Origin: Collinsella aerofaciens
GTDB lineage: Bacteria > Actinomycetota > Coriobacteriia > Coriobacteriales > Coriobacteriaceae
DNA length: 64,000 bases
Reading direction: 5' to 3'
NCBI RefSeq assembly: GCF_020181355.1
Contig: NZ_CP084004.1
Span: 1,302,001 to 1,366,000, forward strand
The notes beneath the pieces are model-generated. The model ran no database searches and was not told the origin of the DNA. It worked only from the letters and a program-made list of their open reading frames with translations. Shown piece after piece: positions 1 through 64,000 of this stretch (position 1 is its first letter; each line of letters starts with the position of its first letter). Position numbers and translations under genes: made by a program.

Positions 1-1573
1 CGCGATCATCAGCCACCCGGACGCCGGTAAGACCACACTTACCGAGAAGCTGCTGCTCTATACCGGCAGCATCCAGACTGCCGGCTCGGTCAAGGGCAAG
101 AGCTCGGCCAAGCATGCCGTCTCGGACTGGATGGACATCGAGAAGGAGCGCGGTATCTCCGTTACCTCCTCGGTGCTGCAGTTCACCTACAACGGCGCCT
201 GCGTCAACATCCTCGATACCCCCGGCCACCAGGACTTCTCGGAGGATACCTACCGTACCCTTATGGCCGCCGACGCTGCTGTTATGGTCATCGACGGCGC
301 CAAGGGCGTCGAGGCCCAGACCAAAAAGCTCTTTAAGGTCTGTACGCTGCGCCACATTCCCATCTTCACCTTTGTGAACAAGCTCGACCACGAGGCTCGC
401 GATCCGTTTGAGCTCATGGAAGAGATCGAGAACGTCCTGGGTATCAATACGTATCCCATGAACTGGCCGATCGGCAGCGGCCGCAATTTCCGTGGCGTGT
501 TCGACCGTCAGACTCGTCGCGTCATTGCCTTTGAGGGCGACGGCCACGCCAACGCCACCAAGAAGGTCGCCGAGGTCGAGGCCGAGCTGGGCGACCCTGC
601 CATGGATGAGCTCATCGGCGAGGAGAACCATAAGAACCTGATGGACGACATCGAGCTGCTCGATGGCGCCGGCGACGAGCTCGACTTGGATGCCGTGGCC
701 TGCGGCAAGCTGAGCCCGGCGTTCTTTGGCTCGGCGCTCACCAACTTTGGCGTGGAGCCCTTCCTCAAGGAGTTCCTGCGCCTGGCCCCGACGCCGCGTG
801 CCTATACCGATACGCTCACCAGCGAGCCGGTCGATCCCTGCCGCGACGACTTTAGCGGCTTTGTGTTTAAGATCCAGGCCAACATGGACAAGAACCACCG
901 TGACCGCATCGCCTTTGTGCGCATTTGCTCGGGCAAGTTCGAGCGCGGCATGGATGCCTTCCACGTGCAGGGCAACCGCAAACTCAAGCTTGCCACGGGC
1001 ACGTCGATGATGGCCGACGATCGCGCCATCGTGGACGAGGCGTACGCAGGCGATATCGTGGGCCTGTTCGATCCGGGTATCTTTAGCATCGGCGACACTG
1101 TGTGCTCTGGCAAGCGCCACGTGCAGTATCCGCAGATCCCGACGTTTGCCCCCGAGATGTTCGCTCGCATTACGCAGGTCGACACGCTCAAGCGCAAGCA
1201 GTTCGTCAAGGGCATGGAGGAGCTTGCCCAGGAGGGTGCCATCCAGATCTTCCGCGAACTGGGTGCCGGCATGGAGAGCGTCATTGTGGGCGTGGTCGGC
1301 GTGCTGCAGTTTGAGGTGCTCGAGCGCCGCCTCAAGGCCGAGTACCGTGTTGAGGTTCGTCGCCAGCCGCTGCCCTATACGGACATCCGCTGGATCCAGA
1401 ACGACCCCGACACCATCGATATCCCGGGCCTTTCGCTCACGCGCGACACGCTGCGTGTCGAGGACATGCGCGGCGGTAAGCTGCTGCTGTTCACGAGTCC
1501 GTGGAACGTGGATTGGGCAACCGACCACAATCCCGACCTTATCCTGTCGGAGTTTGGCAACGTAGCCTTTTAA
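1..1573 (+). CDS. prfC: Peptide chain release factor 3, 5'-truncated by window edge
   Basis: A GTPase of the EF-G/RF3 family that removes RF1/RF2 from the ribosome after peptide release. The reading frame is open from base 2 and the first residues include the end of the P-loop (HPDAGKTT), so only a short N-terminus is missing; 523 residues remain of a family length near 530. The G3 motif DTPGHQDF and the G4 motif NKLD follow, then the RF3-type domain 2 and C-terminal domain. The switch-region segment SDWMDIEKERGISVTSSV is characteristic of RF3 rather than EF-G. A GC-rich hairpin follows the stop directly, so the gene probably ends its own transcript. Confidence 0.96.
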   Translation, partial: AIISHPDAGKTTLTEKLLLYTGSIQTAGSVKGKSSAKHAVSDWMDIEKERGISVTSSVLQFTYNGACVNILDTPGHQDFSEDTYRTLMAADAAVMVIDGAKGVEAQTKKLFKVCTLRHIPIFTFVNKLDHEARDPFELMEEIENVLGINTYPMNWPIGSGRNFRGVFDRQTRRVIAFEGDGHANATKKVAEVEAELGDPAMDELIGEENHKNLMDDIELLDGAGDELDLDAVACGKLSPAFFGSALTNFGVEPFLKEFLRLAPTPRAYTDTLTSEPVDPCRDDFSGFVFKIQANMDKNHRDRIAFVRICSGKFERGMDAFHVQGNRKLKLATGTSMMADDRAIVDEAYAGDIVGLFDPGIFSIGDTVCSGKRHVQYPQIPTFAPEMFARITQVDTLKRKQFVKGMEELAQEGAIQIFRELGAGMESVIVGVVGVLQFEVLERRLKAEYRVEVRRQPLPYTDIRWIQNDPDTIDIPGLSLTRDTLRVEDMRGGKLLLFTSPWNVDWATDHNPDLILSEFGNVAF

Positions 1574-1579
1574 CGCATC

Positions 1580-1613
1580 GGCGCGGTGGCCCTGCGGGGC
1601 TGCCGCGCCGTTT
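1580..1613 (+). terminator. Hairpin after prfC
   Basis: Arms GGCGCGG (1580-1586) and CCGCGCC (1603-1609) are followed by TTTGCTT. It is a plausible intrinsic terminator between prfC and the transporter gene. Confidence 0.6.
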
Positions 1614-1673
1614 GCTTGCCTTATGCCGTGTGAGCGGCTATTATACCCACCGTCGTCTCAAGACCGGGGCGTC

Positions 1674-1723
1674 CGAGCAGTTCGGGTCCGATATCCTGCT
1701 CGTTAAACCTAAAACCAAAGGAG
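1674..1723 (+). promoter_or_regulatory. Candidate class I preQ1 riboswitch
   Basis: Seen: a 7-bp stem CGAGCAG/CTGCTCG (1674-1680, 1696-1702) with a loop starting TTCGGGTCC, then an A-rich tail ending ACC at 1714-1716, immediately before the Shine-Dalgarno AAAGGAG. Loop GGT (1685-1687) can pair with that ACC to close an H-type pseudoknot. Stem, TTC-initiated loop, A-rich tail and pairing triplet next to the SD match the layout of preQ1-I aptamers. The downstream gene encodes a queuosine-precursor transporter family protein, which is the expected target. Control would be translational. The loop is longer than in the best-known examples, so this remains a candidate. Confidence 0.55.
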
Positions 1724-1729
1724 TACATA

Positions 1730-2452
1730 GTGATCAAGAAGGTCATGGAGGACTACAAGGTCCTGCTGCGGAGCATTCCCGCGGCAACGGTTTCGCTGTT
1801 TTTCGTGAGCGTCATCATGATGAACCTGCTGGCCAACAAAGAGCTTATCAGCCTGCCGTATCTGGCACTCGACTGCGGCTTTGTGGTGAGCTGGGTTTCT
1901 TTTTTGTGCCAGGACATGATCTGCAAGCGTTTTGGCGCCAAGGCGTCCATTAAAATCTCTATCCTCGCGCTGCTGGTCAACCTCGCTGTCAGCCTGTGCT
2001 TTTGGACGTGCTCGCTCACGCCCGGCATGTGGGGCGCTTACTACGACACGGGCATGATCGAGGTCAACAACGCCCTTAACGCCACCATCGGCGGCACCTG
2101 GTACGTGGTGTTGGGCTCTTCGCTGGCAATGCTCGTTTCTGCCGTGGTTAACTCCACGCTCAACCAGTCGCTCGGCCGTATGCTCAAAAAGAATAACTTT
2201 GCGAGCTTCGCCTTCCGCTCCTATGTGTCTACGGGCGTTGGCCAGTTTATCGACAACCTGGTCTTTGCCATTGTGGTGAGCCACACGTTCTTTGGTTGGA
2301 CCTGGGTGCAGGTCCTTATGTGCTCGCTGACGGGTGCCGTCGCCGAGCTGCTGTGCGAAGTCTTCCTGAGCCCCGTGGGCTACAAGGTTGTGCGCGGCTG
2401 GGAGCGCGAGAATGTGGGCTCCGAGTACCTCGAGCGCCACGCAACCGCCTAA
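1730..2452 (+). CDS. VUT/YhhQ family queuosine-precursor transporter
   Basis: A 240-residue integral membrane protein with about six hydrophobic segments, of the DUF165/VUT family whose E. coli member YhhQ imports queuosine precursors. Landmarks are the conserved CQDMICKRFG segment near residues 59-68 and the late GVGQFIDNLVF segment, where polar residues lie inside a membrane helix. It starts with GTG, seven bases after AAAGGAG. It sits behind the candidate preQ1 element, which supports a precursor-import role. The SDR gene begins 9 bp after its stop, so the two probably share a transcript. Substrate is inferred from family and context. Confidence 0.8.
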   Translation: MIKKVMEDYKVLLRSIPAATVSLFFVSVIMMNLLANKELISLPYLALDCGFVVSWVSFLCQDMICKRFGAKASIKISILALLVNLAVSLCFWTCSLTPGMWGAYYDTGMIEVNNALNATIGGTWYVVLGSSLAMLVSAVVNSTLNQSLGRMLKKNNFASFAFRSYVSTGVGQFIDNLVFAIVVSHTFFGWTWVQVLMCSLTGAVAELLCEVFLSPVGYKVVRGWERENVGSEYLERHATA

Positions 2453-2461
2453 GGAGCAAGT

Positions 2462-3142
2462 ATGCGGGTTTTGATCACGGGCGCTTCGGGCGGTATCGGA
2501 GCCGCGTGCGTGCAGCGCTTTTTGGACGAGGGCCACGAGGTCGTGGGCTTTGACCTGCTGCCGGCGGCGATCGAACACGAGCGCTACCGCCATCTGATCG
2601 TTGATGTACGCGAGCCTAACTCGTTTCCAGGCGATATTGAACCCCAGGTAATCGTGAACGTTGCCGGTACGCAGGATTCGGCCGACGACATCGCCGCCAA
2701 CCTGCGTGGCACCATCAACGTGACCGAGCGCTATGCCTTTGTGGGGGAGGGGCTTGCCGCCAAGCCGGCGCCGGCTATTAAATCCGTGGTCAATGTGGGG
2801 TCGGCGAGCGGGCATACGGGATCGGAGTTTCCCGCCTATGCCGCCAGCAAGGGCGGCGTTATCGCCTACACCAAGAACCTTGCAAACCGCCTGGCACCGC
2901 AGGCCATCGCCAACAGTGTGGACCCGGGCGGCGTTATCACGCCGCTCAACCGTTGTGTGATGGAAGACGAGCACCTGTGGAACCAGATTATGGAGCTCAC
3001 ACCGCTTAAGCGCTGGGCAACCGCCCAAGAGATCGCCGAGTGGATCTACTTTGTGGGCGTGACCAACCGGTTTATGACCGGGCAGAGTCTGTTGATCGAT
3101 GGCGGCGAGGCTGGCCGCACACAATTTATTTGGCCCGAATAG
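2462..3142 (+). CDS. SDR family NAD(P)-dependent oxidoreductase
   Basis: A 226-residue short-chain dehydrogenase/reductase. The N-terminal Rossmann motif TGASGGIG (residues 6-13), the NVAG segment and the catalytic Ser and YAASK (YxxxK) motifs are all present, followed by the usual PGG segment after the active site and a C-terminal GQSLLIDGG. The protein is at the short end of the classical SDR range. It has its own SD (AAGGAG) overlapping the end of the transporter gene region. Substrate cannot be told from sequence; closeness to the transporter does not by itself imply a queuosine role. A strong terminator follows. Confidence 0.88.
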   Translation: MRVLITGASGGIGAACVQRFLDEGHEVVGFDLLPAAIEHERYRHLIVDVREPNSFPGDIEPQVIVNVAGTQDSADDIAANLRGTINVTERYAFVGEGLAAKPAPAIKSVVNVGSASGHTGSEFPAYAASKGGVIAYTKNLANRLAPQAIANSVDPGGVITPLNRCVMEDEHLWNQIMELTPLKRWATAQEIAEWIYFVGVTNRFMTGQSLLIDGGEAGRTQFIWPE

Positions 3143-3146
3143 GAAG

Positions 3147-3179
3147 CGCGCCCGATGGAAAGCCGTCGGGCGCGTTTTT
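3147..3179 (+). terminator. Intrinsic terminator after the SDR gene
   Basis: A 9-bp perfect stem CGCGCCCGA/TCGGGCGCG is followed by TTTTT at 3175-3179. It lies between convergent genes (SDR on + and ung on -). Confidence 0.85.
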
Positions 3180-3192
3180 GATGCATCGATTT

Positions 3193-3918
3193 TTAGCCGA
3201 GGCAAGTCCAGTTGACGGGGGTCAAGCCGTGCTGTTCGAGTAGCCGATTGGCTGCCGAGAAGGGGCGCGACCCTATAAAAGCGGGGAGTTCTGCCGTGGC
3301 ACGGTTGGCCGAAAGCGGCGAGGGGTGCGTGGAGGCCAGACAGAACTTATCGGTTGCCTTGACCGCACCAGTTGCGACGAGCTTACCTTCGACCATCTGC
3401 TGGGCAAAGCGGCCCCATGCCAAAAAGACGACCGGTTGGGGCAGCTGGCAGCAGCGTTCGATAATGTAGTCGGTGAGCGTGTTCCAGCCAAGCTTGGCGT
3501 GCGAGTTAGCGGCATGCTCGCGCACGGTGAGCGTAGTGTTGAGGAGCAGGACGCCCTGTTGTGCCCATGGTGTTAGATCTCCCGTGGCGGGAATGGGACA
3601 ACCCAGATCGGCTTTGAGTTCCTTATAGATGTTGCGCAGGCTCGGTGGCAACTTGGTTTGCGTCGCGGCGACCGAGAACGACAGTCCCATTGCCTGGTTG
3701 GGTCCGTGATAGGGGTCCTGACCCAAGATGACAACTTTGACCTGGTCGGCCGGCGTGTAGGCGAGGGCATTGAGGATGTCGTCTTGTGCCGGGTAGATGG
3801 TCTGCTCGGCACGCAAAAGGGCGATACGCTCGAGCAGCTGGTTCGTAGTGTCACGTACCGGCTGCGGCGCATCGCCCAACCAAGTTGCTATGTTGCGGTC
3901 GCGGGTCGCGGCGTCCAT
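3193..3918 (-). CDS. ung: Uracil-DNA glycosylase, family 1
   Basis: Excises uracil from DNA in base-excision repair. The 241-residue protein has the water-activating motif GQDPYHGP with catalytic Asp at about residue 68, the LLLNTTLTV segment, and the minor-groove loop HPSPLS with catalytic His at about residue 198. Length is normal for the family. The start is ATG preceded by a GGAG-type ribosome site. It is transcribed toward the SDR terminator and appears monocistronic. Nothing unusual is seen. Confidence 0.96.
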   Translation of the reverse strand: MDAATRDRNIATWLGDAPQPVRDTTNQLLERIALLRAEQTIYPAQDDILNALAYTPADQVKVVILGQDPYHGPNQAMGLSFSVAATQTKLPPSLRNIYKELKADLGCPIPATGDLTPWAQQGVLLLNTTLTVREHAANSHAKLGWNTLTDYIIERCCQLPQPVVFLAWGRFAQQMVEGKLVATGAVKATDKFCLASTHPSPLSANRATAELPAFIGSRPFSAANRLLEQHGLTPVNWTCLG

Positions 3919-4006
3919 GGGGCTCCTTTACGTCAGATGCTCTGCTGGCATCTATTGTAAAGGCGCACCGGTTGCCTTTATGCCGCGGCTGTATGAAGAG
4001 TGGGGT

Positions 4007-4909
4007 CTACGAGACGTGCTCGGGCGCTCCTGCCATGCGAGCCTGTCCATGTGCGCGGAGGCGCGGAAGCTCGACGGTTGCTACCATGACGCCGGTGAGG
4101 ATGAGGGCGGCGCCAAAGAAGGCGATGGGGCTTAGGACCTCGCCGACCAGGAAGAAGGAGAAGACGGCAGAGCAGACCGGCTCGAGTGAGAAAGCGAAGC
4201 CGGTGGTCTCGGCGGGCACGTGGGGCTGCACGAGCGTCTGGGTGATAAAGCCGTAGGCAGAGCAGATGAGTGCGAGCGCGAAGACAACGACGATCTCGTT
4301 AGGCGTGCCGGGAAGCGTGAAGCCGCCAAAGGTGAATGCGGCGATGCCAGAGAACAGGCCGCCAAAGCCCAGCTGCCAAACACCCAGAGCAAGCGGATTG
4401 ACATCTTCGACAAAGCGCTTCGCCACAATGATATGGCCGGCATAGACAAAAGCGGAGAGCAGCATGATGATCGCGCCGGGATTCAGGCTGGTAAAGTCGG
4501 CGCCCGAGAGCAGCAGCATGCCGCAGGTGACGATGGCGGTGCCGACAAGCACTTTGCGTTCGGGGGCGCGGCGCAGCAGGGCGGCGTTGGCAAACGGCAC
4601 GATCACGACCGTCAGGCTCTGCAAAAAGCCGGCAGTGGAGGCGGAGGTGAGGCTGGAGCCCAGGCACATGCAGGTGAGCTCGGTTGCCATAATGGCGCCG
4701 ATGATGGCGGCGCGGACCATAAGGTCGCGGTTGATACGGAACGCGCGCTTGTGGAAGAGCAGCAGGCAGGCCACAAAGGCGATGATGCAGCGTAGCGCGA
4801 CGATACTCGTGGCATTCATGCTGTCCATACCGATCTTCATGAGGGGATACGAAAAGCCCCATGCGACGGGAACGGAAAATGAGAGCGCGATTGCTTTTTT
4901 GCGATCCAT
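4007..4909 (-). CDS. DMT-superfamily transporter, EamA domains
   Basis: A 300-residue membrane protein with ten predicted hydrophobic segments arranged as two EamA repeats. The first begins at the N-terminus (WGFSYPLMK motif) and the second near residue 150. Family members export amino acids, metabolites or drugs, and the substrate cannot be assigned here. The gene is divergent from a LysR regulator at 5068, an arrangement in which the regulator usually controls the pump. A second EamA/LysR divergent pair occurs at 35470-37357. The start ATG is preceded by an AAAGGAG site. Confidence 0.88.
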   Translation of the reverse strand: MDRKKAIALSFSVPVAWGFSYPLMKIGMDSMNATSIVALRCIIAFVACLLLFHKRAFRINRDLMVRAAIIGAIMATELTCMCLGSSLTSASTAGFLQSLTVVIVPFANAALLRRAPERKVLVGTAIVTCGMLLLSGADFTSLNPGAIIMLLSAFVYAGHIIVAKRFVEDVNPLALGVWQLGFGGLFSGIAAFTFGGFTLPGTPNEIVVVFALALICSAYGFITQTLVQPHVPAETTGFAFSLEPVCSAVFSFFLVGEVLSPIAFFGAALILTGVMVATVELPRLRAHGQARMAGAPEHVS

Positions 4910-5030
4910 GGGACTCCTTTTGTTACAGAACGGTTTCGCACAAAGGATTCTGCTCCCAGATTTGGATGTAGTAAAGCGAATGTATCTTCAGTACGATTAA
5001 GAAATACTAAAGTGAGTGCGAAAAGCGCTG

Positions 5031-5044
5031 GCAAAACGTTTTGC
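5031..5044. promoter_or_regulatory. 14-bp perfect palindrome in the EamA/lysR intergenic region
   Basis: GCAAAACGTTTTGC lies 24 bp before the lysR start, inside the 158-bp divergent promoter region. It could be the operator of the adjacent LysR protein or of a LacI-type protein; the CG centre resembles LacI sites. Function is inferred from position only. Confidence 0.4.
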
Positions 5045-5067
5045 GGCTGCATTGATATGGAGGCACG

Positions 5068-5934
5068 ATGGCATCGCGGTATCAGATTGTTTGTATGGTA
5101 GTCGATCGCGGCAGCCTTAAAGGCGCGGCGGACGAGCTGGGCTATACGCAAAGCGCGGTGAGCCAAGCCGTCAAGGCACTCGAGCGCGAGCTGGGTACCA
5201 CGCTTATCGAGCGCGGAAAGCAGGGCGTTTCGCTTACGCGCGACGGTAAACAATATCTGCCGTACCTGCGCCAGATTGTGACCGCCGAGGCCGAGCTCGA
5301 GGGCAAGCGCCAGGAGCTGCTGGGGCTTTCGTCGACCGACATTCGCATCGCGACGTTTACCAACGTGAGTCGTACCGTGCTGCCGCGTGTGATCCGCGAC
5401 TTTGGTGCGCTGCACCCGGGCGTACGCTTCACCCTCAAGCAGGGCGATTACACGCGCAACGCTCAATGGGTGCACGATGGCGTGGTTGATTTTTGTTTTA
5501 CAGCACGCGGATTTACCGCTGGGCTCGAGAAGCGCGTCGTCTATCACGACGAGTTGGTAGCATTGTTGCCGGCCGCGCATCCGCTGACGGCAAAGGAAAA
5601 GGTGACACTCGCTGACCTGGCGTCCGAGCCGTTTGTGCTGCTGGATGAGGGCGAACAGAGTCTGGTACTCGATGCATTCGCAACGCACGGGCTGTCGCCG
5701 CACGTGACGAGTGAGGTGACCGACGACTACACCATCATGGCGATGGTGGAGGAGGGCCTAGGCGTGAGCATGCTGTATCGCCGTACCGTTGAGGGCATGC
5801 GAGCCGATATTCGTGTGCGGCCCATCGTGCATGCCCCCTCGCGCGACGTGGTGGCCGCCTGGCGCAGCTGGGACACCATGCCCATCGCCACGAGGCGCTT
5901 TATCGACTATATGAGCTCACATATTGTCAATTAA
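5068..5934 (+). CDS. LysR family transcriptional regulator
   Basis: A 288-residue LysR-type regulator. The N-terminal winged helix-turn-helix includes the sequence GSLKGAADELGYTQSAVSQA at about residues 14-33, followed by the linker helix and a periplasmic-binding-like effector domain. It starts with ATG behind a GGAGG site. Divergent from the EamA transporter, it probably regulates that gene. Its ligand is unknown. It resembles the protein encoded at 36500-37357, which also faces an EamA gene. Both carry the segment DDY(T/A)IMAMVE(E/D)GLGVS in the effector domain. Confidence 0.92.
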   Translation: MASRYQIVCMVVDRGSLKGAADELGYTQSAVSQAVKALERELGTTLIERGKQGVSLTRDGKQYLPYLRQIVTAEAELEGKRQELLGLSSTDIRIATFTNVSRTVLPRVIRDFGALHPGVRFTLKQGDYTRNAQWVHDGVVDFCFTARGFTAGLEKRVVYHDELVALLPAAHPLTAKEKVTLADLASEPFVLLDEGEQSLVLDAFATHGLSPHVTSEVTDDYTIMAMVEEGLGVSMLYRRTVEGMRADIRVRPIVHAPSRDVVAAWRSWDTMPIATRRFIDYMSSHIVN

Positions 5935-5961
5935 TGACTGGCGTGGCGTTGAGTGCGGTGT

Positions 5962-7344
5962 TTAGCGGGCTGTCGCTTTGGCTTGGGTGGCGCGATAGGT
6001 GCGTGCCGGGTGGCAGAGTAGTACCGCCACGACCATAAAGAACGCCGTGGTGCCCAGGCTGATGGGATAGACCATCATGATGTTCGCAAAGGTGCGGAAG
6101 TGCGGGAACACGCAGAACACCCAATAGAAGCGGATGCCACAGACGCAGATCATGGTGATGAGGGCGGGCGTGAGCGAGATACCAAAGCCGCGCAGGTAGC
6201 CTGACATGTTTTCGTAGAACATGCTAAAGGCGTACGCCGGGAAGATCGAGCACACGCGGATATAGCCGATCGAGACGATATTGGGATCGCTGTTGAACAG
6301 CGATAGGATCTCGCGCCCCAAGCCGACAATAACGATAATTGTGGTGAGCGCGACGATACCACCTTCGACCAGGCAGACCTTGAGCGTTTTGGTGCAGCGG
6401 TCGATCTGGCGGGCACCGTGGTTTTGTCCCACAAAGGTGGTGCAAGCCTGGCTAAAGCTGTTGAGCAGGTTGTAGCACACATACTCTAGACTCATGGCGG
6501 CGCTCGATGCCGCCATGACTTCGGTGCCCAGGCTGTTGATGGCAGACTGGATGATGATGTTGGCGACGGCAAAGACGGCGCTTTGGATGCCGGCGGGCAG
6601 GCCGATCTTGACGATGCGCTTGAGGGCGACGGGGTCGATAGCCAGGTCGCGTAGGGTGACGCGGACGACGGAGTCGGTCTTGAGCAGGCGGATAAAGAGT
6701 GTAGCGGCACTGACGGTGTAGGCGATGGCGGTGGCGATGGCGACGCCCGCGACGCCCCAGTGGAGTACGGGGACAAAGATGAGATCCAGGCCAATGTTGA
6801 GGACGGTGGACACGGCAAGCGCCTGCAGCGGCATGCGGGTGATGCCGACGGAGCGGAAGATCGCGGCCTCAAAGTTGTAGAGCAAGATCGAGGGCATGCT
6901 CAGCAAAAAGACGCGCAGGTAGAGCGAAGCGAGCGGCATGGTCTCGGCGGGAACGTTGAGCGCGGCGAGCATGGGCTCGGCAAAGATCTCGCCCAGTGCG
7001 ATGACGACAAAGCCCACGAGCGCCATTAAAATCGAGGTATGGACGGCGCGTTTGACCATGTTCTGATCGTTGCGGCCGATAGCGTTGGCGATGACCACGT
7101 TGGAGCCAAGCGACATGCCAATAAACAGGTTGAGCATAAGACTGGTAAGCGGAACATTGGAGCCGACCGCCGCCATGGCGAGGGTTCCCTGGTCGCCCGA
7201 GAAGTTACCGATGATGACCGTGGCGATGAGGTTTGACAGCTGCTCCAAGATGCTCGTGGCGGCCACGGGGAAGGCGAACAGGGGAATATTGCGCCACAGC
7301 GAGCCGGTGGTCATGTCAATGTGCTTAGATACGGTATCAGCCAT
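5962..7344 (-). CDS. MATE family efflux transporter
   Basis: A 460-residue membrane protein with the two-fold repeat of about six hydrophobic segments each that typifies MATE exporters. Early in the sequence lie FPVAATSILEQL and the segment NLFIGMSLGSNVVIANAIGR, which match the conserved first-repeat motifs. These pumps exchange cationic drugs or metabolites for protons or sodium; the substrate is unknown. It is convergent with lysR, with 27 bp between the stops. The upstream region contains a large palindromic repeat (7406-7466). Confidence 0.92.
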   Translation of the reverse strand: MADTVSKHIDMTTGSLWRNIPLFAFPVAATSILEQLSNLIATVIIGNFSGDQGTLAMAAVGSNVPLTSLMLNLFIGMSLGSNVVIANAIGRNDQNMVKRAVHTSILMALVGFVVIALGEIFAEPMLAALNVPAETMPLASLYLRVFLLSMPSILLYNFEAAIFRSVGITRMPLQALAVSTVLNIGLDLIFVPVLHWGVAGVAIATAIAYTVSAATLFIRLLKTDSVVRVTLRDLAIDPVALKRIVKIGLPAGIQSAVFAVANIIIQSAINSLGTEVMAASSAAMSLEYVCYNLLNSFSQACTTFVGQNHGARQIDRCTKTLKVCLVEGGIVALTTIIVIVGLGREILSLFNSDPNIVSIGYIRVCSIFPAYAFSMFYENMSGYLRGFGISLTPALITMICVCGIRFYWVFCVFPHFRTFANIMMVYPISLGTTAFFMVVAVLLCHPARTYRATQAKATAR

Positions 7345-7405
7345 ACGCTCTCAATCTCTAATATGCTCTTTCGTGCTTATTTGCGCAGATGATGATACTC
7401 CTAAT

Positions 7406-7466
7406 CGACTAGTCATTGGGGACGTTCTTAAACGACTAGTCATTCAAAAACGTCCCCAATGACTAG
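7406..7466. repeat. Palindromic repeat with 18-bp perfect arms (GGGGAC family)
   Basis: Perfect inverted repeats at 7409-7426 and 7449-7466 flank a 22-bp centre. Inside it, CGACTAGTCATT occurs twice as a direct repeat (7406-7417 and 7433-7444). The run GTCATTGGGGACGTTCTTAAA recurs at 42389, so this is a dispersed element. It lies between the divergent MATE and rlmA genes. Keep it apart from ordinary terminators, since there is no T-tract. Confidence 0.8.
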
Positions 7467-7522
7467 GTGGGGAAGGCGTGAGACAATGGTGGGCGTTGTG
7501 TTGTTCGCGCTAAGGAGTTGCC

Positions 7523-8338
7523 ATGTTGTTGTGTCCCGTTTGCCATGAGCCGTTGGTGGACGATGAGCGTGGGGCCGCATGTGCGGGCGGACACCGGTTT
7601 GACCGTGCGCGCGAGGGTTATCTATATCTACTGCGCTCGTCCAAGAGCGGCGACTCCATGGGCGATCCCAAGTCGCAGGCGCGCAGCCGTCGTGACTTTT
7701 TGAACCGTGGATACTACGCGCCGTTGCGCGATGCGATGGTCGAGCTGGTGCGCAAGCAGGTGTCTGGGCGCGCCACGTCTGCGAACGGCCCCATGACGCT
7801 GCTCGATATTTGCTGTGGCGAGGGCTATTACACCAGTGCCATGGGCGCGGCGCCGGGCGTAGATGCTTACGGTTTTGACCTGGGCAAGGAGATGGTGCGC
7901 CTGGCCGCCAAGCGCGGCGATGCGACCTACTTCGTGGCCAACATGAAGGACATCCCCGTGGCCGATGGCGCCTTCGATATGGTGACCGAGCTCTTTGCCC
8001 CCTTTAACGAACGCGAGTTTGCCCGCGTGCTGGCGCCGGAGGGTTCGCTCTACACCGTGGTGCCGGGTGCTCGTCACCTCTTTGGGCTCAAGGAGGTACT
8101 CTACGACACGCCGTACCTTAACGATGAGAAGCTGCCGAAGACCACCGAGCTCGAGTTGGTCGGAACGCAGCGGGTGTCTGCGAATATTACACTTCAGACC
8201 CAGGCCGACATCGAGGCGGTGTTCCAGATGACGCCGTACTACTACCGCACGCGCCCCGCCGACAAAGAGCGCTTGGCAAACCTCGATACCCTTCAGACTG
8301 ACATCGACTTCATCATCGCCGAGTACCGCCACGGCTAA
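7523..8338 (+). CDS. rlmA: RlmA family 23S rRNA (guanine-N1)-methyltransferase
   Basis: A 271-residue SAM-dependent methyltransferase of the RlmA family, which methylates N1 of a guanine in helix 35 of 23S rRNA (G745 or G748). An N-terminal zinc-binding segment has CPVC (residues 4-7), a further Cys and GHRFDRAREGYLYLL. The family signature GDSMGDPKSQARSRRDFL follows, and motif I of the Rossmann fold reads LDICCGEGYY at about residue 93. The start ATG is preceded by AAGGAG. Whether it is RlmAI or RlmAII cannot be decided; in some bacteria RlmAII contributes to tylosin resistance. Confidence 0.85.
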   Translation: MLLCPVCHEPLVDDERGAACAGGHRFDRAREGYLYLLRSSKSGDSMGDPKSQARSRRDFLNRGYYAPLRDAMVELVRKQVSGRATSANGPMTLLDICCGEGYYTSAMGAAPGVDAYGFDLGKEMVRLAAKRGDATYFVANMKDIPVADGAFDMVTELFAPFNEREFARVLAPEGSLYTVVPGARHLFGLKEVLYDTPYLNDEKLPKTTELELVGTQRVSANITLQTQADIEAVFQMTPYYYRTRPADKERLANLDTLQTDIDFIIAEYRHG

Positions 8339-8340
8339 CA

Positions 8341-8375
8341 ACCTGCCAAAAAGGGACAGGTTTATTTTGGTAGGT
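8341..8375. repeat. Palindromic repeat, GGGAC-core family, copy with CTGCC arms
   Basis: Arms ACCTGCCAAAA and TTTTGGTAGGT surround AGGGACAGGTTTA. The first 30 bases are identical to those at 24371-24400. It starts two bases after the rlmA stop codon. One arm base differs from perfect but still allows a G-U pair in RNA. Confidence 0.8.
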
Positions 8376-8392
8376 TTTATCTGGGCAAACGC

Positions 8393-8430
8393 AAAGGGCC
8401 GACCGCGGAGATGCGCGATCGGCCCTTTTT
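8393..8430. terminator. Bidirectional terminator
   Basis: AAAGGGCCGA (8393-8402) and TCGGCCCTTTTT (8419-8430) form a 10-bp stem with a T-tract on + and an A-tract on the other side. It serves convergent rlmA and the membrane protein gene. Confidence 0.85.
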
Positions 8431-8466
8431 AGTTGCTTGGCTGCAGAGGTTATGAGAAGCGAGCGC

Positions 8467-8868
8467 TTATAGGCGGTCCTTGTTCTCGGCCTTAACGGCG
8501 TGTGCCTGCTGAACAAAGAACAGGTCGTACACCACGATGACAAAGGCGCCAAAGTTGATGGCGTCGCCGCCAAACGCGGGAAGCGTGAGCACCGCTTGGG
8601 CAAGCGTGGCGACCGCGGCAACAATACCGAGCTTAAACGCGCCGTCCACCTGTGAAGGCTTGTTGGCGCCCTTGATACCGGCGACGCCTGCGGCAAGGTC
8701 GACGAGACCCTTGGCGATAAGCACGACCGCTGCGAGCGTGGCGTACGAACCGTACGTGGAATCGAGACCGCCCGTGGCGATGCCGACGCCGGCGGTGACG
8801 AGGCTGGCGATGCCCAAAACAAAGTAGATGAGAGCAAGGATTTTGAGAGTCTTGCGAGTGAAGCTCAT
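8467..8868 (-). CDS. Small four-helix integral membrane protein, unknown function
   Basis: A 133-residue protein with four hydrophobic segments, beginning MSFTRKTLKILALIY, and a charged C-terminus. A longer frame exists upstream, but the start chosen (8868) has GAAAGGA seven bases before ATG. No catalytic motif or named family is recognised. The gene stands alone, ended by the bidirectional terminator at 8393-8430. The intergenic stretch to the next gene (8869-9100) shows no clear element beyond a likely promoter. Confidence 0.75.
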   Translation of the reverse strand: MSFTRKTLKILALIYFVLGIASLVTAGVGIATGGLDSTYGSYATLAAVVLIAKGLVDLAAGVAGIKGANKPSQVDGAFKLGIVAAVATLAQAVLTLPAFGGDAINFGAFVIVVYDLFFVQQAHAVKAENKDRL

Positions 8869-9100
8869 GGCTGGTCCTTTCGATACGAGTACGCCAACTT
8901 GGCGCACCCAATGTACTGCACATATGGTGAAGCACATTGTAGTTCAACGCGGCGATGCATGCGTTTGAAAGCGCATTGAGCCCGCGCAGCCAAACCCAAC
9001 CTTTCAAAAAGGAAAGCTGGGCGTAAGTCAAATCGATGGCAGCGTATGCGCGGCGCTGCGATGATGGGTCCATGGTAAGAGCTGGACCGAAGGAGGAGCC

Positions 9101-9244
9101 ATGATGTACGGAGCAGGGCAAGTGCATGAGCCGCGGTCGTTGGGAAGGCGCATGGGTGATTCTGTGATCGCTGCCGTGTGCACGGGATTGATGGCGGTGC
9201 TTTGCATTGGGATGCTGTGGGCCATGTCGCATGTGGGACAATAG
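9101..9244 (+). CDS. Small single-pass membrane protein, 47 aa
   Basis: An unannotated-size gene with a strong ribosome site AGGAGG at 9091-9096, four bases before ATG. The 47-residue product has a basic N-terminal half (RSLGRRMGDS) and one hydrophobic helix (about residues 22-42, VIAAVCTGLMAVLCIGMLW), then a short polar tail. It could be a membrane anchor or regulator of a larger protein. The rsmJ gene starts 63 bp downstream with its own SD. Function is unknown; the strong SD and composition support a real gene. Confidence 0.6.
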   Translation: MMYGAGQVHEPRSLGRRMGDSVIAAVCTGLMAVLCIGMLWAMSHVGQ

Positions 9245-9307
9245 CGGACGGTTGGGTGCCGACATAAACGGCGCTCACGTATTCGTTTTGCTTGTTAAGG
9301 AGTACCC

Positions 9308-10012
9308 ATGGGCGTCGTCGATCCCTTTTCTGTTGCTCGGTCCGCGGGGCTTGAGCTGATCGGGAAGTCCGAGGGCCTCACGCTCACCGACGGCACGATG
9401 GAGCTGCGTGCCGATTTTGGCCGCATGCTTCCACGGCTCAAGCAGGGCCGTCTGCAGCAAGAACTGCTGGTAAAGGCTGCGCGCGCAAAAGGCATCGAGA
9501 GCCCATGGGCGATTGACGCCACGGCAGGCTTTGGCGAGGATTCGCTGCTGCTGGCGGCCGCGGGCTTTACCGTCGATCTGTATGAGCAGGATTGCGTGAT
9601 CGCGGCGCTCCTCAAGGATGCCTTGGATCGCGCGGCAGATGATCCGGCGCTTGCGACAGCCGTGGCGCGCATGCGCTTACATGCGGGCGAGGACAGCATT
9701 GCCGGCCTTCGCCATACAGCTGGGCTGATCGGGCAGGGCGAGCTCACCGCTCCTGACGTGGTGTATCTGGACCCCATGTTTCCCGGACGCACCAAGAGCG
9801 CGGCGGTTAAAAAGAAGTTCCAACTCTTGCATCATCTGGAACAGCCGTGCGCCGATGAGGAGACGTTGGTCGAAGCTGCGCTTGCGGTGCACCCGCGCAA
9901 GGTCGTTATCAAGCGACCGGTGAAGGGGCCACTGCTTGCCGGCGTTAAGCCGAGCTATCAACTTGCGGGCAAGGCCGTTCGTTACGATGTTTTGGTGCCG
10001 CCGCGCCCGTAG
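9308..10012 (+). CDS. rsmJ: RsmJ family 16S rRNA (guanine-N2)-methyltransferase
   Basis: A 234-residue class I methyltransferase. The SAM-binding motif IDATAGFGEDSLLLAAAG (about residue 69), the catalytic-site motif VVYLDPMFPGRTKSA and the late VVIKRPVKGP segment match RsmJ, which methylates N2 of G1516 in E. coli 16S rRNA. The start ATG has AAGGAG eight bases upstream. Length is near that of RsmJ (about 250). Together with the RlmA-family gene nearby this is the second rRNA methyltransferase within 2.5 kb, though the two are not in one operon. Confidence 0.85.
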   Translation: MGVVDPFSVARSAGLELIGKSEGLTLTDGTMELRADFGRMLPRLKQGRLQQELLVKAARAKGIESPWAIDATAGFGEDSLLLAAAGFTVDLYEQDCVIAALLKDALDRAADDPALATAVARMRLHAGEDSIAGLRHTAGLIGQGELTAPDVVYLDPMFPGRTKSAAVKKKFQLLHHLEQPCADEETLVEAALAVHPRKVVIKRPVKGPLLAGVKPSYQLAGKAVRYDVLVPPRP

Positions 10013-10060
10013 CTTGCGTGCGATGGCTGGCGCTCCGTCAATGCCGTGCCGATGCGGCGC

Positions 10061-10357
10061 CTATTTCCAAGGGTGCGACGTCAGGTGCCATCCACCGCAG
10101 TATTCGCATTTGTAGCAGGCCAAACCGCGCCGCCCGCGGCTTTCGCAGTCGGCCATAACTGCCTCGGCCTCGGCGCGCGTGTCGTAACGGTTTTTGCGCT
10201 CGCACGATTTGTAGCGCCAGGCCTCATCGCGCTCGGCGTCCAGGGCGTCGCGGCGCTCGTCCTCGCGTGCAAACAGGTCGCTCATATCGCCGCCGGTGGC
10301 AGTGCTCAAAAACTCGCTTTTTGCTTTTGACCAGGCGGCTCGCTTTTTGCTTCCCAT
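10061..10357 (-). CDS. Small Cys/His-rich conserved-type protein
   Basis: A 98-residue basic protein with no named family recognised. The N-terminal half is a charged helix rich in Arg, Asp, Glu and Lys. The C-terminal part has a possible zinc knuckle: CERKNRYDTRAEAEAVM followed by CYKCEYCGGWHLTSHP, giving CxxCxxC and two His. This layout (a Cys, a short helix, then CxxC and H) resembles small DNA- or RNA-binding ribbons. It is divergent from the GNAT gene across an inverted repeat. Function is unassigned. Confidence 0.7.
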   Translation of the reverse strand: MGSKKRAAWSKAKSEFLSTATGGDMSDLFAREDERRDALDAERDEAWRYKSCERKNRYDTRAEAEAVMADCESRGRRGLACYKCEYCGGWHLTSHPWK

Positions 10358-10383
10358 CTGCTTCGTGCCCCTCTCCAGACGCT

Positions 10384-10411
10384 GGTATCATTGCCCAATC
10401 AAAGTGATACC
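10384..10411. promoter_or_regulatory. Inverted repeat between divergent genes
   Basis: GGTATCA (10384-10390) and TGATACC (10405-10411) form a 7-bp dyad with a 14-bp spacer in the 74-bp divergent promoter region. It may be an operator; no cognate regulator is adjacent. Confidence 0.3.
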
Positions 10412-10431
10412 AATAAACGTGAGGTCGCCGC

Positions 10432-10923
10432 GTGATGATCAGAAAAACCCTCGATACCGACATTCCCGCCGTCATGGCTATCTATGACACGGCCCGCGCC
10501 TTTATGCGCGCGCATGGCAACGCCACGCAGTGGCCCGAGGGCACGCCTTCTGCCGAGCAGCTGGCTGCCGATATCGCCGCCGGTGGCAGCTATGTGTGCG
10601 AAGTCGACGGCCGCGTGGTGGCGACGTTTGCCTTTTTGCCGGGTCCGGACGAGTGCTATGACGCAATTGAGGACGGTCAATGGCGTAGCGACGCTCCGTA
10701 CGCCGTGCTGCACCGTGTGGCATCCGACGGCACCGTGCACGGTATCGCGGCTGCGATGTTTGCCTTTGCCAAGGAGCGTGCCGATCACCTGCGCATCGAC
10801 ACGCATCAGGACAACCTGCCCATGCAGGGTGCCATCTTAAAGGCTGGCTTTGAGCGCGCCGGTATCGTCTATGTGTCCGACGGCACGGCGCGTGTCGCGT
10901 TCGATTGGCTGCGCGAGGCGTAA
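10432..10923 (+). CDS. GNAT family N-acetyltransferase
   Basis: A 163-residue GNAT-fold protein. It begins with the typical IRKTLDTDIPAVMAIYDTAR start of the fold. The acetyl-CoA binding region is around GTVHGIAAAMFAFAKERA and is followed by IDTHQDNLPMQGAILKAGFE, the standard late motif. The first codon may be GTG at 10432 or the ATG directly after it at 10435. The substrate is unknown. A strong hairpin terminator follows at 10952-10989. Confidence 0.88.
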   Translation: MMIRKTLDTDIPAVMAIYDTARAFMRAHGNATQWPEGTPSAEQLAADIAAGGSYVCEVDGRVVATFAFLPGPDECYDAIEDGQWRSDAPYAVLHRVASDGTVHGIAAAMFAFAKERADHLRIDTHQDNLPMQGAILKAGFERAGIVYVSDGTARVAFDWLREA

Positions 10924-10951
10924 AAGCAGGGGCGCGTGTCAACAATTCGCA

Positions 10952-10989
10952 CGAACGAAAATGGCCCGGGCGGGGCCATTTTCGTTCGC
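10952..10989 (+). terminator. Long perfect hairpin after the GNAT gene
   Basis: CGAACGAAAATGGCCC and GGGCCATTTTCGTTCG pair over about 15 bp with a short loop. The T-run is inside the arm, so termination is likely on either strand. The stretch from here to 11176 also has smaller GC-rich hairpins (11042-11062 and 11083-11102) but no gene. Confidence 0.7.
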
Positions 10990-11176
10990 TGCGCTGATTT
11001 GCAAGCCGGCTTTCGCAAGGCGCGAACCTACGAAAATCGCCGCGCGGCAACGCGGGGCGATGAGCTCGGTCGGGGGATAGGGCCCGCTTCGCCCGCCGGC
11101 CCGTAAATTGTATCATCCAGTGTGGAGCGTGAACGCCCGTTGCCGCGTGCGATGGGCTTGCAATAAGAGGAGAGCC

Positions 11177-13180
11177 ATGTCGAAGCAAGCGGTCGTTGGA
11201 ATCTTGGCGCATGTCGATGCCGGCAAGACCACGTTGGCCGAGGCCATGCTGTTCAACGCGGGTCGCATCCGCAAGCGCGGCCGCGTGGACGATGGCGATT
11301 CGCATCTGGACACTAACGCGATCGAGCGCGAGCGCGGCATTACGATCTTCTCGTCGCAGGCCGTACTCGATCATGGCGATACCCACGTCATGCTCGTGGA
11401 TGCGCCGGGGCATGTCGATTTTTCTGCCGAGGCGGAGCGCACATTGCGCGCGCTGGACTACGCGATTTTGGTTGTGGGTGCCAACGATGGCGTGCAGGGG
11501 CATACCGAAACTCTGTGGCGCCTGCTTGCGCGCTATGACATTCCGACGTTCATCTTTATCAACAAAATTGATTTGGAGAATCCCGGTCGCGATATTTTGC
11601 TGGCACAGCTCGGGCAGCGTCTTTCCGAAGGCTGCCTGGATGCCAACGAACTGCTGGCGGGCGGCGCCGTTCAGGAGGACGCTGCTGCGTTGGACGAGGC
11701 GGCGCTCGAGGAGTTTCTTGAAGCGGGCGAGCTTTCTGTCGCAACGCTGTCGCGCATGGTTGCCGAGCGCAAGCTCTTTCCCTGCTTTGCCGGCTCGGCG
11801 CTCAAGGACCAAGGCGTGGACGAGCTGCTGGATGGCATATGCGCGCTGATGCGTGAACAGGCGTGGCTCCCGGAGTTTGCCGCGCGCGTCTATCGTGTCA
11901 GCCGCGGGGATCGCGGCGAGCGCTTGGCATGGCTTAAAGTAACCGGCGGCACACTGCATGCCAAGCAGATGATTGACGGACGTTCCGGTGCCGAGGCATG
12001 GGAGCAAAAGGTCGATCAGGTACGCATCTATAACGGCGAGAAGTATGAGCTTGCCCAAGAAGTTGCTGCTGGCGGTATTTGTGCCGTGACGGGTCTTGCG
12101 CACGTTCGCCCGGGGGATGCCCTGGGCGCGGAGCCTGCGGGCGATGCGCCCGTCATTGCGCCGGTCCTCACCTATACGGTGCTTCCGGGCGAACACGATG
12201 TCCACGCGGTGTTCAAAGCGCTGACTGAGTTGGCGGACGAGGATCCCATGCTCGGCGTAAGCTGGAATACGCATCTTGAGCAGATTCATTTGCAGTTGAT
12301 GGGCGCCGTGCAACTCGAGGTCGTGCAGCGGGTGCTGGGCGATCGCTTTGGCCTTTCGATTGCGTTTGAGCCCGGCGGCATTCTCTATAAGGAGACTATT
12401 TCGCAGCCGGTCGAGGGCGTGGGCCACTTTGAGCCACTGCGCCACTATGCCGAGGTGCATCTACGCCTGGAGCCGTTGCCAGCGGGTTCGGGCGTGCAGT
12501 TTGGCACCGTGACCTCGACCGACGAGCTCGATCTTAACTGGCAGCGTTTGGCACTCACCAACGCCATGGAGCGCGATCACCTGGGCGCGCTGACCGGCTC
12601 GCCCATCACCGATGTGTGCATTACGCTCACGGGCGGCCGCGCGCATGCCAAACACACCGAGGGCGGCGATTTTCGCCAGGCCACGTACCGCGCGATTCGT
12701 CAGGGGCTCATGCAGGCGCGTGAGGCCGGCGCGGCGGTACTGTTGGAGCCGTGGTATCGCTTTGAGCTCGAGGTGCCGGGGGAGTGCGTGGGCCGGGCGC
12801 TCTCGGATGCCACGCGTATGGGTGCCGAGTACGAGCCGCCGACGATGGCGGGAGACCGGGCGAAGCTTGTGGGTCGCGTGCCGGCATCCGAAGTGCAGGA
12901 TTACGCGCTGGAGGTGGCTGCCTACACGAGTGGTCGCGGACATCTGTATCTAGAGTTTGCCGGCTATGCGGCTTGCCATGATGCCGAGCGCGTCATCGAG
13001 ACGGCCGCCTATGAGCCAGAAGCCGATCTGCCCAACACGCCCGACTCGGTCTTTTGCTCTCACGGCGCCGGTTACACGGTCAAATGGTACGACGTACCCG
13101 CCGCGGCGCACGTAAAGATCGATCCCGCCACCTTCCGCCCCTGGCGAGCAGCAGACGCCGAGTTTTTCGGCCACATGTGA
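11177..13180 (+). CDS. Tet(M)/EF-G-like ribosomal GTPase, chromosomal
   Basis: A 667-residue translational GTPase of the ribosomal-protection branch. G1 is AHVDAGKTT, the switch region is ERERGITIFSSQ, G3 is DAPGHVDF and G4 is NKID, followed by EF-G-like domains II to V. These proteins bind near the ribosomal A site; Tet(M) relatives displace tetracycline. Frame continues upstream, but the start at 11177 has AGAGGAGAG six bases before ATG. Sequence alone does not show that it gives resistance; divergent chromosomal homologues of unknown role are common in Actinobacteria. Its stop codon lies inside a palindromic repeat. Confidence 0.85.
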   Translation: MSKQAVVGILAHVDAGKTTLAEAMLFNAGRIRKRGRVDDGDSHLDTNAIERERGITIFSSQAVLDHGDTHVMLVDAPGHVDFSAEAERTLRALDYAILVVGANDGVQGHTETLWRLLARYDIPTFIFINKIDLENPGRDILLAQLGQRLSEGCLDANELLAGGAVQEDAAALDEAALEEFLEAGELSVATLSRMVAERKLFPCFAGSALKDQGVDELLDGICALMREQAWLPEFAARVYRVSRGDRGERLAWLKVTGGTLHAKQMIDGRSGAEAWEQKVDQVRIYNGEKYELAQEVAAGGICAVTGLAHVRPGDALGAEPAGDAPVIAPVLTYTVLPGEHDVHAVFKALTELADEDPMLGVSWNTHLEQIHLQLMGAVQLEVVQRVLGDRFGLSIAFEPGGILYKETISQPVEGVGHFEPLRHYAEVHLRLEPLPAGSGVQFGTVTSTDELDLNWQRLALTNAMERDHLGALTGSPITDVCITLTGGRAHAKHTEGGDFRQATYRAIRQGLMQAREAGAAVLLEPWYRFELEVPGECVGRALSDATRMGAEYEPPTMAGDRAKLVGRVPASEVQDYALEVAAYTSGRGHLYLEFAGYAACHDAERVIETAAYEPEADLPNTPDSVFCSHGAGYTVKWYDVPAAAHVKIDPATFRPWRAADAEFFGHM

Positions 13181-13206
13181 CAAAGGGACAGTTCCTTTGT
13201 CACATG
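13174..13206. repeat. Palindromic repeat, GGGAC-core family, TGTGACAAA arms
   Basis: CATGTGACAAAGG (13174-13186) and CCTTTGTCACATG (13194-13206) are perfect 13-bp arms around GACAGTT. The TGA stop of the GTPase gene (13178-13180) is part of the left arm. Related copies are at 16900 and 18156. Confidence 0.85.
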
Positions 13207-13273
13207 CTATTGGTATAACTCGGTATAAGTTGGTATAACTATTTCCAGGGTTTGCCAATCCGAGGAGGCCGAC

Positions 13274-14392
13274 ATGAATCCAAATCCCTTTAAGCCCACG
13301 GCTGGCAAGCGGCCTCCGATACTCATCGGTCGCGAGTCGGTCATCGAAGATTTCGAGGAAGGGCTCGATAACGGCGCCGGAGCGCCGGGTAGGCTCATGC
13401 TCATTACGGGAAACCGCGGCTGCGGCAAGACGGTTCTCCTGCGGGAGCTGCAGCGTTTAGCTAGCGAGCGCGGATGGGCGGTTGTCTCCGATTCCGCTTC
13501 GCTTGGCTTATGCGACCGATTGGCCGACGCGCTTCGCTCGAATAAACCCGTTGTGACGTCAATGGAGTTCGGTCCGTCGTTTGGTCGGATGTCAGTCGAG
13601 GCGGCGCGGGCAAAGGGCGAGATGTTGCGAGGGCTGGTCAACGAGCGCCTCAAGAAGCTCGGTCCAGGCAAAGGCATACTGTTTGCGATTGACGAGGCGC
13701 AATCGGCGTCTATCGAGGAGCTGGCGGCCCTTGCCGTTCTCTATCAGCAGGTGCTCGGAGACCAGGATGCCACGGGCTTGCCCGATAGCGAGCAGCGTGG
13801 TCTTGCGCTGGTGTTCGCCGGCTTACCCAGTATGGTTGACGACCTGCTCGAAGAGCCGAGCGTGACGTTTTTGCGGCGTGCCCAGCAGCGTACGCTGGGG
13901 GCGATATCCTTGCCCAAGGTGCGTGATTCATATATCCAGGCGGTCAAAGATGCTGGTCTTTACGTTGACGCGGAGACGGCGGACCTTGCGGCGCGCAAGA
14001 GCATGGGGCATCCCTATATGGTTCAGCTGGTGGGCTATTACATGTGGCGGTCTGCTGTCCGGCGTAGCTCGCAGGTCATCGAAAGGCGCGATGTCGAGGA
14101 TGGCCATGCGGATGCCGTCTCCGAGTTCTACGAAGCGGTTGACGCGCCTCTGTATTACGGGCTGCGCAGTCCACAGCGCCTCTTTATCGAGGCCATGGCG
14201 GTTGACGAGGGCAAACCGACGCGCATGGCGGATATCATTGAGCGCTGCGAGCGTACCCAGAGCTGGGCGAGTAAATATCGCGCAAGCCTGATTCGCGAGC
14301 GCGTCATCGAAGCTGCCGGATACGGCCTCGTCCGGTTTACCGTGCCCATGCTGGGCGCGTACATTCGCGATCGAGTTTTATGGCATGAGTAG
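13274..14392 (+). CDS. AAA/STAND-like ATPase
   Basis: A 372-residue P-loop ATPase. Walker A is TGNRGCGKTVLL near residue 48, Walker B is ILFAIDEAQ near residue 138, and a sensor-1-like LVFAGLPS lies near 178. The N-terminal NPFKPTAGKRPPILIGRE box is typical of a family of actinobacterial ATPases with an ORC1/STAND-like core and a C-terminal winged helix. The ATG follows an AGGAGG site. Its stop codon overlaps the start of the UvrA-like gene, so the two are probably translationally coupled. A diverged, broken paralogue lies just beyond that gene on the other strand. Biological role is unknown. Confidence 0.8.
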   Translation: MNPNPFKPTAGKRPPILIGRESVIEDFEEGLDNGAGAPGRLMLITGNRGCGKTVLLRELQRLASERGWAVVSDSASLGLCDRLADALRSNKPVVTSMEFGPSFGRMSVEAARAKGEMLRGLVNERLKKLGPGKGILFAIDEAQSASIEELAALAVLYQQVLGDQDATGLPDSEQRGLALVFAGLPSMVDDLLEEPSVTFLRRAQQRTLGAISLPKVRDSYIQAVKDAGLYVDAETADLAARKSMGHPYMVQLVGYYMWRSAVRRSSQVIERRDVEDGHADAVSEFYEAVDAPLYYGLRSPQRLFIEAMAVDEGKPTRMADIIERCERTQSWASKYRASLIRERVIEAAGYGLVRFTVPMLGAYIRDRVLWHE

Positions 14393-16898
14393 GGTGATAA
14401 AGGTGACGGAACAGAAGATGAGCCCGCAGGCTATCGAGGTACGTGGCGCGCGCGTCCATAACCTCAAGGACATCGGTATCGACATTCCGCTGGGAAAGCT
14501 CGTGGGTATTGCCGGCGTATCGGGTTCGGGCAAGAGTTCGCTGGCGCTGGGGGTTCTTTATGCTGAGGGCTCGCGTCGCTACTTGGAAGCACTCAGCACC
14601 TATACTCGACGTCGCCTAACGCAGGCCGAACACGCCCAGGTGGACGAGGTACTGCACGTGCCGGCGGCGCTCGCATTGCATCAGCGCCCCAGCGTGCCGG
14701 GCGTGCGTTCCACCTTTGGCACCATGACCGAGCTCAACAACAGCCTGCGTCTGCTCTTTAGCCGCTGTGCCCATCACGTGTGCCCGCATTGCGGGGCGCG
14801 TGTGGAGCCGAGCCTTAATGTGGCTGCGGGCCTGTCGCTCACGTGCCCCGCATGCGGCCGCGAGTTCTACGCGCCGGGTGCCGAGGATTTGGCTTTCAAT
14901 AGCGGCGGTGCATGCCCCACCTGTGGCGGCACCGGTGTCATGCGCGAGGTGGACGAGGCGAGCCTGGTGCCCGACGAGTCAAAGACCATCAACGAAGGCG
15001 CGGTGCTTCCCTGGGGTACGCTCATGTGGGATCTGATGAAGCAGGTAGCCGGCGAGATGGGCGTGCGCACCGACGTGCCGTTTAACCAGCTCACGCCTCA
15101 AGAGCGCGATATCGTGTTCCACGGCCCGGCGGTTAAGAAGCACATTCTTTACGTTCCCAAAAACGGCGAGGGCGCCACGCCGCTCGACTTTACCTATTAC
15201 AACGCCGTCTATACCGTCGAGAATGCACTCGCCAAGGTTAAGGACGACAAGGGCCTCAAGCGCGTTGCGCGCTTTTTACGCGAGGGGCCATGCCGTGACT
15301 GCGGCGGCACGCGTCTCTCCGAGGCTGCGTGCCAGCCCCAGGTGCGCGGTATCAATCTGGCGCAGGCGGCGGCCATGACATTGGGCGAGGCGATTGAGTG
15401 GGTGCGCGGGGTGCCCGCATCCTTGCCGGCCGAGATGCAACCCATGGCGACGGATATCTGCGAATCGTTTTTGAGCGCGGCCCGTCGTCTGGTCGACCTG
15501 GGTCTCGATTATCTTTCGCTCGACCGCGCCGGTGCCACGCTCTCCACGGGTGAGCGCCAGCGTGTGCAGCTCGCCCGTGTGGTGCGCAACCGATCGACGG
15601 GCGTGCTTTATGTGCTGGACGAGCCCTCGATTGGCTTGCATCCGGCAAATGTCGACGGTCTGGTAGGCGTGATGCGCGATCTGGTGGATGACGGCAACAC
15701 CGTGGTTGTTGTCGACCACGATACACGTGTGCTGGCGGAAGCCGACTATCTGGTCGAGATGGGCCCCGTTGCCGGAGCAGGCGGCGGTAATGTGATCGCT
15801 GCGGGTACGGTGGACGAGGTCGAACAATCGCAGGGCAGCCGCATCGCCCCGTTTTTGCGCGCAGACCCCAAGCGCTTGCGCCCGCAGGTGACTGACGACG
15901 AAATGTTCGACCAGGGTCACATCCGCATGGCAACCGATGCCATCCATACCGTCAAGCCGCTCGAAGTCGATATCCCGCGCGGTCGCCTTGTCGCGGTGAC
16001 GGGCGTTTCGGGTTCGGGCAAGACGACGTTGGTGCTCGAGACGCTCATCCCGGCACTCAAGGCGCAGGCAGCCGGCGAGCGCTTGCCAAAACATGTGCGT
16101 TGGATCGATGCCGAAGGCATTGCCCGCGCAAACCTGATTGACGCTACGCCTATCGGCGCCAACGTGCGCTCGACGGTGGCGACTTATGCCGACATCCATG
16201 ATGAGCTGCGCCGCGCTTTCGCCCGTACGCCCGAGGCCAAGGCAGCCGGCTACAAGGCGGGTGCCTTTAGCTACAACACTGGCGCCTTGCGCTGCCCTAC
16301 GTGCGATGGCACGGGCTCGATATCGCTCGACGTGCAGTTTTTGCCCGATGTCGAGATCGTCTGCCCGGCATGTCGCGGCTCACGTTATGCAGACACGGCT
16401 TCGCATATCCATCGCGAGGGCAAGGACGGGAGCCTGCTTACGTTGCCGCAGCTTATGGACATGAGTGTGGACGAAGCCCTCGACGCCACGGTGGGACTTA
16501 AGAAAGTTCAAGCGCGCTTGCAGACCTTGCACGACCTGGGTTTGGGTTATCTCACGCTTGGCGAGCCAACGCCGGCGCTTTCGGGCGGTGAGGCTCAGCG
16601 CCTCAAGCTCGCGAGCGAGATGGGCCGCGTGCAGGATGATGCCGTATTCGTATTCGACGAGCCCACGATTGGCCTGCATCCGCTCGATGTTCAGGTGTTG
16701 CTGAGTGTGTTTGACGGCCTCGTTGCCAAGGGCGCCACAGTTGTCGTGATCGAGCATGACCTCGACCTTATCCGTAACGCCGATTACGTAATCGACATGG
16801 GCCCGGGCGGTGGCGACGCGGGCGGGCAAATCGTCTGCGCCGGCACGCCGGGCGACATCGCGGCCTGCTCCAAGAGCATTACCGGTCGCTACCTATAG
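14385..16898 (+). CDS. UvrA-like ABC ATPase (short UvrA paralogue)
   Basis: An 837-residue tandem ABC ATPase of the UvrA family; true UvrA is about 940 residues. Walker A motifs are GVSGSGKSSLALG near residue 44 and GVSGSGKTTLVLE near 545. Signature and Walker B segments are LSTGERQRVQLAR...VLDEPSIGLHP and LSGGEAQRLKLAS...FDEPTIGLHP. Zinc-type CxxC pairs occur at CPHC...CPAC, CPTCGGTG and CPTCDGTG...CPACRG. Shortness fits the UvrA2/drug-resistance branch rather than the excinuclease subunit. The ATG at 14385 overlaps the previous stop; GTG 14394 or ATG 14418 are alternatives since no clear SD is seen. Confidence 0.88.
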   Translation: MSRVIKVTEQKMSPQAIEVRGARVHNLKDIGIDIPLGKLVGIAGVSGSGKSSLALGVLYAEGSRRYLEALSTYTRRRLTQAEHAQVDEVLHVPAALALHQRPSVPGVRSTFGTMTELNNSLRLLFSRCAHHVCPHCGARVEPSLNVAAGLSLTCPACGREFYAPGAEDLAFNSGGACPTCGGTGVMREVDEASLVPDESKTINEGAVLPWGTLMWDLMKQVAGEMGVRTDVPFNQLTPQERDIVFHGPAVKKHILYVPKNGEGATPLDFTYYNAVYTVENALAKVKDDKGLKRVARFLREGPCRDCGGTRLSEAACQPQVRGINLAQAAAMTLGEAIEWVRGVPASLPAEMQPMATDICESFLSAARRLVDLGLDYLSLDRAGATLSTGERQRVQLARVVRNRSTGVLYVLDEPSIGLHPANVDGLVGVMRDLVDDGNTVVVVDHDTRVLAEADYLVEMGPVAGAGGGNVIAAGTVDEVEQSQGSRIAPFLRADPKRLRPQVTDDEMFDQGHIRMATDAIHTVKPLEVDIPRGRLVAVTGVSGSGKTTLVLETLIPALKAQAAGERLPKHVRWIDAEGIARANLIDATPIGANVRSTVATYADIHDELRRAFARTPEAKAAGYKAGAFSYNTGALRCPTCDGTGSISLDVQFLPDVEIVCPACRGSRYADTASHIHREGKDGSLLTLPQLMDMSVDEALDATVGLKKVQARLQTLHDLGLGYLTLGEPTPALSGGEAQRLKLASEMGRVQDDAVFVFDEPTIGLHPLDVQVLLSVFDGLVAKGATVVVIEHDLDLIRNADYVIDMGPGGGDAGGQIVCAGTPGDIAACSKSITGRYL

Positions 16899-16899
16899 G

Positions 16900-16934
16900 C
16901 AATGTGACAAAGGGACTGCCTCTTTGTCACATTG
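16900..16934. repeat. Palindromic repeat, GGGAC-core family, TGTGACAAA arms
   Basis: CAATGTGACAAAG (16900-16912) and CTTTGTCACATTG (16922-16934) are perfect 13-bp arms around GGACTGCCT. It begins one base after the stop of the UvrA-like gene and ends four bases before the end of the broken ATPase gene on the other strand. Confidence 0.85.
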
Positions 16935-16938
16935 ATTT

Positions 16939-18039
16939 CTATTTCACGCATTGAGCCGCGAGATAGTCGCGGAAGAATGGCAATTCAAATGCGACGAGCC
17001 CTCGTCCTCGTTCTCCGATGATGCCGGCATCTATCATGCGGCGTCGGTAGCGGGAGACCTGCTGCGGCGAACGCTTAAGGCGCTCGATAAGGTCGGCGGT
17101 GGTGGACTCTTCTTCGTCATCGAGCATGGCGATGAGGAATCGCTTGTCCTCTGCAGTGAGTTCCCGATAGGTTGCCGCGAGGATTCGGTCGTCCATCTCG
17201 TCGCGCGCGATTTTGATTCCCAGGTCAAAGTCGCGTGACGAGATTTCCTTCGAATCGCTTGTGAGATCCCAGGCACGGTAGCCTACGAGTTGCAATAGGA
17301 AGGGAAAACCAGAGATCGAGCGAACGGCTCAATCGATTCCCTCGGCATCTGCCAGGCGATCGTTTTCCTGGATTGTGCGAATCAAGGCCTCGCGCACGTC
17401 ATAGTCGGCAATGCGACCCAGATGATATTGTTGGGCGCGGCGAAGGAACGAGACCGTCTTGTGGTTCAGCAACGTCGAGACATTGTTGGGAAGTCCCGCC
17501 ATGAGCAGGGCGACGCGTTTCCCATCGGTCACAAAGTGCTGATACGTCGCTGCGAGCTGAATCATCTCGTCGAGTGTCGGGTCCACCTCGTCAACCGTGA
17601 CGAGCAGACCGGTACCGGCCCCGTTGAGCTGGTCGATGATATCGCTCATGCGATAACGCCAGGTTGAGGCATCGTGAACGCGATTGACCTCGATGCTGCC
17701 GAGCGGTGCAATTCCGAGGCCGGTGACTTCGAAGTGGTAGGACGAGTCGATGAGATGGGCTGCGGCGCGTTTCGTCCCGAACTCGATTTCCTCAAGCATT
17801 CCCGGGAGCGCGGTCGTCTTTACGGCTATCCAGCCGTGGGATTCCGCCCTTGTCGCGAGCGATGACATGAGAGCGGTTTTACCGGTTCCACGCGCGCCTG
17901 AGAAGATCGAGGTCAATTCTGGGCGCCTGCGCTGGCTCAAGAAGGCGCGGTCCAAATCCCGAATAATCTGTTGTCTGCCAGCGAGATGGGCAGGAACCTC
18001 ACCAAAACTGGGGGTAAACGGGTTCTCGAGATATTTCAC
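16939..18039 (-). pseudogene. AAA/STAND-like ATPase split by an in-frame TGA
   Basis: A 367-codon reading frame homologous to the ATPase at 13274-14392. Segment one (18039 down to 17332) holds NPFTPSFGEVPAHLAGR, Walker A SGARGTGKTALM, Walker B LLVTVDEVD and LLMAGLPN. A TGA at 17329-17331 then interrupts it. Segment two continues in the same frame with AVRSISGFPFLLQLVGYRAW, which aligns with AARKSMGHPYMVQLVGYYMW of the intact paralogue, and ends in a winged-helix-like domain. There is no frameshift, so a single substitution explains the break. A shortened ATPase domain or readthrough is possible, but a recent pseudogene is the simplest reading. Confidence 0.8.
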
Positions 18040-18155
18040 ACGGCTCTCCTTTCACACCGCCGTTTAACTTCATTTTACTTTAGTTAATTCTGATTAAAAG
18101 TGAGGGCCTTTATCTAGAGCATCAATTAGGCGTGTGTGCCATCGACGTGGCGCTC

Positions 18156-18190
18156 GAATGTGGCAAAAGGATAGTCCCTTTGTCACATTC
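18156..18190. repeat. Palindromic repeat, GGGAC-core family, imperfect TGTGACAAA arms
   Basis: GAATGTGGCAAAAGG (18156-18170) and CCCTTTGTCACATTC (18176-18190) pair with two mismatches. On the minus strand it reads TGTGACAAAGGGAC. The TGA stop of trmL (18183-18185, minus) lies inside the arm. Confidence 0.75.
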
Positions 18191-18782
18191 CCGGAAAGCC
18201 TGCCTGGCGTAGGGCCTCGTAGAGGACGATGGCGGCGCTGTTGGAGAGGTTGAGCGCGCTGATGCGGTAGTCGTCGGGGTTAACGAAGTTGCCGCAGATG
18301 TCCTGTTGAAGGATGGTCTCGTGGCTGTCCTCGGTATGCCCCAGCGATTCCTCGTGAGCTTCCCAAGCCTCGGCGTTATCGAGTGAGTCGCAATCGCGCA
18401 GCATCGGGATGCGCTCGCAGCGCTCGGGCGCCACGGCAAGCAGTGGCTCGGGAATGCCCGAGCTCTCGCTGCCAAAGACCAAGTAGTCACCATCGCGGTA
18501 GGTACTCTGCGCATAGGTGCGGCGTGCCTTTTTGGTCAGCAGATGCAGGCGTTCGTCGGCAGGGGAGAGACCGTTGCGCGCAAGGAAATCCTCCCAGCCG
18601 GCATAGGTGGTCACGTCCAAGTTTTGCCAGTAGCCCAGGCCGGCGCGACGTACTGTCTTGTCGTCGAGTGAAAACCCCAGCGGCTCCACCAGATGCAGGC
18701 GGGCGCCGGCAACCACGCAGGTGCGGCCGATATTGCCCGTATTGGCCGGAATCTCGGGCGCATACAGCACAATGTTGAACAT
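18183..18782 (-). CDS. trmL: tRNA (cytidine/uridine-2'-O-)-methyltransferase
   Basis: A 199-residue SPOUT methyltransferase that 2'-O-methylates the wobble nucleotide 34 of certain leucine tRNAs. Motif 1 is NTGNIGRTC near residue 14, motif 2 is LVFGSESSGIPE, and motif 3 is RISALNLSNSAAIVLYEAL near the C-terminus, forming the trefoil knot. It is somewhat longer than E. coli TrmL (157 residues). The extra residues lie between motifs 2 and 3 as an acidic insert. A longer frame exists upstream, but ATG 18782 follows AAGGAG. Its stop is embedded in a palindromic repeat. Confidence 0.9.
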   Translation of the reverse strand: MFNIVLYAPEIPANTGNIGRTCVVAGARLHLVEPLGFSLDDKTVRRAGLGYWQNLDVTTYAGWEDFLARNGLSPADERLHLLTKKARRTYAQSTYRDGDYLVFGSESSGIPEPLLAVAPERCERIPMLRDCDSLDNAEAWEAHEESLGHTEDSHETILQQDICGNFVNPDDYRISALNLSNSAAIVLYEALRQAGFPGM

Positions 18783-18802
18783 GAATCTCCTTGGCTCAGA
18801 AC

Positions 18803-18837
18803 GAAAAACCACCACGAAGAGCACCTTCGTGGTGGTT
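18803..18837 (-). terminator. Terminator hairpin downstream of the CobW-family gene
   Basis: AACCACCACGAAG (18807-18819) and CTTCGTGGTGGTT (18825-18837) are perfect 13-bp arms. On the minus strand a run of five T follows. The arm sequence CACCAC(G/A)AA recurs in the repeat at 53783, so a repeat-family member seems to act as a terminator here. Confidence 0.75.
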
Positions 18838-18876
18838 TGGCGGCTACGTAGGCGGAAAATGCCCGCTTGAATAAAC

Positions 18877-20007
18877 CTAGGCGCGGTGCCAGTCGGTCAG
18901 GCAGGCATCGAGGGAGGCGATGAGCGCGTCCTTGTCCATGTGACGGCCGATGATGCACAGGCTTGTCATGCGGTCTCCCGTCTCGTCGTCCCAAATCTGC
19001 ATGATTTCGGGGTTCTCGTCGATGATCTTCTGCTTCTCGCCCTCGGGCGCCGAATCGACAAACAGGCCGTTCTCCATCAGGCGCATCTGGTGGCCGGCCT
19101 GCTCAAACATGTAGCACATGTCCGGATCGCCGGTCTGCCACAGCGGACCCTTGACGCGGATGACCTCGTCGGGCCACTCCTGCTCAACAAAATTGGTGAA
19201 CTTCTGCAGGTCAAACGGCTTGCGGCGCGAGTACACAAAGGTCTCGATGTCGTACTCGAGCACCTCGGGGTCGTCGTGCTCCTCGGGATGCTCCATGGCC
19301 TCGATCCAGGCGGCGGAGTTGTAGGCGCGCATAAAGTCGAAGCGGTCGGTGTCGAGCAGCTCCTCCATGGGGACCTCGCCGTTTTGGGCCTCGACAATCA
19401 CGGCGTCCTTCTGCAGGCTGCGCACGATGGCCTTGAGCTCGGCGATCTGCTCGGGCGTCACGGTATCGGTCTTGTTGAGGATCAGCGTGGAGCAGAATTC
19501 GATCTGCTGGATGAGTAGGCTTTCGATGTCGTCCTCGTCGATATCCTCGGCCAGCAGGTCGCGACCGCCGTTGAACTCGTCGTACATGCGGGCGCAATCG
19601 ACCACGGCCACGATGTTGTCGAGCGCGAGCTTGGGCTCGCCGCCCACCTTGGCCTCGTCGCAGAAGCTCGAGATGGTGTAGGCGATGGGGATAGGCTCGC
19701 AAATGCCCGATGCCTCGATGATGATGTAGTCGAAGTTGCCCGAATCGGCGATGCCCTGCAGCTGGTTGGCCAGGTCGTCCGAAAGCGTGCAGCAGATGCA
19801 GCCGTTGGTGAGCGGGATGAGGTCATCGGTCTCGGAAAGGCCGCCGTCGGCGATAAGGCTGGCGTCGACGTTGATCTCGCCGATATCGTTGACGATCACG
19901 GCGGCGCGGATGCCGCCGTCGTTAGCGAGGATGTGGTTGAGCAGCGTGGTCTTGCCGGCACCGAGGTATCCGGTAAGCATGATGATCTTCACGGGTTTGT
20001 TGGGCAT
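18877..20007 (-). CDS. CobW/COG0523 family GTP-dependent metallochaperone
   Basis: A 376-residue G3E GTPase. Walker A is GYLGAGKTTLL at residues 13-23, the metal-binding motif CICC is at 70-73 (GCICCTLSDD), an EASGICEP segment follows, and NKTD is the guanine-specificity motif. The C-terminal CobW domain carries YSRRKPFDLQKF and WQTGDPDMCYMFEQAGHQM. COG0523 proteins deliver Zn, Co or other metals; no partner enzyme is adjacent, so the metal is open. The ATG at 20007 has AAAGGAGGG upstream, better than the ATG at 20028. It appears monocistronic. Confidence 0.9.
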   Translation of the reverse strand: MPNKPVKIIMLTGYLGAGKTTLLNHILANDGGIRAAVIVNDIGEINVDASLIADGGLSETDDLIPLTNGCICCTLSDDLANQLQGIADSGNFDYIIIEASGICEPIPIAYTISSFCDEAKVGGEPKLALDNIVAVVDCARMYDEFNGGRDLLAEDIDEDDIESLLIQQIEFCSTLILNKTDTVTPEQIAELKAIVRSLQKDAVIVEAQNGEVPMEELLDTDRFDFMRAYNSAAWIEAMEHPEEHDDPEVLEYDIETFVYSRRKPFDLQKFTNFVEQEWPDEVIRVKGPLWQTGDPDMCYMFEQAGHQMRLMENGLFVDSAPEGEKQKIIDENPEIMQIWDDETGDRMTSLCIIGRHMDKDALIASLDACLTDWHRA

Positions 20008-20093
20008 GTGCCCTCCTTTGTTAGACATGGCTTACAGTTGAATCTTATGCCAAACGCCTGCTCTTATACCCACGCGCCGGCAAATAACACAAG

Positions 20094-20432
20094 CTACTCC
20101 CAGGCTCCCCATACATCGGGGCAATAACCGACGGTGGCCTTTTTGCCGTTGCGCACGATGGGCTCGGCTAGAAGCTGCTGGTTCTCGAGCAGCTTGTCGA
20201 AGCGCTGACTGGGGGTGAGATGCTGAATGAGCGCGCGCGTCTCCTCGTCCTTGGCCTTGGGGTTGAGCAGCTTGTCGATACCGCCGACCGCCTGCATCAC
20301 GCTCGTGAGCTCGCCCTTGCTCATCTCCTTTTCCTTAAGGTCAATAAACTGCACCTTAATGCGGCGCTCCTTAAAATAACGCTGCGCCTTCTTGGTGTCG
20401 AAGGACTTCTTGGTGCCAAAAATCTGAATCAT
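20094..20432 (-). CDS. ArsC/Spx-like thioredoxin-fold protein lacking the active-site Cys
   Basis: A 112-residue member of the arsenate-reductase-like (YffB/Spx) family. It begins MIQIFGTKKSFDTKKAQRYF, where family members usually have a Cys in the position held by Ser or Phe here. The central FIDLKEKEMSKGEL and the late LLAEPIVRNGKKATVGY segments match the family. Without the N-terminal Cys it is unlikely to reduce arsenate; a binding or regulatory role is more likely. It starts 14 bp after the flavoprotein gene and is probably co-transcribed with it. A longer frame runs upstream, but residue MIQI fits the family start. Confidence 0.8.
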   Translation of the reverse strand: MIQIFGTKKSFDTKKAQRYFKERRIKVQFIDLKEKEMSKGELTSVMQAVGGIDKLLNPKAKDEETRALIQHLTPSQRFDKLLENQQLLAEPIVRNGKKATVGYCPDVWGAWE

Positions 20433-20446
20433 TTTGTTCCGCCGTT

Positions 20447-21070
20447 CTACCTGATAAAGTTGGTGCGCTCGCGATCGGCTTCGGGGGCTTCGATGCCGGC
20501 GGCCTGTCCTGCCTCGATACAATGCAGGAGCCAGGCCATGTTCTTGCCGATGTTGCGCATGGTGGCCAGGCCCTCGGCGTCTTGGGCGGCCTCGCCCGGC
20601 ATGGCGCCAAACACGTTGTTCCAGTACGTGGAGGCAACCACGGGCATCTGGTTGATGGTGAAGTACTTGTTGAGTACGTCGAAGGTCGTTGACGTGCCGC
20701 CGCGACGGGCGACAGCGACGGCAGCGCCCGGCTTGTGTGCAAAGGCCTTGCTGCCGGCATAGAAGGCGCGATCGAGGGCCGAAAGGATGCGTCCGCTGGG
20801 ATGCGCGTAGTAGACGGGCGAGCCAAAGACAAAGCCGTCTGCCTGCTCGGCGGCAGCGATGAGCTCGTTCACCACGTCGTCGTCAAAGGTGCAGCGTCCG
20901 CCAAGCTTGCCGCACTGACCGCAACCGATGCAATCGCGAATGGGCTTGGCGCCTAGCTGAAACACCTCGGTATCAATGCCTTCGGCATTGAGCTGCTCTG
21001 CGATCTCGGCGAGTGCGCGGGCAGTGTTGCCGTTTGCCTTGGGGCTACCGTTGACTAAAAGAACCTTCAT
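20447..21070 (-). CDS. Flavodoxin-fold NAD(P)H-dependent oxidoreductase
   Basis: A protein of about 207 residues of the flavodoxin-like/NADPH-dependent FMN reductase family. The FMN phosphate loop GSPKANGNTA lies at about residues 8-17, and GSPVYYAHPSG near residue 84 is the second flavin loop. A CIGCGQCGKLGGRC cluster (about residues 48-61) resembles that of iron-sulfur flavoproteins, so a [4Fe-4S] cluster is possible. GTG at 21073 and ATG at 21070 are adjacent starts behind GAGGGAG. It heads an operon with the ArsC-like gene. Substrate is unknown. Confidence 0.85.
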   Translation of the reverse strand: MKVLLVNGSPKANGNTARALAEIAEQLNAEGIDTEVFQLGAKPIRDCIGCGQCGKLGGRCTFDDDVVNELIAAAEQADGFVFGSPVYYAHPSGRILSALDRAFYAGSKAFAHKPGAAVAVARRGGTSTTFDVLNKYFTINQMPVVASTYWNNVFGAMPGEAAQDAEGLATMRNIGKNMAWLLHCIEAGQAAGIEAPEADRERTNFIR

Positions 21071-21328
21071 CACAAACTCCCTCTGCTATCGGTGAATTCT
21101 GCTGAGAATTATCTCACGTTGCGTGCGATGACGTCGGCATGGTGCGGGCGATGTTTATCCCGCAACGTTCTTAAGGGCGTTCATGCCTAAGGCCATCTAG
21201 GGGCATTGCGGTACGGCATGGGGAATGCATTGGGAAACGTTCGATAAATGCTTATAAACACGTTTTTGACGGCATACGTTGACAGATATACTTGTTGAGT
21301 TCAAAAGCATGGGAACGGAGATGGTTGC

Positions 21329-22198
21329 ATGACACAGCCGGAGACATCACACACGGTGGGGCTTGCGCTCGAGGGAGGCGGCTACCGCGGTATGTATACG
21401 GCGGGCGTGCTCGACGTTTGGATGGAGCACGGTTTGACTTGCGACCATATGGTGGGTGTCTCGGCGGGCGCGGCGTTTGGCTACAACTTTAAATCGCGCC
21501 AGATCGGCCGCGCCATTCGCTACAACAAAGCCTATTGTGCCGATAAGCGCTATGCGAGCGTGACGAGCTGGTTGCGAACCGGCGACATGTTCAATGCCGA
21601 TTTTGCCTATCACGAGGTGCCCATCGAGCGCGATCCCATCGATTTGGAGACATATCGCGCCTGCCCCATGCGGTTTACGTGCGTGTGTACCGATATCGAG
21701 ACGGGCAAGGCCGTCTATCACGATCTGCCGTATGGCGACGAGCGCGATATCGAGTGGATCCGGGCGTCGTCGGCAATTCCCGTGGCGACGCGTCCCGTTG
21801 CTATTGACGGGCATAAGTATCTGGATGGTGGCGTGGCTGATTCTATTCCCAGCGCATGGCTGTTTGCGCAGGGGTATGACCGCAATATCGTGGTACTCAC
21901 GCAGCCAGCGGGCTTTGTGAAGCAGCCCAACAGCGTGATGCCCATGCTGCGACGCGTGTTCCGTCACTATCCGGAGTTTGTCGCAGCGCTTGAGCATCGG
22001 CATGAGGTCTACAATACCACGCTCGATGACCTGGCACGTCGCGAGGCTGCCGGCGAGATCTTTGTGGTGCGGCCGAGCGAATCGGTGAAGGTGCCGTCGC
22101 TGTGTCGCGAGCCCGATGAACTTGAACGCATCTACCAGATTGGTCGCCGCGATGCGGAGGCGACCTTGCCGGCACTGGAGGCATATCTGGCAGAGTAG
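21329..22198 (+). CDS. Patatin-like phospholipase
   Basis: A 289-residue patatin-family lipid acyl hydrolase. The oxyanion-hole motif is GGGYRGMYTAG near residue 15, the nucleophile Ser sits in GVSAG near residue 43, and the catalytic Asp is in DGGVAD near residue 170, giving the Ser-Asp dyad. There is no signal peptide, so it is probably cytoplasmic. The bacterial family (YjjU/RssA-like) likely acts on phospholipids. The upstream 255-bp region has no gene; it holds a TATACT box at about 21286 preceded by TTGACG. A terminator follows. Confidence 0.9.
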   Translation: MTQPETSHTVGLALEGGGYRGMYTAGVLDVWMEHGLTCDHMVGVSAGAAFGYNFKSRQIGRAIRYNKAYCADKRYASVTSWLRTGDMFNADFAYHEVPIERDPIDLETYRACPMRFTCVCTDIETGKAVYHDLPYGDERDIEWIRASSAIPVATRPVAIDGHKYLDGGVADSIPSAWLFAQGYDRNIVVLTQPAGFVKQPNSVMPMLRRVFRHYPEFVAALEHRHEVYNTTLDDLARREAAGEIFVVRPSESVKVPSLCREPDELERIYQIGRRDAEATLPALEAYLAE

Positions 22199-22226
22199 GG
22201 CAAACTGCCGCGTGCTCAGCGGAAAG

Positions 22227-22264
22227 CGCATCCCAGAATGGACGTCCAAACTGGGATGCGTTTT
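22227..22264 (+). terminator. Terminator after the patatin gene
   Basis: CGCATCCCAG (22227-22236) and CTGGGATGCG (22251-22260) are a perfect 10-bp stem followed by TTTT. Confidence 0.8.
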
Positions 22265-22310
22265 CCATTGCTGAAGTTATGGGGCCGCGGAGCAACTGCT
22301 CGGCTTATGC

Positions 22311-23006
22311 CTATGCCTGCTGCCAGGTGTCTACGAGCTCCTTGGCCGCGGCGTAGGGGTCATCGGCGCTGCAGACGGCACTCACCACAAAGAAGCCGTC
22401 GACGCCGGTAGCCTTGAGCTGCGGAAGGTCGGCCGTCTTGACGCCGCCGCCCACCACGATGGGCACGGGGCTTGCCGCATGGAGCGCGGCCAGGTCCTCA
22501 AAGCTCTTGGTGATGATAGAGCCGTCGGCCGCGCGTCCGCAGTCGCGCTTGGTCTCGGTCTCGTGGAGTGGGCCGATGCCAAGGTAGTCGACCAAACTCA
22601 TATCGGCGGTCTTGACGTACTTGAGCATCTCCTCGCAACGGGCCGAAAGGCCCACGATGGCGTCGGGGCCCAGCAACTTGCGACAGACCTCGACGGGAAT
22701 ATCGCTTTGGCCCACGTGCACGCCGTCGACAGCAATACCCTGCTCGCGCGCGGCAAGCACACAGTCCAGACGGTCGTCGATCAGCAAGGCGACCTGACCG
22801 GTCTTGCCGGCCTGAGCGATTGCCTGCGCGGCGTCGCCGGTCAGCGCAATGATCTCGCGGGCGCTTGCCACCTTGGAGCGCACCTGGATGCAGGTAAAGC
22901 CGGCGTCGAGCGCCTGGGCCACCACATCGCCCACGGGGCGCCCGAGCGTGTTTTCGGGGCCGAGTACCAGATAGGCCGAGATATCAAGGTTGTCGCGGAT
23001 GCTCAT
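22311..23006 (-). CDS. thiE: Thiamine-phosphate synthase
   Basis: Joins HMP-pyrophosphate and thiazole phosphate to make thiamine monophosphate. The 231-residue TIM-barrel protein has the family motifs: CIQVRSK near residue 39, LLIDDRLD and GVHVGQ for pyrophosphate and metal binding, YLGIGPLHETETK near residue 140, and the phosphate-binding VGGGVKTADL near 185. It is the third gene of the TPP-controlled salvage operon and its start overlaps the preceding stop by 4 bp (ATGA-type). Confidence 0.95.
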   Translation of the reverse strand: MSIRDNLDISAYLVLGPENTLGRPVGDVVAQALDAGFTCIQVRSKVASAREIIALTGDAAQAIAQAGKTGQVALLIDDRLDCVLAAREQGIAVDGVHVGQSDIPVEVCRKLLGPDAIVGLSARCEEMLKYVKTADMSLVDYLGIGPLHETETKRDCGRAADGSIITKSFEDLAALHAASPVPIVVGGGVKTADLPQLKATGVDGFFVVSAVCSADDPYAAAKELVDTWQQA

Positions 23007-23344
23007 CGTGCTTCCTCCTGCTTTTTGATCTGTGCTTCCATGCGCTCGAGTTTGCCGGTCATGGTGTCGGTAAATCCGGGTCGAATATCGGCTTTGAGCA
23101 CGACTTCGGTGCGGATGCCCTTGCTCGCCAACACAAAGGTTGCGTCGCGCACGACCTGCATGACCTCGTCCCAGTCGCCCTCGATCTCGGTGAACATGGA
23201 GGTGGTGCGGTTGGGCAGGCCGCTCTCGCGAATGACACGCACGACCTCGGCGACCTCGGCGGATAGCTCATCGCCGGTGCCGCACGGGGCGATGGCCACG
23301 GCGACGAGCGTGTTCATGCCGGCATTGGTTGCGGGCTCGGACAT
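23003..23344 (-). CDS. MTH1187/DUF77 family thiamine-binding protein
   Basis: A 113-residue protein of the MTH1187/YkoF-like ferredoxin-fold family, which binds thiamine or HMP. Family landmarks are VAVAIAPCGTGDELSAEVAEVV near the N-terminus, the TSMFTEIEGDWDEVM segment and the terminal IKKQ helix. The start ATG is eight bases after GAGGAGG, and that site overlaps the stop region of thiM. Position between thiM and thiE in a TPP-riboswitch operon supports a role in holding or delivering a thiamine intermediate. Its exact ligand here is an inference. Confidence 0.85.
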   Translation of the reverse strand: MSEPATNAGMNTLVAVAIAPCGTGDELSAEVAEVVRVIRESGLPNRTTSMFTEIEGDWDEVMQVVRDATFVLASKGIRTEVVLKADIRPGFTDTMTGKLERMEAQIKKQEEAR

Positions 23345-23347
23345 GGC

Positions 23348-24187
23348 CTATGCCTCCTCGAGCTCGAGTCGGTTATCGGCGATGTCTTGGGCGGTTGCGC
23401 GGTAGAGCTCGTCGATAAAGGCGACCTTAAAGCTTGCCGGGGCGTCGGCGACAGCGGCGGCACGCGTACCGGCCACGTTGTAGACGGCGGTGCCGCAGAC
23501 GGCTGCCGTAAACGGGTCGGCGGCGCAGGCATACACGGCCAGCACGCCGCCCTGCGAGCAGCCGCAGCCGGTGATCTTGGACATGAGCGGGCTGCCGCCG
23601 TGAGACTTGGCCACCGTCGTGCCGTCGGTGATTAGGTCGACTTCGCCCGAGACCACAACGGCGCCACCGGTGTGGCGAGCGAGCGCCACGGCGGCATCGC
23701 GGGCGGCGTCGACCGTGTCGGTGGTATCGACACCACGCACGCGGCTCAGATCAGCCGCCTCGCCCTCAAGACCCCACAGGCCGGCGAGTGCGATAATCTC
23801 GGAGGCGTTGCCGCGCACGATGGCGGGCTTGTACTGCTTGAGCTCGTTTACCAGCTGGGTGCGCAGGCTGCCGATACCCAGGCCCACCGGATCGAGCACC
23901 CAGGGCTTGCCGGCGTCGTGTGCCGCCTTCGCCGCGCGGGGAATCGTCTGCTCGTAGATAGGGAAGAGCGTGCCCATGTTGAGATAGATGGCGCCGCCGC
24001 CGGCAACGAGCGCTTCGCCCTCGTCGGGCAGATAGACCATGGCGGCCGATCCGCCCACGGCGAGCTGTGCGTTGGCGACAAAGTCGATCGTCACCGTGTT
24101 GGTGATGGAGCCGGCCATCGGATTGGTGGCGCGAATTTCCTCTACGGCCTTGACCATATGTTGCTTAAGCTGTTCCGAATCAATCAC
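23348..24187 (-). CDS. thiM: Hydroxyethylthiazole kinase
   Basis: Phosphorylates the thiazole moiety of thiamine for salvage. The 279-residue ribokinase-fold enzyme has NPMAGSITNTVTIDFVAN near the N-terminus (ThiM substrate region), PWVLDPVG, IVRGNASEI, and the anion hole with catalytic Cys in KITGCGC near residue 205. The start is GTG at 24187, eight bases after AAGGAGG; the longer frame would run into the terminator and riboswitch. First gene of thiM, thiamine-binding protein, thiE. No thiC or thiD is in the window, which fits salvage rather than full synthesis from this locus. Confidence 0.95.
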   Translation of the reverse strand: MIDSEQLKQHMVKAVEEIRATNPMAGSITNTVTIDFVANAQLAVGGSAAMVYLPDEGEALVAGGGAIYLNMGTLFPIYEQTIPRAAKAAHDAGKPWVLDPVGLGIGSLRTQLVNELKQYKPAIVRGNASEIIALAGLWGLEGEAADLSRVRGVDTTDTVDAARDAAVALARHTGGAVVVSGEVDLITDGTTVAKSHGGSPLMSKITGCGCSQGGVLAVYACAADPFTAAVCGTAVYNVAGTRAAAVADAPASFKVAFIDELYRATAQDIADNRLELEEA

Positions 24188-24207
24188 TGCACATGCCTCC
24201 TTGGCAT

Positions 24208-24240
24208 AGAAAAGGGGCGCTGTGCATAGACAGCGCCCCT
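24208..24240 (-). terminator. Attenuator hairpin of the TPP riboswitch
   Basis: On the minus strand GGGGCGCTGT and ACAGCGCCCC form a perfect 10-bp stem (24214-24239) followed by TTTTC. It lies between the TPP aptamer and the thiM ribosome site, so control is by premature termination when TPP is bound. Confidence 0.88.
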
Positions 24241-24245
24241 GTAAA

Positions 24246-24344
24246 GGCGGCATGCTCCCTACGCCAGCATTAACTGACAGGTTCAAAGGATTGGGCCCCA
24301 TGCCCTCTCAGCCTTGTGGTTTGCACCGCCGGCACTCCCGCATC
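24246..24344 (-). promoter_or_regulatory. TPP riboswitch aptamer (THI element)
   Basis: The minus strand carries the THI-box signatures in order: CGGGAGTGCCG, GGTGC, the pyrimidine-sensing GGCTGAGA, the pyrophosphate-sensing GAACCTG, CAGTTAATGCTGGCGTAGGGA. It precedes thiM and explains thiamine repression of this operon. Confidence 0.97.
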
Positions 24345-24370
24345 GAATCTGTTGTTCCCTATACTAGCGC

Positions 24371-24405
24371 ACCTGCCAAAAAGGGACAGGTTTATTTTGG
24401 CAGGT
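24371..24405. repeat. Palindromic repeat, GGGAC-core family, CTGCC arms
   Basis: ACCTGCCAAAA (24371-24381) and TTTTGGCAGGT (24395-24405) are perfect 11-bp arms around AGGGACAGGTTTA. Thirty bases are identical to the copy at 8341. It separates the thi operon leader from the HAD gene. Confidence 0.88.
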
Positions 24406-24442
24406 CGTTACAATAGGTAGGACCGATACGAATGGGGGCCTT

Positions 24443-25351
24443 ATGATTAAACTTGTGCTGACCGATATGGACGATACACTGATTCCAGCCGGGCATGACG
24501 GCGCCAGCGACTACGCCATTGAGGGTGTTCATGCCATGCAGGCGGCGGGTCTGCACTTTGGGCCGGTTTCGGGTCGTCAGCCGTCCGCGATGGGCTGGAT
24601 GTTCAAAAACCGTTCCGAGTGTTTTTCGACCGGTGCGTTCTGTAACGGCCAGGTGATGTTTGTCGACGGCGAAGTAGTCGCTTCGCGCGCAATCGACAAC
24701 GATGCTCTGATGCGTTTGGCTGACTATCTGGAGCAAGAGACCGACGATACATTTCTAAAAGTCTACAGCCTGGGCGATGACTTTTGGGGCAACGATGCCT
24801 ATTGCGTGACGAGCAATCCCGAGCGTGTGCGTCGCGCTATGGAGTCGGGCGGCAATGCGTGGCTCAAAGGCGAAGAGGCCCCGTGTCGTCCCGTCGTCGA
24901 TGGCGCGCCGGTGTTTAAGGCGAATATCTGGAGTGCCCGTTCGCGTGAGGAGCTCGCGGAGCTACGCGAGCGCGTTGCCGTTGAGGTGCCGGAACTCTCG
25001 CTTGTGTTTCCCAACAACCGAGTGCGCCTGTTCGACATCCTTCCGGATGGTTGGGACAAGGGCTGCGCTGCGCTGGAGCTGGCGCGCGCCTTGAGCCTGA
25101 CGCCCGACGAGGTGGCCGTATTTGGCGATTCCGATAACGATCTGCCCATGATCGATGCCGTTCCCAACTCCGTTGCAGTCGCCAATGCCAACGAGGCCGT
25201 CACGGCTGCCGCGCGCTGGCATATCGGCGCCGCGGTGGATGATGCGGTCGCCGGAGTCCTGCATCAGATTGCCGCCTGCGCCGCGACGGGGGAGATGCCG
25301 CCGTTTATGCGCCTGCCGGGTACTGCCGACGCGAATCTCACTAACAGCTAA
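24443..25351 (+). CDS. Cof-type HAD-superfamily hydrolase
   Basis: A 302-residue haloacid-dehalogenase phosphatase of the Cof subfamily. Motif I is LTDMDDTLIP at residues 5-14 (nucleophile Asp8), motif II lies near GPVSGRQ, and motifs III and IV are the Lys before DKGCAAL and VAVFGDSDNDLPM. The capping insert between motifs II and III is of the Cof type. Substrates of such enzymes are sugar phosphates, FMN, PLP or HMP-PP. Its closeness to a thiamine operon does not prove a thiamine role because they are divergent and separated by a repeat. The lysR gene follows after 10 bp. Confidence 0.9.
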   Translation: MIKLVLTDMDDTLIPAGHDGASDYAIEGVHAMQAAGLHFGPVSGRQPSAMGWMFKNRSECFSTGAFCNGQVMFVDGEVVASRAIDNDALMRLADYLEQETDDTFLKVYSLGDDFWGNDAYCVTSNPERVRRAMESGGNAWLKGEEAPCRPVVDGAPVFKANIWSARSREELAELRERVAVEVPELSLVFPNNRVRLFDILPDGWDKGCAALELARALSLTPDEVAVFGDSDNDLPMIDAVPNSVAVANANEAVTAAARWHIGAAVDDAVAGVLHQIAACAATGEMPPFMRLPGTADANLTNS

Positions 25352-25361
25352 GGAGACAGCC

Positions 25362-26258
25362 ATGAAGCTCCAGCAGCTCAGATATGTCGTCAAAGTTGCC
25401 GAATGCGGCAGCATTACCGAGGCCTCGCGCCGGCTCTTTGTGTCGCAGCCTTCGATTACCGCGTCGATTCGCGATCTCGAAAACGAGATGGGTGTGCACA
25501 TCTTTGAGCGCACCAACAAGGGCGTCATTGTGTCCGAGGAAGGCGAGACCTTCTTGGGCTATGCGCGCCAGGTACTCGACCAGGCCGACCTGCTCGAGGG
25601 CAAGTACAAGGGCGCATCCGAGCAGGTGCCGCACTTTAGTGTGAGCTGCCAGCATTATTCCTTTGCCGTCAACGCGTTTGTCGACGTGATCCGCGAGTTC
25701 GATGCCGCGCGCTACGACTTTACCCTGCGCGAGGAACAGACCCACGAGATTATCGAGGATGTCGCGCACATGAAAAGCGAGCTGGGCATCCTATATCTGT
25801 CCGAGCACAACCGCGAGGTCATCGAGCGCATGCTGGTGGCCAACGAGCTCGTGTTCGAAGGACTCTTCTGCGCCACGCCGCATGTCTTCGTCTGCGCCGA
25901 CCATCCGCTGGCGGACCGCTCCAGCGTGACGCTCGAGGATCTGGAAGACTACCCGTTCCTGTCCTACGAGCAGGGCAGCTACAACTCGTTTTACTATTCC
26001 GAGGAGCTGACCTCGACGTTCGAGCGTCGCAAAAATATCCGCGTGCGCGACCGTGCGACGTTGTTCAATTTGGCCATGGGCCTCAACGGCTACACGGTAT
26101 GCTCGGGCGTGATCAGCCACGAGCTCAACGGCCCCGGCATTATCTCGATTCCGCTCGACGTGGACGAGTACATGGAGATTGGCATCATCACGCGCAAGAA
26201 CACGACGCTTACGCGCTACGGTCGGGCCTATATCGACGCGATTCGTCAGCATATCTAG
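25362..26258 (+). CDS. LysR family transcriptional regulator
   Basis: A 298-residue LysR-type regulator. The N-terminal winged HTH is MKLQQLRYVVKVAECGSITE followed by ASRRLFVSQPSITASI, then the effector domain with FSVSCQHYSFAVNAFV. ATG 25362 is preceded by AAGGAGA; an upstream extension overlaps the HAD gene and is not used. It is probably co-transcribed with the HAD gene. The next gene, a MetE-like methyltransferase on the same strand, is preceded by a near-perfect dyad at 26300-26332 and is a likely target. Confidence 0.92.
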   Translation: MKLQQLRYVVKVAECGSITEASRRLFVSQPSITASIRDLENEMGVHIFERTNKGVIVSEEGETFLGYARQVLDQADLLEGKYKGASEQVPHFSVSCQHYSFAVNAFVDVIREFDAARYDFTLREEQTHEIIEDVAHMKSELGILYLSEHNREVIERMLVANELVFEGLFCATPHVFVCADHPLADRSSVTLEDLEDYPFLSYEQGSYNSFYYSEELTSTFERRKNIRVRDRATLFNLAMGLNGYTVCSGVISHELNGPGIISIPLDVDEYMEIGIITRKNTTLTRYGRAYIDAIRQHI

Positions 26259-26299
26259 GCTGCTGTGCTCCGCACGGTTCAAGTCTCTTTATGACAGTC

Positions 26300-26332
26300 C
26301 AGACTGATATAGGAAACATCTATATCAAACTG
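26300..26332. promoter_or_regulatory. Dyad operator upstream of the MetE-like gene
   Basis: TGATATAG (26305-26312) and CTATATCA (26320-26327) are perfect arms with a 7-bp spacer, extended by outer CAG and CTG at 26300-26302 and 26330-26332. The T-N11-A type pattern and AT-rich arms fit a LysR-family binding site. The regulator gene ends 41 bp upstream. Confidence 0.6.
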
Positions 26333-26413
26333 TTATAAACGTATATTTTACGATGGTCATATGAGCGCTCATACTCTGTCCCGGTAAAGCAACCAATGCA
26401 AAGGGAGATATCT

Positions 26414-27547
26414 ATGAGCACTTCGATTCAACCGAACGCGCCGTTTCGCGCCGATATCGTCGGCAGCTTTCTTCGTCCGCAGGCTGTAAAGGACGCCCGT
26501 GTCGCCTATGTCGCGGGTAAACTCGACGCTTCCGGCCTTAAGGCCGTCGAGGACGATGCCATTCGCGATTTGGTGGCCAAGCAGAAGGCCGCCGGCCTGC
26601 AGGTGATCACCGATGGCGAGTTCCGCCGCAGCTACTGGCACCTCGATTTTATGTGGGGCCTTAACGGCATTGAGCGCCGCACCTCACGCACGGGTTATAT
26701 GTTCCATGATGAGGAGACGACGGCCGACACCGCCGTGGTTACTGGTCCCATTAGCGGCGAGAACCACCCGTTCGTCGAGCATTTTAAGTTCGTCAAGGCG
26801 CTTGAGGGGGAGGGCCAGGTCGCACGCCAGACCATTCCGGCGCCGATCCAGACGTTCTCTGAGGTCACGCTCGATCGCTGCGACGGCCAGCAGGAGAGCC
26901 TGCGCGCTGTCTATAAGATCGATGAGGAACTTGCCGACGCCATTGCGGCCGCTTATCGCACGGTGATCGCCGACCTGTACGCAGCAGGCTGCCGCAACAT
27001 CCAATTTGATGACTGCACCTGGGGCATCTATTGCGATACCGACTTTGTGTCCAAGGCCGGCATGAGCCCGGTTGACCTGCAAAAGGTGAGCGAGCTGGGC
27101 GTGGCGCTCAACAATGCCGCCATCGCGGGCAAGCCCGACGATCTGGTTATCAACACGCACGTGTGCCGCGGCAACTATCACTCCACGTATGCCTTCGAGG
27201 GTGGTTACGATCCCATTGCGCCGTACCTGTTCGTACATGAGAACGTTGACGCGTTCTACCTTGAGTTCGATACGCCACGCGCCGGTGGCTTTGAGCCGCT
27301 CAAGTACGTTGCTCCCGGCAAGAAGGTCGTGCTGGGTCTGGTGACCACCAAGGCGGCTGAGCTTGAGGACGAGGACGTTATCGTCGAACGTATCCACGAG
27401 GCCGCAAAGTATGTGCCGCTCGAGAACCTGTACCTGTCGCCCCAGTGCGGCTTTGCCAGCTGCGAGATTGGCAACAAGCTGACCGAGGACGAACAGTGGG
27501 CAAAGATCGCGCTGGTCAAGCGCATTGCCGAGCGCGTTTGGAAGTAA
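26414..27547 (+). CDS. Cobalamin-independent methionine synthase-like protein (MetE C-terminal domain only)
   Basis: A 377-residue protein of the MetE C-terminal/YxjG-YxjH type. FRADIVGSFLRPQAVKDA opens the barrel, ITDGEFRRSYWHLDFMWGL follows, and zinc ligands are offered by THVCRGN, the Glu in FYLEFDTPRAGGFE and SPQCGFAS. The N-terminal MetE domain is absent, so the methyl donor may not be polyglutamyl methyl-THF. Such proteins can make methionine from homocysteine or act on other thiols. ATG 26414 follows GGGAG. The upstream dyad and LysR gene suggest its own regulation. No SAM riboswitch was found. Confidence 0.85.
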   Translation: MSTSIQPNAPFRADIVGSFLRPQAVKDARVAYVAGKLDASGLKAVEDDAIRDLVAKQKAAGLQVITDGEFRRSYWHLDFMWGLNGIERRTSRTGYMFHDEETTADTAVVTGPISGENHPFVEHFKFVKALEGEGQVARQTIPAPIQTFSEVTLDRCDGQQESLRAVYKIDEELADAIAAAYRTVIADLYAAGCRNIQFDDCTWGIYCDTDFVSKAGMSPVDLQKVSELGVALNNAAIAGKPDDLVINTHVCRGNYHSTYAFEGGYDPIAPYLFVHENVDAFYLEFDTPRAGGFEPLKYVAPGKKVVLGLVTTKAAELEDEDVIVERIHEAAKYVPLENLYLSPQCGFASCEIGNKLTEDEQWAKIALVKRIAERVWK

Positions 27548-27670
27548 CGCTACCGCTTGCAGGTGACGGCGCGCGCGAGACATGACGTATCACGTACAAT
27601 GGTCCGGATCGTATCGTTCGGGCAGGTTATCCGATATGCCTGATCGCCCTTCCATCATGAAAGGACTTCC

Positions 27671-29005
27671 ATGTCCCAATCCTCGACGCCCGCCGTCACC
27701 GATGCCATCTACGATGCATCATCGCTCGGCCGCCCGCGCATGTTCGTGTTGGGTTTGCAACACATGTTTGCGATGTTCGGAGCCACGGTGCTCGTGCCCG
27801 TGCTCACCGGCCTTTCCGTTTCGGCGACGCTTCTGTTCGCCGGCATCGGCACGCTGCTGTTTCATTTTCTATCGCGTGGTAAGGTGCCCGCGTTTCTGGG
27901 CTCGTCGTTTGCCTTTATCGCGGGTTATGCCGCCATTGCACCCAACGGCGAGGCCGAGCTTTTGCCCTACGCTTGCCTGGGCGTTGCCTGCGCCGGCCTG
28001 CTCTATCCGGTGCTGGCGGCGCTGTTCCGCGCATTTGGCGCCAAACGTGTCATGCGCTTCTTTCCGCCGGTGGTGACCGGCCCCATCGTCATTTCCATCG
28101 GCCTGATCCTAGCGAGCTCTGCCATTGCCAACTGTCAGACCAACTGGCTTGTCGCCGTTATCGCTGTGGCCGTGATCATCATCTGCAACATCTGGGGCCG
28201 CGGCATGGTCAAGATCGTGCCGATTCTGCTGGGCGTGGTGGTGAGCTATGCCGTTGCGGCTGCGTTGGGTGAGGTCGACTTCTCTGGCGTCGCAGCTGCC
28301 CCCTGGGTTGGCTTGCCCGTCGTGTGGGACAACACCGTGTTTGCGCTCTTTGGACCGCAGTTCGATAGCGGTCTTGCCACGACGGCCATCATCACCATCA
28401 TGCCGCTGGCCTTTGCAACTATGATCGAGCATATCGGCGATATCTCCGCCATTGGCTCTACCTGCGAACGCAATTACATTGCCGATCCCGGTCTGCACCG
28501 TACCTTGCTCGGCGATGGCCTGGCGACCATCTTGGCATCGCTTTTTGGCGCCCCCGCCAATACGACGTATGGCGAGAACACCGGCGTGCTTGCCCTGACG
28601 CGCGTGTTCGACCCGCGCGTGATTCGCATTGCCGCCTGCTGCGCCATCGTGCTTTCGTTCTGCCCCAAGTTTGCTGCTGTGATCGCTGCTATGCCGGCGT
28701 GTGTAATCGGCGGCGTGTCGCTCGTGCTCTACGGCATGATCAGTGCCGTGGGCGTTCGCAACCTTATCGAGAATCAGGTTGATTTCCAGAACAACCGCAA
28801 TGTGCTGGTTGCGGCTTTGGTGCTCGTGCTTTCGCTCGGCATTGCCTACAGTACCGCCGGTGCCATCGTGCTGGAGCTGGGCGGCGTGACGATTTCGCTT
28901 TCGGGCCTTGCCGTGGGCTCGCTGGTGGGCATTGTGCTCAACGCCATCCTGCCCGGTAATGACTTTGAGTTCGATACTTCCGAGCTTGAGGAGACTGCCG
29001 AATAG
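27671..29005 (+). CDS. uraA: Uracil-xanthine permease (NAT/NCS2 family)
   Basis: A 444-residue membrane transporter with about 14 hydrophobic segments. Signatures are GLQHMFAMFGATVLVP near residue 30, FLGSSFAFI, FFPPVVTGPIVISIGL, and the substrate-site region EHIGDISAI near residue 257, followed by GAPANTTYGENTGVLALT; the last is typical of UraA and other NAT proteins. It most likely imports uracil with a proton. ATG follows AAAGGA. The 123 bp upstream show no recognisable PyrR attenuator. A second, different NCS2 protein lies at 29869. Confidence 0.9.
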   Translation: MSQSSTPAVTDAIYDASSLGRPRMFVLGLQHMFAMFGATVLVPVLTGLSVSATLLFAGIGTLLFHFLSRGKVPAFLGSSFAFIAGYAAIAPNGEAELLPYACLGVACAGLLYPVLAALFRAFGAKRVMRFFPPVVTGPIVISIGLILASSAIANCQTNWLVAVIAVAVIIICNIWGRGMVKIVPILLGVVVSYAVAAALGEVDFSGVAAAPWVGLPVVWDNTVFALFGPQFDSGLATTAIITIMPLAFATMIEHIGDISAIGSTCERNYIADPGLHRTLLGDGLATILASLFGAPANTTYGENTGVLALTRVFDPRVIRIAACCAIVLSFCPKFAAVIAAMPACVIGGVSLVLYGMISAVGVRNLIENQVDFQNNRNVLVAALVLVLSLGIAYSTAGAIVLELGGVTISLSGLAVGSLVGIVLNAILPGNDFEFDTSELEETAE

Positions 29006-29023
29006 TAGCTGCGTTCAGCCAAA

Positions 29024-29069
29024 TTAAAAATGGCATCCATGCGTATGTACGCGTGGACGCCATTTTTAA
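29024..29069. terminator. Bidirectional terminator
   Basis: TTAAAAATGGC (29024-29034) and GCCATTTTTAA (29059-29069) with paired inner arms (ATCCATGCGT/ACGCGTGGA) form a long hairpin between convergent genes; the A/T runs suit both strands. Confidence 0.9.
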
Positions 29070-29731
29070 TGCGTCAGTATCCAGTGGATGCCGCGCGCCA
29101 TGCGCAGGTCAGTTTGGGCAAAGTGGTTGCCGGGGTTGAGCTCCAGCGTTGTTGGAATGTCATGCTCGATAAACAGCTCTTCCATCGCACGCGTATCGTC
29201 GAGTACGTGCCGCATCATGCGGTTGGGCGTCTTGGTTTCCTTTTTACCGAGCGACAGATAGGCGGCGTCGGGCGTGGCTGTCATCGTGCGCTCTCGCGCG
29301 TAGTCGATAAAGCCGGGGAACCACAGCGACCCCGATGCACTTGCGGCGCGGTCAAAGGTACCGGTCTGCCAGAGGGCCCAAAGCGAAAAGAGGCCCGCCA
29401 ACGAGTAGCCGGCAACGCCGCGCCAGGCGGGTGGTTGCGGGAGCGATGATTCGGCCTGGGGGATTATCTGCTTCAACAACTCGTCAAGAAAACCAGCAGC
29501 CTGTCCGCCAAAGGGCTCGGCATCTCGTATAGTTCCCTCACATTCCCAGGGGCTCAACTCGCGATTCCAATCGAGTCCTCCGATGGCGACAAGGGTGAAC
29601 GGCGGGCAGTCGAGCTCTCGGCAGCGCTCGTAGACTTCACTACCGTCGCCCATAACCACGGGGAGGTAGATGACGGGCGCGCCTTCTGCACACTCTGAAT
29701 AAACGGTTATCTGCTTCTGATGCACTTCCAA
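29066..29731 (-). CDS. Alpha/beta-hydrolase, esterase-D-like
   Basis: A protein of about 221 residues with an alpha/beta-hydrolase core. The nucleophile elbow is GYSLAGLFSLWAL (GxSxxG), preceded by VAGY and followed by SLWFPGF. A late Asp and the terminal HFAQTDLR supply probable triad Asp/His. The layout is that of the Fes/IroE/esterase-D family, which includes siderophore esterases and S-formylglutathione hydrolases. The start is uncertain: TTG 29731 sits six bases after GAGAGAAG, while GTG 29725 or GTG 29779 are alternatives. Substrate is unknown. Its stop codon lies within the 3' edge of the bidirectional terminator. Confidence 0.75.
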   Translation of the reverse strand: MEVHQKQITVYSECAEGAPVIYLPVVMGDGSEVYERCRELDCPPFTLVAIGGLDWNRELSPWECEGTIRDAEPFGGQAAGFLDELLKQIIPQAESSLPQPPAWRGVAGYSLAGLFSLWALWQTGTFDRAASASGSLWFPGFIDYARERTMTATPDAAYLSLGKKETKTPNRMMRHVLDDTRAMEELFIEHDIPTTLELNPGNHFAQTDLRMARGIHWILTH

Positions 29732-29800
29732 GGCAGGCTTCTCTCGGTGTTGTGATATTGACAGCCTCAATTGTCGCACGCTGGCACGGGGGCAGACGCT

Positions 29801-29841
29801 AAAAGAAAGGCGCGGAGCCGCTCGATGCGATTCCGCGCCTT
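29801..29841 (-). terminator. Terminator after the purine permease
   Basis: AAGGCGCGGA (29807-29816) and TCCGCGCCTT (29832-29841) are perfect arms. On the minus strand TTTCTTTT follows. Confidence 0.85.
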
Positions 29842-29868
29842 GTTGTTTTGCTTTAGCAGACTATGCTG

Positions 29869-31179
29869 TTACGCCACGAAGAAGTAGACGAGGAAGGCAA
29901 GGGCTGCGATCCACATGAGCGGCTTGATCTTGGAAGCCTCGCCCTTAAAGAGCGCGACGATCACGTAGGCGATAAAGCCCAGGCCAATGCCGGCAGAGAT
30001 GGAGTAGGTGAAGGGCACGCCGGCGACAATCATGAACGCCGGGAAACCCTGCGACACGTCGGACCAGTCGATCTCGGAGGCCTCGCTCATCATGAGGTAG
30101 CCGACGTAGACCAGGGCGCCGCAGGTGGCGGCGCTGGAAACGATGGTGACGATGGGGGAGAAGAACGCAGCGAGAATGAACAGCACGCCGGTGGTGACGG
30201 AGGTGAGGCCCGTGCGGCCACCGTCGGCAGCGCCAGAGGTGGACTCGACGAAGGTGGTGATGGAGGAGACGCCCATGAAACCGCCCACAGCGGCGGCGGC
30301 GGAGTCGACGATCAGGATCTCCTTGATATTCTCGACGTTGCCGTCGTCGGTGAGGAACTCGCCCTGCTTGGCCACGGCCATCGCGGTGCCCATGGTGTCG
30401 AAGAAGTCACTCATGAGCAGCGAGAACGAGATGACGAGGAGCGTGGGGTCGGTAAGGACCTTGACGATGGCGGGCACGCCGCCGGCGTCGGCGATGGGGC
30501 CACCGATGCTCGAGAAGTCGAGCGGGGCGATGATACCGGTCGGAGCCTGGGTCACACCTAGGGGGATACCGGCGATGACGGCGACGACGATGCCGATGAG
30601 CAGCGAGCCGGGGACGTTGCGGCAGGCGAGGGCGACCGTCACCAGGATGGAGATGATGCCGACGATGAAGGTGGGGGAGGTGATGTCGCCCAGACCGACG
30701 AGTGTACCGGCGCCAGCGGTGATAATGCCGGCATCGCACAGGCCAATCATGGCGATGAACAGGCCCAGGCCCACCGAGATAGCGTGGCGCAGAACCACGG
30801 GGATGGCGTCCATGATGGCCTCGCGCAGGCCACAAAGCACGAGCAGCAAGATGACGACGCCCTCAAGGAAGATGACGCTCATGGCCACGTGCCAGTCACC
30901 GCCGCAGACGGTGGTGGCGATTCCAGCGATCATCGCGTTGACGCCTAAGCCCGACGCGCAGGCGAGCGGGCGGTTGGCGAAGATGCCCATGCAGATGGTC
31001 ATGATGCCGGCGCCCAGGCAGGTGGCGCAGGCGAGCGCTCCCGCATCGATGCCAGCGCCCGAGAGCACCGCGGGGTTGACGGCGATGATGTAGGCCATCG
31101 CCAGGAATGTTGTCAGTCCAGCGCGAAGTTCGGTCCCGATTGTGGACTTGCGCTCGCTGACGTGAAATAGTTCGTCCAT
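29869..31179 (-). CDS. AzgA/PbuG-type purine (adenine/guanine/hypoxanthine) permease
   Basis: A 436-residue NCS2-family permease of the AzgA-like branch. The N-terminus has STIGTELRAGLTTFLAMAYI, followed by NPAVLSGAG, and GLGVNAMIA with later DFFDTMGTAMAVAKQGEF, which matches the substrate and proton site of PbuG/AzgA. About 12-14 hydrophobic segments. ATG 31179 follows AAGGAAAGGG; an upstream extension without an SD is not used. No purine riboswitch was recognised in the 190 bp upstream. It probably salvages purine bases, complementing the uracil permease nearby. Confidence 0.9.
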   Translation of the reverse strand: MDELFHVSERKSTIGTELRAGLTTFLAMAYIIAVNPAVLSGAGIDAGALACATCLGAGIMTICMGIFANRPLACASGLGVNAMIAGIATTVCGGDWHVAMSVIFLEGVVILLLVLCGLREAIMDAIPVVLRHAISVGLGLFIAMIGLCDAGIITAGAGTLVGLGDITSPTFIVGIISILVTVALACRNVPGSLLIGIVVAVIAGIPLGVTQAPTGIIAPLDFSSIGGPIADAGGVPAIVKVLTDPTLLVISFSLLMSDFFDTMGTAMAVAKQGEFLTDDGNVENIKEILIVDSAAAAVGGFMGVSSITTFVESTSGAADGGRTGLTSVTTGVLFILAAFFSPIVTIVSSAATCGALVYVGYLMMSEASEIDWSDVSQGFPAFMIVAGVPFTYSISAGIGLGFIAYVIVALFKGEASKIKPLMWIAALAFLVYFFVA

Positions 31180-31372
31180 GCATACCCTTTCCTTGTTCGG
31201 CCCCGAGTTTAGGCCGATTGACACGAACTCACTCACTATAGCCCCTTTACGACGCTGTTGTTCCTCGCATGTTGATGTTCGGCGCTTTGTAGCAGACGGA
31301 CGGTATTTTTCGCATGAAAATGAGTGGGTACCGTATACTTAAGCAGTTACAACGACCCCTATGGAGGAACGT

Positions 31373-31792
31373 ATGATTAAAGAGCTCTGCCGCGACGAGG
31401 CTATCCTGTCTCAGCGTTGCGAGGTTGCGACTGTCGAGGACGAGTCGGTCGCTCAGGATCTGATTGATACCATCAAGTCGCTCGATGATGCCGGCTGCTT
31501 GGCCGCCAACCAGATCGGCGTCACCAAGAAGGTCTGCGTCTATCTGGACGACGCCGGCGAGCCCCATGTGCTCTACAACCCCCGTCTGGTGTTTGGCCTG
31601 GGTGCCAGCAAGATGGAGGAGAGCTGCCTGACGCACGAGGAGGTCACCAAGTCCACGCGCTACATCAAGTGCAAGGTTGCCTTTGACCAGATCGTCGACG
31701 GCAAGATGAAGGAGTGCCGCCGCGACTACGCGGGCTTTGAGGCACAGATGATCCAGCATATGATCGATCACTGTCTAGGAAAGTTGGTCTAA
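31373..31792 (+). CDS. Peptide deformylase family protein with altered metal motif
   Basis: A 139-residue protein of the deformylase fold. Motif 1 reads GCLAANQIG (residues 41-49; usual GxGLAAxQ), motif 2 is EESCLTHEE with the metal Cys at residue 85, and motif 3 is QHMIDH at 128-133, where canonical deformylases have HExDH. Thus the catalytic Glu is Met while both His ligands remain. It probably binds metal but should deformylate poorly or not at all. ATG follows GGAGG with good spacing. A canonical homologue is at 39117. The stop codon sits in the arm of a long inverted repeat. Confidence 0.85.
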   Translation: MIKELCRDEAILSQRCEVATVEDESVAQDLIDTIKSLDDAGCLAANQIGVTKKVCVYLDDAGEPHVLYNPRLVFGLGASKMEESCLTHEEVTKSTRYIKCKVAFDQIVDGKMKECRRDYAGFEAQMIQHMIDHCLGKLV

Positions 31793-31891
31793 GGGGTCAA
31801 AGCACCGCACCTTGCCGCTCAATCGTCGCTCGCGTACCTTAAGTACGCTTTGCTCCTCTTTCGTGGCAATCTGCGGCACTTTGACCCCTTA
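31790..31891. repeat. Long imperfect palindromic element (about 100 bp)
   Basis: Outer arms TAAGGGGTCAAAG (31790-31802) and CTTTGACCCCTTA (31879-31891) are perfect. Inward, CCGCA/TGCGG and GCC/GGC also pair, and the centre holds GCGTACCTTAAGTACGC (31832-31848). The stop codon of the deformylase-like gene (31790-31792) forms the first bases. No T-tract, so it is not a simple terminator. Confidence 0.8.
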
Positions 31892-31935
31892 GACGACCTG
31901 CGGGGTTAACTTGGTTGAGTTTATCCTGCTTGAAT

Positions 31936-31972
31936 AGTCCGGGCGTGACATTGTTGTCATGTCCGGGCTTTT
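31936..31972 (+). terminator. Terminator before the bile salt hydrolase gene
   Basis: AGTCCGGGCGTGACA pairs with TGTCATGTCCGGGCT using three G-U pairs, followed by TTTTG. It probably ends the deformylase-like transcript. Confidence 0.65.
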
Positions 31973-32035
31973 GTGTTTAGCGCCTTTTTGTTTGGAGACA
32001 ATGAAATTAGCAAGAACGTAAAGCTAGGAGGCGCT

Positions 32036-33001
32036 ATGTGTACGAGTATTCGATTTACCGATAATTCTGGCCACATGTATCTGGGCCGCAATCTCGACTG
32101 GAGCTTTGACTACGGCCAACAGGTTCGCGTGATGCCGCGCGGGTTTCACATTCCGTATTCGTTTATCGACGACGCGACAGCGGCGCACGCGGTGATTGGT
32201 ATGTGCATCGATTACAGGAACTACCCTATGTTCTTCGATTGCGGCAACGATGCGGGCCTCGCCGTGGCGGGTCTCAATTTCCCGGGTTATGCCGAGTATG
32301 CCGAGGACCCTGTCGACGGCAAGACCAATATCGCGGCCTATGAGTTCCCCCTGTGGGTGGCAGCGACGTTCTCGACGGTCGATGAGGTCGAGGCCGCGCT
32401 GCGCGACACGGTGATTGTCGCCAAATCTGCCGGAGAGGGGCTGGGCGTGTCGCTGCTCCATTGGATTATCGGCGACAGCCAGCGCAGCATCGTGGTCGAG
32501 ATGATGGCTGACGGCCTGCATGTATACGACGATCCGGTCGACACCCTTGCCAACCAGCCGACCTTCCCGTGGCACATGGAAAACCTGCGCACCTATATCA
32601 CCGCCACAAGCGATTTTCCGCAGACGGCGACATGGCGTGGCGCCGAGCTCAAGCCCTATGGAGCCGGTGCCGGCATGCGCGGCATTCCGGGCGATTGCTA
32701 TTCGCCGAGCCGTTTTGTAAAGGCGGCGTACCTCAATGCCAATTACCCGCAAAAGGAGAGCGAGACCGAAAACGTCGTTCGCATGTTCCGCTCGCTCGAG
32801 GGCGTGGTGATGATCGAGGGAGCGTCCAGGATGGGCGATGGCAAGTTCGAGAAGACTATCTACACCGGATGCTTTAGCGCGCGCACGGGCAATTATTACT
32901 ACGCGATGTATGGGGATCCGTCGATTCGCTACGTGAGCCTGATGGATGCCGAGGGCGCGAGCCCCGATAGGCTCGTGGTTCCCGAGCCGCGCCGTTCGTA
33001 G
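32036..33001 (+). CDS. bsh: Bile salt hydrolase (choloylglycine hydrolase family)
   Basis: An Ntn-type linear amide hydrolase that cleaves glycine or taurine from conjugated bile acids. In the 321-residue product, Cys2 becomes the N-terminal nucleophile after Met removal. Other conserved site residues are Arg18 and Asp21 (GRNLDW), Asn81 (AGLNFPGY), Asn173 (LANQPTF) and Arg226 (SPSRFVKAA), matching the set known for Clostridium perfringens BSH. The start ATG follows AGGAGG. No signal peptide, so it is intracellular. Penicillin V acylases share the fold, but the Asn81 region favours bile salts. It is a single-gene unit ended by its own terminator, and a gut-adaptation marker. Confidence 0.92.
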   Translation: MCTSIRFTDNSGHMYLGRNLDWSFDYGQQVRVMPRGFHIPYSFIDDATAAHAVIGMCIDYRNYPMFFDCGNDAGLAVAGLNFPGYAEYAEDPVDGKTNIAAYEFPLWVAATFSTVDEVEAALRDTVIVAKSAGEGLGVSLLHWIIGDSQRSIVVEMMADGLHVYDDPVDTLANQPTFPWHMENLRTYITATSDFPQTATWRGAELKPYGAGAGMRGIPGDCYSPSRFVKAAYLNANYPQKESETENVVRMFRSLEGVVMIEGASRMGDGKFEKTIYTGCFSARTGNYYYAMYGDPSIRYVSLMDAEGASPDRLVVPEPRRS

Positions 33002-33026
33002 CCGATAGCTTTACCGCAATGCAAAA

Positions 33027-33063
33027 CGGCCCTGCATCTCCCGTGAGGTGCAGGGCCGCTTTC
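33027..33063. terminator. Terminator between bsh and kup
   Basis: CGGCCCTGCA (33027-33036) and TGCAGGGCCG (33049-33058) are a perfect 10-bp stem, flanked by CTTTCG on + and AAAA-type bases on the other side. It serves convergent genes. Confidence 0.8.
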
Positions 33064-33080
33064 GTTGATTTGTGACGTCG

Positions 33081-35312
33081 CTAGAAGTTGGCGTCGTTGA
33101 GTTGTTCACTTTCGAGGCCGTCGAGCAGTTGCTGTTCGGGCGTATCGGCGACGCTCTCGAGCAGCTCGGTGGGATCGACGTTCATGTCCCTACCGGCCTC
33201 GTTGCCGTTGACCAAGTCGTCCGAGAAGATGTCGACTTCCATTTCCTCGGCCTCTTCGATCTGAACCTCGAGCGGCACCTGGGTGCGCACGAGCTTAACG
33301 GCCGGGCGCATGCGGGCAAACAGCGGCACGTACTCGATGATGATGGCCGAGTTCTCAAGACCGTACCAGCGTGCCGGGCTTCCGCAGGCGCGGCGGACGG
33401 CGTACTTGATGGCCATCACGCGGTGGTCATTGCGGTTGATGTCCGTTTCGGGGGCAAGCATCTTGCGCAGCATACAAAAGCGGAAGTCACCCACGTTGCC
33501 GCGTGTCTCGTAGATGGAGTAGATGTGATGTTGCGGCGGCAGCTCGCCCGATGCCATCAAGTCGCCGACGATCTGACGCAGATAAGCGTTGACGCGCTGG
33601 TTGACTTTAAAGCCCAGGTCCAGGCGAACGCGGAAGAGGAAGTCCGTGCCAAAGGTCTCGACGGAATACTCGTGCGTATAGGGTTCGTCGGTAACGTGCA
33701 CGTTAATGAACCAATATGCCTTGGCGCGCTTGGGATGCTTATCCAGGATGGAATAGAGCACGTCGCGGTCGAGCGTGAGCGGGTCGGGGCTGTTGGTGAG
33801 AAATACCAGATTGTCGGCGAGCACGGGATAGGTCTCGTCGTTGCGCAGGCGGTTGAGCTGATCGATGTACTTGGAGACGGGCAACAGAATCGTCTGCGTG
33901 CGCTCGATGGCGGTGCCGCGGCGCCACACGTACATAAGGCCAAACAGCAGTGCGGCCAGGAAGATCATGACGTAGCCGCCGTCAAAGAACATGGTGAGGC
34001 ACGAGGCGAAGAAGCACAGCTCAATGGCACCAAAGAGCAGGGCGAAGACGCAGGCACCCAGCCTGTGCTTGAGGATGCCGGCGATGTAGCTCGTCAAAAG
34101 CGTCGTGGTCATGAGCATGGTCACGGTAATGGCGAGGCCGTAGGCGCTCTCCATGCGCTCGGAGTTTTGGAACAGCAGCACGATGAAGATGCAGCCGACC
34201 CACATGATGTTATTGACGAGCGGAATATAGAGCTGGCCCTTGGTGTCGCTGGGGTAGTGGATGCGCAGATGCGGCATAAGGTTGAGACGCGTTGCCTCGG
34301 ATACCAGCGAGAACGAGCCGGTGATGAGCGCCTGCGAGGCAATGATGGCCGCCACGGCCGAAAGCACGATGGCAAAGGGGCGCAGGGGCTCGGGGAGCAT
34401 CATATAGAACGGGTTGACGATATCCATCGCGAGCATCTGGGGGTTGGAGTTATTGGCGAGTAGCCAAGCTCCCTGACCCAGATAGTTGAGGATAAGGGCC
34501 GCCTTAACAAATGGCCAGGATGCATAGATGTTTGCCTTGCCCACGTGGCCCATGTCCGAGTAGAGTGCCTCGGCACCGGTTGTCGACAGGAAGACAAAGC
34601 CGAGCACCATAATGCCCGAATGGTTGATGGGCGAGAACAGGAACATAATGCCGCGGATGGGGTTGAGCGCGCGCAAGATGGACAGGTTGCCGAGCATGTT
34701 GAACAGACCGGCGCCTGCCAGGAACAGGAACCACAGCGTCATGAGCGGGCCGAAGAGCTTGCCGATTGACGAGGTGCCGGCGCGCTGCATGGCAAATAGG
34801 CCGCAGATAATGATGATTGTGATGATGATGACGTTGGTCTGGCCGTCGCCCAGCAGCGCATGGCCCCATTCGATGGTGCGCAGACCCTCGATGGCTGTGG
34901 TGACCGTGACGGCGGGGGTGAGGATGCCGTCGGCAAGCAGTGCCGCACCGCCGATCATGGCGGGCAGAATCAGCCATGGTGCCACCTTGCGTACGAGGCT
35001 GAACAGGGCGAAGATGCCGCCTTCGTTGTGGTTGTCGGCCTTCATGGCGATTACTACGTACTTGACCGTGGTCACGAGCGTCATGGTCCAGATGACGAGC
35101 GAAAGCGCGCCCAGGATCATGTCCTCGCTGACGGTACCGATGCCGCCGTTGTTGGCGACGATTGATTTCATGGTGTACATGGGGCTCGTGCCGATGTCAC
35201 CATAGACGACGCCGAGCGTTACGAGCAGCATGCCAGCGGAGAGGGGGATGGCTCCGTGCCCGCCTTGCCCGTGCTGGTCTTGGAGGTTTGCCTCCATTTT
35301 ATTGTGTGCCAC
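33081..35312 (-). CDS. kup: Kup family potassium uptake protein
   Basis: A 743-residue K+ transporter with about 12 N-terminal hydrophobic segments. Signatures are LGVVYGDIGTSPMYT near residue 35, the long membrane domain, and a cytoplasmic C-terminal half ending in an acidic tail rich in Asp, Glu and Asn. The acidic extension is longer than in E. coli Kup (622 residues). A start at ATG 35330 has no SD, whereas GTG 35312 follows AAGGGAG by five bases and is preferred. The upstream 157 bp show a promoter-like TATGTATAA but no c-di-AMP riboswitch. Confidence 0.93.
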   Translation of the reverse strand: MAHNKMEANLQDQHGQGGHGAIPLSAGMLLVTLGVVYGDIGTSPMYTMKSIVANNGGIGTVSEDMILGALSLVIWTMTLVTTVKYVVIAMKADNHNEGGIFALFSLVRKVAPWLILPAMIGGAALLADGILTPAVTVTTAIEGLRTIEWGHALLGDGQTNVIIITIIIICGLFAMQRAGTSSIGKLFGPLMTLWFLFLAGAGLFNMLGNLSILRALNPIRGIMFLFSPINHSGIMVLGFVFLSTTGAEALYSDMGHVGKANIYASWPFVKAALILNYLGQGAWLLANNSNPQMLAMDIVNPFYMMLPEPLRPFAIVLSAVAAIIASQALITGSFSLVSEATRLNLMPHLRIHYPSDTKGQLYIPLVNNIMWVGCIFIVLLFQNSERMESAYGLAITVTMLMTTTLLTSYIAGILKHRLGACVFALLFGAIELCFFASCLTMFFDGGYVMIFLAALLFGLMYVWRRGTAIERTQTILLPVSKYIDQLNRLRNDETYPVLADNLVFLTNSPDPLTLDRDVLYSILDKHPKRAKAYWFINVHVTDEPYTHEYSVETFGTDFLFRVRLDLGFKVNQRVNAYLRQIVGDLMASGELPPQHHIYSIYETRGNVGDFRFCMLRKMLAPETDINRNDHRVMAIKYAVRRACGSPARWYGLENSAIIIEYVPLFARMRPAVKLVRTQVPLEVQIEEAEEMEVDIFSDDLVNGNEAGRDMNVDPTELLESVADTPEQQLLDGLESEQLNDANF

Positions 35313-35411
35313 GAGGACTCCCTTAGACATCCGGTTATCTGTCTAGGACAAAAAACTTTATGCCGTCTTTATACATACAAGAGCAGTTTGGCACATCGGG
35401 TTATTTTAGAC

Positions 35412-35435
35412 AATAATCCTCAGCTGGGGATTATT
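35412..35435 (-). terminator. Hairpin downstream of the second EamA gene
   Basis: AATAATCC (35412-35419) and GGATTATT (35428-35435) form an 8-bp stem 35 bases after the EamA stop, between it and kup. T-tract is weak. Confidence 0.45.
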
Positions 35436-35469
35436 TATCTACGCAGGTAGTATTTCAAAGCAGGGGCTT

Positions 35470-36381
35470 TTAAGCACGTACTGTCTGGGCGATGCCAGCC
35501 TTGGCGTTTGCGCGTTTGCCGGCGAGTTCGCAAAAAATCGCGCCGCCGATGATAAGCGCGGCGCCCGTCAGGCGGACCGGTGTTATGGCTTCGCCCAAAA
35601 GGACGGCCGAGAACACGACGGCCGAAAGCGGCTCGAGGTAGCCGACGACCGCGACGGTCTGGACGGGCAGCTTGGCGACGGCACTAAAGTAGAGCAGGCA
35701 ACCGATGCCGGTGTTGACGACGCCGAGCATGACGACGGCGCGCCAATCAATACTGGTGGCGACGCCGGCGGACAGGAATGAGGGAGCGCCCTGCGTGATG
35801 AGCGTGAGGACCAGCGCGGTCACAAAGGCGGCGCTCACCTGGAGCGTGGAGTTCTCGAGGCCTTCGATGTGTGGCGCACCCTTGCTAGCGATGACCATCA
35901 GCGCATAGCAAAATGCCGAGGCGATACCGCAGACGATACCCGCAATGGGCATATTGCCGCCTAGACCTTGCGCTGCAATGAGAAAAGCACCACAAGCAAC
36001 GGCGACAAAGCCGGCGATTTTGCCGCCGGTCAGCTTTTCGCCAAAGATGAGCGGGGAGAGCGCCATGACAATGATGGGGCCGCAGTAGTACAGCAGCGAG
36101 GATACGTCGACGCCGATCGTCTGGTAGGCGCGGAACAGAAAAATCCAGCTGGCGCCCAGCGCGGCTCCCGAAAGGAGGAGGGCTGCGGCTTCGCGGAGGC
36201 GAGATGGCGCCTGCAACTTATGGCGTTGGGTGATGGCAAGGATAGTGACAAGCGAGAGGGCGCCCAAAAACGTGCGCAGTAGCACGATATCGGAGCTCGG
36301 CAACGCGATGGCAGAGGCGATGATGCCGTTGGAGCCAAACAATAGCAATGCTGCTAAGTACGTAAACAGCCCGTTGTTCAT
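35470..36381 (-). CDS. DMT-superfamily transporter, EamA domains (second copy type)
   Basis: A 303-residue membrane protein with ten hydrophobic segments in two EamA repeats. The N-terminus is MNNGLFTYLAALLLFGSNGI and the second half contains GVVNTGIGCLLYFSAVAKLP and a conserved PLSAVVFSAVLLGE. It is divergent from a LysR gene at 36500, like the pair at 4007/5068. The EamA proteins themselves differ in sequence, so this is not a simple duplication. Substrate unknown; amino acid or metabolite export is usual. Confidence 0.88.
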   Translation of the reverse strand: MNNGLFTYLAALLLFGSNGIIASAIALPSSDIVLLRTFLGALSLVTILAITQRHKLQAPSRLREAAALLLSGAALGASWIFLFRAYQTIGVDVSSLLYYCGPIIVMALSPLIFGEKLTGGKIAGFVAVACGAFLIAAQGLGGNMPIAGIVCGIASAFCYALMVIASKGAPHIEGLENSTLQVSAAFVTALVLTLITQGAPSFLSAGVATSIDWRAVVMLGVVNTGIGCLLYFSAVAKLPVQTVAVVGYLEPLSAVVFSAVLLGEAITPVRLTGAALIIGGAIFCELAGKRANAKAGIAQTVRA

Positions 36382-36410
36382 GCGCTTCCATCCCCTCTAT
36401 ATCCGAGCAT

Positions 36411-36427
36411 GTTCACTATGGGTGAAC
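36411..36427. promoter_or_regulatory. Inverted repeat in the divergent EamA/lysR promoter
   Basis: GTTCAC (36411-36416) and GTGAAC (36422-36427) with a 5-bp spacer. A TATAAT box for lysR is at 36449-36454, and ATGCATAG occurs twice (36453 and 36479). It is probably the LysR site. Confidence 0.45.
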
Positions 36428-36499
36428 TGGCTTTAGAAGAAAAGCGAATATAATGCATAGATAACATGACAAAAGCTCATGCATAGGTGGAGGGGTGCC

Positions 36500-37357
36500 G
36501 TGGAAACGAATGTTCAAAAGATGCAGGTGCTGCTCGAGACCGTGCGCGCCGGAAGCTTTACGCGTGCTGCCGAGCGCCTGAGCTATTCGCAGTCGGGCGT
36601 GAGCCGTATGGTGGCCGATCTTGAGGCCGATTGGGGCTTTAAGGTGCTCGACCGCAGTCGCGAGGGCGTGGCTCTTTCTGCCGATGGGCGGCAGGTCATG
36701 CCGGCTGTCGAAGCGCTCTGTGAGGAATTCACTCGCTTGCAGCGACGGGTGGATGAGATGCGCGGGCTCATGCGCGGCAAAATCTGCATCGGTACGTTTT
36801 CGAGCGTGGCGACCCACGTGCTGCCGCCGGTGATTGCGCGCTTTCGCGCCGATCACCCGGACGTCGATTACGAGTTGCTGATGGGCGATTACTCAGAGAT
36901 TGAACAATGGGTGGCAGAGGGCCGCTGCGATCTGGGCTTTATCCCGCGTGAACCCCGAGAAAACGGCATGGCATCGCGGTCTTTGGTGCGCGACGAGTTG
37001 ATGGCGGTAGTGCCGGCGGACTCCTCGCTTGCCGCGGCGGAGGTCGTTCCCCTTGCCGATTTGGCAAACGAGCAGTTTATTCTGCTAGAACGCGGCACCG
37101 ATGACGAGATTACGCCGCTGTTTCGTCGGACGGGACTGACAGTGCGCTCAAAACTGTCGACTTGGGATGACTATGCGATTATGGCTATGGTCGAGGACGG
37201 CCTGGGCGTGAGCATTCTACCCGCGCTCATCTTGCGCCGCTGTCAGTTCGATGTTGCCGTGCGCCCACTCGAGGGGCATCCCCATCGCCAGATCAACGCC
37301 ATATATCGAACGGCCGATGTTTCGCTCGCGGCCGCTCGATTCCTTGAATACCTCTAA
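36500..37357 (+). CDS. LysR family transcriptional regulator
   Basis: A 285-residue LysR-type protein. The wHTH spans RAGSFTRAAERLSYSQSGVS and the effector domain contains DDYAIMAMVEDGLGVSIL, close to the same stretch of the regulator at 5068. The start is GTG 36500, preceded by GGAGG; the longer frame from 36479 has no SD. Divergent to an EamA transporter with a dyad between them, so it probably controls that pump. Ligand unknown. Confidence 0.9.
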   Translation: METNVQKMQVLLETVRAGSFTRAAERLSYSQSGVSRMVADLEADWGFKVLDRSREGVALSADGRQVMPAVEALCEEFTRLQRRVDEMRGLMRGKICIGTFSSVATHVLPPVIARFRADHPDVDYELLMGDYSEIEQWVAEGRCDLGFIPREPRENGMASRSLVRDELMAVVPADSSLAAAEVVPLADLANEQFILLERGTDDEITPLFRRTGLTVRSKLSTWDDYAIMAMVEDGLGVSILPALILRRCQFDVAVRPLEGHPHRQINAIYRTADVSLAAARFLEYL

Positions 37358-37417
37358 ACGTGTACACGTCATTGTCCGCTTTGGGACAATTCTCGGGGTT
37401 CGGTACATTTTCTTGTG

Positions 37418-37499
37418 AAATTGAACTTCCGGATAATGCGCCGCGCTATACTGCTGCCTAAATTGAACTCAGGTTCAATTCGTGTTCTATAAATTGAAC
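37418..37499. promoter_or_regulatory. Repeated TTGAAC operator of the HTH-aminotransferase gene
   Basis: AAATTGAAC occurs at 37418-37426, 37460-37468 and 37491-37499. The middle one is half of a 20-bp perfect palindrome, AATTGAACTCAGGTTCAATT (37461-37480). A TATACT box is at 37447-37452, so the sites bracket the promoter. The encoded protein has its own HTH, which suggests autoregulation. Confidence 0.65.
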
Positions 37500-37520
37500 T
37501 TTGCCAGCAAGGAGGTTCTA

Positions 37521-39041
37521 GTGGCCCAAGAGACGTTTAGCGATCGCCTGCGACAGACTATGTCCGATCGCGACGTTCGCCAGTCGGACGTGATCCGCGC
37601 ATCGGAGATGCTCGGCAAAAAACTCGGCAAGAGTCAGATGAGCCAATATGTGAGCGGCAAGACGATCCCGCGGCGCGATGTGGCCGAGCTGCTCGCCCGC
37701 ATTTTGGAGGTCGATGTTACCTGGCTGCTTGCCGGTGACGCCGACCAAGGTGAGACCCCTCCGTCCCGTAAAGTTGCCAAATCCGAACCTAGTCCCTCAG
37801 CTCAAATTCCAAGGAGCACCACCATGCGTACTTTTTCTAAATCCACCAAGCTTGATAACGTCCTGTATGATGTGCGCGGTCCCGTCGTCGACGAGGCTGC
37901 CCGTATGGAGGACGAGGGCGAGCGCATCCTCAAGCTCAATATCGGCAACCCGGCGCCCTTCGGTTTCCGCACGCCCGACGAGGTCATCAAGGATATGCGT
38001 CAGCAGCTGCCCGACTGCGAAGGCTATTCCAACTCGCGCGGCCTGTTCTCTGCGCGCAAGGCGATCATGCAGTACTCCCAGATCAAAGGCCTGCCCAATG
38101 TTCAGATGGAGCATATCTACACGGGCAACGGCGTGTCCGAGCTCATTCAGCTTTCGATGAACGCGCTGCTCGACAATGGCGACGAGATTCTGATCCCCAG
38201 CCCCGACTATCCGCTCTGGACGGCGTGCGCAACCCTTGCCGGCGGCCATCCCGTGCACTATCTGTGCGATGAGCAGGCGGATTGGTATCCCGACCTGGAG
38301 GATATGGAGTCCAAGATCACGAGCGCGACCAAGGCCCTCGTCATCATCAACCCCAACAACCCCACGGGCTCGGTCTATCCGCGCGAGGTGCTCGAGGGCA
38401 TCGTCGAGGTTGCGCGCAAGCACCAGCTCATGATCTTTGCCGATGAGATCTACGACCGCCTGTGCATGGACGGCTACGAGCACGTCTCGATTGCCTCGCT
38501 CGCTCCCGATCTGCCCTGTGTCACCTTTAGCGGCCTTTCCAAGTCGCACATGATCGCGGGCTATCGTATTGGCTGGATGGTGCTTTCGGGCAACCAGCGC
38601 TGCATGAGCGACTTCATCATGGGCATCAACATGCTCTCTAACATGCGCCTGTGCTCCAACGTGCCGGCTCAGTCGATCGTCCAGACGGCGCTCGGCGGCC
38701 ATCAGTCGGTTAACGACTACATCCGTCCCGGCGGCCGTGTCTACGAGCAGCGCAACTTTGTGTATGAGGCGCTCAACAAGATTGACGGCATCTCGGTGGT
38801 TAAGCCGCGCGCGGCGTTCTACATCTTCCCCAAGATGGATGTTAAGAAGTTCAACATCACCGATGACGAGCAGTTCGCCCTCGACCTGCTACACGAGAAG
38901 AAGATCCTGATCACGCGCGGCGGCGGCTTTAACTGGGCCGAGCCCGACCACTTCCGCATCGTGTACTTGCCGCGCATGGAAGTGCTCAAAGAGTCCCTCG
39001 AAGACCTCGCCGACTTCTTTGACCATTACCGTCAGAGCTAG
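37521..39041 (+). CDS. XRE-type HTH fused to AlaA-like class I aminotransferase
   Basis: A 506-residue fusion. Residues 1-75 are an XRE-like HTH (RQSDVIRASEMLGKKLGKSQ, then MSQYVSGKTIPRRDVAELLA). A linker of about 25 residues follows, and the rest is a fold-type I PLP aminotransferase of the AlaA/YfbQ type. The PLP Lys is in FSGLSKSHMIAGYRIGW near residue 341, with NPNNPTG and FADEIYD upstream. GTG 37521 follows AAGGAGG. Inside the gene, AAGGAG and ATG 37824 would give a 405-residue aminotransferase, the length of E. coli AlaA. Repeated operators upstream suggest the HTH part binds its own promoter, perhaps sensing pyruvate or alanine metabolism. Confidence 0.88.
   Translation: MAQETFSDRLRQTMSDRDVRQSDVIRASEMLGKKLGKSQMSQYVSGKTIPRRDVAELLARILEVDVTWLLAGDADQGETPPSRKVAKSEPSPSAQIPRSTTMRTFSKSTKLDNVLYDVRGPVVDEAARMEDEGERILKLNIGNPAPFGFRTPDEVIKDMRQQLPDCEGYSNSRGLFSARKAIMQYSQIKGLPNVQMEHIYTGNGVSELIQLSMNALLDNGDEILIPSPDYPLWTACATLAGGHPVHYLCDEQADWYPDLEDMESKITSATKALVIINPNNPTGSVYPREVLEGIVEVARKHQLMIFADEIYDRLCMDGYEHVSIASLAPDLPCVTFSGLSKSHMIAGYRIGWMVLSGNQRCMSDFIMGINMLSNMRLCSNVPAQSIVQTALGGHQSVNDYIRPGGRVYEQRNFVYEALNKIDGISVVKPRAAFYIFPKMDVKKFNITDDEQFALDLLHEKKILITRGGGFNWAEPDHFRIVYLPRMEVLKESLEDLADFFDHYRQS
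37811..37826 (+). promoter_or_regulatory. Internal ribosome binding site and start inside the fusion gene
   Basis: AAGGAG at 37811-37816 is seven bases before ATG 37824, in frame with the gene. It lies exactly at the junction of linker and aminotransferase domain. A second, shorter product lacking the HTH is therefore likely. Confidence 0.6.
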
Positions 39042-39065
39042 TGGGATAGAAGCTCCGCACTATGA

Positions 39066-39106
39066 AAAGCTCCCTGCAGTTGTTTTGCTGCAGGGAGCTT
39101 TCTTGG
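39066..39106. terminator. Bidirectional terminator
   Basis: AAAGCTCCCTGCA (39066-39078) and TGCAGGGAGCTTT (39089-39101) are perfect 13-bp arms followed by CTTGG, between convergent genes. Confidence 0.88.
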
Positions 39107-39116
39107 ATCGGCGGAA

Positions 39117-39527
39117 CTAAATCACTATCCCGTTGCAGTGGTCGATTTCGTGCTGGATGATTTCGGCGGTGTAGCCCGAGAAGTTTTTGATGCGGTGGAT
39201 GAAGTTCTCGTCCAAATACTCAACCTTAATGCGGCGATAGCGGGTACAGGGACGCTCGCCGATCAGCGAGAGGCATCCTTCGCTCGTTTGATAGGCATTG
39301 ACCTGCTCAAGAATTTGCGGGTTGTACATCAGGAGCGCCCTGTTGCCGTCCTTTACGCAGATGATGCGTTTGCGCACGCCGATCATGTTGGCGGCGAGGC
39401 CCACGCACTCGTGCTCATGCTCGTGGAGCGTATCCAGGAGGTCTTGCCCGATCACGGCGTCGTCGGGTCCCGCGTCTTCGGAAGGCAGGCGTAAAAAGAA
39501 CTCGGATTTCATGATGGGCTTAATCAT
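39117..39527 (-). CDS. def: Peptide deformylase
   Basis: Removes the formyl group from nascent N-terminal Met. The 136-residue protein has motif 1 CVGLAANMIG (residues 41-50), motif 2 EGCLSL (83-88, metal Cys) and motif 3 QHEIDH (125-130) with intact catalytic Glu127. Length is on the short side for the family, which suggests the compact deformylase-like subgroup. ATG 39527 follows GAGG; a longer upstream frame is not used. Its homologue at 31373 has lost this Glu. A different main deformylase may exist elsewhere in the genome. Confidence 0.88.
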   Translation of the reverse strand: MIKPIMKSEFFLRLPSEDAGPDDAVIGQDLLDTLHEHEHECVGLAANMIGVRKRIICVKDGNRALLMYNPQILEQVNAYQTSEGCLSLIGERPCTRYRRIKVEYLDENFIHRIKNFSGYTAEIIQHEIDHCNGIVI

Positions 39528-39731
39528 GGCGGGCTCCTCATGTCTCATGCTTTCGTGGACTTTTAATAATAGCGCGGAAGGAAAGCTGCGCGTCCGCGTT
39601 ACAATCTTTCGACGTTGGACCATGTTGTCAGATTCGTCGTGTACGGCGTCTGGCGTAAGTCTAGGGCTCATTTTCGCCCTGGACCGTTCCTCTGGGGCGA
39701 TGCGATTGTCGTTCTAAGAGGAAGGAATTTC

Positions 39732-41144
39732 ATGGGGACCAAATCCCAAAAGCAAACTCAATCACCGTCGACAGCCTCGGCGATTCTCGTCGTAATGTAT
39801 GCTGCAGCCTTTGTCGCCGCGTTTAACGAGAACATCATTAACGTGGCGTTGCACGACATTATGGCGGCCTTTTCGGTGAGTGCCACCACGGCGCAGTGGC
39901 TTGTTTCGGGCTACATGATCGTGACGTCGATCTTTACGGCCATCATGGCCTTCCTGTCCGGTCGTTTCTCGACACGCAATCTGCTGTTTTTCGCATGCGG
40001 ATGCATGGTCGCCGGCGAAGTCCTGTGCCTGGTCGCTCCGTCGTTTAGCGTTTTACTGCCAAGCCGTATTTTGCAGGCTGCGGGATCGGGTATCTTGTTC
40101 CCGCTCATGATGAACGTAGTGCTGTCTTGCGCTCCGCGCGAGAAGCTCGGTCTGTATCTGAGCCTGGGCGGTGCCTGCATTACGCTGGGGCCGGCGTTTG
40201 GACCCGTGATCAGCGGTCTCATGTGCACGTTGTTTGGCTGGAGGGCGGTGTTCGTAGTGCCGCTGGTGGGCGGCATTGTGGTCGCTGCGGCGGGCGTAAA
40301 GCTCGTTCAGAATGTCGGAGAGCGTTCGAACGCCACGCTTGATATTCTGTCGGTTGTTTTGCTCGCCGCCGGTATTACGGCATTTGTGTATTCCGTAGGC
40401 GAGTTCTCGACCAATCTGATTGCCGGCATCGCGACGCTCTTCGCCGCCATTGTGCTGCTCGGCCTGTTTGCGGCCCACCAGCTCAAGCTCGAGCATCCGG
40501 TGCTTAACGTGCGTCCCATGGCGGGCGTTCGTTTTTGGCCTGCGTGTCTGCTTGTGGTGGTGTCGATGATGACGACGTTCTCGATGAGCGTTTTGTTGCC
40601 GCTCTATTTTGAGGGCGCATACGGCATGACCGCCCTTGTTGCGGGCTTGCTCATTTTGCCGGCGATTGCCTGCAATGCCGTGACCTCGATTGTGGGCGGA
40701 CGCGTGATGGACGCCCGTGGTGCATGGCCGCTGCTGCCGGTCGGCTTTGCCCTGATCGCCGTGGGGCAGACTGCCATCTCGATGACGGCCGCAAGCATGA
40801 ACATCGGCGTCGTCGTGGCGCTGACCGTTGTTGTGTATGCCGGAGTCGGTTTGGTGCTGAGCCCCTCGCAAACGGCCGGCTTGGAGACGCTGCCTGTCGC
40901 TGAGCATCCTCACGGAACAGCATTGCTCAACACGTGGAACATGATTGCCGCATCGTTTGGCCCGTCGCTGTTTATCGGCCTGCTCTCGAGTTCTGCGGCG
41001 ACTGCCGGCGCCGCTGGCGTTGCGACCGACGTTGCCCAGGCGATTGGATTTGCGGCAGCCGTGCGTGTGGCGGCTGTAATTGCCGTGGTCGGATTTGTGG
41101 TATCGGTTGTGTACGCTCGTCGCGAGTCGCACATGTCGCATTAA
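39732..41144 (+). CDS. DHA2 family MFS multidrug exporter (14 TM)
   Basis: A 470-residue membrane protein with 14 predicted hydrophobic segments. Motif A-like FLSGRFSTRN lies between TM2 and TM3, motif C-like GPAFGPVISGLM in TM5, and the first loop region has FNENIINVALHDIM and TTAQWLVSGYMI, typical of EmrB/QacA-type drug-proton antiporters. ATG 39732 follows GAGGAAGG; the frame is open further upstream but without a site. Substrate is unknown. No adjacent regulator of the TetR or MarR type is seen. The next gene is a separate unit. Confidence 0.9.
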   Translation: MGTKSQKQTQSPSTASAILVVMYAAAFVAAFNENIINVALHDIMAAFSVSATTAQWLVSGYMIVTSIFTAIMAFLSGRFSTRNLLFFACGCMVAGEVLCLVAPSFSVLLPSRILQAAGSGILFPLMMNVVLSCAPREKLGLYLSLGGACITLGPAFGPVISGLMCTLFGWRAVFVVPLVGGIVVAAAGVKLVQNVGERSNATLDILSVVLLAAGITAFVYSVGEFSTNLIAGIATLFAAIVLLGLFAAHQLKLEHPVLNVRPMAGVRFWPACLLVVVSMMTTFSMSVLLPLYFEGAYGMTALVAGLLILPAIACNAVTSIVGGRVMDARGAWPLLPVGFALIAVGQTAISMTAASMNIGVVVALTVVVYAGVGLVLSPSQTAGLETLPVAEHPHGTALLNTWNMIAASFGPSLFIGLLSSSAATAGAAGVATDVAQAIGFAAAVRVAAVIAVVGFVVSVVYARRESHMSH

Positions 41145-41296
41145 TGTGTGCACATAGATTCTGCAGCTAGATTGAATGGCGACACCATAAACTAATGGAC
41201 GTTTTGCCGAGAGGCATGAATGTTTAAAGCGCAAAGAGTGCGCGACGGGCCCCGCGAATGGGGCGATGATGCCCGAGAGGGCCAAGAAGGAGTCTC

Positions 41297-42208
41297 ATGT
41301 CTGAGAACGAAGAGATCATGAACGAGACCGAGAACGAGATCATGGCTGCCGAGGTTGAGGCAGTCGAGACCGTGGAGACCGAAGCTGCCGAGGTTGAGGC
41401 TGCTGACGAGGTTTCCGCCGAGGAGGAGGCCGAGGTTGCCGAGGCCGCCGTTGATTACGATGACGAAGAGCTGATGGACAAGATGCAGAAGGCCGCCCGC
41501 CTGCTGCGTAGCCGTCGCTTTGCTATTTCCAAGGAGGAGGAGGCCAAGGCCGAGCGCATGGCGAACATCGAGCGCGCCATCAAGCTTCTTGACCTCAAGC
41601 CCAAGATGGAGCAGAAGGAAATGTCCGACCTACTGGGCATGCGCCTTCGTGAGCTCGATGGCCTGATGGCCGAGGCCGAGGCTGCCGATCTGGTCGGCCG
41701 CATCGACGACGCCGAGGGCGATATGCGCAAGATCGTTGTCTTCGCTGCCGAGGATGCCGCTGAGGGCCTGGTCGAGCTTGCCAACAAGAAGGAGAAGCTC
41801 CTGCCCGAGCTTTCTTACGAGGAGGCCACCGAGCTGATGGCCGCTCTCGATAAGGTTATCGCTCCGCTCGTCGCCATGGGCCTGGACGAGGACCGCGGTC
41901 CTCGCGGCGGCCGTGACGATCGCGGTGGCCGTGGCGGCGACCGTGGCGGTCGCGGCGGCTTTGGTGATCGCGGTGGCCGTGGCGGCGACCGTGGCGGTCG
42001 CGGTGGCGATCGCGGTGGCCGTGGCGGCTTTGGTGACCGTGGCGGCGACCGTGGCGGTCGCGGCGGCTTTGGCGGCAACCGTGGTGGCTATGGCGATCGC
42101 GGTGGCAACCGTGGCGGCTTCGGCGGCAACCGTGGTAACGACCGCGGCGGCCGCGGTGGCGATCGTGGCGGCCGCAACGGTGGCGGCTTCCGCGGCAATC
42201 GCTTTTAA
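41297..42208 (+). CDS. Acidic-coil/winged-helix-like protein with a C-terminal RGG-repeat tail
   Basis: A 303-residue, three-part protein. Residues 1-58 are Glu/Ala/Val-rich and acidic. Residues 60-196 are helical and include MEQKEMSDLLGMRLRELDGL, followed by AEAEAADLVGRIDD, which looks like a winged-helix or MarR-type recognition module. Residues 199-303 are low-complexity with about 20 RGG triplets separated by D, F, G or N. RGG tails bind RNA in other systems and can drive condensation, so an RNA-binding role is likely. The DNA repeats in 9-24 bp units. ATG follows AAGGAGT. No named family is assigned with confidence. Confidence 0.8.
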   Translation: MSENEEIMNETENEIMAAEVEAVETVETEAAEVEAADEVSAEEEAEVAEAAVDYDDEELMDKMQKAARLLRSRRFAISKEEEAKAERMANIERAIKLLDLKPKMEQKEMSDLLGMRLRELDGLMAEAEAADLVGRIDDAEGDMRKIVVFAAEDAAEGLVELANKKEKLLPELSYEEATELMAALDKVIAPLVAMGLDEDRGPRGGRDDRGGRGGDRGGRGGFGDRGGRGGDRGGRGGDRGGRGGFGDRGGDRGGRGGFGGNRGGYGDRGGNRGGFGGNRGNDRGGRGGDRGGRNGGGFRGNRF

Positions 42209-42211
42209 TTA

Positions 42212-42239
42212 GTTACGGCGTTTTACCAAACGCCGTAAC
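42212..42239. terminator. Hairpin after the RGG gene
   Basis: GTTACGGCGTTT and AAACGCCGTAAC are perfect 12-bp arms with a TACC loop, three bases after the stop. The T-run is inside the stem. Confidence 0.6.
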
Positions 42240-42255
42240 CGCTTGACGCTGCAAA

Positions 42256-42348
42256 CCCGCCAGAGCGGCAATCTGCCTTTCAACTTCGGCGGCATGACCA
42301 GAAGGTCAATGCCGCCTCGCTTCAAGGCACCTTGCTCGCCCTGGCGGG
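42256..42348. other. Structured intergenic segment, possible small RNA or attenuator
   Basis: Part of the 321-bp gene-free stretch 42209-42529. CCCGCCAG (42256-42263) and CTGGCGGG (42341-42348) are perfect arms, ending in CTTTCG. Within them GGCGGCATGACC (42288-42299) pairs with GGTCAATGCCGCC (42304-42316). Such nested pairing could be a folded RNA or a decayed mobile sequence. A minus-strand reading frame crosses it but lacks a start site and shows no known domain. Confidence 0.45.
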
Positions 42349-42388
42349 CTTTCGCTGTCGGTACCAAAACATCGGTGTTGTCGAAGTA

Positions 42389-42498
42389 GTCATTGGGGAC
42401 GTTCTTAAATGACTGCATAGCATGAGAGTGGATAATCTCCCGGTTTGAGCCTGCATTCAAGCTCAAAGTGGGAGATTATCCACTCTCATTTGCTATGC
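42389..42498. repeat. Very long palindromic repeat sharing the GGGGAC sequence with 7411
   Basis: Starts with GTCATTGGGGACGTTCTTAAA as at 7411. Then GCATAGC plus a 20-bp perfect arm (42415-42441) pairs with 42470-42498; two extra T interrupt the right arm. An inner stem TTTGAGC/GCTCAAA (42444-42450, 42461-42467) caps it. The whole is an 84-bp hairpin, ending 31 bp from the stop of pdxT. Confidence 0.85.
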
Positions 42499-42529
42499 GT
42501 CCGAAAATCCACGCTCGTTTGTTTTCTGC

Positions 42530-43117
42530 CTACATTTGTAGGAACAGTTCGTGGAGGCGGGTGTCTTCGTCGAGTTCGGGGTGGAAGGTTACGCCGAGCT
42601 GGTTGCCCTGGCGGGCGGCGACGATGCGCTCGTCGACTTTCGCTAAGGCCTTGGCGTCGCCGTGGACCTCGACGATGCGGGGCGCGCGGATAAACGTCAG
42701 CGGCACTTCACCGTCGATGCCGGCTACCTGCCCCTTGGTTCGAAAGCTGCCGAGCTGCCTGCCGTAGGCATTGCGCTCGACAAGTACATCCATGGTTGCC
42801 AGGCGCGGCGTCCCCTTATCGTCGTGGGCTGCAAGGTCGTGAGCCAGTAGAATCAGGCCGGCGCAGGTGCCCAGGACGGGCATGCCTTCAGCGATACGGG
42901 CACGAAGCTCCTCGAGCATGCCCAACTCATCAAGCAGCTTCCCTTGAACGGTAGACTCGCCGCCGGGAAGTACCAGACGGTCAAAGTCCTGCTTCAAATC
43001 AGCCGCCTGCCTCAGCTCAATACAGTGTGCGCCCAGCTCGGACAGCCTCGCTTCGTGCTCGGCAAAAGCACCTTGGACCGCCAGCACGGCGACCGTCTGG
43101 TCTGCGTAATCGCTCAT
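42530..43117 (-). CDS. pdxT: Pyridoxal 5'-phosphate synthase, glutaminase subunit
   Basis: Supplies ammonia from glutamine to PdxS. The 195-residue class I amidotransferase has VLAVQGAFAEHEA at the N-terminus, the glutamine-binding LPGGEST near residue 51, the nucleophile Cys in GTCAGLI near residue 84, and catalytic His and Glu in FHPEL near residue 178. Length is normal. It begins 20 bp after the pdxS stop in a two-gene operon. The R-x-P segment FIRAPRI matches the family. Confidence 0.96.
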   Translation of the reverse strand: MSDYADQTVAVLAVQGAFAEHEARLSELGAHCIELRQAADLKQDFDRLVLPGGESTVQGKLLDELGMLEELRARIAEGMPVLGTCAGLILLAHDLAAHDDKGTPRLATMDVLVERNAYGRQLGSFRTKGQVAGIDGEVPLTFIRAPRIVEVHGDAKALAKVDERIVAARQGNQLGVTFHPELDEDTRLHELFLQM

Positions 43118-43137
43118 GTGCGATCCTTTCTGCTGGA

Positions 43138-44028
43138 CTAGCGCCCGCGCTCCTCCATGATGATCTCAATTTCGTCGGCGTTGATGCCCACCATGGCCTC
43201 GCCCAGGTCCTCCGAAAGCTCAGCGATGAGCTTGGCGTCGGTGAAGTTGGCCACGGCCTTGACGATGGCGGCGGCGCGCTTGGCCGGGTCGCCGCTCTTA
43301 AAGATGCCCGAGCCCACAAAGACGCCTTCGGCGCCCAGCTGCATCATCAGCGCGGCGTCGGCGGGGGTCGCTACGCCGCCGGCGGCAAAGTTCACGACGG
43401 GAAGCTTGCCCGTGGCATGGACCTCGCGCACCAGCTCGACCGGAACCTGCAGCTGCTTGGCTGCCTCAAAGAGCTCATCATCGCGCAGGGCAACAACGTC
43501 GCGGATCTGCTTTTGGATCTTGCGCATGTGGCGCACGGCCTGGACCACGTCGCCCGTGCCCGGCTCGCCCTTGGTGCGGATCATCGTGGCGCCCTCGGCA
43601 ACACGGCGCAGCGCCTCGCCCAGGTCGCGGGCACCGCAGACAAACGGGACGTCAAACTGGGTCTTGTCGATGTGGTAGACATCGTCGGCGGGGGAGAGAA
43701 CCTCGGATTCGTCGATGTAATCGATCTCGATGGCCTGCAGGACCTGCGCCTCGACAATGTGCCCGATGCGGCACTTGGCCATAACAGGGATGGAGACGGC
43801 CTCCTGGATGCCCTTGATCATCTTGGGGTCGCTCATGCGCGAGACGCCGCCCGCGGCACGGATATCGGCCGGAATGCGCTCGAGTGCCATGACGGCGCAG
43901 GCGCCTGCCTCCTCGGCGATGCGCGCCTGCTCGGGTGTGGTGACGTCCATGATGACGCCGCCCTTGAGCATCTGCGCGAGCTCGCGATTGAGTTTGACGC
44001 GATCGGCCTTGCTGGTCTGTTCTGCCAT
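43138..44028 (-). CDS. pdxS: Pyridoxal 5'-phosphate synthase, synthase subunit
   Basis: Makes PLP from ribose 5-phosphate, glyceraldehyde 3-phosphate and ammonia. The 296-residue TIM barrel contains [20 protein letters not shown], the [10 protein letters not shown] and MAKCRIGH segments with the first catalytic Lys, RTKGEPGTG with the second region, and the phosphate site [17 protein letters not shown] 44028 follows GGGAG; longer frame has no site. First gene of pdxS-pdxT, divergent from the MocR-type regulator at 44174, a classic PdxR arrangement. Confidence 0.97.
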
Positions 44029-44120
44029 GGTTGCTCCCTTGGTTGGCATGTGCATTGCTTGACGGAACATCCTATCGGGGAGCTGGGTATGGCGAAATAC
44101 TCAGTTTTCAAGATAATAAC

Positions 44121-44162
44121 AAGGTCAGACTAATACCAGATTGAATGGCTTAATAAGGTCAG
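44121..44162. promoter_or_regulatory. PdxR-type direct-repeat operator
   Basis: AAGGTCAG occurs at 44121-44128 and 44155-44162 in the same orientation, centre to centre 34 bp (about three helical turns), preceded each time by TAA(C/T). MocR/PdxR regulators bind direct repeats in the region shared with pdxS. Confidence 0.65.
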
Positions 44163-44173
44163 GTGATAGGCTC

Positions 44174-45613
44174 ATGCTTGACTACAATTTGGAAAAACGC
44201 GGCGAAGCATCGCTTTATGAGTATGTTTACCAGAAAATTCGAGATGATATTGTTGCTGGACGTATTGCGGCGGGGGAGCATCTTCCGTCTAAGCGCGCCT
44301 TTGCCAGTCATCTGGGAATCAGTGTCATTACCATCGAGAATGCATATAGCCAGTTACTTGCCGAGGGCTATATTTGCTCAATGCCGCGTCGTGGCTACTA
44401 CGCTTGCGAGCTTCCGGATGCACCGGTTTTGGCTTCGGCTGCGGAGGGCATCGACCGAGATGCCGCCTCTGCGGGTCCCAGCGCGCATGATGTCAACGGA
44501 CAGGTCGAGCGATTCGATGCACTTTCTCCTTCCGCTTTGGAGGCGGCGCGGCTTTGGCAAAGCGCACTACGGGCGACGCTGGCATCCGAAGATGAGCGCG
44601 AAATCTTTTCGCCCGCACCGGCGCAGGGCACCGCTCGGCTGCGACGCGCAATTGCTCACCACCTGCGTGGGACAAGGGGCATGAATGTCGATCCCAATAA
44701 CATTGTTATCGGCGCGGGCGCCCAGCTGCTCGATACCATGTTGGTTCAGTTGCTTGGCGCTGACAAGGTGTATGCCGTTGAGGACCCGGGCTATTTACGT
44801 CTGACGCGCATCTATCAGGCTATGGGCTGCAAAGTTCGACATATCCCGTTGGATGATGAGGGCGTGGACTTGAGCGCTCTGCAGAAAACCGGGACCGATG
44901 TACTTCATCTGATGCCGTCCCATCAGTATCCGACCGGCCTTGTGACGAGCATTGCGCGGCGCTATGCGCTTCTGAGCTGGTCCGCCGAGCGACCAGGTCG
45001 GTATCTCATCGAAGATGACTTTGATTGTGAGTTTCGCCTTGCCGGGAAGCCGATTCCCGCGCTCGCGTCGATCGATGCCGCCCAGTCGGTTATCTACACC
45101 AACACGTTTTCGAAGAGCCTTTCATCGGCGTTGCGTTTGGCGTACATGGTGTTGCCCGATGAGTTAATGGAGCGGTTTAGGCGCAACCTTGGTTTCTACG
45201 CCTCGTCGGTGAGCTCTGTTGATCAGGTCGCTTTGGCGCGTTTGCTGGAATCGGGTGATTACGAGCGACATGTGAACCGCGTGCGCGTTCGTGCTCGCGA
45301 GGCGCGTGATGGCCTGATGGCGCTTGTGCGGAAGGTATTTCCGGCAGGAGAGGTCTCGATCGAGCATGCAGACGCGGGCCTTTACTGTATCGTGGTTGCG
45401 GAGCGTGGAGCGGGCGGAAGCTCTTTTGTGCGGGCCCTCACGCGCTCGAGTATCCCTTTTGTCGATATCAGTGACTGTTATTGGTGTGCCGATGGCGCAT
45501 CTGTCCCTGAAAACTCAAGTCAAATTCTTGTTCAGTATGACGATTTGAGTCCAAAAGCGCTAAATACCTTGGAATCGCAGCTAATGGGAGCACTCTGCAA
45601 CCTAAGTGAGTAG
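44174..45613 (+). CDS. pdxR: MocR/PdxR family PLP-dependent regulator of pdxST
   Basis: A 479-residue GntR-aminotransferase fusion. The wHTH is YEYVYQKIRDDIVAGRIAAG with LPSKRAFASHLGISVITIE, and the aminotransferase-like domain carries the PLP Lys in YTNTFSKSLSSALRLAY. It activates pdxST when PLP is low in related bacteria. It is divergent from pdxS and preceded by direct repeats. ATG 44174 gives a natural N-terminus, with AGGTGA upstream; ATG 44141 overlaps the operator. The last three codons (Leu-Ser-Glu-stop) come from the 121-bp stop-hairpin repeat, so the natural C-terminus may have been replaced. Confidence 0.92.
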   Translation: MLDYNLEKRGEASLYEYVYQKIRDDIVAGRIAAGEHLPSKRAFASHLGISVITIENAYSQLLAEGYICSMPRRGYYACELPDAPVLASAAEGIDRDAASAGPSAHDVNGQVERFDALSPSALEAARLWQSALRATLASEDEREIFSPAPAQGTARLRRAIAHHLRGTRGMNVDPNNIVIGAGAQLLDTMLVQLLGADKVYAVEDPGYLRLTRIYQAMGCKVRHIPLDDEGVDLSALQKTGTDVLHLMPSHQYPTGLVTSIARRYALLSWSAERPGRYLIEDDFDCEFRLAGKPIPALASIDAAQSVIYTNTFSKSLSSALRLAYMVLPDELMERFRRNLGFYASSVSSVDQVALARLLESGDYERHVNRVRVRAREARDGLMALVRKVFPAGEVSIEHADAGLYCIVVAERGAGGSSFVRALTRSSIPFVDISDCYWCADGASVPENSSQILVQYDDLSPKALNTLESQLMGALCNLSE

Positions 45614-45682
45614 GCTTTTGGAACTTTGGCGACCAGGCAGTTTTGTAACAAGCTATCTACCTGCGGTTTTGAAAAGCAGGAT

Positions 45683-47188
45683 GGTAGCGCGCAGAGATGT
45701 GGTGTAAGAGGCGGGGCATGCCCCGCCTCCGCCCTTTCTTGAAAGGGAGGGGACACCGCCTAGAATTCGTCGTTGGAGTAATGAAGGTGACGAATGGAAG
45801 GAAAGGCGATGCCCCAAGAAGAGAGTGTACTGCGCCTCGGCCGCGACGAGGCCCTCGAGGCGGCGAGGCTTTGGCAGGAGTGCGGCGACGCGCGCGAGTT
45901 CGCGTGCAGGGTGCTGGGCAGCGTGATGAACGCGCTGATGGACTCCGAGGCCCAGCAGATGTGCGGCGCGAGCCGCAACGAGCGCAGCGACGGCAGGGAG
46001 AACAGCCGCAACGGCTACCGCCCCAGGTCGCTCAAGACCGCCGTGGGCGACGTGGAGCTCGAGATACCCAAGCTCAGGCACGGCACCTACTACCCCGAGG
46101 GCATGCTCGCGCGATGGTCGCGCGTCGACACCTCGGTGGCCGCCATCGTGCAGGAGATGTACGTATGCGGCGTGTCCACCCGCAAGGTCGAGCGCGTGGC
46201 GTCCAAGCTGGGCATATCCTCGCTGTCGAGCTCGGAGGTCTCGAGCCTCTGCTCCGACCTCGACGCCGAGGTGGCGGAGTTCCGCCGCCGCGACCTGTCG
46301 GGCACGCCGTGCTGCTACCTGTGGCTCGACGCCACCTACATGAGCTGCAGGGTCGGCTCGTCGGTCGTCTCGCAGGGCGTCGTGACCGCGATCGGGCTGG
46401 GCGCCGACGGGCGCAAGCACTTCCTGGGCTGCGACGTGGTCGACACCGAGAGCGAGGACTCCTGGGCGGCATTCCTCGGCGGGCTGCGCGAGCGCGGGCT
46501 GGCCGGCGTTCGCCTCGTGGTCTCCGACAGCCACGCCGGGCTCGTGGCCGCCGTCTCGCGCCTGTTCCAGGGCTGCGCCTGGCAGCGCTGCGTGACGCAC
46601 CTGCAGCGCAACCTCCAGAGCGCCTGCTCGGGCAGGCCCGAGGACTCCAAGGCGGCCGTCAGGGACCTCGTGCACGCCGCGGTCTACCAGGACGACCCCG
46701 ACCTCGCGCGCTGCGTGTGGGCCGAGGCGGCGCCCTGGGTGGCGTCGGTGTCCGCCAGGGCCGGCGAGGTCTTCGAGCAGGCCGAGGACTCCGCGCTGGC
46801 GTTCACGGCCTTCCCCAGGGCGCACTGGGCCAAGCTCCGCACCAACAACGTCCAGGAGCGCGCCAACCGCGAGATCAAGCGCCGCTACAGGGTCGTGCAG
46901 TCCTTCCCCTCGAGGGAGTCGATGCTGCGCCTGACGTGCGCGAGCCTCATGGAGACCGAGGGACAGTGGTCCCAGCAGCGCGTGTTCTCCGAGGCCTCGG
47001 CCGCCGAGGGCTTCGCCGAGCCCGCGGACAGGCCGGCCCCGACAGAGGGGAGGCGCCGCGCGCTCGGGCGGCGCGCCAGGGAGATAGTGGACGAGATAGT
47101 CGAGAGGCGCGGTCTCAAGAAGGAGTAATATCGGGACTTGCAGCGACGGACCTCAGGACGCTCTTACACCACGTCTGCGCGCGCCACC
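45683..47188 (+). mobile_element. IS256-family insertion sequence, 1506 bp
   Basis: Terminal inverted repeats of 28 bp with four mismatches: left 45683-45710, right 47161-47188, both carrying GTGGTGTAAGAG. AGCAGGAT is duplicated on both sides (45675-45682 and 47189-47196) as an 8-bp target site; the next base G also matches. One transposase gene fills it. It inserted inside the stop-hairpin repeat, so it arrived after that repeat. Confidence 0.9.
45794..47128 (+). CDS. IS256 (mutator-type) transposase
   Basis: A 444-residue DDE transposase. The catalytic triad candidates are Asp in YLWLDATYMS, Asp in VVSDSHAGL and Glu in NNVQERANREIKRR. The segment RNGYRPRSLKTAVGDVELEI and PKLRHGTYYPEGML are family signatures. 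The frame is complete without a break, so the element may still be active. GC is higher than in neighbours and codon use is extreme (almost only G/C third positions), consistent with recent arrival. ATG 45794 and ATG 45809 are both possible; the second follows AAGGAAAGG. Confidence 0.95.
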   Translation: MEGKAMPQEESVLRLGRDEALEAARLWQECGDAREFACRVLGSVMNALMDSEAQQMCGASRNERSDGRENSRNGYRPRSLKTAVGDVELEIPKLRHGTYYPEGMLARWSRVDTSVAAIVQEMYVCGVSTRKVERVASKLGISSLSSSEVSSLCSDLDAEVAEFRRRDLSGTPCCYLWLDATYMSCRVGSSVVSQGVVTAIGLGADGRKHFLGCDVVDTESEDSWAAFLGGLRERGLAGVRLVVSDSHAGLVAAVSRLFQGCAWQRCVTHLQRNLQSACSGRPEDSKAAVRDLVHAAVYQDDPDLARCVWAEAAPWVASVSARAGEVFEQAEDSALAFTAFPRAHWAKLRTNNVQERANREIKRRYRVVQSFPSRESMLRLTCASLMETEGQWSQQRVFSEASAAEGFAEPADRPAPTEGRRRALGRRAREIVDEIVERRGLKKE

Positions 47189-47270
47189 AGCAGGATGACC
47201 GGGCTGCTCGGGATGTTCAAAAAAGTCTACTCACTTGTCGCGCAAAGTTTCTGCATGAGAAAAAAATGGG

Positions 47271-47346
47271 GTTTTCAACAGAACTTCGTCCAGCTCTCGG
47301 CAAGCTTTTGGCCAGTTGGGGAGGGCTGTTGAAAACTTGGCAGTCC
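47271..47346. repeat. Inverted repeat in the leader of the nuclease-like gene
   Basis: GTTTTCAACAG (47271-47281) and CTGTTGAAAAC (47336-47346) are perfect 11-bp arms with a 54-bp loop, followed by TTGGCGCG/CGCCAA near 47361. It could regulate or mark the gene at 47420. Confidence 0.45.
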
Positions 47347-47419
47347 GTTCGGCACCATTTTTGGCGCGTTCGCGCCAATGCGTGACTGACTGGGTTGAAA
47401 TTCGTGTTTTCCTGTGCCT

Positions 47420-48547
47420 ATGAAAGATCTACTTTGTGACATATCGGCTTTTAGGTACTGGCGTTTGCCCCCTCAGGTCCGCGCTCTGTGTCCGCCGCTT
47501 CCACGACCGGAAGAAGACCGGCAGCGATATGATCTCGCCCGCAACCCGACGGCTGCGGTCGCGCTCGGTTTTCCGTTGTATACATTGGTTCAGACGAGAA
47601 ACAAACGGACTTGTCCTACCAGCATTAGGCAGCGGCTGTTCCTTGGTGAGCCCCCCAGGGAATCCGTGCTGGAAACGGAGCATGGATTTTTGATTACGTC
47701 TCCTCTACTGACGGCATTCATCATGTCGCGGCATCTGACGGATCTTCAGCTTCTTTTTGTGTTGGCGGAGATGTGCGGCCTGTTTGCGGTGTGTGCTCTG
47801 CCGGCGGCACTTGAGGCGGAGCTTACGCGTGCAATTGATTCGGGCGCGATTTCGACGACGTTGGGTTGGGTGCGCTGCCCGTCCGAGGACGGCACCGCTT
47901 CAAATTTATGGCGTCGAGACGCTTTGGTTTTGGGCAGAGACCTTGACCGTTTTTGTTCAGATGTTTGCGGGATGCGTTACGGCAATAGATTTATGGCGGT
48001 ATCGCAATTCGTTCCATTGGGTGCCGCGTCGCCTTTTGAGGTCGAGGCGTATTTGCTACTTGCACTGCCGCGATCCCTGGGAGGCGAAGGTTTTTGCGAC
48101 ATAGAGCTTAATGTTGAAGTGATGCTAGGCACAAGTGCTCGAGCGATTGTGGGAAAGTCCCGTGTATATATCGACCTACTTCTTTCTTCACCGGACGGTA
48201 GGCGACAGGTGGCCATTGAATGTCAGGGAAAGGCCTCGCACGGACGCGCAGGGGATGGCTTGCGTGACGCTGACCGCATGACGGCCCTTCAGGCCATGGG
48301 CTACGATGTGCTTCTCCTGACATACAGACAGATATCGGATGAGGATAGATTCCGCGCGATCGTTAAGGCCGTATGCAGGATGCTCGATGCTGAATATCGT
48401 GATAAAAGCTCAGATGAGCAAAGGGCTGAGGCATTACTCCGGTCTGAACTATTCGTTGACTGGACAAAATTGGGAGTAATCGACGGAAAGATGCCCGCTA
48501 GACACAAAATGGCTCGATCGTGGACGGCTGCGGTTCTAAGTGAGTAG
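47420..48547 (+). CDS. DUF559/Vsr-like putative nuclease with a long N-terminal domain
   Basis: A 375-residue protein with no confident family name. Residues 1-200 open with DISAFRYWRLPPQVRALCPP and contain LITSPLLTAFIMSRHLTD, resembling the core of AbiEi-type proteins. Residues 207-330 look like a DUF559/PD-(D/E)xK fold: SPFEVEAYLLL, Asp252 in VYIDLLL, ECQGKASHG with Glu267, and DADRMTALQAMGYDVLLLTY, matching the D...ExxG..H...D..R...L..G order. Active-site order fits, but the usual ExK/ED is ECQ here. The ATG at 47420 or GTG 47414 has no clear SD. It is flanked by two stop-hairpin repeats, and its last residues come from the second. A defence role is an inference. Confidence 0.7.
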   Translation: MKDLLCDISAFRYWRLPPQVRALCPPLPRPEEDRQRYDLARNPTAAVALGFPLYTLVQTRNKRTCPTSIRQRLFLGEPPRESVLETEHGFLITSPLLTAFIMSRHLTDLQLLFVLAEMCGLFAVCALPAALEAELTRAIDSGAISTTLGWVRCPSEDGTASNLWRRDALVLGRDLDRFCSDVCGMRYGNRFMAVSQFVPLGAASPFEVEAYLLLALPRSLGGEGFCDIELNVEVMLGTSARAIVGKSRVYIDLLLSSPDGRRQVAIECQGKASHGRAGDGLRDADRMTALQAMGYDVLLLTYRQISDEDRFRAIVKAVCRMLDAEYRDKSSDEQRAEALLRSELFVDWTKLGVIDGKMPARHKMARSWTAAVLSE

Positions 48548-48657
48548 GCTTTTAGCACTTTGGCGACCAGGCCGTTTTGCAACAAGTCATTTACCTGCGG
48601 CTTTATAAAGCAATATGGGTGGTGTGCTCGGCAAGTTCCAAAAAGTCTACTCACTTA
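48537..48657. repeat. Stop-hairpin repeat, copy 2 (121 bp)
   Basis: Begins TAAGTGAGTAGGCTTTTAGC and ends CCAAAAAGTCTACTCACTTA, with ACCTGCGG in the middle (48593-48600). The ends are inverted repeats. Its first bases form the stop of the nuclease-like gene. Gene-free sequence from here to 48723 shows nothing else. Confidence 0.9.
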
Positions 48658-48723
48658 GTTTTTGACGAGAAGCCGATGCCGAAGGCGGTCCTATTTCAGG
48701 GCGTTAACAAGTTCGTGAGGCAC

Positions 48724-48755
48724 GAAAAAGGCCCGAACCAATACGGTCCGGGCCT
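48724..48755 (-). terminator. Terminator after the rubrerythrin gene
   Basis: AGGCCCG (48729-48735) and CGGGCCT (48749-48755) form the stem. On the minus strand five T follow. Confidence 0.8.
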
Positions 48756-48789
48756 CATCGAGCTTGAGGTTATGTCTCAGGCGGTTGGC

Positions 48790-49350
48790 TTAGCCAAAGT
48801 AGCGCTTGAGCAGGCCGGCGAAAGCCTTGCCGTGGCGGGCCTCGTCGCGAGCCATCTCGTGCACGGTGTCGTGGATGGCATCGAGGCCGGCGGCCTTGGC
48901 ACGCTTGGCAAGATCGGTCTTGCCGGCGGTGGCGCCGTTCTCGGCCTCAACGCGCATCTCGAGGTTCTTCTTGGTGGAGTCGGTCACGACCTCGCCCAGG
49001 AGCTCGGCGAACTTGGCGGCATGCTCGGCCTCCTCGTGGGCAGCCTTTTCCCAGTACAGGCCGATCTCGGGATAGCCCTCGCGATGAGCGACGCGAGCCA
49101 TGGCCAGGTACATACCGACCTCAGAGCACTCGCCCTCAAAGTTGGCGCGCAGGTCGGCAACGATGTCCTCAGAGACACCCTCCATCTTGGCGACGCCCAC
49201 GACGTGCTCGGCGGCCCACTCGAGCTGTCCCTCCTCCTGCTTCAGGAAACGAGAACCGGGAACGCCGCACTGGGGGCACTTAAAATCCTCGGGCAGCTGG
49301 TCGCCGTCGAACTCTTCCACATAACCGCAAACGGGGCAAACAAACTTCAT
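48790..49350 (-). CDS. Reverse rubrerythrin (N-terminal rubredoxin)
   Basis: A 186-residue peroxide-reducing protein of anaerobes. The rubredoxin iron site CPVCGY...CPQCGVPG is at residues 5-31, ahead of the di-iron domain, the reverse of classical rubrerythrin. The di-iron ligands lie in [37 protein letters not shown] and [12 protein letters not shown], following the ExxH pattern. It reduces hydrogen peroxide using NADH via electron carriers. ATG 49350 follows AAAGGA. Stands alone; fits an obligate anaerobe. Terminator at 48724. Confidence 0.93.
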
Positions 49351-49508
49351 GATTCGATCCTTTCGATCGATGGCGATTGCGCGCTCGTCCGGTCCCGTAA
49401 GGGCCCTCTCCGGACGTGCGTCTTGACGAGTTCTATTATCCATAAATGCAACCAAATGTGAAGCCTATTAGGAATGATTTTTAATAAAACAATTTTGAGA
49501 TATGAAGA

Positions 49509-49588
49509 TGTTGATTGATTAACGATTGGCAGGCCGTCTTTGACCGTCGCTGAGTACAATCGGTCGAGCAAATGTTGACCAATCAACA
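49509..49588. promoter_or_regulatory. Paired TGTTGA operators upstream of the dehydrogenase pair
   Basis: TGTTGATTGATTAACG (49509-49524) and TGTTGACCAATCAACA (49573-49588) share TGTTGA-N4-T(C/T)AAC(A/G), 64 bp apart. The second is a perfect dyad. A TACAAT box at 49554-49559 lies between them. The pair could bind a repressor at two sites; no regulator gene is adjacent. Remainder of the 256-bp gap has one GC hairpin (CGTCCGG/CCGGACG). Confidence 0.55.
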
Positions 49589-49606
49589 AATGAGGGAGTT
49601 TCCTTT

Positions 49607-50827
49607 ATGCATCTAGCCCGTCGTGCCTGGTGCCGAACATATCAGACGGTTTTTCGCATTGCATTGCCGATCCTGCCCTATACCGAGCCGCACATTTTAG
49701 AGCATGCCGAGGATGTGCCCACAGTGCTTCAAAAGCGCTCGATCCAGAAGGTCCTTATCGTGACGGATCCCGGCATTGCCCGTCTGGGGCTCACGGCATC
49801 ACTCGAGCGTGCGGTTACGGCTCAGGGGATTGGTGTTACGGTCTATGCCGAAACGCGTGCGAACCCTACGGTCTCAAACGTGGAGGAAGCGGCGTCCCTG
49901 TATCGAGAGAACGACTGCCAGGCCATTATCGGCTTTGGCGGAGGATCGGCCATGGACTGTGCCAAGGGCGTGGGGGCACGTATCGCGCAGCCAAACAAGC
50001 CCATCAACAAGATGCGTGGCCTGTTGCGCGTCCACCGTCTCCTGCCGCTGCTTATTGCGGTTCCCACTACCGCCGGTACGGGAAGCGAAGTCACGCTCGC
50101 GGCGGTTATCACCGATGACGAGACGCACTATAAATACCCCATTAACGACTTTGTGCTTATCCCGCGCCTTGCGGTGCGCGACCCCGAGTTTACGCGCGGC
50201 CTGCCCGCCTCCATTACGGGGCAGACGGGGATGGACGCCCTGACGCATGCCGTCGAGGCCTTTATCGGGCGAAGCACCACGCCCTATACGCGCAAGATGG
50301 CGCGACAGGCGGTTCAGCTCATCCACGACAATTTGCTCGAGGCCTATGAGCATGGCGACAACATGCACGCACGTCGCAATATGCTTGCGGCGGCGTATAA
50401 GGCGGGTGTTGCCTTTACGCGCTCCTATGTTGGATACGTTCATGCCATCGCACACAGCTTGGGCGGGCGTTACGGGATTCCGCACGGCTTGGCTAACGCC
50501 ATTATCCTGCCGCATATGCTTCGCGCCTATGGCGAAGCTGCTGCTCCCAAGCTCGCCGATCTCGCCCGCATGGCCGGCATCGCGCCGGTTAACGCGCAGG
50601 ACAGCCTGGCGGCCGAGGCCTTTATCGATTGGGTCGATCGAATGAACGCCGCCTTGGACATTCCCAAGTATGTGACGGGTATTCGCCGCTCCGATATTCC
50701 GCAAATGGCGGCACATGCCGATGCCGAGGCCAATCCGCTGTACCCCGTTCCGCTTTTGATGGACCGCCTGGAGCTCGAGCATATGTACGAAGTTGTTGCA
50801 GGTGGTATGTTTGAGGACGAGAACTAG
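49607..50827 (+). CDS. Iron-containing alcohol dehydrogenase
   Basis: A 406-residue group III dehydrogenase. NAD-binding region GFGGGSAMDCAKGVG is near residue 108, VPTTAGTGSEVT near 153, and metal ligands are the Asp in GQTGMDALTHAVEAF and three His in YVHAIAHSLGGRYGIPHGLAN. Unlike the butanol dehydrogenases it starts with about 30 extra residues. ATG follows GAGGGAG. The aldehyde dehydrogenase gene begins 8 bp after its stop. Together they could interconvert an alcohol, aldehyde and acid; the substrate is unknown. Confidence 0.9.
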   Translation: MHLARRAWCRTYQTVFRIALPILPYTEPHILEHAEDVPTVLQKRSIQKVLIVTDPGIARLGLTASLERAVTAQGIGVTVYAETRANPTVSNVEEAASLYRENDCQAIIGFGGGSAMDCAKGVGARIAQPNKPINKMRGLLRVHRLLPLLIAVPTTAGTGSEVTLAAVITDDETHYKYPINDFVLIPRLAVRDPEFTRGLPASITGQTGMDALTHAVEAFIGRSTTPYTRKMARQAVQLIHDNLLEAYEHGDNMHARRNMLAAAYKAGVAFTRSYVGYVHAIAHSLGGRYGIPHGLANAIILPHMLRAYGEAAAPKLADLARMAGIAPVNAQDSLAAEAFIDWVDRMNAALDIPKYVTGIRRSDIPQMAAHADAEANPLYPVPLLMDRLELEHMYEVVAGGMFEDEN

Positions 50828-50835
50828 GAGGGTCC

Positions 50836-52215
50836 ATGAACACCGAGGAAATTGCGCGCATCGTCGGCGATCAGCGCACCTACTTTAAGACGCACGCTAC
50901 GTTTGATGTCGATGCTCGCCGCCGCGCACTGGTGCGCCTGCGCGATGCGGTGCGGGCCCACGAGGCCGATATTGCCCATGCGCTCAAGACCGATTTGGGA
51001 AAGTCGCATGACGAGGCCTATATGTGCGAGATCGGCACGTCGCTTTCCGAGATTCGTCATCACATCGCTCATGTGGCTCGATGGAGTCGTCCGCGCCTGC
51101 GTCCGTGTGACCTCGCTAACGCCGTGAGCGTGTGCAAAACGCAAGCCGTGCCCTATGGCGTCACGCTTATCATGGCGCCCTGGAACTATCCGTTTTTGCT
51201 GACGCTCGAGCCACTCGCCGGGGCTCTTGCCGCGGGCAATACCGTGGTCATCAAGCCGAGTGCCTATGCTCCGGCATCGAGTGCGGTGCTCAAGCAAATC
51301 TGTGAAGAGGCATTTGATCCGCGCCTGGTGACGGTTGTCGAGGGCGGGCGCGCCGAAAACCAAGCGCTGCTCGATGAGTGCTGGGACAAGATCTTCTTTA
51401 CCGGTAGTGTTCCGGTTGGCAAGCTCGTCATGGAGCGCGCGAGTAAAAACCTTACGCCCGTGACGCTTGAGCTGGGCGGAAAGAGCCCCTGTGTCGTGGA
51501 TGCGACGGCAAACCTGAAGGTCGCGGCGCGGCGTATCGCATTTGGTAAATGGCTCAACGTGGGCCAGACCTGCGTGGCGCCCGACTACCTGCTGGTCGAC
51601 GTGCGCGTGCACGATGAGCTGTTGGGTCTCATCAAGGAGGAGGTCCGTCGCATGTTTGGCGAGCACCCGCTCGACAACGAGGACTACGGTCATATTGTCA
51701 ACGCCAAGCATTTTGCGCGCGTGCGCGGGCTGATCGACCCCGATAAGGTTGTGCTGGGAGGAGCGGCGCGCGAGTCGTCGCTCAAAATTGAGCCGACGAT
51801 CCTAGACGGCGTGGCGCCTGAGGACGCCGTGATGCAGGAGGAGATTTTCGGCCCCATCTTGCCGGTGCTGACGTTTGAGAGCCTAGACGAGGCCGAAGCG
51901 TTTATTACGGATCGTCCGACGCCGCTGGCCCTGTATATCTTTAGTCAGGATCGCGCGGTTCAGCAGCGCTTTGTGCGCTACGTGCCCTTTGGCGGCGGCT
52001 GCGTCAACGACACGATCATGCATCTGGCTACGAGCCATATGGGCTTTGGCGGCATGGGCGCGAGCGGCATGGGGCAGTACCATGGCCGCGAGAGCTTCGA
52101 TACGTTTAGCCATAAGAAGAGCATCGTGAACAAGGCAACGTGGCTGGACGTGCCGTTTCGGTATGCGCCCTACGCAAGCTGGAAGCACAAATTTGTGCGC
52201 ATGTTTGTGCATTAG
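50836..52215 (+). CDS. Class 3-type aldehyde dehydrogenase
   Basis: A 459-residue NAD(P)-dependent aldehyde dehydrogenase. The Rossmann FTGSVPVGKLVM, catalytic Glu in TLELGGKSP near residue 212 and catalytic Cys in NVGQTCVAPDYLL near 246 are present. The short N-terminus and C-terminal FSHKKSIVNK segment are those of the class 3 (ALDH3-like) subfamily, which oxidises medium-chain and aromatic aldehydes. ATG follows AGGAGGG, overlapping the intergenic 8 bp. Second gene of the dehydrogenase operon. A hairpin follows at 52220. Confidence 0.93.
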   Translation: MNTEEIARIVGDQRTYFKTHATFDVDARRRALVRLRDAVRAHEADIAHALKTDLGKSHDEAYMCEIGTSLSEIRHHIAHVARWSRPRLRPCDLANAVSVCKTQAVPYGVTLIMAPWNYPFLLTLEPLAGALAAGNTVVIKPSAYAPASSAVLKQICEEAFDPRLVTVVEGGRAENQALLDECWDKIFFTGSVPVGKLVMERASKNLTPVTLELGGKSPCVVDATANLKVAARRIAFGKWLNVGQTCVAPDYLLVDVRVHDELLGLIKEEVRRMFGEHPLDNEDYGHIVNAKHFARVRGLIDPDKVVLGGAARESSLKIEPTILDGVAPEDAVMQEEIFGPILPVLTFESLDEAEAFITDRPTPLALYIFSQDRAVQQRFVRYVPFGGGCVNDTIMHLATSHMGFGGMGASGMGQYHGRESFDTFSHKKSIVNKATWLDVPFRYAPYASWKHKFVRMFVH

Positions 52216-52219
52216 GAAA

Positions 52220-52257
52220 TGGCAGGTAATACGAACAAGTGTTCCTATTACCTGTCA
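52220..52257 (+). terminator. Hairpin after the aldehyde dehydrogenase gene
   Basis: TGGCAGGTAAT and ATTACCTGTCA pair (one G-U), enclosing GAACA/TGTTC. T-tract is weak (CATTAACG). Confidence 0.6.
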
Positions 52258-52318
52258 TTAACGTTAGACTACTGCTATGGGGTACGGATGGGCCAACTCC
52301 CTTTAGAAGGGAATTGGT

Positions 52319-52402
52319 ATGAACGTAAGCGATGTTATTTCGTTACTGGCGTTGTTAATCGCGGCTATCGAACTCGGCCTGTTTATCGGCCGAATGAAAT
52401 AG
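52319..52402 (+). CDS. 27-aa Hol-Tox-like hydrophobic peptide (candidate type I toxin)
   Basis: Too short for normal gene calling. The peptide MNVSDVISLLALLIAAIELG with a C-terminal LFIGRMK has one membrane helix and a basic end, like the putative holin-like toxins of type I toxin-antitoxin loci. AGAAGGG is nine bases before ATG. After the stop, GCCG(N18)CGGC can form a hairpin, as often seen at such toxin 3' ends, and the following 90 bp hold no other gene. An antisense RNA could not be proved by eye. The region to 52637 has no further feature. Confidence 0.5.
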   Translation: MNVSDVISLLALLIAAIELGLFIGRMK

Positions 52403-52637
52403 CCGCCCCCGCGTAAGCGAAGACGGCCACTTCTCACGATGAAAACGTGTATCGGAGTTGGCAAGACCCGCTGCCACGGGTGCCATCCGTACCCCTATCT
52501 TATCTGCAAGCGCTCTGTCTCGCAAGCGTTGCGGCAACTGGGTGAAAGGCGCGAGCGGGTGAATTCGTGTCCGCACGGGCCCGTAAACTTCTCAGTGAGG
52601 TTAAGCGTTGGTTTATCCGGCCGTTAGAGGAGTTGCC

Positions 52638-52964
52638 ATGTACGAGCCTTCACGTGTTCTTCTGTCATTTCATATCGCAGGATTTCAATATGCCGACGGC
52701 GCTTTGGTCCTAGGCGATCTTAAAGTGGGCGATAAACTGACGCTGTGCGCCGAGCGCGATAATCCCCATGATCCCGAGGCGGTTGCGATTTACTGTGGCA
52801 ACACCAAGCTTGGCTATGTTCCGGGAAACGAGGTCGGCCCGCTGTCCTTGATGATGTATTACGGCCATGAGGACGTATTTGAGGCCCGCGTGCAACAGGT
52901 TGCTCCCGAGCGCAGCCCGTGGCATCAGGTGCGTGTTGGACTCTACGTGGTGGATGCACGCTAA
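52638..52964 (+). CDS. HIRAN domain protein
   Basis: A 108-residue protein consisting only of a HIRAN domain: ILLSFHIAGFQY-like opening (LLSFHIAGFQYADG), LKVGDKLTLCAERDNPHDPE and AVAIYCGNTKLGYVPGNE in order. HIRAN modules recognise DNA 3' ends in helicases such as HLTF; here the domain stands alone. ATG 52638 follows GGAGTTG; the extension upstream is not supported. Next gene starts 18 bp later and may be co-transcribed. Function is unknown. Confidence 0.8.
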   Translation: MYEPSRVLLSFHIAGFQYADGALVLGDLKVGDKLTLCAERDNPHDPEAVAIYCGNTKLGYVPGNEVGPLSLMMYYGHEDVFEARVQQVAPERSPWHQVRVGLYVVDAR

Positions 52965-52982
52965 TCGGTAAGGGAGACTGCC

Positions 52983-53162
52983 ATGTTTGATGACGACGAC
53001 CAGTTCGATCTGACAGACGATCCGTTTGAGTGGGATATGCTACTCGATGACGATGAGTTGGAGCGGGATTGTAAGAAGCGGCAGGATAAGAATACCCAGG
53101 GTGACGCTTCGAAAAAGCAAGACAAGCGCCGCCGCGGACTGTTCGGCGGGTTCTTTGGATAA
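52983..53162 (+). CDS. Small protein with acidic head and basic tail, 59 aa
   Basis: The strong site AAGGGAG lies ahead of ATG 52983. The 59-residue product starts MFDDDDQFDLTDDPFEWDML (highly acidic), then turns to a Lys/Arg-rich segment KKQDKRRRGLFGGFFG. No family is recognised. Charge segregation suggests nucleic acid mimicry or a partner-binding tail. It follows the HIRAN gene by 18 bp and precedes a phosphoesterase, so the three may form a unit. Coding use matches neighbours. Confidence 0.65.
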   Translation: MFDDDDQFDLTDDPFEWDMLLDDDELERDCKKRQDKNTQGDASKKQDKRRRGLFGGFFG

Positions 53163-53228
53163 CCGCCGCATCGCTGCGTCTGTATACTTAGCACGAGTTG
53201 AACACGTTGCGAAATGAGGACAGAGACG

Positions 53229-53774
53229 ATGATGTGGTTTACCGCCGATCTGCACCTGGGCGATACGAATATCTTGCACGACATGGACCGGCCGTTTGGC
53301 TCGGTCGAGGAGATGAATCGCAAGGTCATCGATGCCATCAATGAGTGCGTGGCTGTGGATGACCGTCTCTACATTCTGGGTGACTTTACCTATCGTTTGC
53401 CCCTGGCGGAGGCGGTGCGCCTGCGCGAGCGTATTGCCTGCCAAAACGTGACGCTCATCCGTGGTAACCATGACGGCGATTGGGAAGATCCCGACGTGCC
53501 GCAAATTTGGGAAGACGTGCGTGATTATCTGGAGATTGCCCCCGGCTATGCCAAGGGCCATCGTCTGGTTATGAGCCACTACCCCATGCTTAGCTGGAAT
53601 GGCAAGGCGCGTGGCGCCATCATGCTGCACGGGCATATCCACAGCAGGGGAGACCGCACCAACGCGCGCAACCGCGATCGCGAGCGCCCCATTTACCGCT
53701 ACGATGTGGGCCTCGACGCCAACGAGTACAAGCCCGTAAGCCGCGACCAGATTCTTAGCTTCTTTGGGCTATAG
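53229..53774 (+). CDS. Calcineurin-like metallophosphoesterase
   Basis: A 181-residue phosphoesterase with the metal motifs ADLHLGD (near residue 6), GDFTYR, GNHD and LHGHIHS (around residues 56, 80 and 135), which hold two metal ions. This short form belongs to the YfcE/MJ0936-like or phage-type group acting on phosphodiesters. ATG 53229 is four bases from a start at 53232 and 15 from ATG 53214; GAGGAC is the likely SD. Substrate unknown. A repeat follows the stop. Confidence 0.85.
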   Translation: MMWFTADLHLGDTNILHDMDRPFGSVEEMNRKVIDAINECVAVDDRLYILGDFTYRLPLAEAVRLRERIACQNVTLIRGNHDGDWEDPDVPQIWEDVRDYLEIAPGYAKGHRLVMSHYPMLSWNGKARGAIMLHGHIHSRGDRTNARNRDRERPIYRYDVGLDANEYKPVSRDQILSFFGL

Positions 53775-53782
53775 GGTGCCAG

Positions 53783-53820
53783 AACCACCACAAAGGGGAC
53801 AGTGAACTTTTGTGGTGGTT
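53783..53820. repeat. Palindromic repeat, GGGAC-core family, ACCACCAC arms
   Basis: AACCACCACAAA (53783-53794) and TTTGTGGTGGTT (53809-53820) are perfect 12-bp arms around GGGGACAGTGAACT. A diverged relative is at 54617, and related arms occur at 18807. Confidence 0.85.
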
Positions 53821-53841
53821 TTCACATAGATTGGAGTCGTT

Positions 53842-54606
53842 ATGAAGCAATTGCTTATTCGTGCCGATGATATCGGGTATTCGTATGCCGTTGACTTAGG
53901 GATTGCTCGCAGCGTCAACGAGGGCTTGGTGCGCTCGGCGGGCCTTATGCCAAATATGCCCGAGGCCGAGCGTGGGTGGTCGCTCGTGGCGGATGCCGAT
54001 ATTGCAGTGGGCCAGCATACCAACGTGTGCCTGGGCAAGCCGTGCGCCGATCCGGCGCTCATCCCGAGCATGCTCAACGAGAGCGGCGAGTTCCATAGCA
54101 GCCGTACCTTCCGTGAGCATTTTAAGCGCGGTGAGGAGCTGATAGACTTCGACGAGGCCTGCATCGAGATCCGCGCACAGCACGACCGTTTTGTCGAGAT
54201 TGTGGGCCGCGAGCCCGATTACTTTGAGGCCCATGCCGTCATGAGCGAAAACCTTAACCGAGCGATCTCGGCGGTTGCCCAGGAGCTGGGCCTTAAGGAG
54301 CAAAAGGCAAGCTTCGACCCCACGGCGGTGGTGCATTGCGGAGATACCGACCTGCGCATGGTGATGCATTCGATGGAGCCGGGCTACGAACCCAAGGACT
54401 CGATTATGCAGACGGTTCGCGAGATATCCGACGGCGAGACGGTCGTTTTTGTGTGTCACCCGGGCTATCTTGATCGCTTTATCCTCGAGAACAGCTCGCT
54501 TACGACTGATCGTACCAAGGAAGTCGATGCGCTGATCGATCCTGAGCTGCGCGCTTGGCTCGAGTCTCAACCCGATCTTCGCCTGATCGACTATCGCGAC
54601 CTGTAA
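53842..54606 (+). CDS. ChbG/YdjC family carbohydrate deacetylase
   Basis: A 254-residue deacetylase of the YdjC/ChbG family that removes acetyl groups from chitobiose-type sugars. Metal and catalytic residues lie in RADDIGYS (residues 7-14), GQHTNVCLGKP near residue 57, EAHAVMSE near 130 and CHPGYLD near 211. Length matches the family. ATG follows TTGGAGT. No chitobiose PTS or phosphorylase gene is adjacent, so the substrate is open. Confidence 0.88.
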   Translation: MKQLLIRADDIGYSYAVDLGIARSVNEGLVRSAGLMPNMPEAERGWSLVADADIAVGQHTNVCLGKPCADPALIPSMLNESGEFHSSRTFREHFKRGEELIDFDEACIEIRAQHDRFVEIVGREPDYFEAHAVMSENLNRAISAVAQELGLKEQKASFDPTAVVHCGDTDLRMVMHSMEPGYEPKDSIMQTVREISDGETVVFVCHPGYLDRFILENSSLTTDRTKEVDALIDPELRAWLESQPDLRLIDYRDL

Positions 54607-54616
54607 GAGCTCAAGC

Positions 54617-54687
54617 CAACACAAGGGGAACAGGCACCTTTGCGGTGGTTCTGGCGCCGTTGCCATTATGGTGGCGGCGCCTTTTTT
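54617..54687 (+). terminator. Decayed repeat plus terminator after chbG-like gene
   Basis: CAACACAAGGGGAACAGGCA followed by CCTTTGCGGTGGTT is a diverged GGGAC-family palindrome. Next to it GGCGCCG (54653-54659) and CGGCGCC (54675-54681) with TTTTTT form a strong terminator. Confidence 0.8.
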
Positions 54688-54745
54688 GTCCGTGCGGCGC
54701 GGTAGAGTGTAGGCGGTTGAAATTTGCGTCCATCGAGGAGCTGTT

Positions 54746-56503
54746 ATGAACGAGATCAAGTGCCCGCATTGCGGCGAAGTTTTTAAGGTCGATGCGTCCG
54801 GCTATGCGGACATCGTCAAACAGGTGCGCGATGCTGAGTTCTCGCGCGACCTGGACGAGCGTGTGAAGGCGGTCCAGCGCGAGGGCGAGCAGGCGCTGGA
54901 GCTTGAGCGCTCGCGTTCGACGGCTGCCCTGCAGGAGGCGGAGTCTCAGCGCGATGCACAACTCGTTGAGCAGAAGAATGCTGCGGCTCGGGAGTTGGCA
55001 CAAGAGGTCGCCAAGCGCGATGCCGAGCTTGTCGAGCTGCGCGCCAAGCTCGAGGGCGCTGCCGCAGAGCGCGAGAGCGCAAGCCAGCGTGCGGCGGTTG
55101 AGGCCCGTGCCGATGCTCAGAAGGAGAATGCTGAGCTTCAGCGCGAGATCGACAATTTGCGTGCGCAGCTGGGGCGCAAAGATGACGAAGCCAAGCTTGC
55201 CGAGTCGGCGGCGCGCAACGCTGCTCAAAACGATTTAGCTGCACGTGATGCCCAGATTGCCGAGCTGCAGGCCAGGCTTGCCGCAGCGGACAAGGCTCAG
55301 GAGATGGCGCTTGCCGCTGCCGCGGCAGAGTCGCAGCGTGATCTCGATGCCGCTCGCAGCGAGGCCGAACGTGCACTTGCTGACTACCGCGCGACGGTAC
55401 AGGAGAAGTTTTCCGCCGCAAAGGTACAATCTGAGCAAGAGGCTGAGGGTCTGCGTGCCCAGCTGCGCGAGCAGGAGCTGATGGCAAAAATGAACCTGTC
55501 GGAGGCAGTCGCCGCGGCGGAGCGAGAGCGCGACGAGGCACGTGCGAAACTGACGAGTGAGCTGGCAGTGCGCGATTCGCGCGAGGAACAGGCAAAGGCG
55601 GCACATGAGCTCGAGCTTGCTCAAGCCAAGCGTGCGAGCGATGAGCTGATCCGCTACAAGGATGAAGAGATTGAGCGCCTTAAGGACATGAAGGTCCGCC
55701 TGTCCACCAAGATGGTGGGCGAGTCGCTCGAGCAGCACTGCGAGACCGAGTTTAACCGTCTGCGCATGACGGCGTTTCCTAACGCGTACTTCGAGAAAGA
55801 TAACGATGCGTCCGAGGGTACCAAGGGCGACTTTATCTTCCGCGAGTGCGACGCGAGCGGCAACGAGATCATCTCGATCATGTTCGAGATGAAAAACGAG
55901 AACGACGAGACCGCGACCAAGCACAAGAACGAGGACTTCTTTAAGAAGCTCGACCACGATCGCCGACAGAAGGGCTGTGAGTATGCAGTGCTCTGCACCC
56001 TGCTGGAGCCCGAGAGCGAGCTCTATAACGCGGGTATTGTCGACGTGAGTTACCGCTATGAGAAGATGTACGTGATCCGCCCGCAATTCTTCATTCCCAT
56101 GATCACGCTGCTGCGCAACGCCGCCATGGGTTCGCTGCGCTATAAGCAGGAGCTGGCGGAGTACAAACAGCAGAATATCGATGTTACGAACTTCGAAGCC
56201 AAGATGGAGAAGTTCAAGGACGGCTTCTCGCGCAACTACAACCTGGCGAGTAAGCAGTTCGAGTCGGCGATTAAGGAGATCGATGCCGCCATTAAGCAGC
56301 TCGAGAAGACCAAGGACGACCTGCGTCGCAGTACCGAGAATCTGCGTCTGGCCCACAACAAAGCCGATGAACTCACCATTCGAAAGCTCACGTGGGGCAA
56401 CAAGACCATGAAGGCTGCCTTTGACGAGGCACGTGAGGCTGCGCCGGAGACAGGTGATGAACCAGCCGAGGCGGATTCGTATGAGGTCGAGGATGCCGAG
56501 TAA
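54746..56503 (+). CDS. DUF2130 protein with long coiled coil
   Basis: A 585-residue protein. It begins MNEIKCPHCGEVFKVDASGY, a CPHC zinc-type start, then has about 270 residues of Ala/Glu/Arg coiled coil, and a C-terminal DUF2130 domain with EGTKGDFIFRECDASGNEI, MFEMKNENDET and KLDHDRRQKGCEYAVL. The order Asp, then E-M-K, fits a PD-(D/E)xK-like nuclease core. ATG follows GAGGAGC. Ends with a disordered acidic tail. Many genomes have a lone copy; role is not established. Confidence 0.85.
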   Translation: MNEIKCPHCGEVFKVDASGYADIVKQVRDAEFSRDLDERVKAVQREGEQALELERSRSTAALQEAESQRDAQLVEQKNAAARELAQEVAKRDAELVELRAKLEGAAAERESASQRAAVEARADAQKENAELQREIDNLRAQLGRKDDEAKLAESAARNAAQNDLAARDAQIAELQARLAAADKAQEMALAAAAAESQRDLDAARSEAERALADYRATVQEKFSAAKVQSEQEAEGLRAQLREQELMAKMNLSEAVAAAERERDEARAKLTSELAVRDSREEQAKAAHELELAQAKRASDELIRYKDEEIERLKDMKVRLSTKMVGESLEQHCETEFNRLRMTAFPNAYFEKDNDASEGTKGDFIFRECDASGNEIISIMFEMKNENDETATKHKNEDFFKKLDHDRRQKGCEYAVLCTLLEPESELYNAGIVDVSYRYEKMYVIRPQFFIPMITLLRNAAMGSLRYKQELAEYKQQNIDVTNFEAKMEKFKDGFSRNYNLASKQFESAIKEIDAAIKQLEKTKDDLRRSTENLRLAHNKADELTIRKLTWGNKTMKAAFDEAREAAPETGDEPAEADSYEVEDAE

Positions 56504-56520
56504 GGCATAGCGTTTAGTGC

Positions 56521-56566
56521 AAAAGCGGGGCCGCTGGCGATATTGCCAACGGCCCCGCTTCGTTTC
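56521..56566. terminator. Bidirectional terminator
   Basis: AAGCGGGGCCG (56523-56533) and CGGCCCCGCTT (56550-56560) are perfect, with inner GGC/GCC, between convergent DUF2130 and helicase genes. Confidence 0.88.
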
Positions 56567-56582
56567 GTTCCAGTATGTTCGG

Positions 56583-59264
56583 TTAGTCCTCGAGCAGGTC
56601 CTCGATAAAACCGACGCGGTAGTTTTTGAAGATGACCTCGCCGCCGTCTTGCGTGGCGTCCAGATCGACATCGCCCATGATGCCAAAGTCGTGGTCGCCT
56701 TCCTCGTCGGCAAAGATCTGATGCACGTGCCACACGTGCGCGGTCTTCTCATCGGACTCATCGATGGAAAACATCGCGGCACTGCGGGCATCTCCGTCGG
56801 TGAGGATCTCCTCGTGCTGTTCGTGGTAGGCATCGAGCGCCTTTTGCCAGCGGATCTCGCTCATGCCCCAGTCGTCGTCGAGTTCGCCCAGGTCGCGAAC
56901 GTGCTCGCGAGCGGCAAGGGTTACGCGGCGGAAGAGCGCGTTGCGCACCAACAGCGTGCAGCCGCGGCGGTCCGCCACGACCTCGTCGATGCCCTGCGGC
57001 GGCGCGGCGTCGAGGGCTGCCGGGTTGCCGGCGTTCTCCCACTCGTCCACCAGGCTCGAGTCCACCGAGCGCACCACAAAGCCCAGCCACGAGATAATGT
57101 CGCGCAGGCGCTCGTCGCGTTTCTCGATGGGTACGGTGCGGTCGAGCGAACGGTAGGCCTCTGCCAGGTAGCGCAGCAAAATGCCCTCGGAGCGGGCGAT
57201 GCCGAGCTTTTGAATGTAACCCTTAAAATCGCTCGCGCTTTCCAGCATATCGCGCAGGACGCTCTTGGGAGAGAGCTGGTAGTCGTTTGCCCAGGGTACT
57301 TCCTGGCAGTACTTGTCAAAGGCAGCGTCGAGCAAATCCTCGAGCGGCTTTTCGTACGTGACGTCTTGAATGCGCTCCAGACGTTCCTCATATTCGACGC
57401 CGTCAGCCTTCATTTCGGCCATCGCGCGGTCGCGTGCGGTGCGCTCCTGTGCACGCAGCACCTGCTTGGGATCCTCGAGCGTTGCCTCGACCATCGAGAT
57501 CAGATCCATGGTATAGGTCTCGCTCTCGGGGTCGAGCAGCTCCAACGCGGCAAGCAAGAACGGCGAGAGCGGCTGATCGAGCGCGAAGTCCTCGGGCAGA
57601 TCGACCGTCAGCGCGTAGTCGATGTCCGGCGCGGCGTCAGCCGGAGCGTCGGGTGCGGGCGGCACCTCGGTGCGCACGACGACGCCGGAGTCGATGAGCG
57701 TAGCGAAGATTTCGTCGGCGCGAACCTCGAGCTTGGCCTTTTCCTCGGGAGTCTGCAGACTCGTCTCGATGAGGTCGTGCACGCGGGCTCGGGCATCGCC
57801 GCCCTGCTCGACCACGCTAATCACCATGGAGTGCGTGATGCGCAGGCGCGGCTTGAGCGTCTCGGGCTGCGTCTCGATCAGGCGCTCAAAGGTCTGCTTG
57901 TTCCAGGTGACAAAGCCCTCGGGGGCCTTCTTCTTTTTAATCTTGCGGAGCTTTTTAGGATCGTCGCCCGCCTTGGCCATGAGCTTGGCGTTCTCGATCT
58001 CGTGCTCCGGGGCCTCGGCGATGACCATACCCTCGGTGTCAAAGCCCGAGCGACCGGCGCGACCAGCAATCTGATGGAACTCACGGGCGCGCAGACGACG
58101 CATCTTGTAGCCGTCGAACTTGGTGAGCGCGGTGAGGACCACGGTGTGGATGGGCACGTTGATGCCGACGCCGAGCGTATCGGTGCCGCAGATGACGGGC
58201 AGTAGGCCCTGCTGCGCTAAGCGCTCGACCAGCAGGCGATAGCGCGGCAGCATGCCAGCATGGTGCACGCCGACGCCGCAGCCGAGCAAGCGCTTGAGGA
58301 TCTTGCCGAAGGCCGTTGAGAAGCTCGTCCCCTTTGCCGCGTCTTTGATGGCTTCGCGCTGCTCCTTGCTGGCGATGCCAAAATTGGCGAGCGACTGTGC
58401 CGTCGCAAGGGCGGCATCCTGGCTAAAGTGCACGATATAGAGCGGGGCCTCGCCGCGGCGCATGGCGAGCTCGACCGTGCCCTCGAGGGAGGTCGTCACA
58501 TAGTCGTAGCTCAGCGGAACAGGACGCGGGGCGTCGACAACCAAGTCGCAAGCAGCGCCGGTGTGCTCCTCGAGTGAGGCGGCGATGGCAGTGACATCGC
58601 CGAGCGTGGCGCTCATGAGCATAAACTGCGTGTGGGGCAGGGTGAGCAGCGGCACCTGCCAGGCCCAACCGCGATCGGGGTCGGCAAAGTAGTGGAACTC
58701 GTCCATGGCCACGCAGCCCACATCGGCGTCCTCACCCTCGCGCAGCGCGTCGTTGGCAAGGATTTCGGCCGTGCAGCAGATGACGGGCGCCTTGGTGTTG
58801 ATATGCGTATCGCCGGTGATCATGCCGACGTTATCGCGGCCGAGCACCTGCACAAGGTCGAAAAACTTTTCGCTGACCAGAGCCTTGATGGGGGCCGTGT
58901 AATAACAGCGCTTGCCCTGCGCCATGCCCATAAAGAGCATGCCCAGCGCGACGAGCGATTTACCCGATCCGGTCGGTGTTCCCAAAATGACGTGGTCGCC
59001 GGCAGCCAGGTCCATGAGGGCCTCTTCTTGGTGGTCCCACAGCTCAATGCCACGGTCGCTCGTCCATTCAAAGAAGCGTTCGAAGGCCTGATCGGGCGTG
59101 AGCCATGGTTCGGGCTCGCTGCCGTCCTCGGGCTCCCACCAGGTGGGGGAGAGCGCGCCGAGTGAGCCGAACTCTGCCTCGGTTCCCGTGCCGCCCGAGA
59201 ATGAGCTGGCGGCGCCGGCGCCGGAGACGGTGCTGGCGGCGGTATCTGTCGTGGTCTGTGCCAT
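56583..59264 (-). CDS. Ski2-like DEAD/DEAH helicase with DUF3516
   Basis: An 893-residue superfamily 2 helicase. Walker A is GTPTGSGKSLVALG near residue 95, the DExH box is DEFHYF near 187, SAT is LMSATLGD, and motif VI is QIAGRAGRSGFD. The C-terminal 350 residues form the DUF3516 domain of actinobacterial Ski2/Mtr4-like RNA helicases, probably acting in RNA turnover. The start ATG 59264 has only a weak GAGAAAG; the frame stays open for 57 codons upstream but runs into a stop-hairpin repeat. An N-terminal Ser/Gly/Ala-rich tail is likely disordered. Confidence 0.92.
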   Translation of the reverse strand: MAQTTTDTAASTVSGAGAASSFSGGTGTEAEFGSLGALSPTWWEPEDGSEPEPWLTPDQAFERFFEWTSDRGIELWDHQEEALMDLAAGDHVILGTPTGSGKSLVALGMLFMGMAQGKRCYYTAPIKALVSEKFFDLVQVLGRDNVGMITGDTHINTKAPVICCTAEILANDALREGEDADVGCVAMDEFHYFADPDRGWAWQVPLLTLPHTQFMLMSATLGDVTAIAASLEEHTGAACDLVVDAPRPVPLSYDYVTTSLEGTVELAMRRGEAPLYIVHFSQDAALATAQSLANFGIASKEQREAIKDAAKGTSFSTAFGKILKRLLGCGVGVHHAGMLPRYRLLVERLAQQGLLPVICGTDTLGVGINVPIHTVVLTALTKFDGYKMRRLRAREFHQIAGRAGRSGFDTEGMVIAEAPEHEIENAKLMAKAGDDPKKLRKIKKKKAPEGFVTWNKQTFERLIETQPETLKPRLRITHSMVISVVEQGGDARARVHDLIETSLQTPEEKAKLEVRADEIFATLIDSGVVVRTEVPPAPDAPADAAPDIDYALTVDLPEDFALDQPLSPFLLAALELLDPESETYTMDLISMVEATLEDPKQVLRAQERTARDRAMAEMKADGVEYEERLERIQDVTYEKPLEDLLDAAFDKYCQEVPWANDYQLSPKSVLRDMLESASDFKGYIQKLGIARSEGILLRYLAEAYRSLDRTVPIEKRDERLRDIISWLGFVVRSVDSSLVDEWENAGNPAALDAAPPQGIDEVVADRRGCTLLVRNALFRRVTLAAREHVRDLGELDDDWGMSEIRWQKALDAYHEQHEEILTDGDARSAAMFSIDESDEKTAHVWHVHQIFADEEGDHDFGIMGDVDLDATQDGGEVIFKNYRVGFIEDLLED

Positions 59265-59386
59265 ATGGTTGCTTTCTCTCGCGATTGTCCGCCAACTATT
59301 ATGGCGTAGCGGCGGTGCGGGGTGCCAGCGCGCGAGAAAATGCAGGAAATGGGCGTTCTGCCCAGCCGTTTGGTGCAGTTGCCAGC

Positions 59387-59507
59387 TAAGTGAGTAGACT
59401 TTTTGCAATATCGCGAGCACATGGCTTTTGCGCAAGAGCTCTACCTGCGGTTTTAGTTTTCGTTATGCGGGTTGTGCTTGGCTATTGCAAAAAAGTCTAC
59501 TCACTTA
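59387..59507. repeat. Stop-hairpin repeat, copy 3 (121 bp)
   Basis: Begins TAAGTGAGTAGACTTTTTGC and ends GCAAAAAAGTCTACTCACTTA. Here the arms pair over about 35 bp with few mismatches, ACCTGCGG is in the middle, and the copy is complete. It occupies most of the 309-bp gap 59265-59573 between trmB (minus) and the helicase (minus). Confidence 0.92.
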
Positions 59508-59573
59508 GGTTTGAGGGTCGTTCGCTGACGCCTATTTTCACTTGTTTGCCGACGCCGCGACCATCAGAAGCCC

Positions 59574-60413
59574 CTAGGACTCCTGCGGCAGGCGCTTCTT
59601 GCCTTTGCGGGCGCGGTTTCTAAAGTTCTCGACGGCCTCTTCCATGCCCAGAGGTACATAGGTGAGCGCATCGAGGTTTTCGGGCAGGTAGCAGGCAAGG
59701 CTTTGCTCCTGCGCGCGGCCCGCCGCGAGCTGTTCATCGCTGGGCTGCGCGCCGGGTGTGGCGCAAATGCCATAGACGGCGGCACCCATCTCGCGCGTGC
59801 GGCATTCATATTCGGTCTCGGGGTGCTCGGGATGGTCGCGGCGGACGTCGTCGCTTACCCAAAGCGTATCGTAGCCGGCCGCGGCAAACTGTCCCAGGGC
59901 GTAATCGCGCAACGGCTTGCTATCGGTGCGCAGCGTGACGGTAGCGCCGGCTGAAAAGAGCGGGCGGTAGAGCATCAGATGGTCGACATGGACGAGTCGT
60001 TTTTTAGCGTACTTGGCCTTGGGCTGCGGCGTGGGAAAGTTAATGGTGATGGCATCGAGCTCGCCTGCGGCAAACAGCTGTGGCAGCGATGCGGCGCCTC
60101 GGGGCAGGACGAGTGCGTTGGATAGCCCCTGTTCGCAGATTTTCTGCGCGGCATAGGCGATGCAGATGGGCTCCTGGTCCATGCCGATAAAGAGGGTGTC
60201 GGGCTCGCGGTGGGCGCGCTCGACCAGATAGGTTCCCTTGCCACAGCCAAGATCCAGGTGAAGGTGTTCGAAGGGCTTGCTGCCAGCTGGCGCGCAAGCC
60301 TCGCGCCAATCTCCGGCATAAGCCTCGGGGTTCGTCTCGATCGCATCGGCGTAGCGCTCCAGGCGCTCCTCGAGCACAAAGTTCTTAGGCGTGCGAACGT
60401 GGACGGCTCCCAT
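59574..60413 (-). CDS. trmB: tRNA (guanine-N7-)-methyltransferase
   Basis: Methylates N7 of G46 in tRNA variable loops. In the 279-residue protein the SAM-binding LDLGCGKGTYLVE is near residue 54, GMDQEPICIAYAA follows, and the catalytic segment is ITINFPTPQPKAKYAKKRL, where the family normally has NFPDPWPK. The substitution of Asp by Thr and Trp by Gln in this motif is unusual. A C-terminal extension of about 50 residues after the core ends in a basic RNRARKGKKRLPQES tail. Start ATG; followed downstream by a stop-hairpin repeat. Confidence 0.85.
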   Translation of the reverse strand: MGAVHVRTPKNFVLEERLERYADAIETNPEAYAGDWREACAPAGSKPFEHLHLDLGCGKGTYLVERAHREPDTLFIGMDQEPICIAYAAQKICEQGLSNALVLPRGAASLPQLFAAGELDAITINFPTPQPKAKYAKKRLVHVDHLMLYRPLFSAGATVTLRTDSKPLRDYALGQFAAAGYDTLWVSDDVRRDHPEHPETEYECRTREMGAAVYGICATPGAQPSDEQLAAGRAQEQSLACYLPENLDALTYVPLGMEEAVENFRNRARKGKKRLPQES

Positions 60414-60530
60414 GAGGCTCCTTGGTCATAAATGCGAAACGCATGGCCGCGCGTTCCGTCAATGGGTTGAAAAGGGCGGGCATAGATTGCCCGAAAGATG
60501 TGGTGCGGCTCGGCGGCGAGTCGTCGGTGC

Positions 60531-61403
60531 CTACAGGCGCTTGAGAATCACATAGCGGTTGAGCTCGCCGCTACGACCGTCGGCATGGAAGCGCTCAAGC
60601 TCGCGCACGGGGACCTCGCCGCTCTTGTAGAACGTACGGACGCCGCGCACCAGGTCGGTGATCTGCTGATCGTCAAAGTGATGGCAATAGCGGTAGGCGT
60701 GGCGGTCGTTTTGCCAGCCGATGAGGTGGTCGCCGGCTTCAAACTGTGCGGAATCGTAACCCTCAAACGGCGGGGTGAGCTCGGCGCGGGCTTCGGCTCG
60801 AACGGCCTTGCGCGCCATGCGCTCGTCGTTCATGAACTCCCAAAAGCTGATGGCGATGATGCCGCCTGGGCGCGTCTGCCGCACCAGGGCGTCGAGCACG
60901 CGTACGCGGTACTCGCATGACGGTACGTGGTGCATAAAGCCAAAGCAGACCGAGATGTCGGCGAGTGGGGCGTCGAAAAGCACGTCGGGCGTCTCGGCGG
61001 GGTTGAGCTTCATGAGAGCGTCGAGCACGTCGAGTTCCTGGAAGTGCAGGTTGGGAATGCGCAGGGCGTGGCCGCGTGCATCGATAGCCAAATCCTGACA
61101 CGAGTCGACACCATAGAACTCAAACGGGCAGCTGGCATCCGCCGAGGGGTTTGCGCCGTCGTCGCCCTTGGCGGCAAGTGCGCCGCCGGCGGCAAAGTTC
61201 TCGAATCGCATATTGCCGCAGGCAAGATCGAAGACGCGGACGGGATGCTCGATCGTGGCGACGTCGAGCTGCCCGAGTGCGATATCCATGGTGCGCACCC
61301 AGCCGGGCCACGGGGCCTGGCGCGTATCGGAGAAGGAGGCGGAGTGCTCGCGATAGAACGTATTGTTGAGCTGGATGAGCGATGAGGCGAAATCGCGGTT
61401 CAC
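60531..61403 (-). CDS. Class I SAM-dependent methyltransferase
   Basis: A 290-residue methyltransferase. Motif I is VFDLACGNMRFENFAAG near residue 65, the acidic FYGVDSC follows, and ISVCFGFMHHVPS is the motif IV region. The target is unknown; the length and C-terminal half with YRYCHHFDDQQI suggest a metabolite or tRNA-type substrate, but no family name is sure. GTG 61403 is nine bases after GGAGGGAG and is better than the ATG at 61451. It is divergent from the XRE gene. Confidence 0.82.
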   Translation of the reverse strand: MNRDFASSLIQLNNTFYREHSASFSDTRQAPWPGWVRTMDIALGQLDVATIEHPVRVFDLACGNMRFENFAAGGALAAKGDDGANPSADASCPFEFYGVDSCQDLAIDARGHALRIPNLHFQELDVLDALMKLNPAETPDVLFDAPLADISVCFGFMHHVPSCEYRVRVLDALVRQTRPGGIIAISFWEFMNDERMARKAVRAEARAELTPPFEGYDSAQFEAGDHLIGWQNDRHAYRYCHHFDDQQITDLVRGVRTFYKSGEVPVRELERFHADGRSGELNRYVILKRL

Positions 61404-61670
61404 GGCGCGGAACTCCCTCCGTTGGCGGTGCGGAATTAACAGTACGACCATACTACCGTTAACGCTGCAACGGGGACAACCAAGCTACGGGTCATTGCTT
61501 TGTTTGGACACATTTCCGCAGCTCATATGCACCCGCAACCGCCGGTTGTCAAAAATCTCACTAGAATAGGTGGCATGCTTTTGGCGGTGGCGGATACATT
61601 TTTAACTGTGCAAGGCGCCTTAAGAACAAAAACGGTCCGGCGGCACGGCTGGCATCACATAGGAGGAACC

Positions 61671-62393
61671 ATGAATGTAGAAACTGCGCAGCGGCTCGCC
61701 GACCTTCGTCGCAGCAAGGGTTTTAGCCAAGAAGGGCTTGCACGAAAGCTGGGACTGTCGCGCCAGGCGGTCAGTAAATGGGAGCGTGCGGAGAGCTCGC
61801 CCGATACCGAGAATCTGATCTCGCTTGCCAAACTCTATGGCGTGAGCCTGGACGAGCTGCTCAATCCGAGCGATGAGATCGAGGACGATATCGAGTTTGA
61901 GAACGAGGACCGCGCCCGTCAGCGCGAGGCCGAGGCGGCGGAGCGCGCCCGCACCCATGAGGCGGCGGCACGCGCCACGGAGGCAGCTACGCAGGCAAGT
62001 GATGCCGCGGCCAAGGCGGCGCAGGCGGCAAGCTGGAGTGCGCAGGCCGCCAATGCCGCTACGGCGCAGGCGACGAGTGGCACCGCGGTTGGCTCGACTC
62101 CGGTGAAGGGCCCGTTCCAGTCGTTCCCGTATTGGGCCGTGTGCTGGCTGCTGTTCTTTTTGCTGATGTTCCTGTTTGGTGCCGGCCCCTTTGCCGCGCT
62201 GATCTTCTTTACGATTCCCATCTATCACTGGGTGGCGCGTGCGCTCGATGGTGATTGGGTGCGCGGGGATATTCAGGTTGGTCCGGCGTCGGTGGCGATC
62301 AAGGCTCAGGGGAAGGATGCTTCTGCGGAACCTGATGCTGACGTGGCTACCACGACCACCGCTGAGCCATGTGCCAAAGAGGGTGACGAATGA
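61671..62393 (+). CDS. XRE family regulator with membrane anchor
   Basis: A 240-residue protein. The HTH is RLADLRRSKGFSQEGLARKL with GLSRQAVSKWERAESSPDTE, then an Ala-rich coiled segment (about residues 83-145) and two hydrophobic helices (WAVCWLLFFLLMFLFGAG and AALIFFTIPIYHWV). A C-terminal tail follows. The layout of N-terminal HTH plus membrane helices suggests membrane-associated signalling. AGGAGGAACC precedes ATG. Its stop overlaps the start of the DUF4097 gene by 4 bp, so they are coupled. Confidence 0.88.
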   Translation: MNVETAQRLADLRRSKGFSQEGLARKLGLSRQAVSKWERAESSPDTENLISLAKLYGVSLDELLNPSDEIEDDIEFENEDRARQREAEAAERARTHEAAARATEAATQASDAAAKAAQAASWSAQAANAATAQATSGTAVGSTPVKGPFQSFPYWAVCWLLFFLLMFLFGAGPFAALIFFTIPIYHWVARALDGDWVRGDIQVGPASVAIKAQGKDASAEPDADVATTTTAEPCAKEGDE

Positions 62394-63289
62394 TGAAGCT
62401 TTCGCATGAATCCAAGGTACGCCTGGGTGTTGGCATCGGAGCGTTTGTGCTCATTGTTGGGCTTGTTTTTGGCGTTTCGCGGACATTGATTCATTTTGAT
62501 GGCCCGTGGGATCTCGACGATGTTGTATCCGGCCTGTCTGGTATGGACGATGTGGTGGACGAGGGCGATCTTTTGGATGACGGTAACTATTCCGCTCGGC
62601 CTCAGCAGCTTTCGTGTACGACCTTTGACGAAGACGCGTTCCAATCGCTCGACTTGGATGTGACGTCGGGGACGGTCGAGGTTAAACGTGTCTCTGACGG
62701 ACCGGTACGTGTCATCGAAAGCGGGCACGTTGCAAAGGGGGCATCTGCTTCCGATGCCGCCACTCAGAATCTAGCCAAGATCGAGGGCTCTACACTCAAG
62801 ATTAGCCAGTTCGACTGCGATGACGAGCGCGCCCATGACCGTAAGGTCACCATTGAACTGCCGCGTGAGCTTGCCGATAACATGGTGGGCATTACAGCGA
62901 ATGTAGAATCGGGCGACCTGACGGTCGCGGGCATTGCGTGTCATGACCTCAACCTGACTTTGGACTCTGGAGACGTTGAGTTTACGGGCACCGTGACCGA
63001 TACCCTGAATGCCGAGGTCGGTTCGGGCGATGTGACGTTCGAGCTCTACCAGGCCCCCGCGAAGTCGATGGACGTGAGTGTGGGCTCGGGCGATGTGGAG
63101 ATGACGGTTCCGAACTCGACGGGCTTTAAGGCGAGCCTCACCTTGGGCAGCGGCGACTTCGAGAGCGATTTCCTTCCGCTTGGCTACGACGGCGAGACCA
63201 TTTTGAATCTTGAATTCGATAACGGCGATAAGTCTGCTACGTATCGTTTTGAGGTCGGTTCGGGCGACATGTCGTTTGATCCGGAGTGA
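62390..63289 (+). CDS. DUF4097 beta-helix protein, membrane-anchored
   Basis: A 299-residue protein with one N-terminal membrane helix (KVRLGVGIGAFVLIVGLVF) and an extracytoplasmic domain made of repeats. SGD occurs in successive strands (VESGDLTVAG, LDSGDVEFTG, VGSGDVTFEL, VGSGDVEMTV, LGSGDFESDF and VGSGDMSF), typical of DUF4097 right-handed beta solenoids. Start overlaps the XRE stop (ATGATGA). With the XRE membrane protein it could act as an envelope sensor, as DUF4097 genes pair with regulators elsewhere. Function is inferred. Confidence 0.85.
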   Translation: MMKLSHESKVRLGVGIGAFVLIVGLVFGVSRTLIHFDGPWDLDDVVSGLSGMDDVVDEGDLLDDGNYSARPQQLSCTTFDEDAFQSLDLDVTSGTVEVKRVSDGPVRVIESGHVAKGASASDAATQNLAKIEGSTLKISQFDCDDERAHDRKVTIELPRELADNMVGITANVESGDLTVAGIACHDLNLTLDSGDVEFTGTVTDTLNAEVGSGDVTFELYQAPAKSMDVSVGSGDVEMTVPNSTGFKASLTLGSGDFESDFLPLGYDGETILNLEFDNGDKSATYRFEVGSGDMSFDPE

Positions 63290-63335
63290 CATGCGGTTTT
63301 CGGAGATCGGTACATATAGGCATGCTCTTTGATGG

Positions 63336-63369
63336 AGGCGCCGGAGCCGTGACGGGCTTCGGCGCCTTT
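63336..63369 (+). terminator. Terminator after the XRE-DUF4097 operon
   Basis: AGGCGCCGGAGCC and GGGCTTCGGCGCCT pair with TTTG following. The elp3 start lies 18 bp downstream. Confidence 0.7.
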
Positions 63370-63386
63370 GCCTTTACAATGGGGAC

Positions 63387-64000
63387 ATGGAACAGATTAT
63401 CTTGAACATACTCGAGGCTCTGCATCACGGCGAGACCGTGGACGACAAGGCGCTCGTCAAACTGATACATGCCGAGGCGCGCCGTGAGGGTGCCGACAAA
63501 CGCGATTTGGCCAAGCGCCGTCTGCTGCCGTTCTACCAGCGGGTTAAACGTGAGGAGCCGGCTCGGTGGGCTACGTGGAATGTCGATTCCGATCTGGAAC
63601 GCCAACTGCTGCAGGTGCTACGCATGAAGCCGCGCCGCACGGCTTCGGGCGTGGCGACCATTACCGTTATCACCAAGCCCTGGCCATGCTCGGGCGATTG
63701 CCTATTTTGTCCCAACGATCTGCGCATGCCCAAGAGCTATCTGCACGCTGAGCCGGCGTGTGCCCGTGCGGAGCAAAACTGCTTCGATCCGTATCTGCAG
63801 GTGAGCGCTCGTCTGACCGCGCTTTCGCAGATGGGGCATGCGACCGACAAGATAGAGCTCATCGTTCTTGGTGGTACCTGGAGCGACTATCCACAAGGGT
63901 ATCAGGCATGGTTTATGTCGGAGCTCTTCCGTGCACTCAATGATGATGCGGTGGCGGGCGTGGCGGCCAACCCCATGTTGGCGCGTCCGGGCATCAGCCG
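63387..64000 (+). CDS. elp3: Elp3-like radical SAM tRNA uridine-modifying enzyme, cut by window end
   Basis: The first 204 residues of a radical SAM enzyme related to Elongator subunit 3, which adds carboxymethyl groups to wobble uridine using SAM and acetyl-CoA. The cluster motif CSGDCLFC (CxxxCxxC) is followed by PNDLRMPKSYL, and PCARAEQNCFDPYLQVSARL and LIVLGGTWSDYPQGYQ are the Elp3 signatures. The N-terminal helical region (residues 1-75) matches the tRNA-binding subdomain. The acetyltransferase half lies beyond 64000. Start ATG 63387 has GGGGAC nearby; the initial SD is weak. Confidence 0.88.
   Translation, partial: MEQIILNILEALHHGETVDDKALVKLIHAEARREGADKRDLAKRRLLPFYQRVKREEPARWATWNVDSDLERQLLQVLRMKPRRTASGVATITVITKPWPCSGDCLFCPNDLRMPKSYLHAEPACARAEQNCFDPYLQVSARLTALSQMGHATDKIELIVLGGTWSDYPQGYQAWFMSELFRALNDDAVAGVAANPMLARPGIS

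Follow-up and report, generated by a model that had tools for sequence, protein, structure and literature searches.

The short palindromic repeats of Collinsella and its relatives are, by sequence comparison, strongly linked to a family of restriction-fold-like nucleases with matching arms. The repeat itself is real and ordinary in form. It seems probable, although with considerable room for doubt, that the two constitute a two-part, nuclease-driven system, in which non-autonomous palindromic elements are paired with a restriction-fold-like nuclease bordered by its own element and in which dispersed copies carry the same arms. How short bacterial palindromic repeats spread and persist is unsolved for most families, and to our knowledge REPIN-RAYT is the sole well-worked enzyme pairing for them. 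An unrelated nuclease paired with such repeats in a genus common in the human gut would, if true, provide a second, independent example of this arrangement.

The analysis started from a stretch of 64 kb of Collinsella aerofaciens DNA (the window), for which a reading of the sequence alone had reported three copies with inverted ends. This report is confirmed (Table 1), copy 1 being split by an insertion sequence (IS) and copies 2 and 3 being intact. In a scan of the window, the end sequence TAAGTGAGTAG occurs exactly at 45603, 48537, and 59387 on the plus strand and at 48647 and 59497 on the minus strand, and with one mismatch at 47227 (minus strand); when up to two mismatches are allowed, there are six matches in total vs. 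approx. five by chance, but five of the six observed are exact and they form 121-bp pairs. The centre ACCTGCGGTTTT, at up to one mismatch, has four window matches vs. 0.23 expected. The coding sequence of the IS (45794-47128) matches Transposase_mut (E 3.5e-99) and is a Mutator-type transposase gene. The sequence-only reading was also correct in that the end sequence contains TAA, TGA, and TAG in three different frames, that pdxR (44141-45613) and the nuclease-like gene both end with Leu-Ser-Glu-stop within left arms, and that copy 3 follows trmB (59574-60413, minus strand), 66 bp past its stop codon. Copy 3 lies on the 5' side of the minus-strand helicase gene.

Table 1. Repeat copies, their parts and the interspersed features of the 64-kb window
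Feature	Position	Strand	Remarks
Copy 1, left piece	45603..45683	+	Left arm, left inner motif, and centre ACCTGCGGTTTT at 45659-45670
IS inside copy 1	~45684..47188	+	Boundaries by eye; AGCAGGATG on both sides (45675-45683 and 47189-47197)
Copy 1, right piece	47198..47237	+	Contains the right arm; separated from the left piece by the IS
Nuclease-like gene	47414..48547	+	Lies between copies 1 and 2; 377 aa if started at GTG, 375 if started at ATG (47420)
Copy 2, intact	48537..48657	+	Left arm contains final codons and stop of the nuclease-like gene
Copy 3, intact	59387..59507	+	Between trmB and the helicase gene
Copy 3, left outer arm TAAGTGAGTAGACTTTTT	59387..59404	+	
Copy 3, left inner motif CGAGCACA	59414..59421	+	Inverted partner at 59473-59481
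Copy 3, asymmetric centre ACCTGCGGTTTT	59443..59454	+	
Copy 3, right outer arm	59490..59507	-	

The length of the element is nearly constant (approx. 118-121 bp, with less common classes of approx. 128 and 138 bp), and in other lineages this length is kept, as are the centre ACCTGCGGTTTT and an inverted motif further in (GAGTAGAC...GTCTACTC), with wholly different outer arms. Among 63 copies, the outer arms pair in 96.6% of cells and the inner motif in 79.2%; the compensatory changes anticipated for the arms were found, being two-sided at all 14 pairs. The arms commonly reach approx. 10 bp past the 119-bp unit. The earlier observation that the ends are kept while the interior differs is borne out by 14 orthologues of copy 3, which were found by their flanking DNA in genomes with near-full alignment, arm intactness not being a criterion: 43 of 50 columns are invariant in the arms and centre vs. 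158 of 258 in the interior and flanks (p 0.0006). The notion of a discrete non-coding unit is supported. In the 152 copies with a recognisable centre, the distance from the centre to the left end is 55-57 bp in 137, 66-67 bp in 10, and 77 bp in two (four long-class copies were scored at their first centre), and the right side measures 62-65 bp in 146; the 138-bp class has two centres, at 56 and 78. Since these steps amount to approximately one helical turn, they point to duplex DNA that would be held in a protein complex.

The idea that only these three copies exist was refuted, and the expected abundance was confirmed: the host genome (C. aerofaciens complex, 2.28 Mb) contains seven copies of the window arm type, which account for all 14 matches of a 17-base end pattern (a control pattern gave none), and a covariance model built from 24 copies found matches in 39 of 43 Collinsella genomes. 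In a scan of genome contigs, from which records near the window's own may be missing, the window-type pattern was detected in 64 stretches, all titled Collinsella, and 82 of 86 extracted copies measure exactly 119 bp from AAGTGAG to CTCACTT, figures that apply to copies chosen for intact arms; by flanks common to several species, window-type copies fall into approx. eight groups. A second covariance model (R2), trained on 63 diverse copies, has matches in 33 of 149 Coriobacteriia genomes, all within two families, and the elements are thus present in two families of Coriobacteriales. It should be noted that this training set was fixed before the nuclease link was known and that some of its members are nuclease-linked (L029, L063, L150, L159, L160, L167, and L206). 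No element match was obtained in phages or in a pattern scan of viral contigs, and the single match in a plasmid collection is an 899,693-bp Collinsella record with rho and argS, so a phage or plasmid origin was rejected.

The nuclease-like protein of the window weakly matches the restriction-fold family MTES_1575 (E 2e-6, below the Pfam cut-off) and, also weakly, DUF559; it has no match to Y1_Tnp and none in NCBIfam or PADLOC. The best PDB sequence match of the nuclease profile is 3r3p, 'Mobile intron protein', at a non-significant E of 0.38. This match recalls the Vsr-like (EDxHD) homing endonucleases, such as I-Bth0305I; however, no intron is present here, and the dispersed unit is a non-coding palindrome rather than the nuclease gene. 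The family is under purifying selection (dN/dS 0.18-0.37 in seven comparisons), and the residues D, E, and H are shared by all 29 representatives without exception. In an all-against-all BLAST, the nuclease was visible only as a small cluster; phmmer with the window protein found homologues at five other element loci in three independent places, and a four-sequence profile has matches in all 42 of 42 Collinsella genomes when short homologues are counted.

The sequence-only reading had named the nuclease-like gene as a mere neighbour of the repeat. The gene is indeed adjacent, but the tie to the elements extends to its family: of 70 full-length homologues from Collinsella, 53 have an R2 element no more than 400 bp away (on both sides in 21 and on one side in 32). 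The 70 were examined among at least 77 full-length matches, and of the other seven listed, three adjoin an element by position. Because many of the 70 are orthologues, they were also counted by cluster; of 29 clusters at 70% identity, 26 have an R2 element and two more a palindrome. Among the 17 homologues with no R2 match, three reach a contig end, and the 11 loci inspected of the other 14 show palindromes, some with imperfect arms and one (L454) doubtful. For shorter homologues, an R2 element was found in only 1 of 20. A direct search for arms of at least 18, in which the truncated locus L409 was taken at wrong coordinates, recovered them at 57 of 70 full-length loci, 7 of 20 shorter homologues, and 4 of 60 random positions, and the shorter-homologue set is therefore not a clean negative control. 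Four of these seven loci, two of them orthologous, have a CCTGC-like centre and resemble distant members, so the link may reach past the full-length group. In the reverse direction, the nuclease is present in 10 of 130 loci centred on an element; one of the ten (L288) comes from a different genus in the same family and has an element on each side, the second being truncated where the stretch ends. The element lies 5' of the nuclease gene in some lineages and 3' in others (e.g., loci L310 and L317).

Matching of arms to nucleases is evident at several levels. Nine loci with two elements, each from a different cluster, were compared; the arms of the two elements at one locus share an identity of 0.90 vs. 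0.39 between loci (0 of 10,000 permutations), and across 26 clusters arm distance tracks nuclease distance (r 0.21, Mantel p 0.0006); the corresponding relation for element length is weak (p 0.10, 26 clusters). In seven genomes, 33 of 58 dispersed copies carry the arm of a resident nuclease locus (G000, the host, 7/12; G005, 3/4; G016, 4/5; G044, 2/2; G046, 5/20; G050, 11/12; G054, 1/3), compared with 16 of 58 when the arm is taken from the six other genomes. In the host genome, three of the arm or length types have a nuclease locus each. No nuclease partner was detected for 15 of the 20 dispersed G046 copies (AAATGC-type arms) or for the host's 138-bp class, and G008, G022, and G023 have many element copies with only short nuclease homologues among the matches listed. 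Such abundant arms with no detected partner speak against a two-part system.

Each nuclease gene comes with a matching repeat of its own, which makes it probable that the enzyme uses the repeats or disperses them. Putative spread in trans, driven by the nuclease, is the reading that best fits these comparisons and the one that we moderately favour. The nuclease gene, which has its own element on one or both sides and the same outer arms on dispersed copies, would encode an enzyme that binds the arms of that element as duplex DNA, the ends and centre being held in one complex that needs fixed helical spacing. The nuclease would then cut, and repair or strand transfer would give rise to copies of the element elsewhere. 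The gene for the nuclease would be immobile and under selection, like the RAYT genes in REPIN-RAYT, and copies would persist mostly where they are least disruptive, away from promoters.

According to PMC3116915 and PMC8266576, REPIN-RAYT consists of a single-copy enzyme gene bordered by palindromes and of matching, dispersed, intergenic palindromes, with several co-evolving pairs per genome. The present arrangement is like that system (REPtron) in these respects: the enzyme gene is here too bordered by palindromes (21 of the 53 on both sides), and the palindromes are matched to their own enzyme, both within loci and among dispersed copies. However, the enzyme is a restriction-fold-like nuclease and not HUH/Y1, and the element, approx. 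120-140 bp in length, has a conserved asymmetric centre. No Y1_Tnp match was found in six element-bearing genomes (G001, G005, G046, G048, G055, and G057), so a RAYT/Y1 transposase was rejected as the mobiliser; with this and a non-HUH enzyme, the arrangement is not a member of REPIN-RAYT. A broader and distinctly tentative proposal is a class of bacterial mobile palindromes that nucleases with a restriction fold (PD-(D/E)XK or Vsr-like) would spread in trans and that would have arisen independently of HUH-based REPIN-RAYT, with arms and nuclease specificity co-evolving fast around an invariant centre, across Collinsella and, as elements, in two Coriobacteriales families. Searches of open-licence papers turned up no account of either the repeats or a nuclease-palindrome pair of this kind, and a term search of PMC3733652 gave none of six Coriobacteriia genera; as far as searched among such papers, the link is new. 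The approx. 28 diverged nuclease-palindrome pairs in Collinsella are a ready set for studies of how nucleases and their DNA sites change together.

That the elements move is deduced from arms that stay alike around interiors that have diverged: among 210 pairs selected for arm similarity, identity is 0.89 in the arms vs. 0.56 in the interiors. By eye, the host genome and G007 differ in whole blocks, some of them element-bounded, and at one site have different elements between similar outer arms. At the site of a host copy at 1016 kb, five genomes have the element and 15 others lack it, the difference being approx. 500 bp, and copy 3 is missing from G043 and G051 along with approx. 100 bp of flank; the compared loci gave no clean empty site or target duplication, the polymorphic ones differing by whole intergenic stretches and thus by more than the element. 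Several copies keep the same places across species, and such held positions are also compatible with function in place.

Short intergenic palindromes of near-constant size with tens of copies, such as ERIC, Correia, and RUP, are MITE-like, and the present units resemble them in all of these respects. Their terminal inverted repeats, intergenic positions, and uniform-arm subfamilies would suit ordinary MITEs of a conventional transposase, with the nuclease genes as chance neighbours or frequent passengers. This seems improbable, because the centre is conserved across lineages with different ends, which, like the linked cognate nuclease family, is not known from ERIC, Correia, and RUP, and because the nuclease link of the full-length homologues is well above that of the shorter set. 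No target duplication was found at the loci compared. The suggested check for a transposase acting in trans with matching ends gave no support for one: for the two arm types tested in the host genome, no element of greater length has the same ends, and both types occur solely as element-sized pairs, the IS-split copy excepted.

It is conceivable, although rather unlikely, that the nuclease-like protein has become a regulator or chromosome organiser, for which the flanking elements serve as operators and the dispersed sites are kept in place by selection. Copies at the same places across species, the arms and centre as the most conserved parts of the copy 3 locus, the helical spacing, and elements near the nuclease gene (on its 5' or 3' side, depending on the lineage) would agree with such a role, whereas the invariant D, E, and H, the avoidance of divergent (promoter) regions, and the whole replacement of arms between lineages with the anatomy kept argue against it.

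A role at gene ends, as RNA hairpins or as terminators of transcription in both directions, would account for the stability of the folds (z -2.8 to -7.3 for six strands), the compensatory arm changes, and the excess between convergent genes described below. Nonetheless, such a role is quite unlikely to explain the family, as the spacing varies by helical turns and a conserved centre with a cognate nuclease is unnecessary for a terminator. In 164 copies (236 before removal of near-identical ones), arm mismatches are nearly symmetrical (G-T 57, A-C 46, p 0.32), so neither strand is biased towards wobble pairs as a selected RNA stem would be, and such a stem is thus not supported. Rfam gave no match at gathering score in window positions 40000-64000, and in ten element loci sub-threshold matches lay outside the elements only; the 'Collinsella-1' RNA, which we took to be a candidate for the repeat, matched none of these ten. 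Of 328 ends, 94 have TTTT in the first 20 nt past the 119-bp unit vs. 30 at 21-40 nt (p 1.5e-10), part of which is possibly extended arm sequence, so for some copies a terminator effect is possible. Most element ends have no nearby TTTT.

Because the outer arms differ completely between lineages, the three-frame stops are confined to the lineage of the window; such stops occur in the left 22 nt of 12 of 18 window-type copies and of 0 of 146 other-lineage copies (approx. 1% expected from shuffles). A stop-codon device, as the sequence-only reading had implied, is therefore rejected outside that lineage, most copies being past a stop codon and not over it. What stands is an excess of copies between convergent genes and a scarcity between divergent ones. 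Among 97 of 105 diverged copies (eight with no called neighbour were left out), the neighbouring genes are convergent at 36, tandem at 50, and divergent at 11, vs. 20.7, 47.1, and 29.2 expected on the basis of gaps of 150 bp or longer, with our own gene calls and with some neighbouring copies sharing gene pairs.

Inserts interrupt copies of the palindromic element at two loci. One copy in the window (copy 1) contains an IS, and in the orthologue of the window's intact copy 3 at locus L371 of genome G011, the centre of the element is interrupted by an insert of approx. 1.3 kb; therefore, the elements may be targets for insertion sequences. The L371 insert contains a readable open frame that is reminiscent of an IS110-type transposase. 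In G010 and G042, the copy 3 orthologue is cut by a contig break at the position of this insert. A further difference between genomes is a block that lies between two elements in G000, the genome of the window, and is missing from G007, with one break coinciding with the end of an element arm (see the table).

The 138-bp class of elements contains two centres per copy, 22 bp apart (loci L320-L323, L313, and L314; G007 and G000), and no linked restriction-fold-like nuclease gene was found for this class at these loci. In G007, a gene whose product resembles a membrane protein lies between two copies of this class.

Coordinates of the regions compared for the block and of intergenic repeats unrelated to the element family
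Feature	Genome or locus	Position
Region with the 6.2-kb block	G000	829.5-836.5 kb
Region without the 6.2-kb block	G007	1094.9-1095.7 kb
Repeat of another family	L027 (G000, near 1016 kb)	2028-2150
Repeat of another family	L027 (G000, near 1016 kb)	2180-2240

Other intergenic repeats in L027 match many sites across Collinsella genomes. Y1_Tnp matches are present in 36 of the 42 Collinsella genomes, many within open frames of 250-350 aa, and a separate RAYT-type system may coexist in these genomes. The record NZ_OY725717.1 is labelled as a plasmid (number 6) from a strain of C. aerofaciens, but it spans 899,693 bp and carries rho and argS, and is probably a piece of chromosome.
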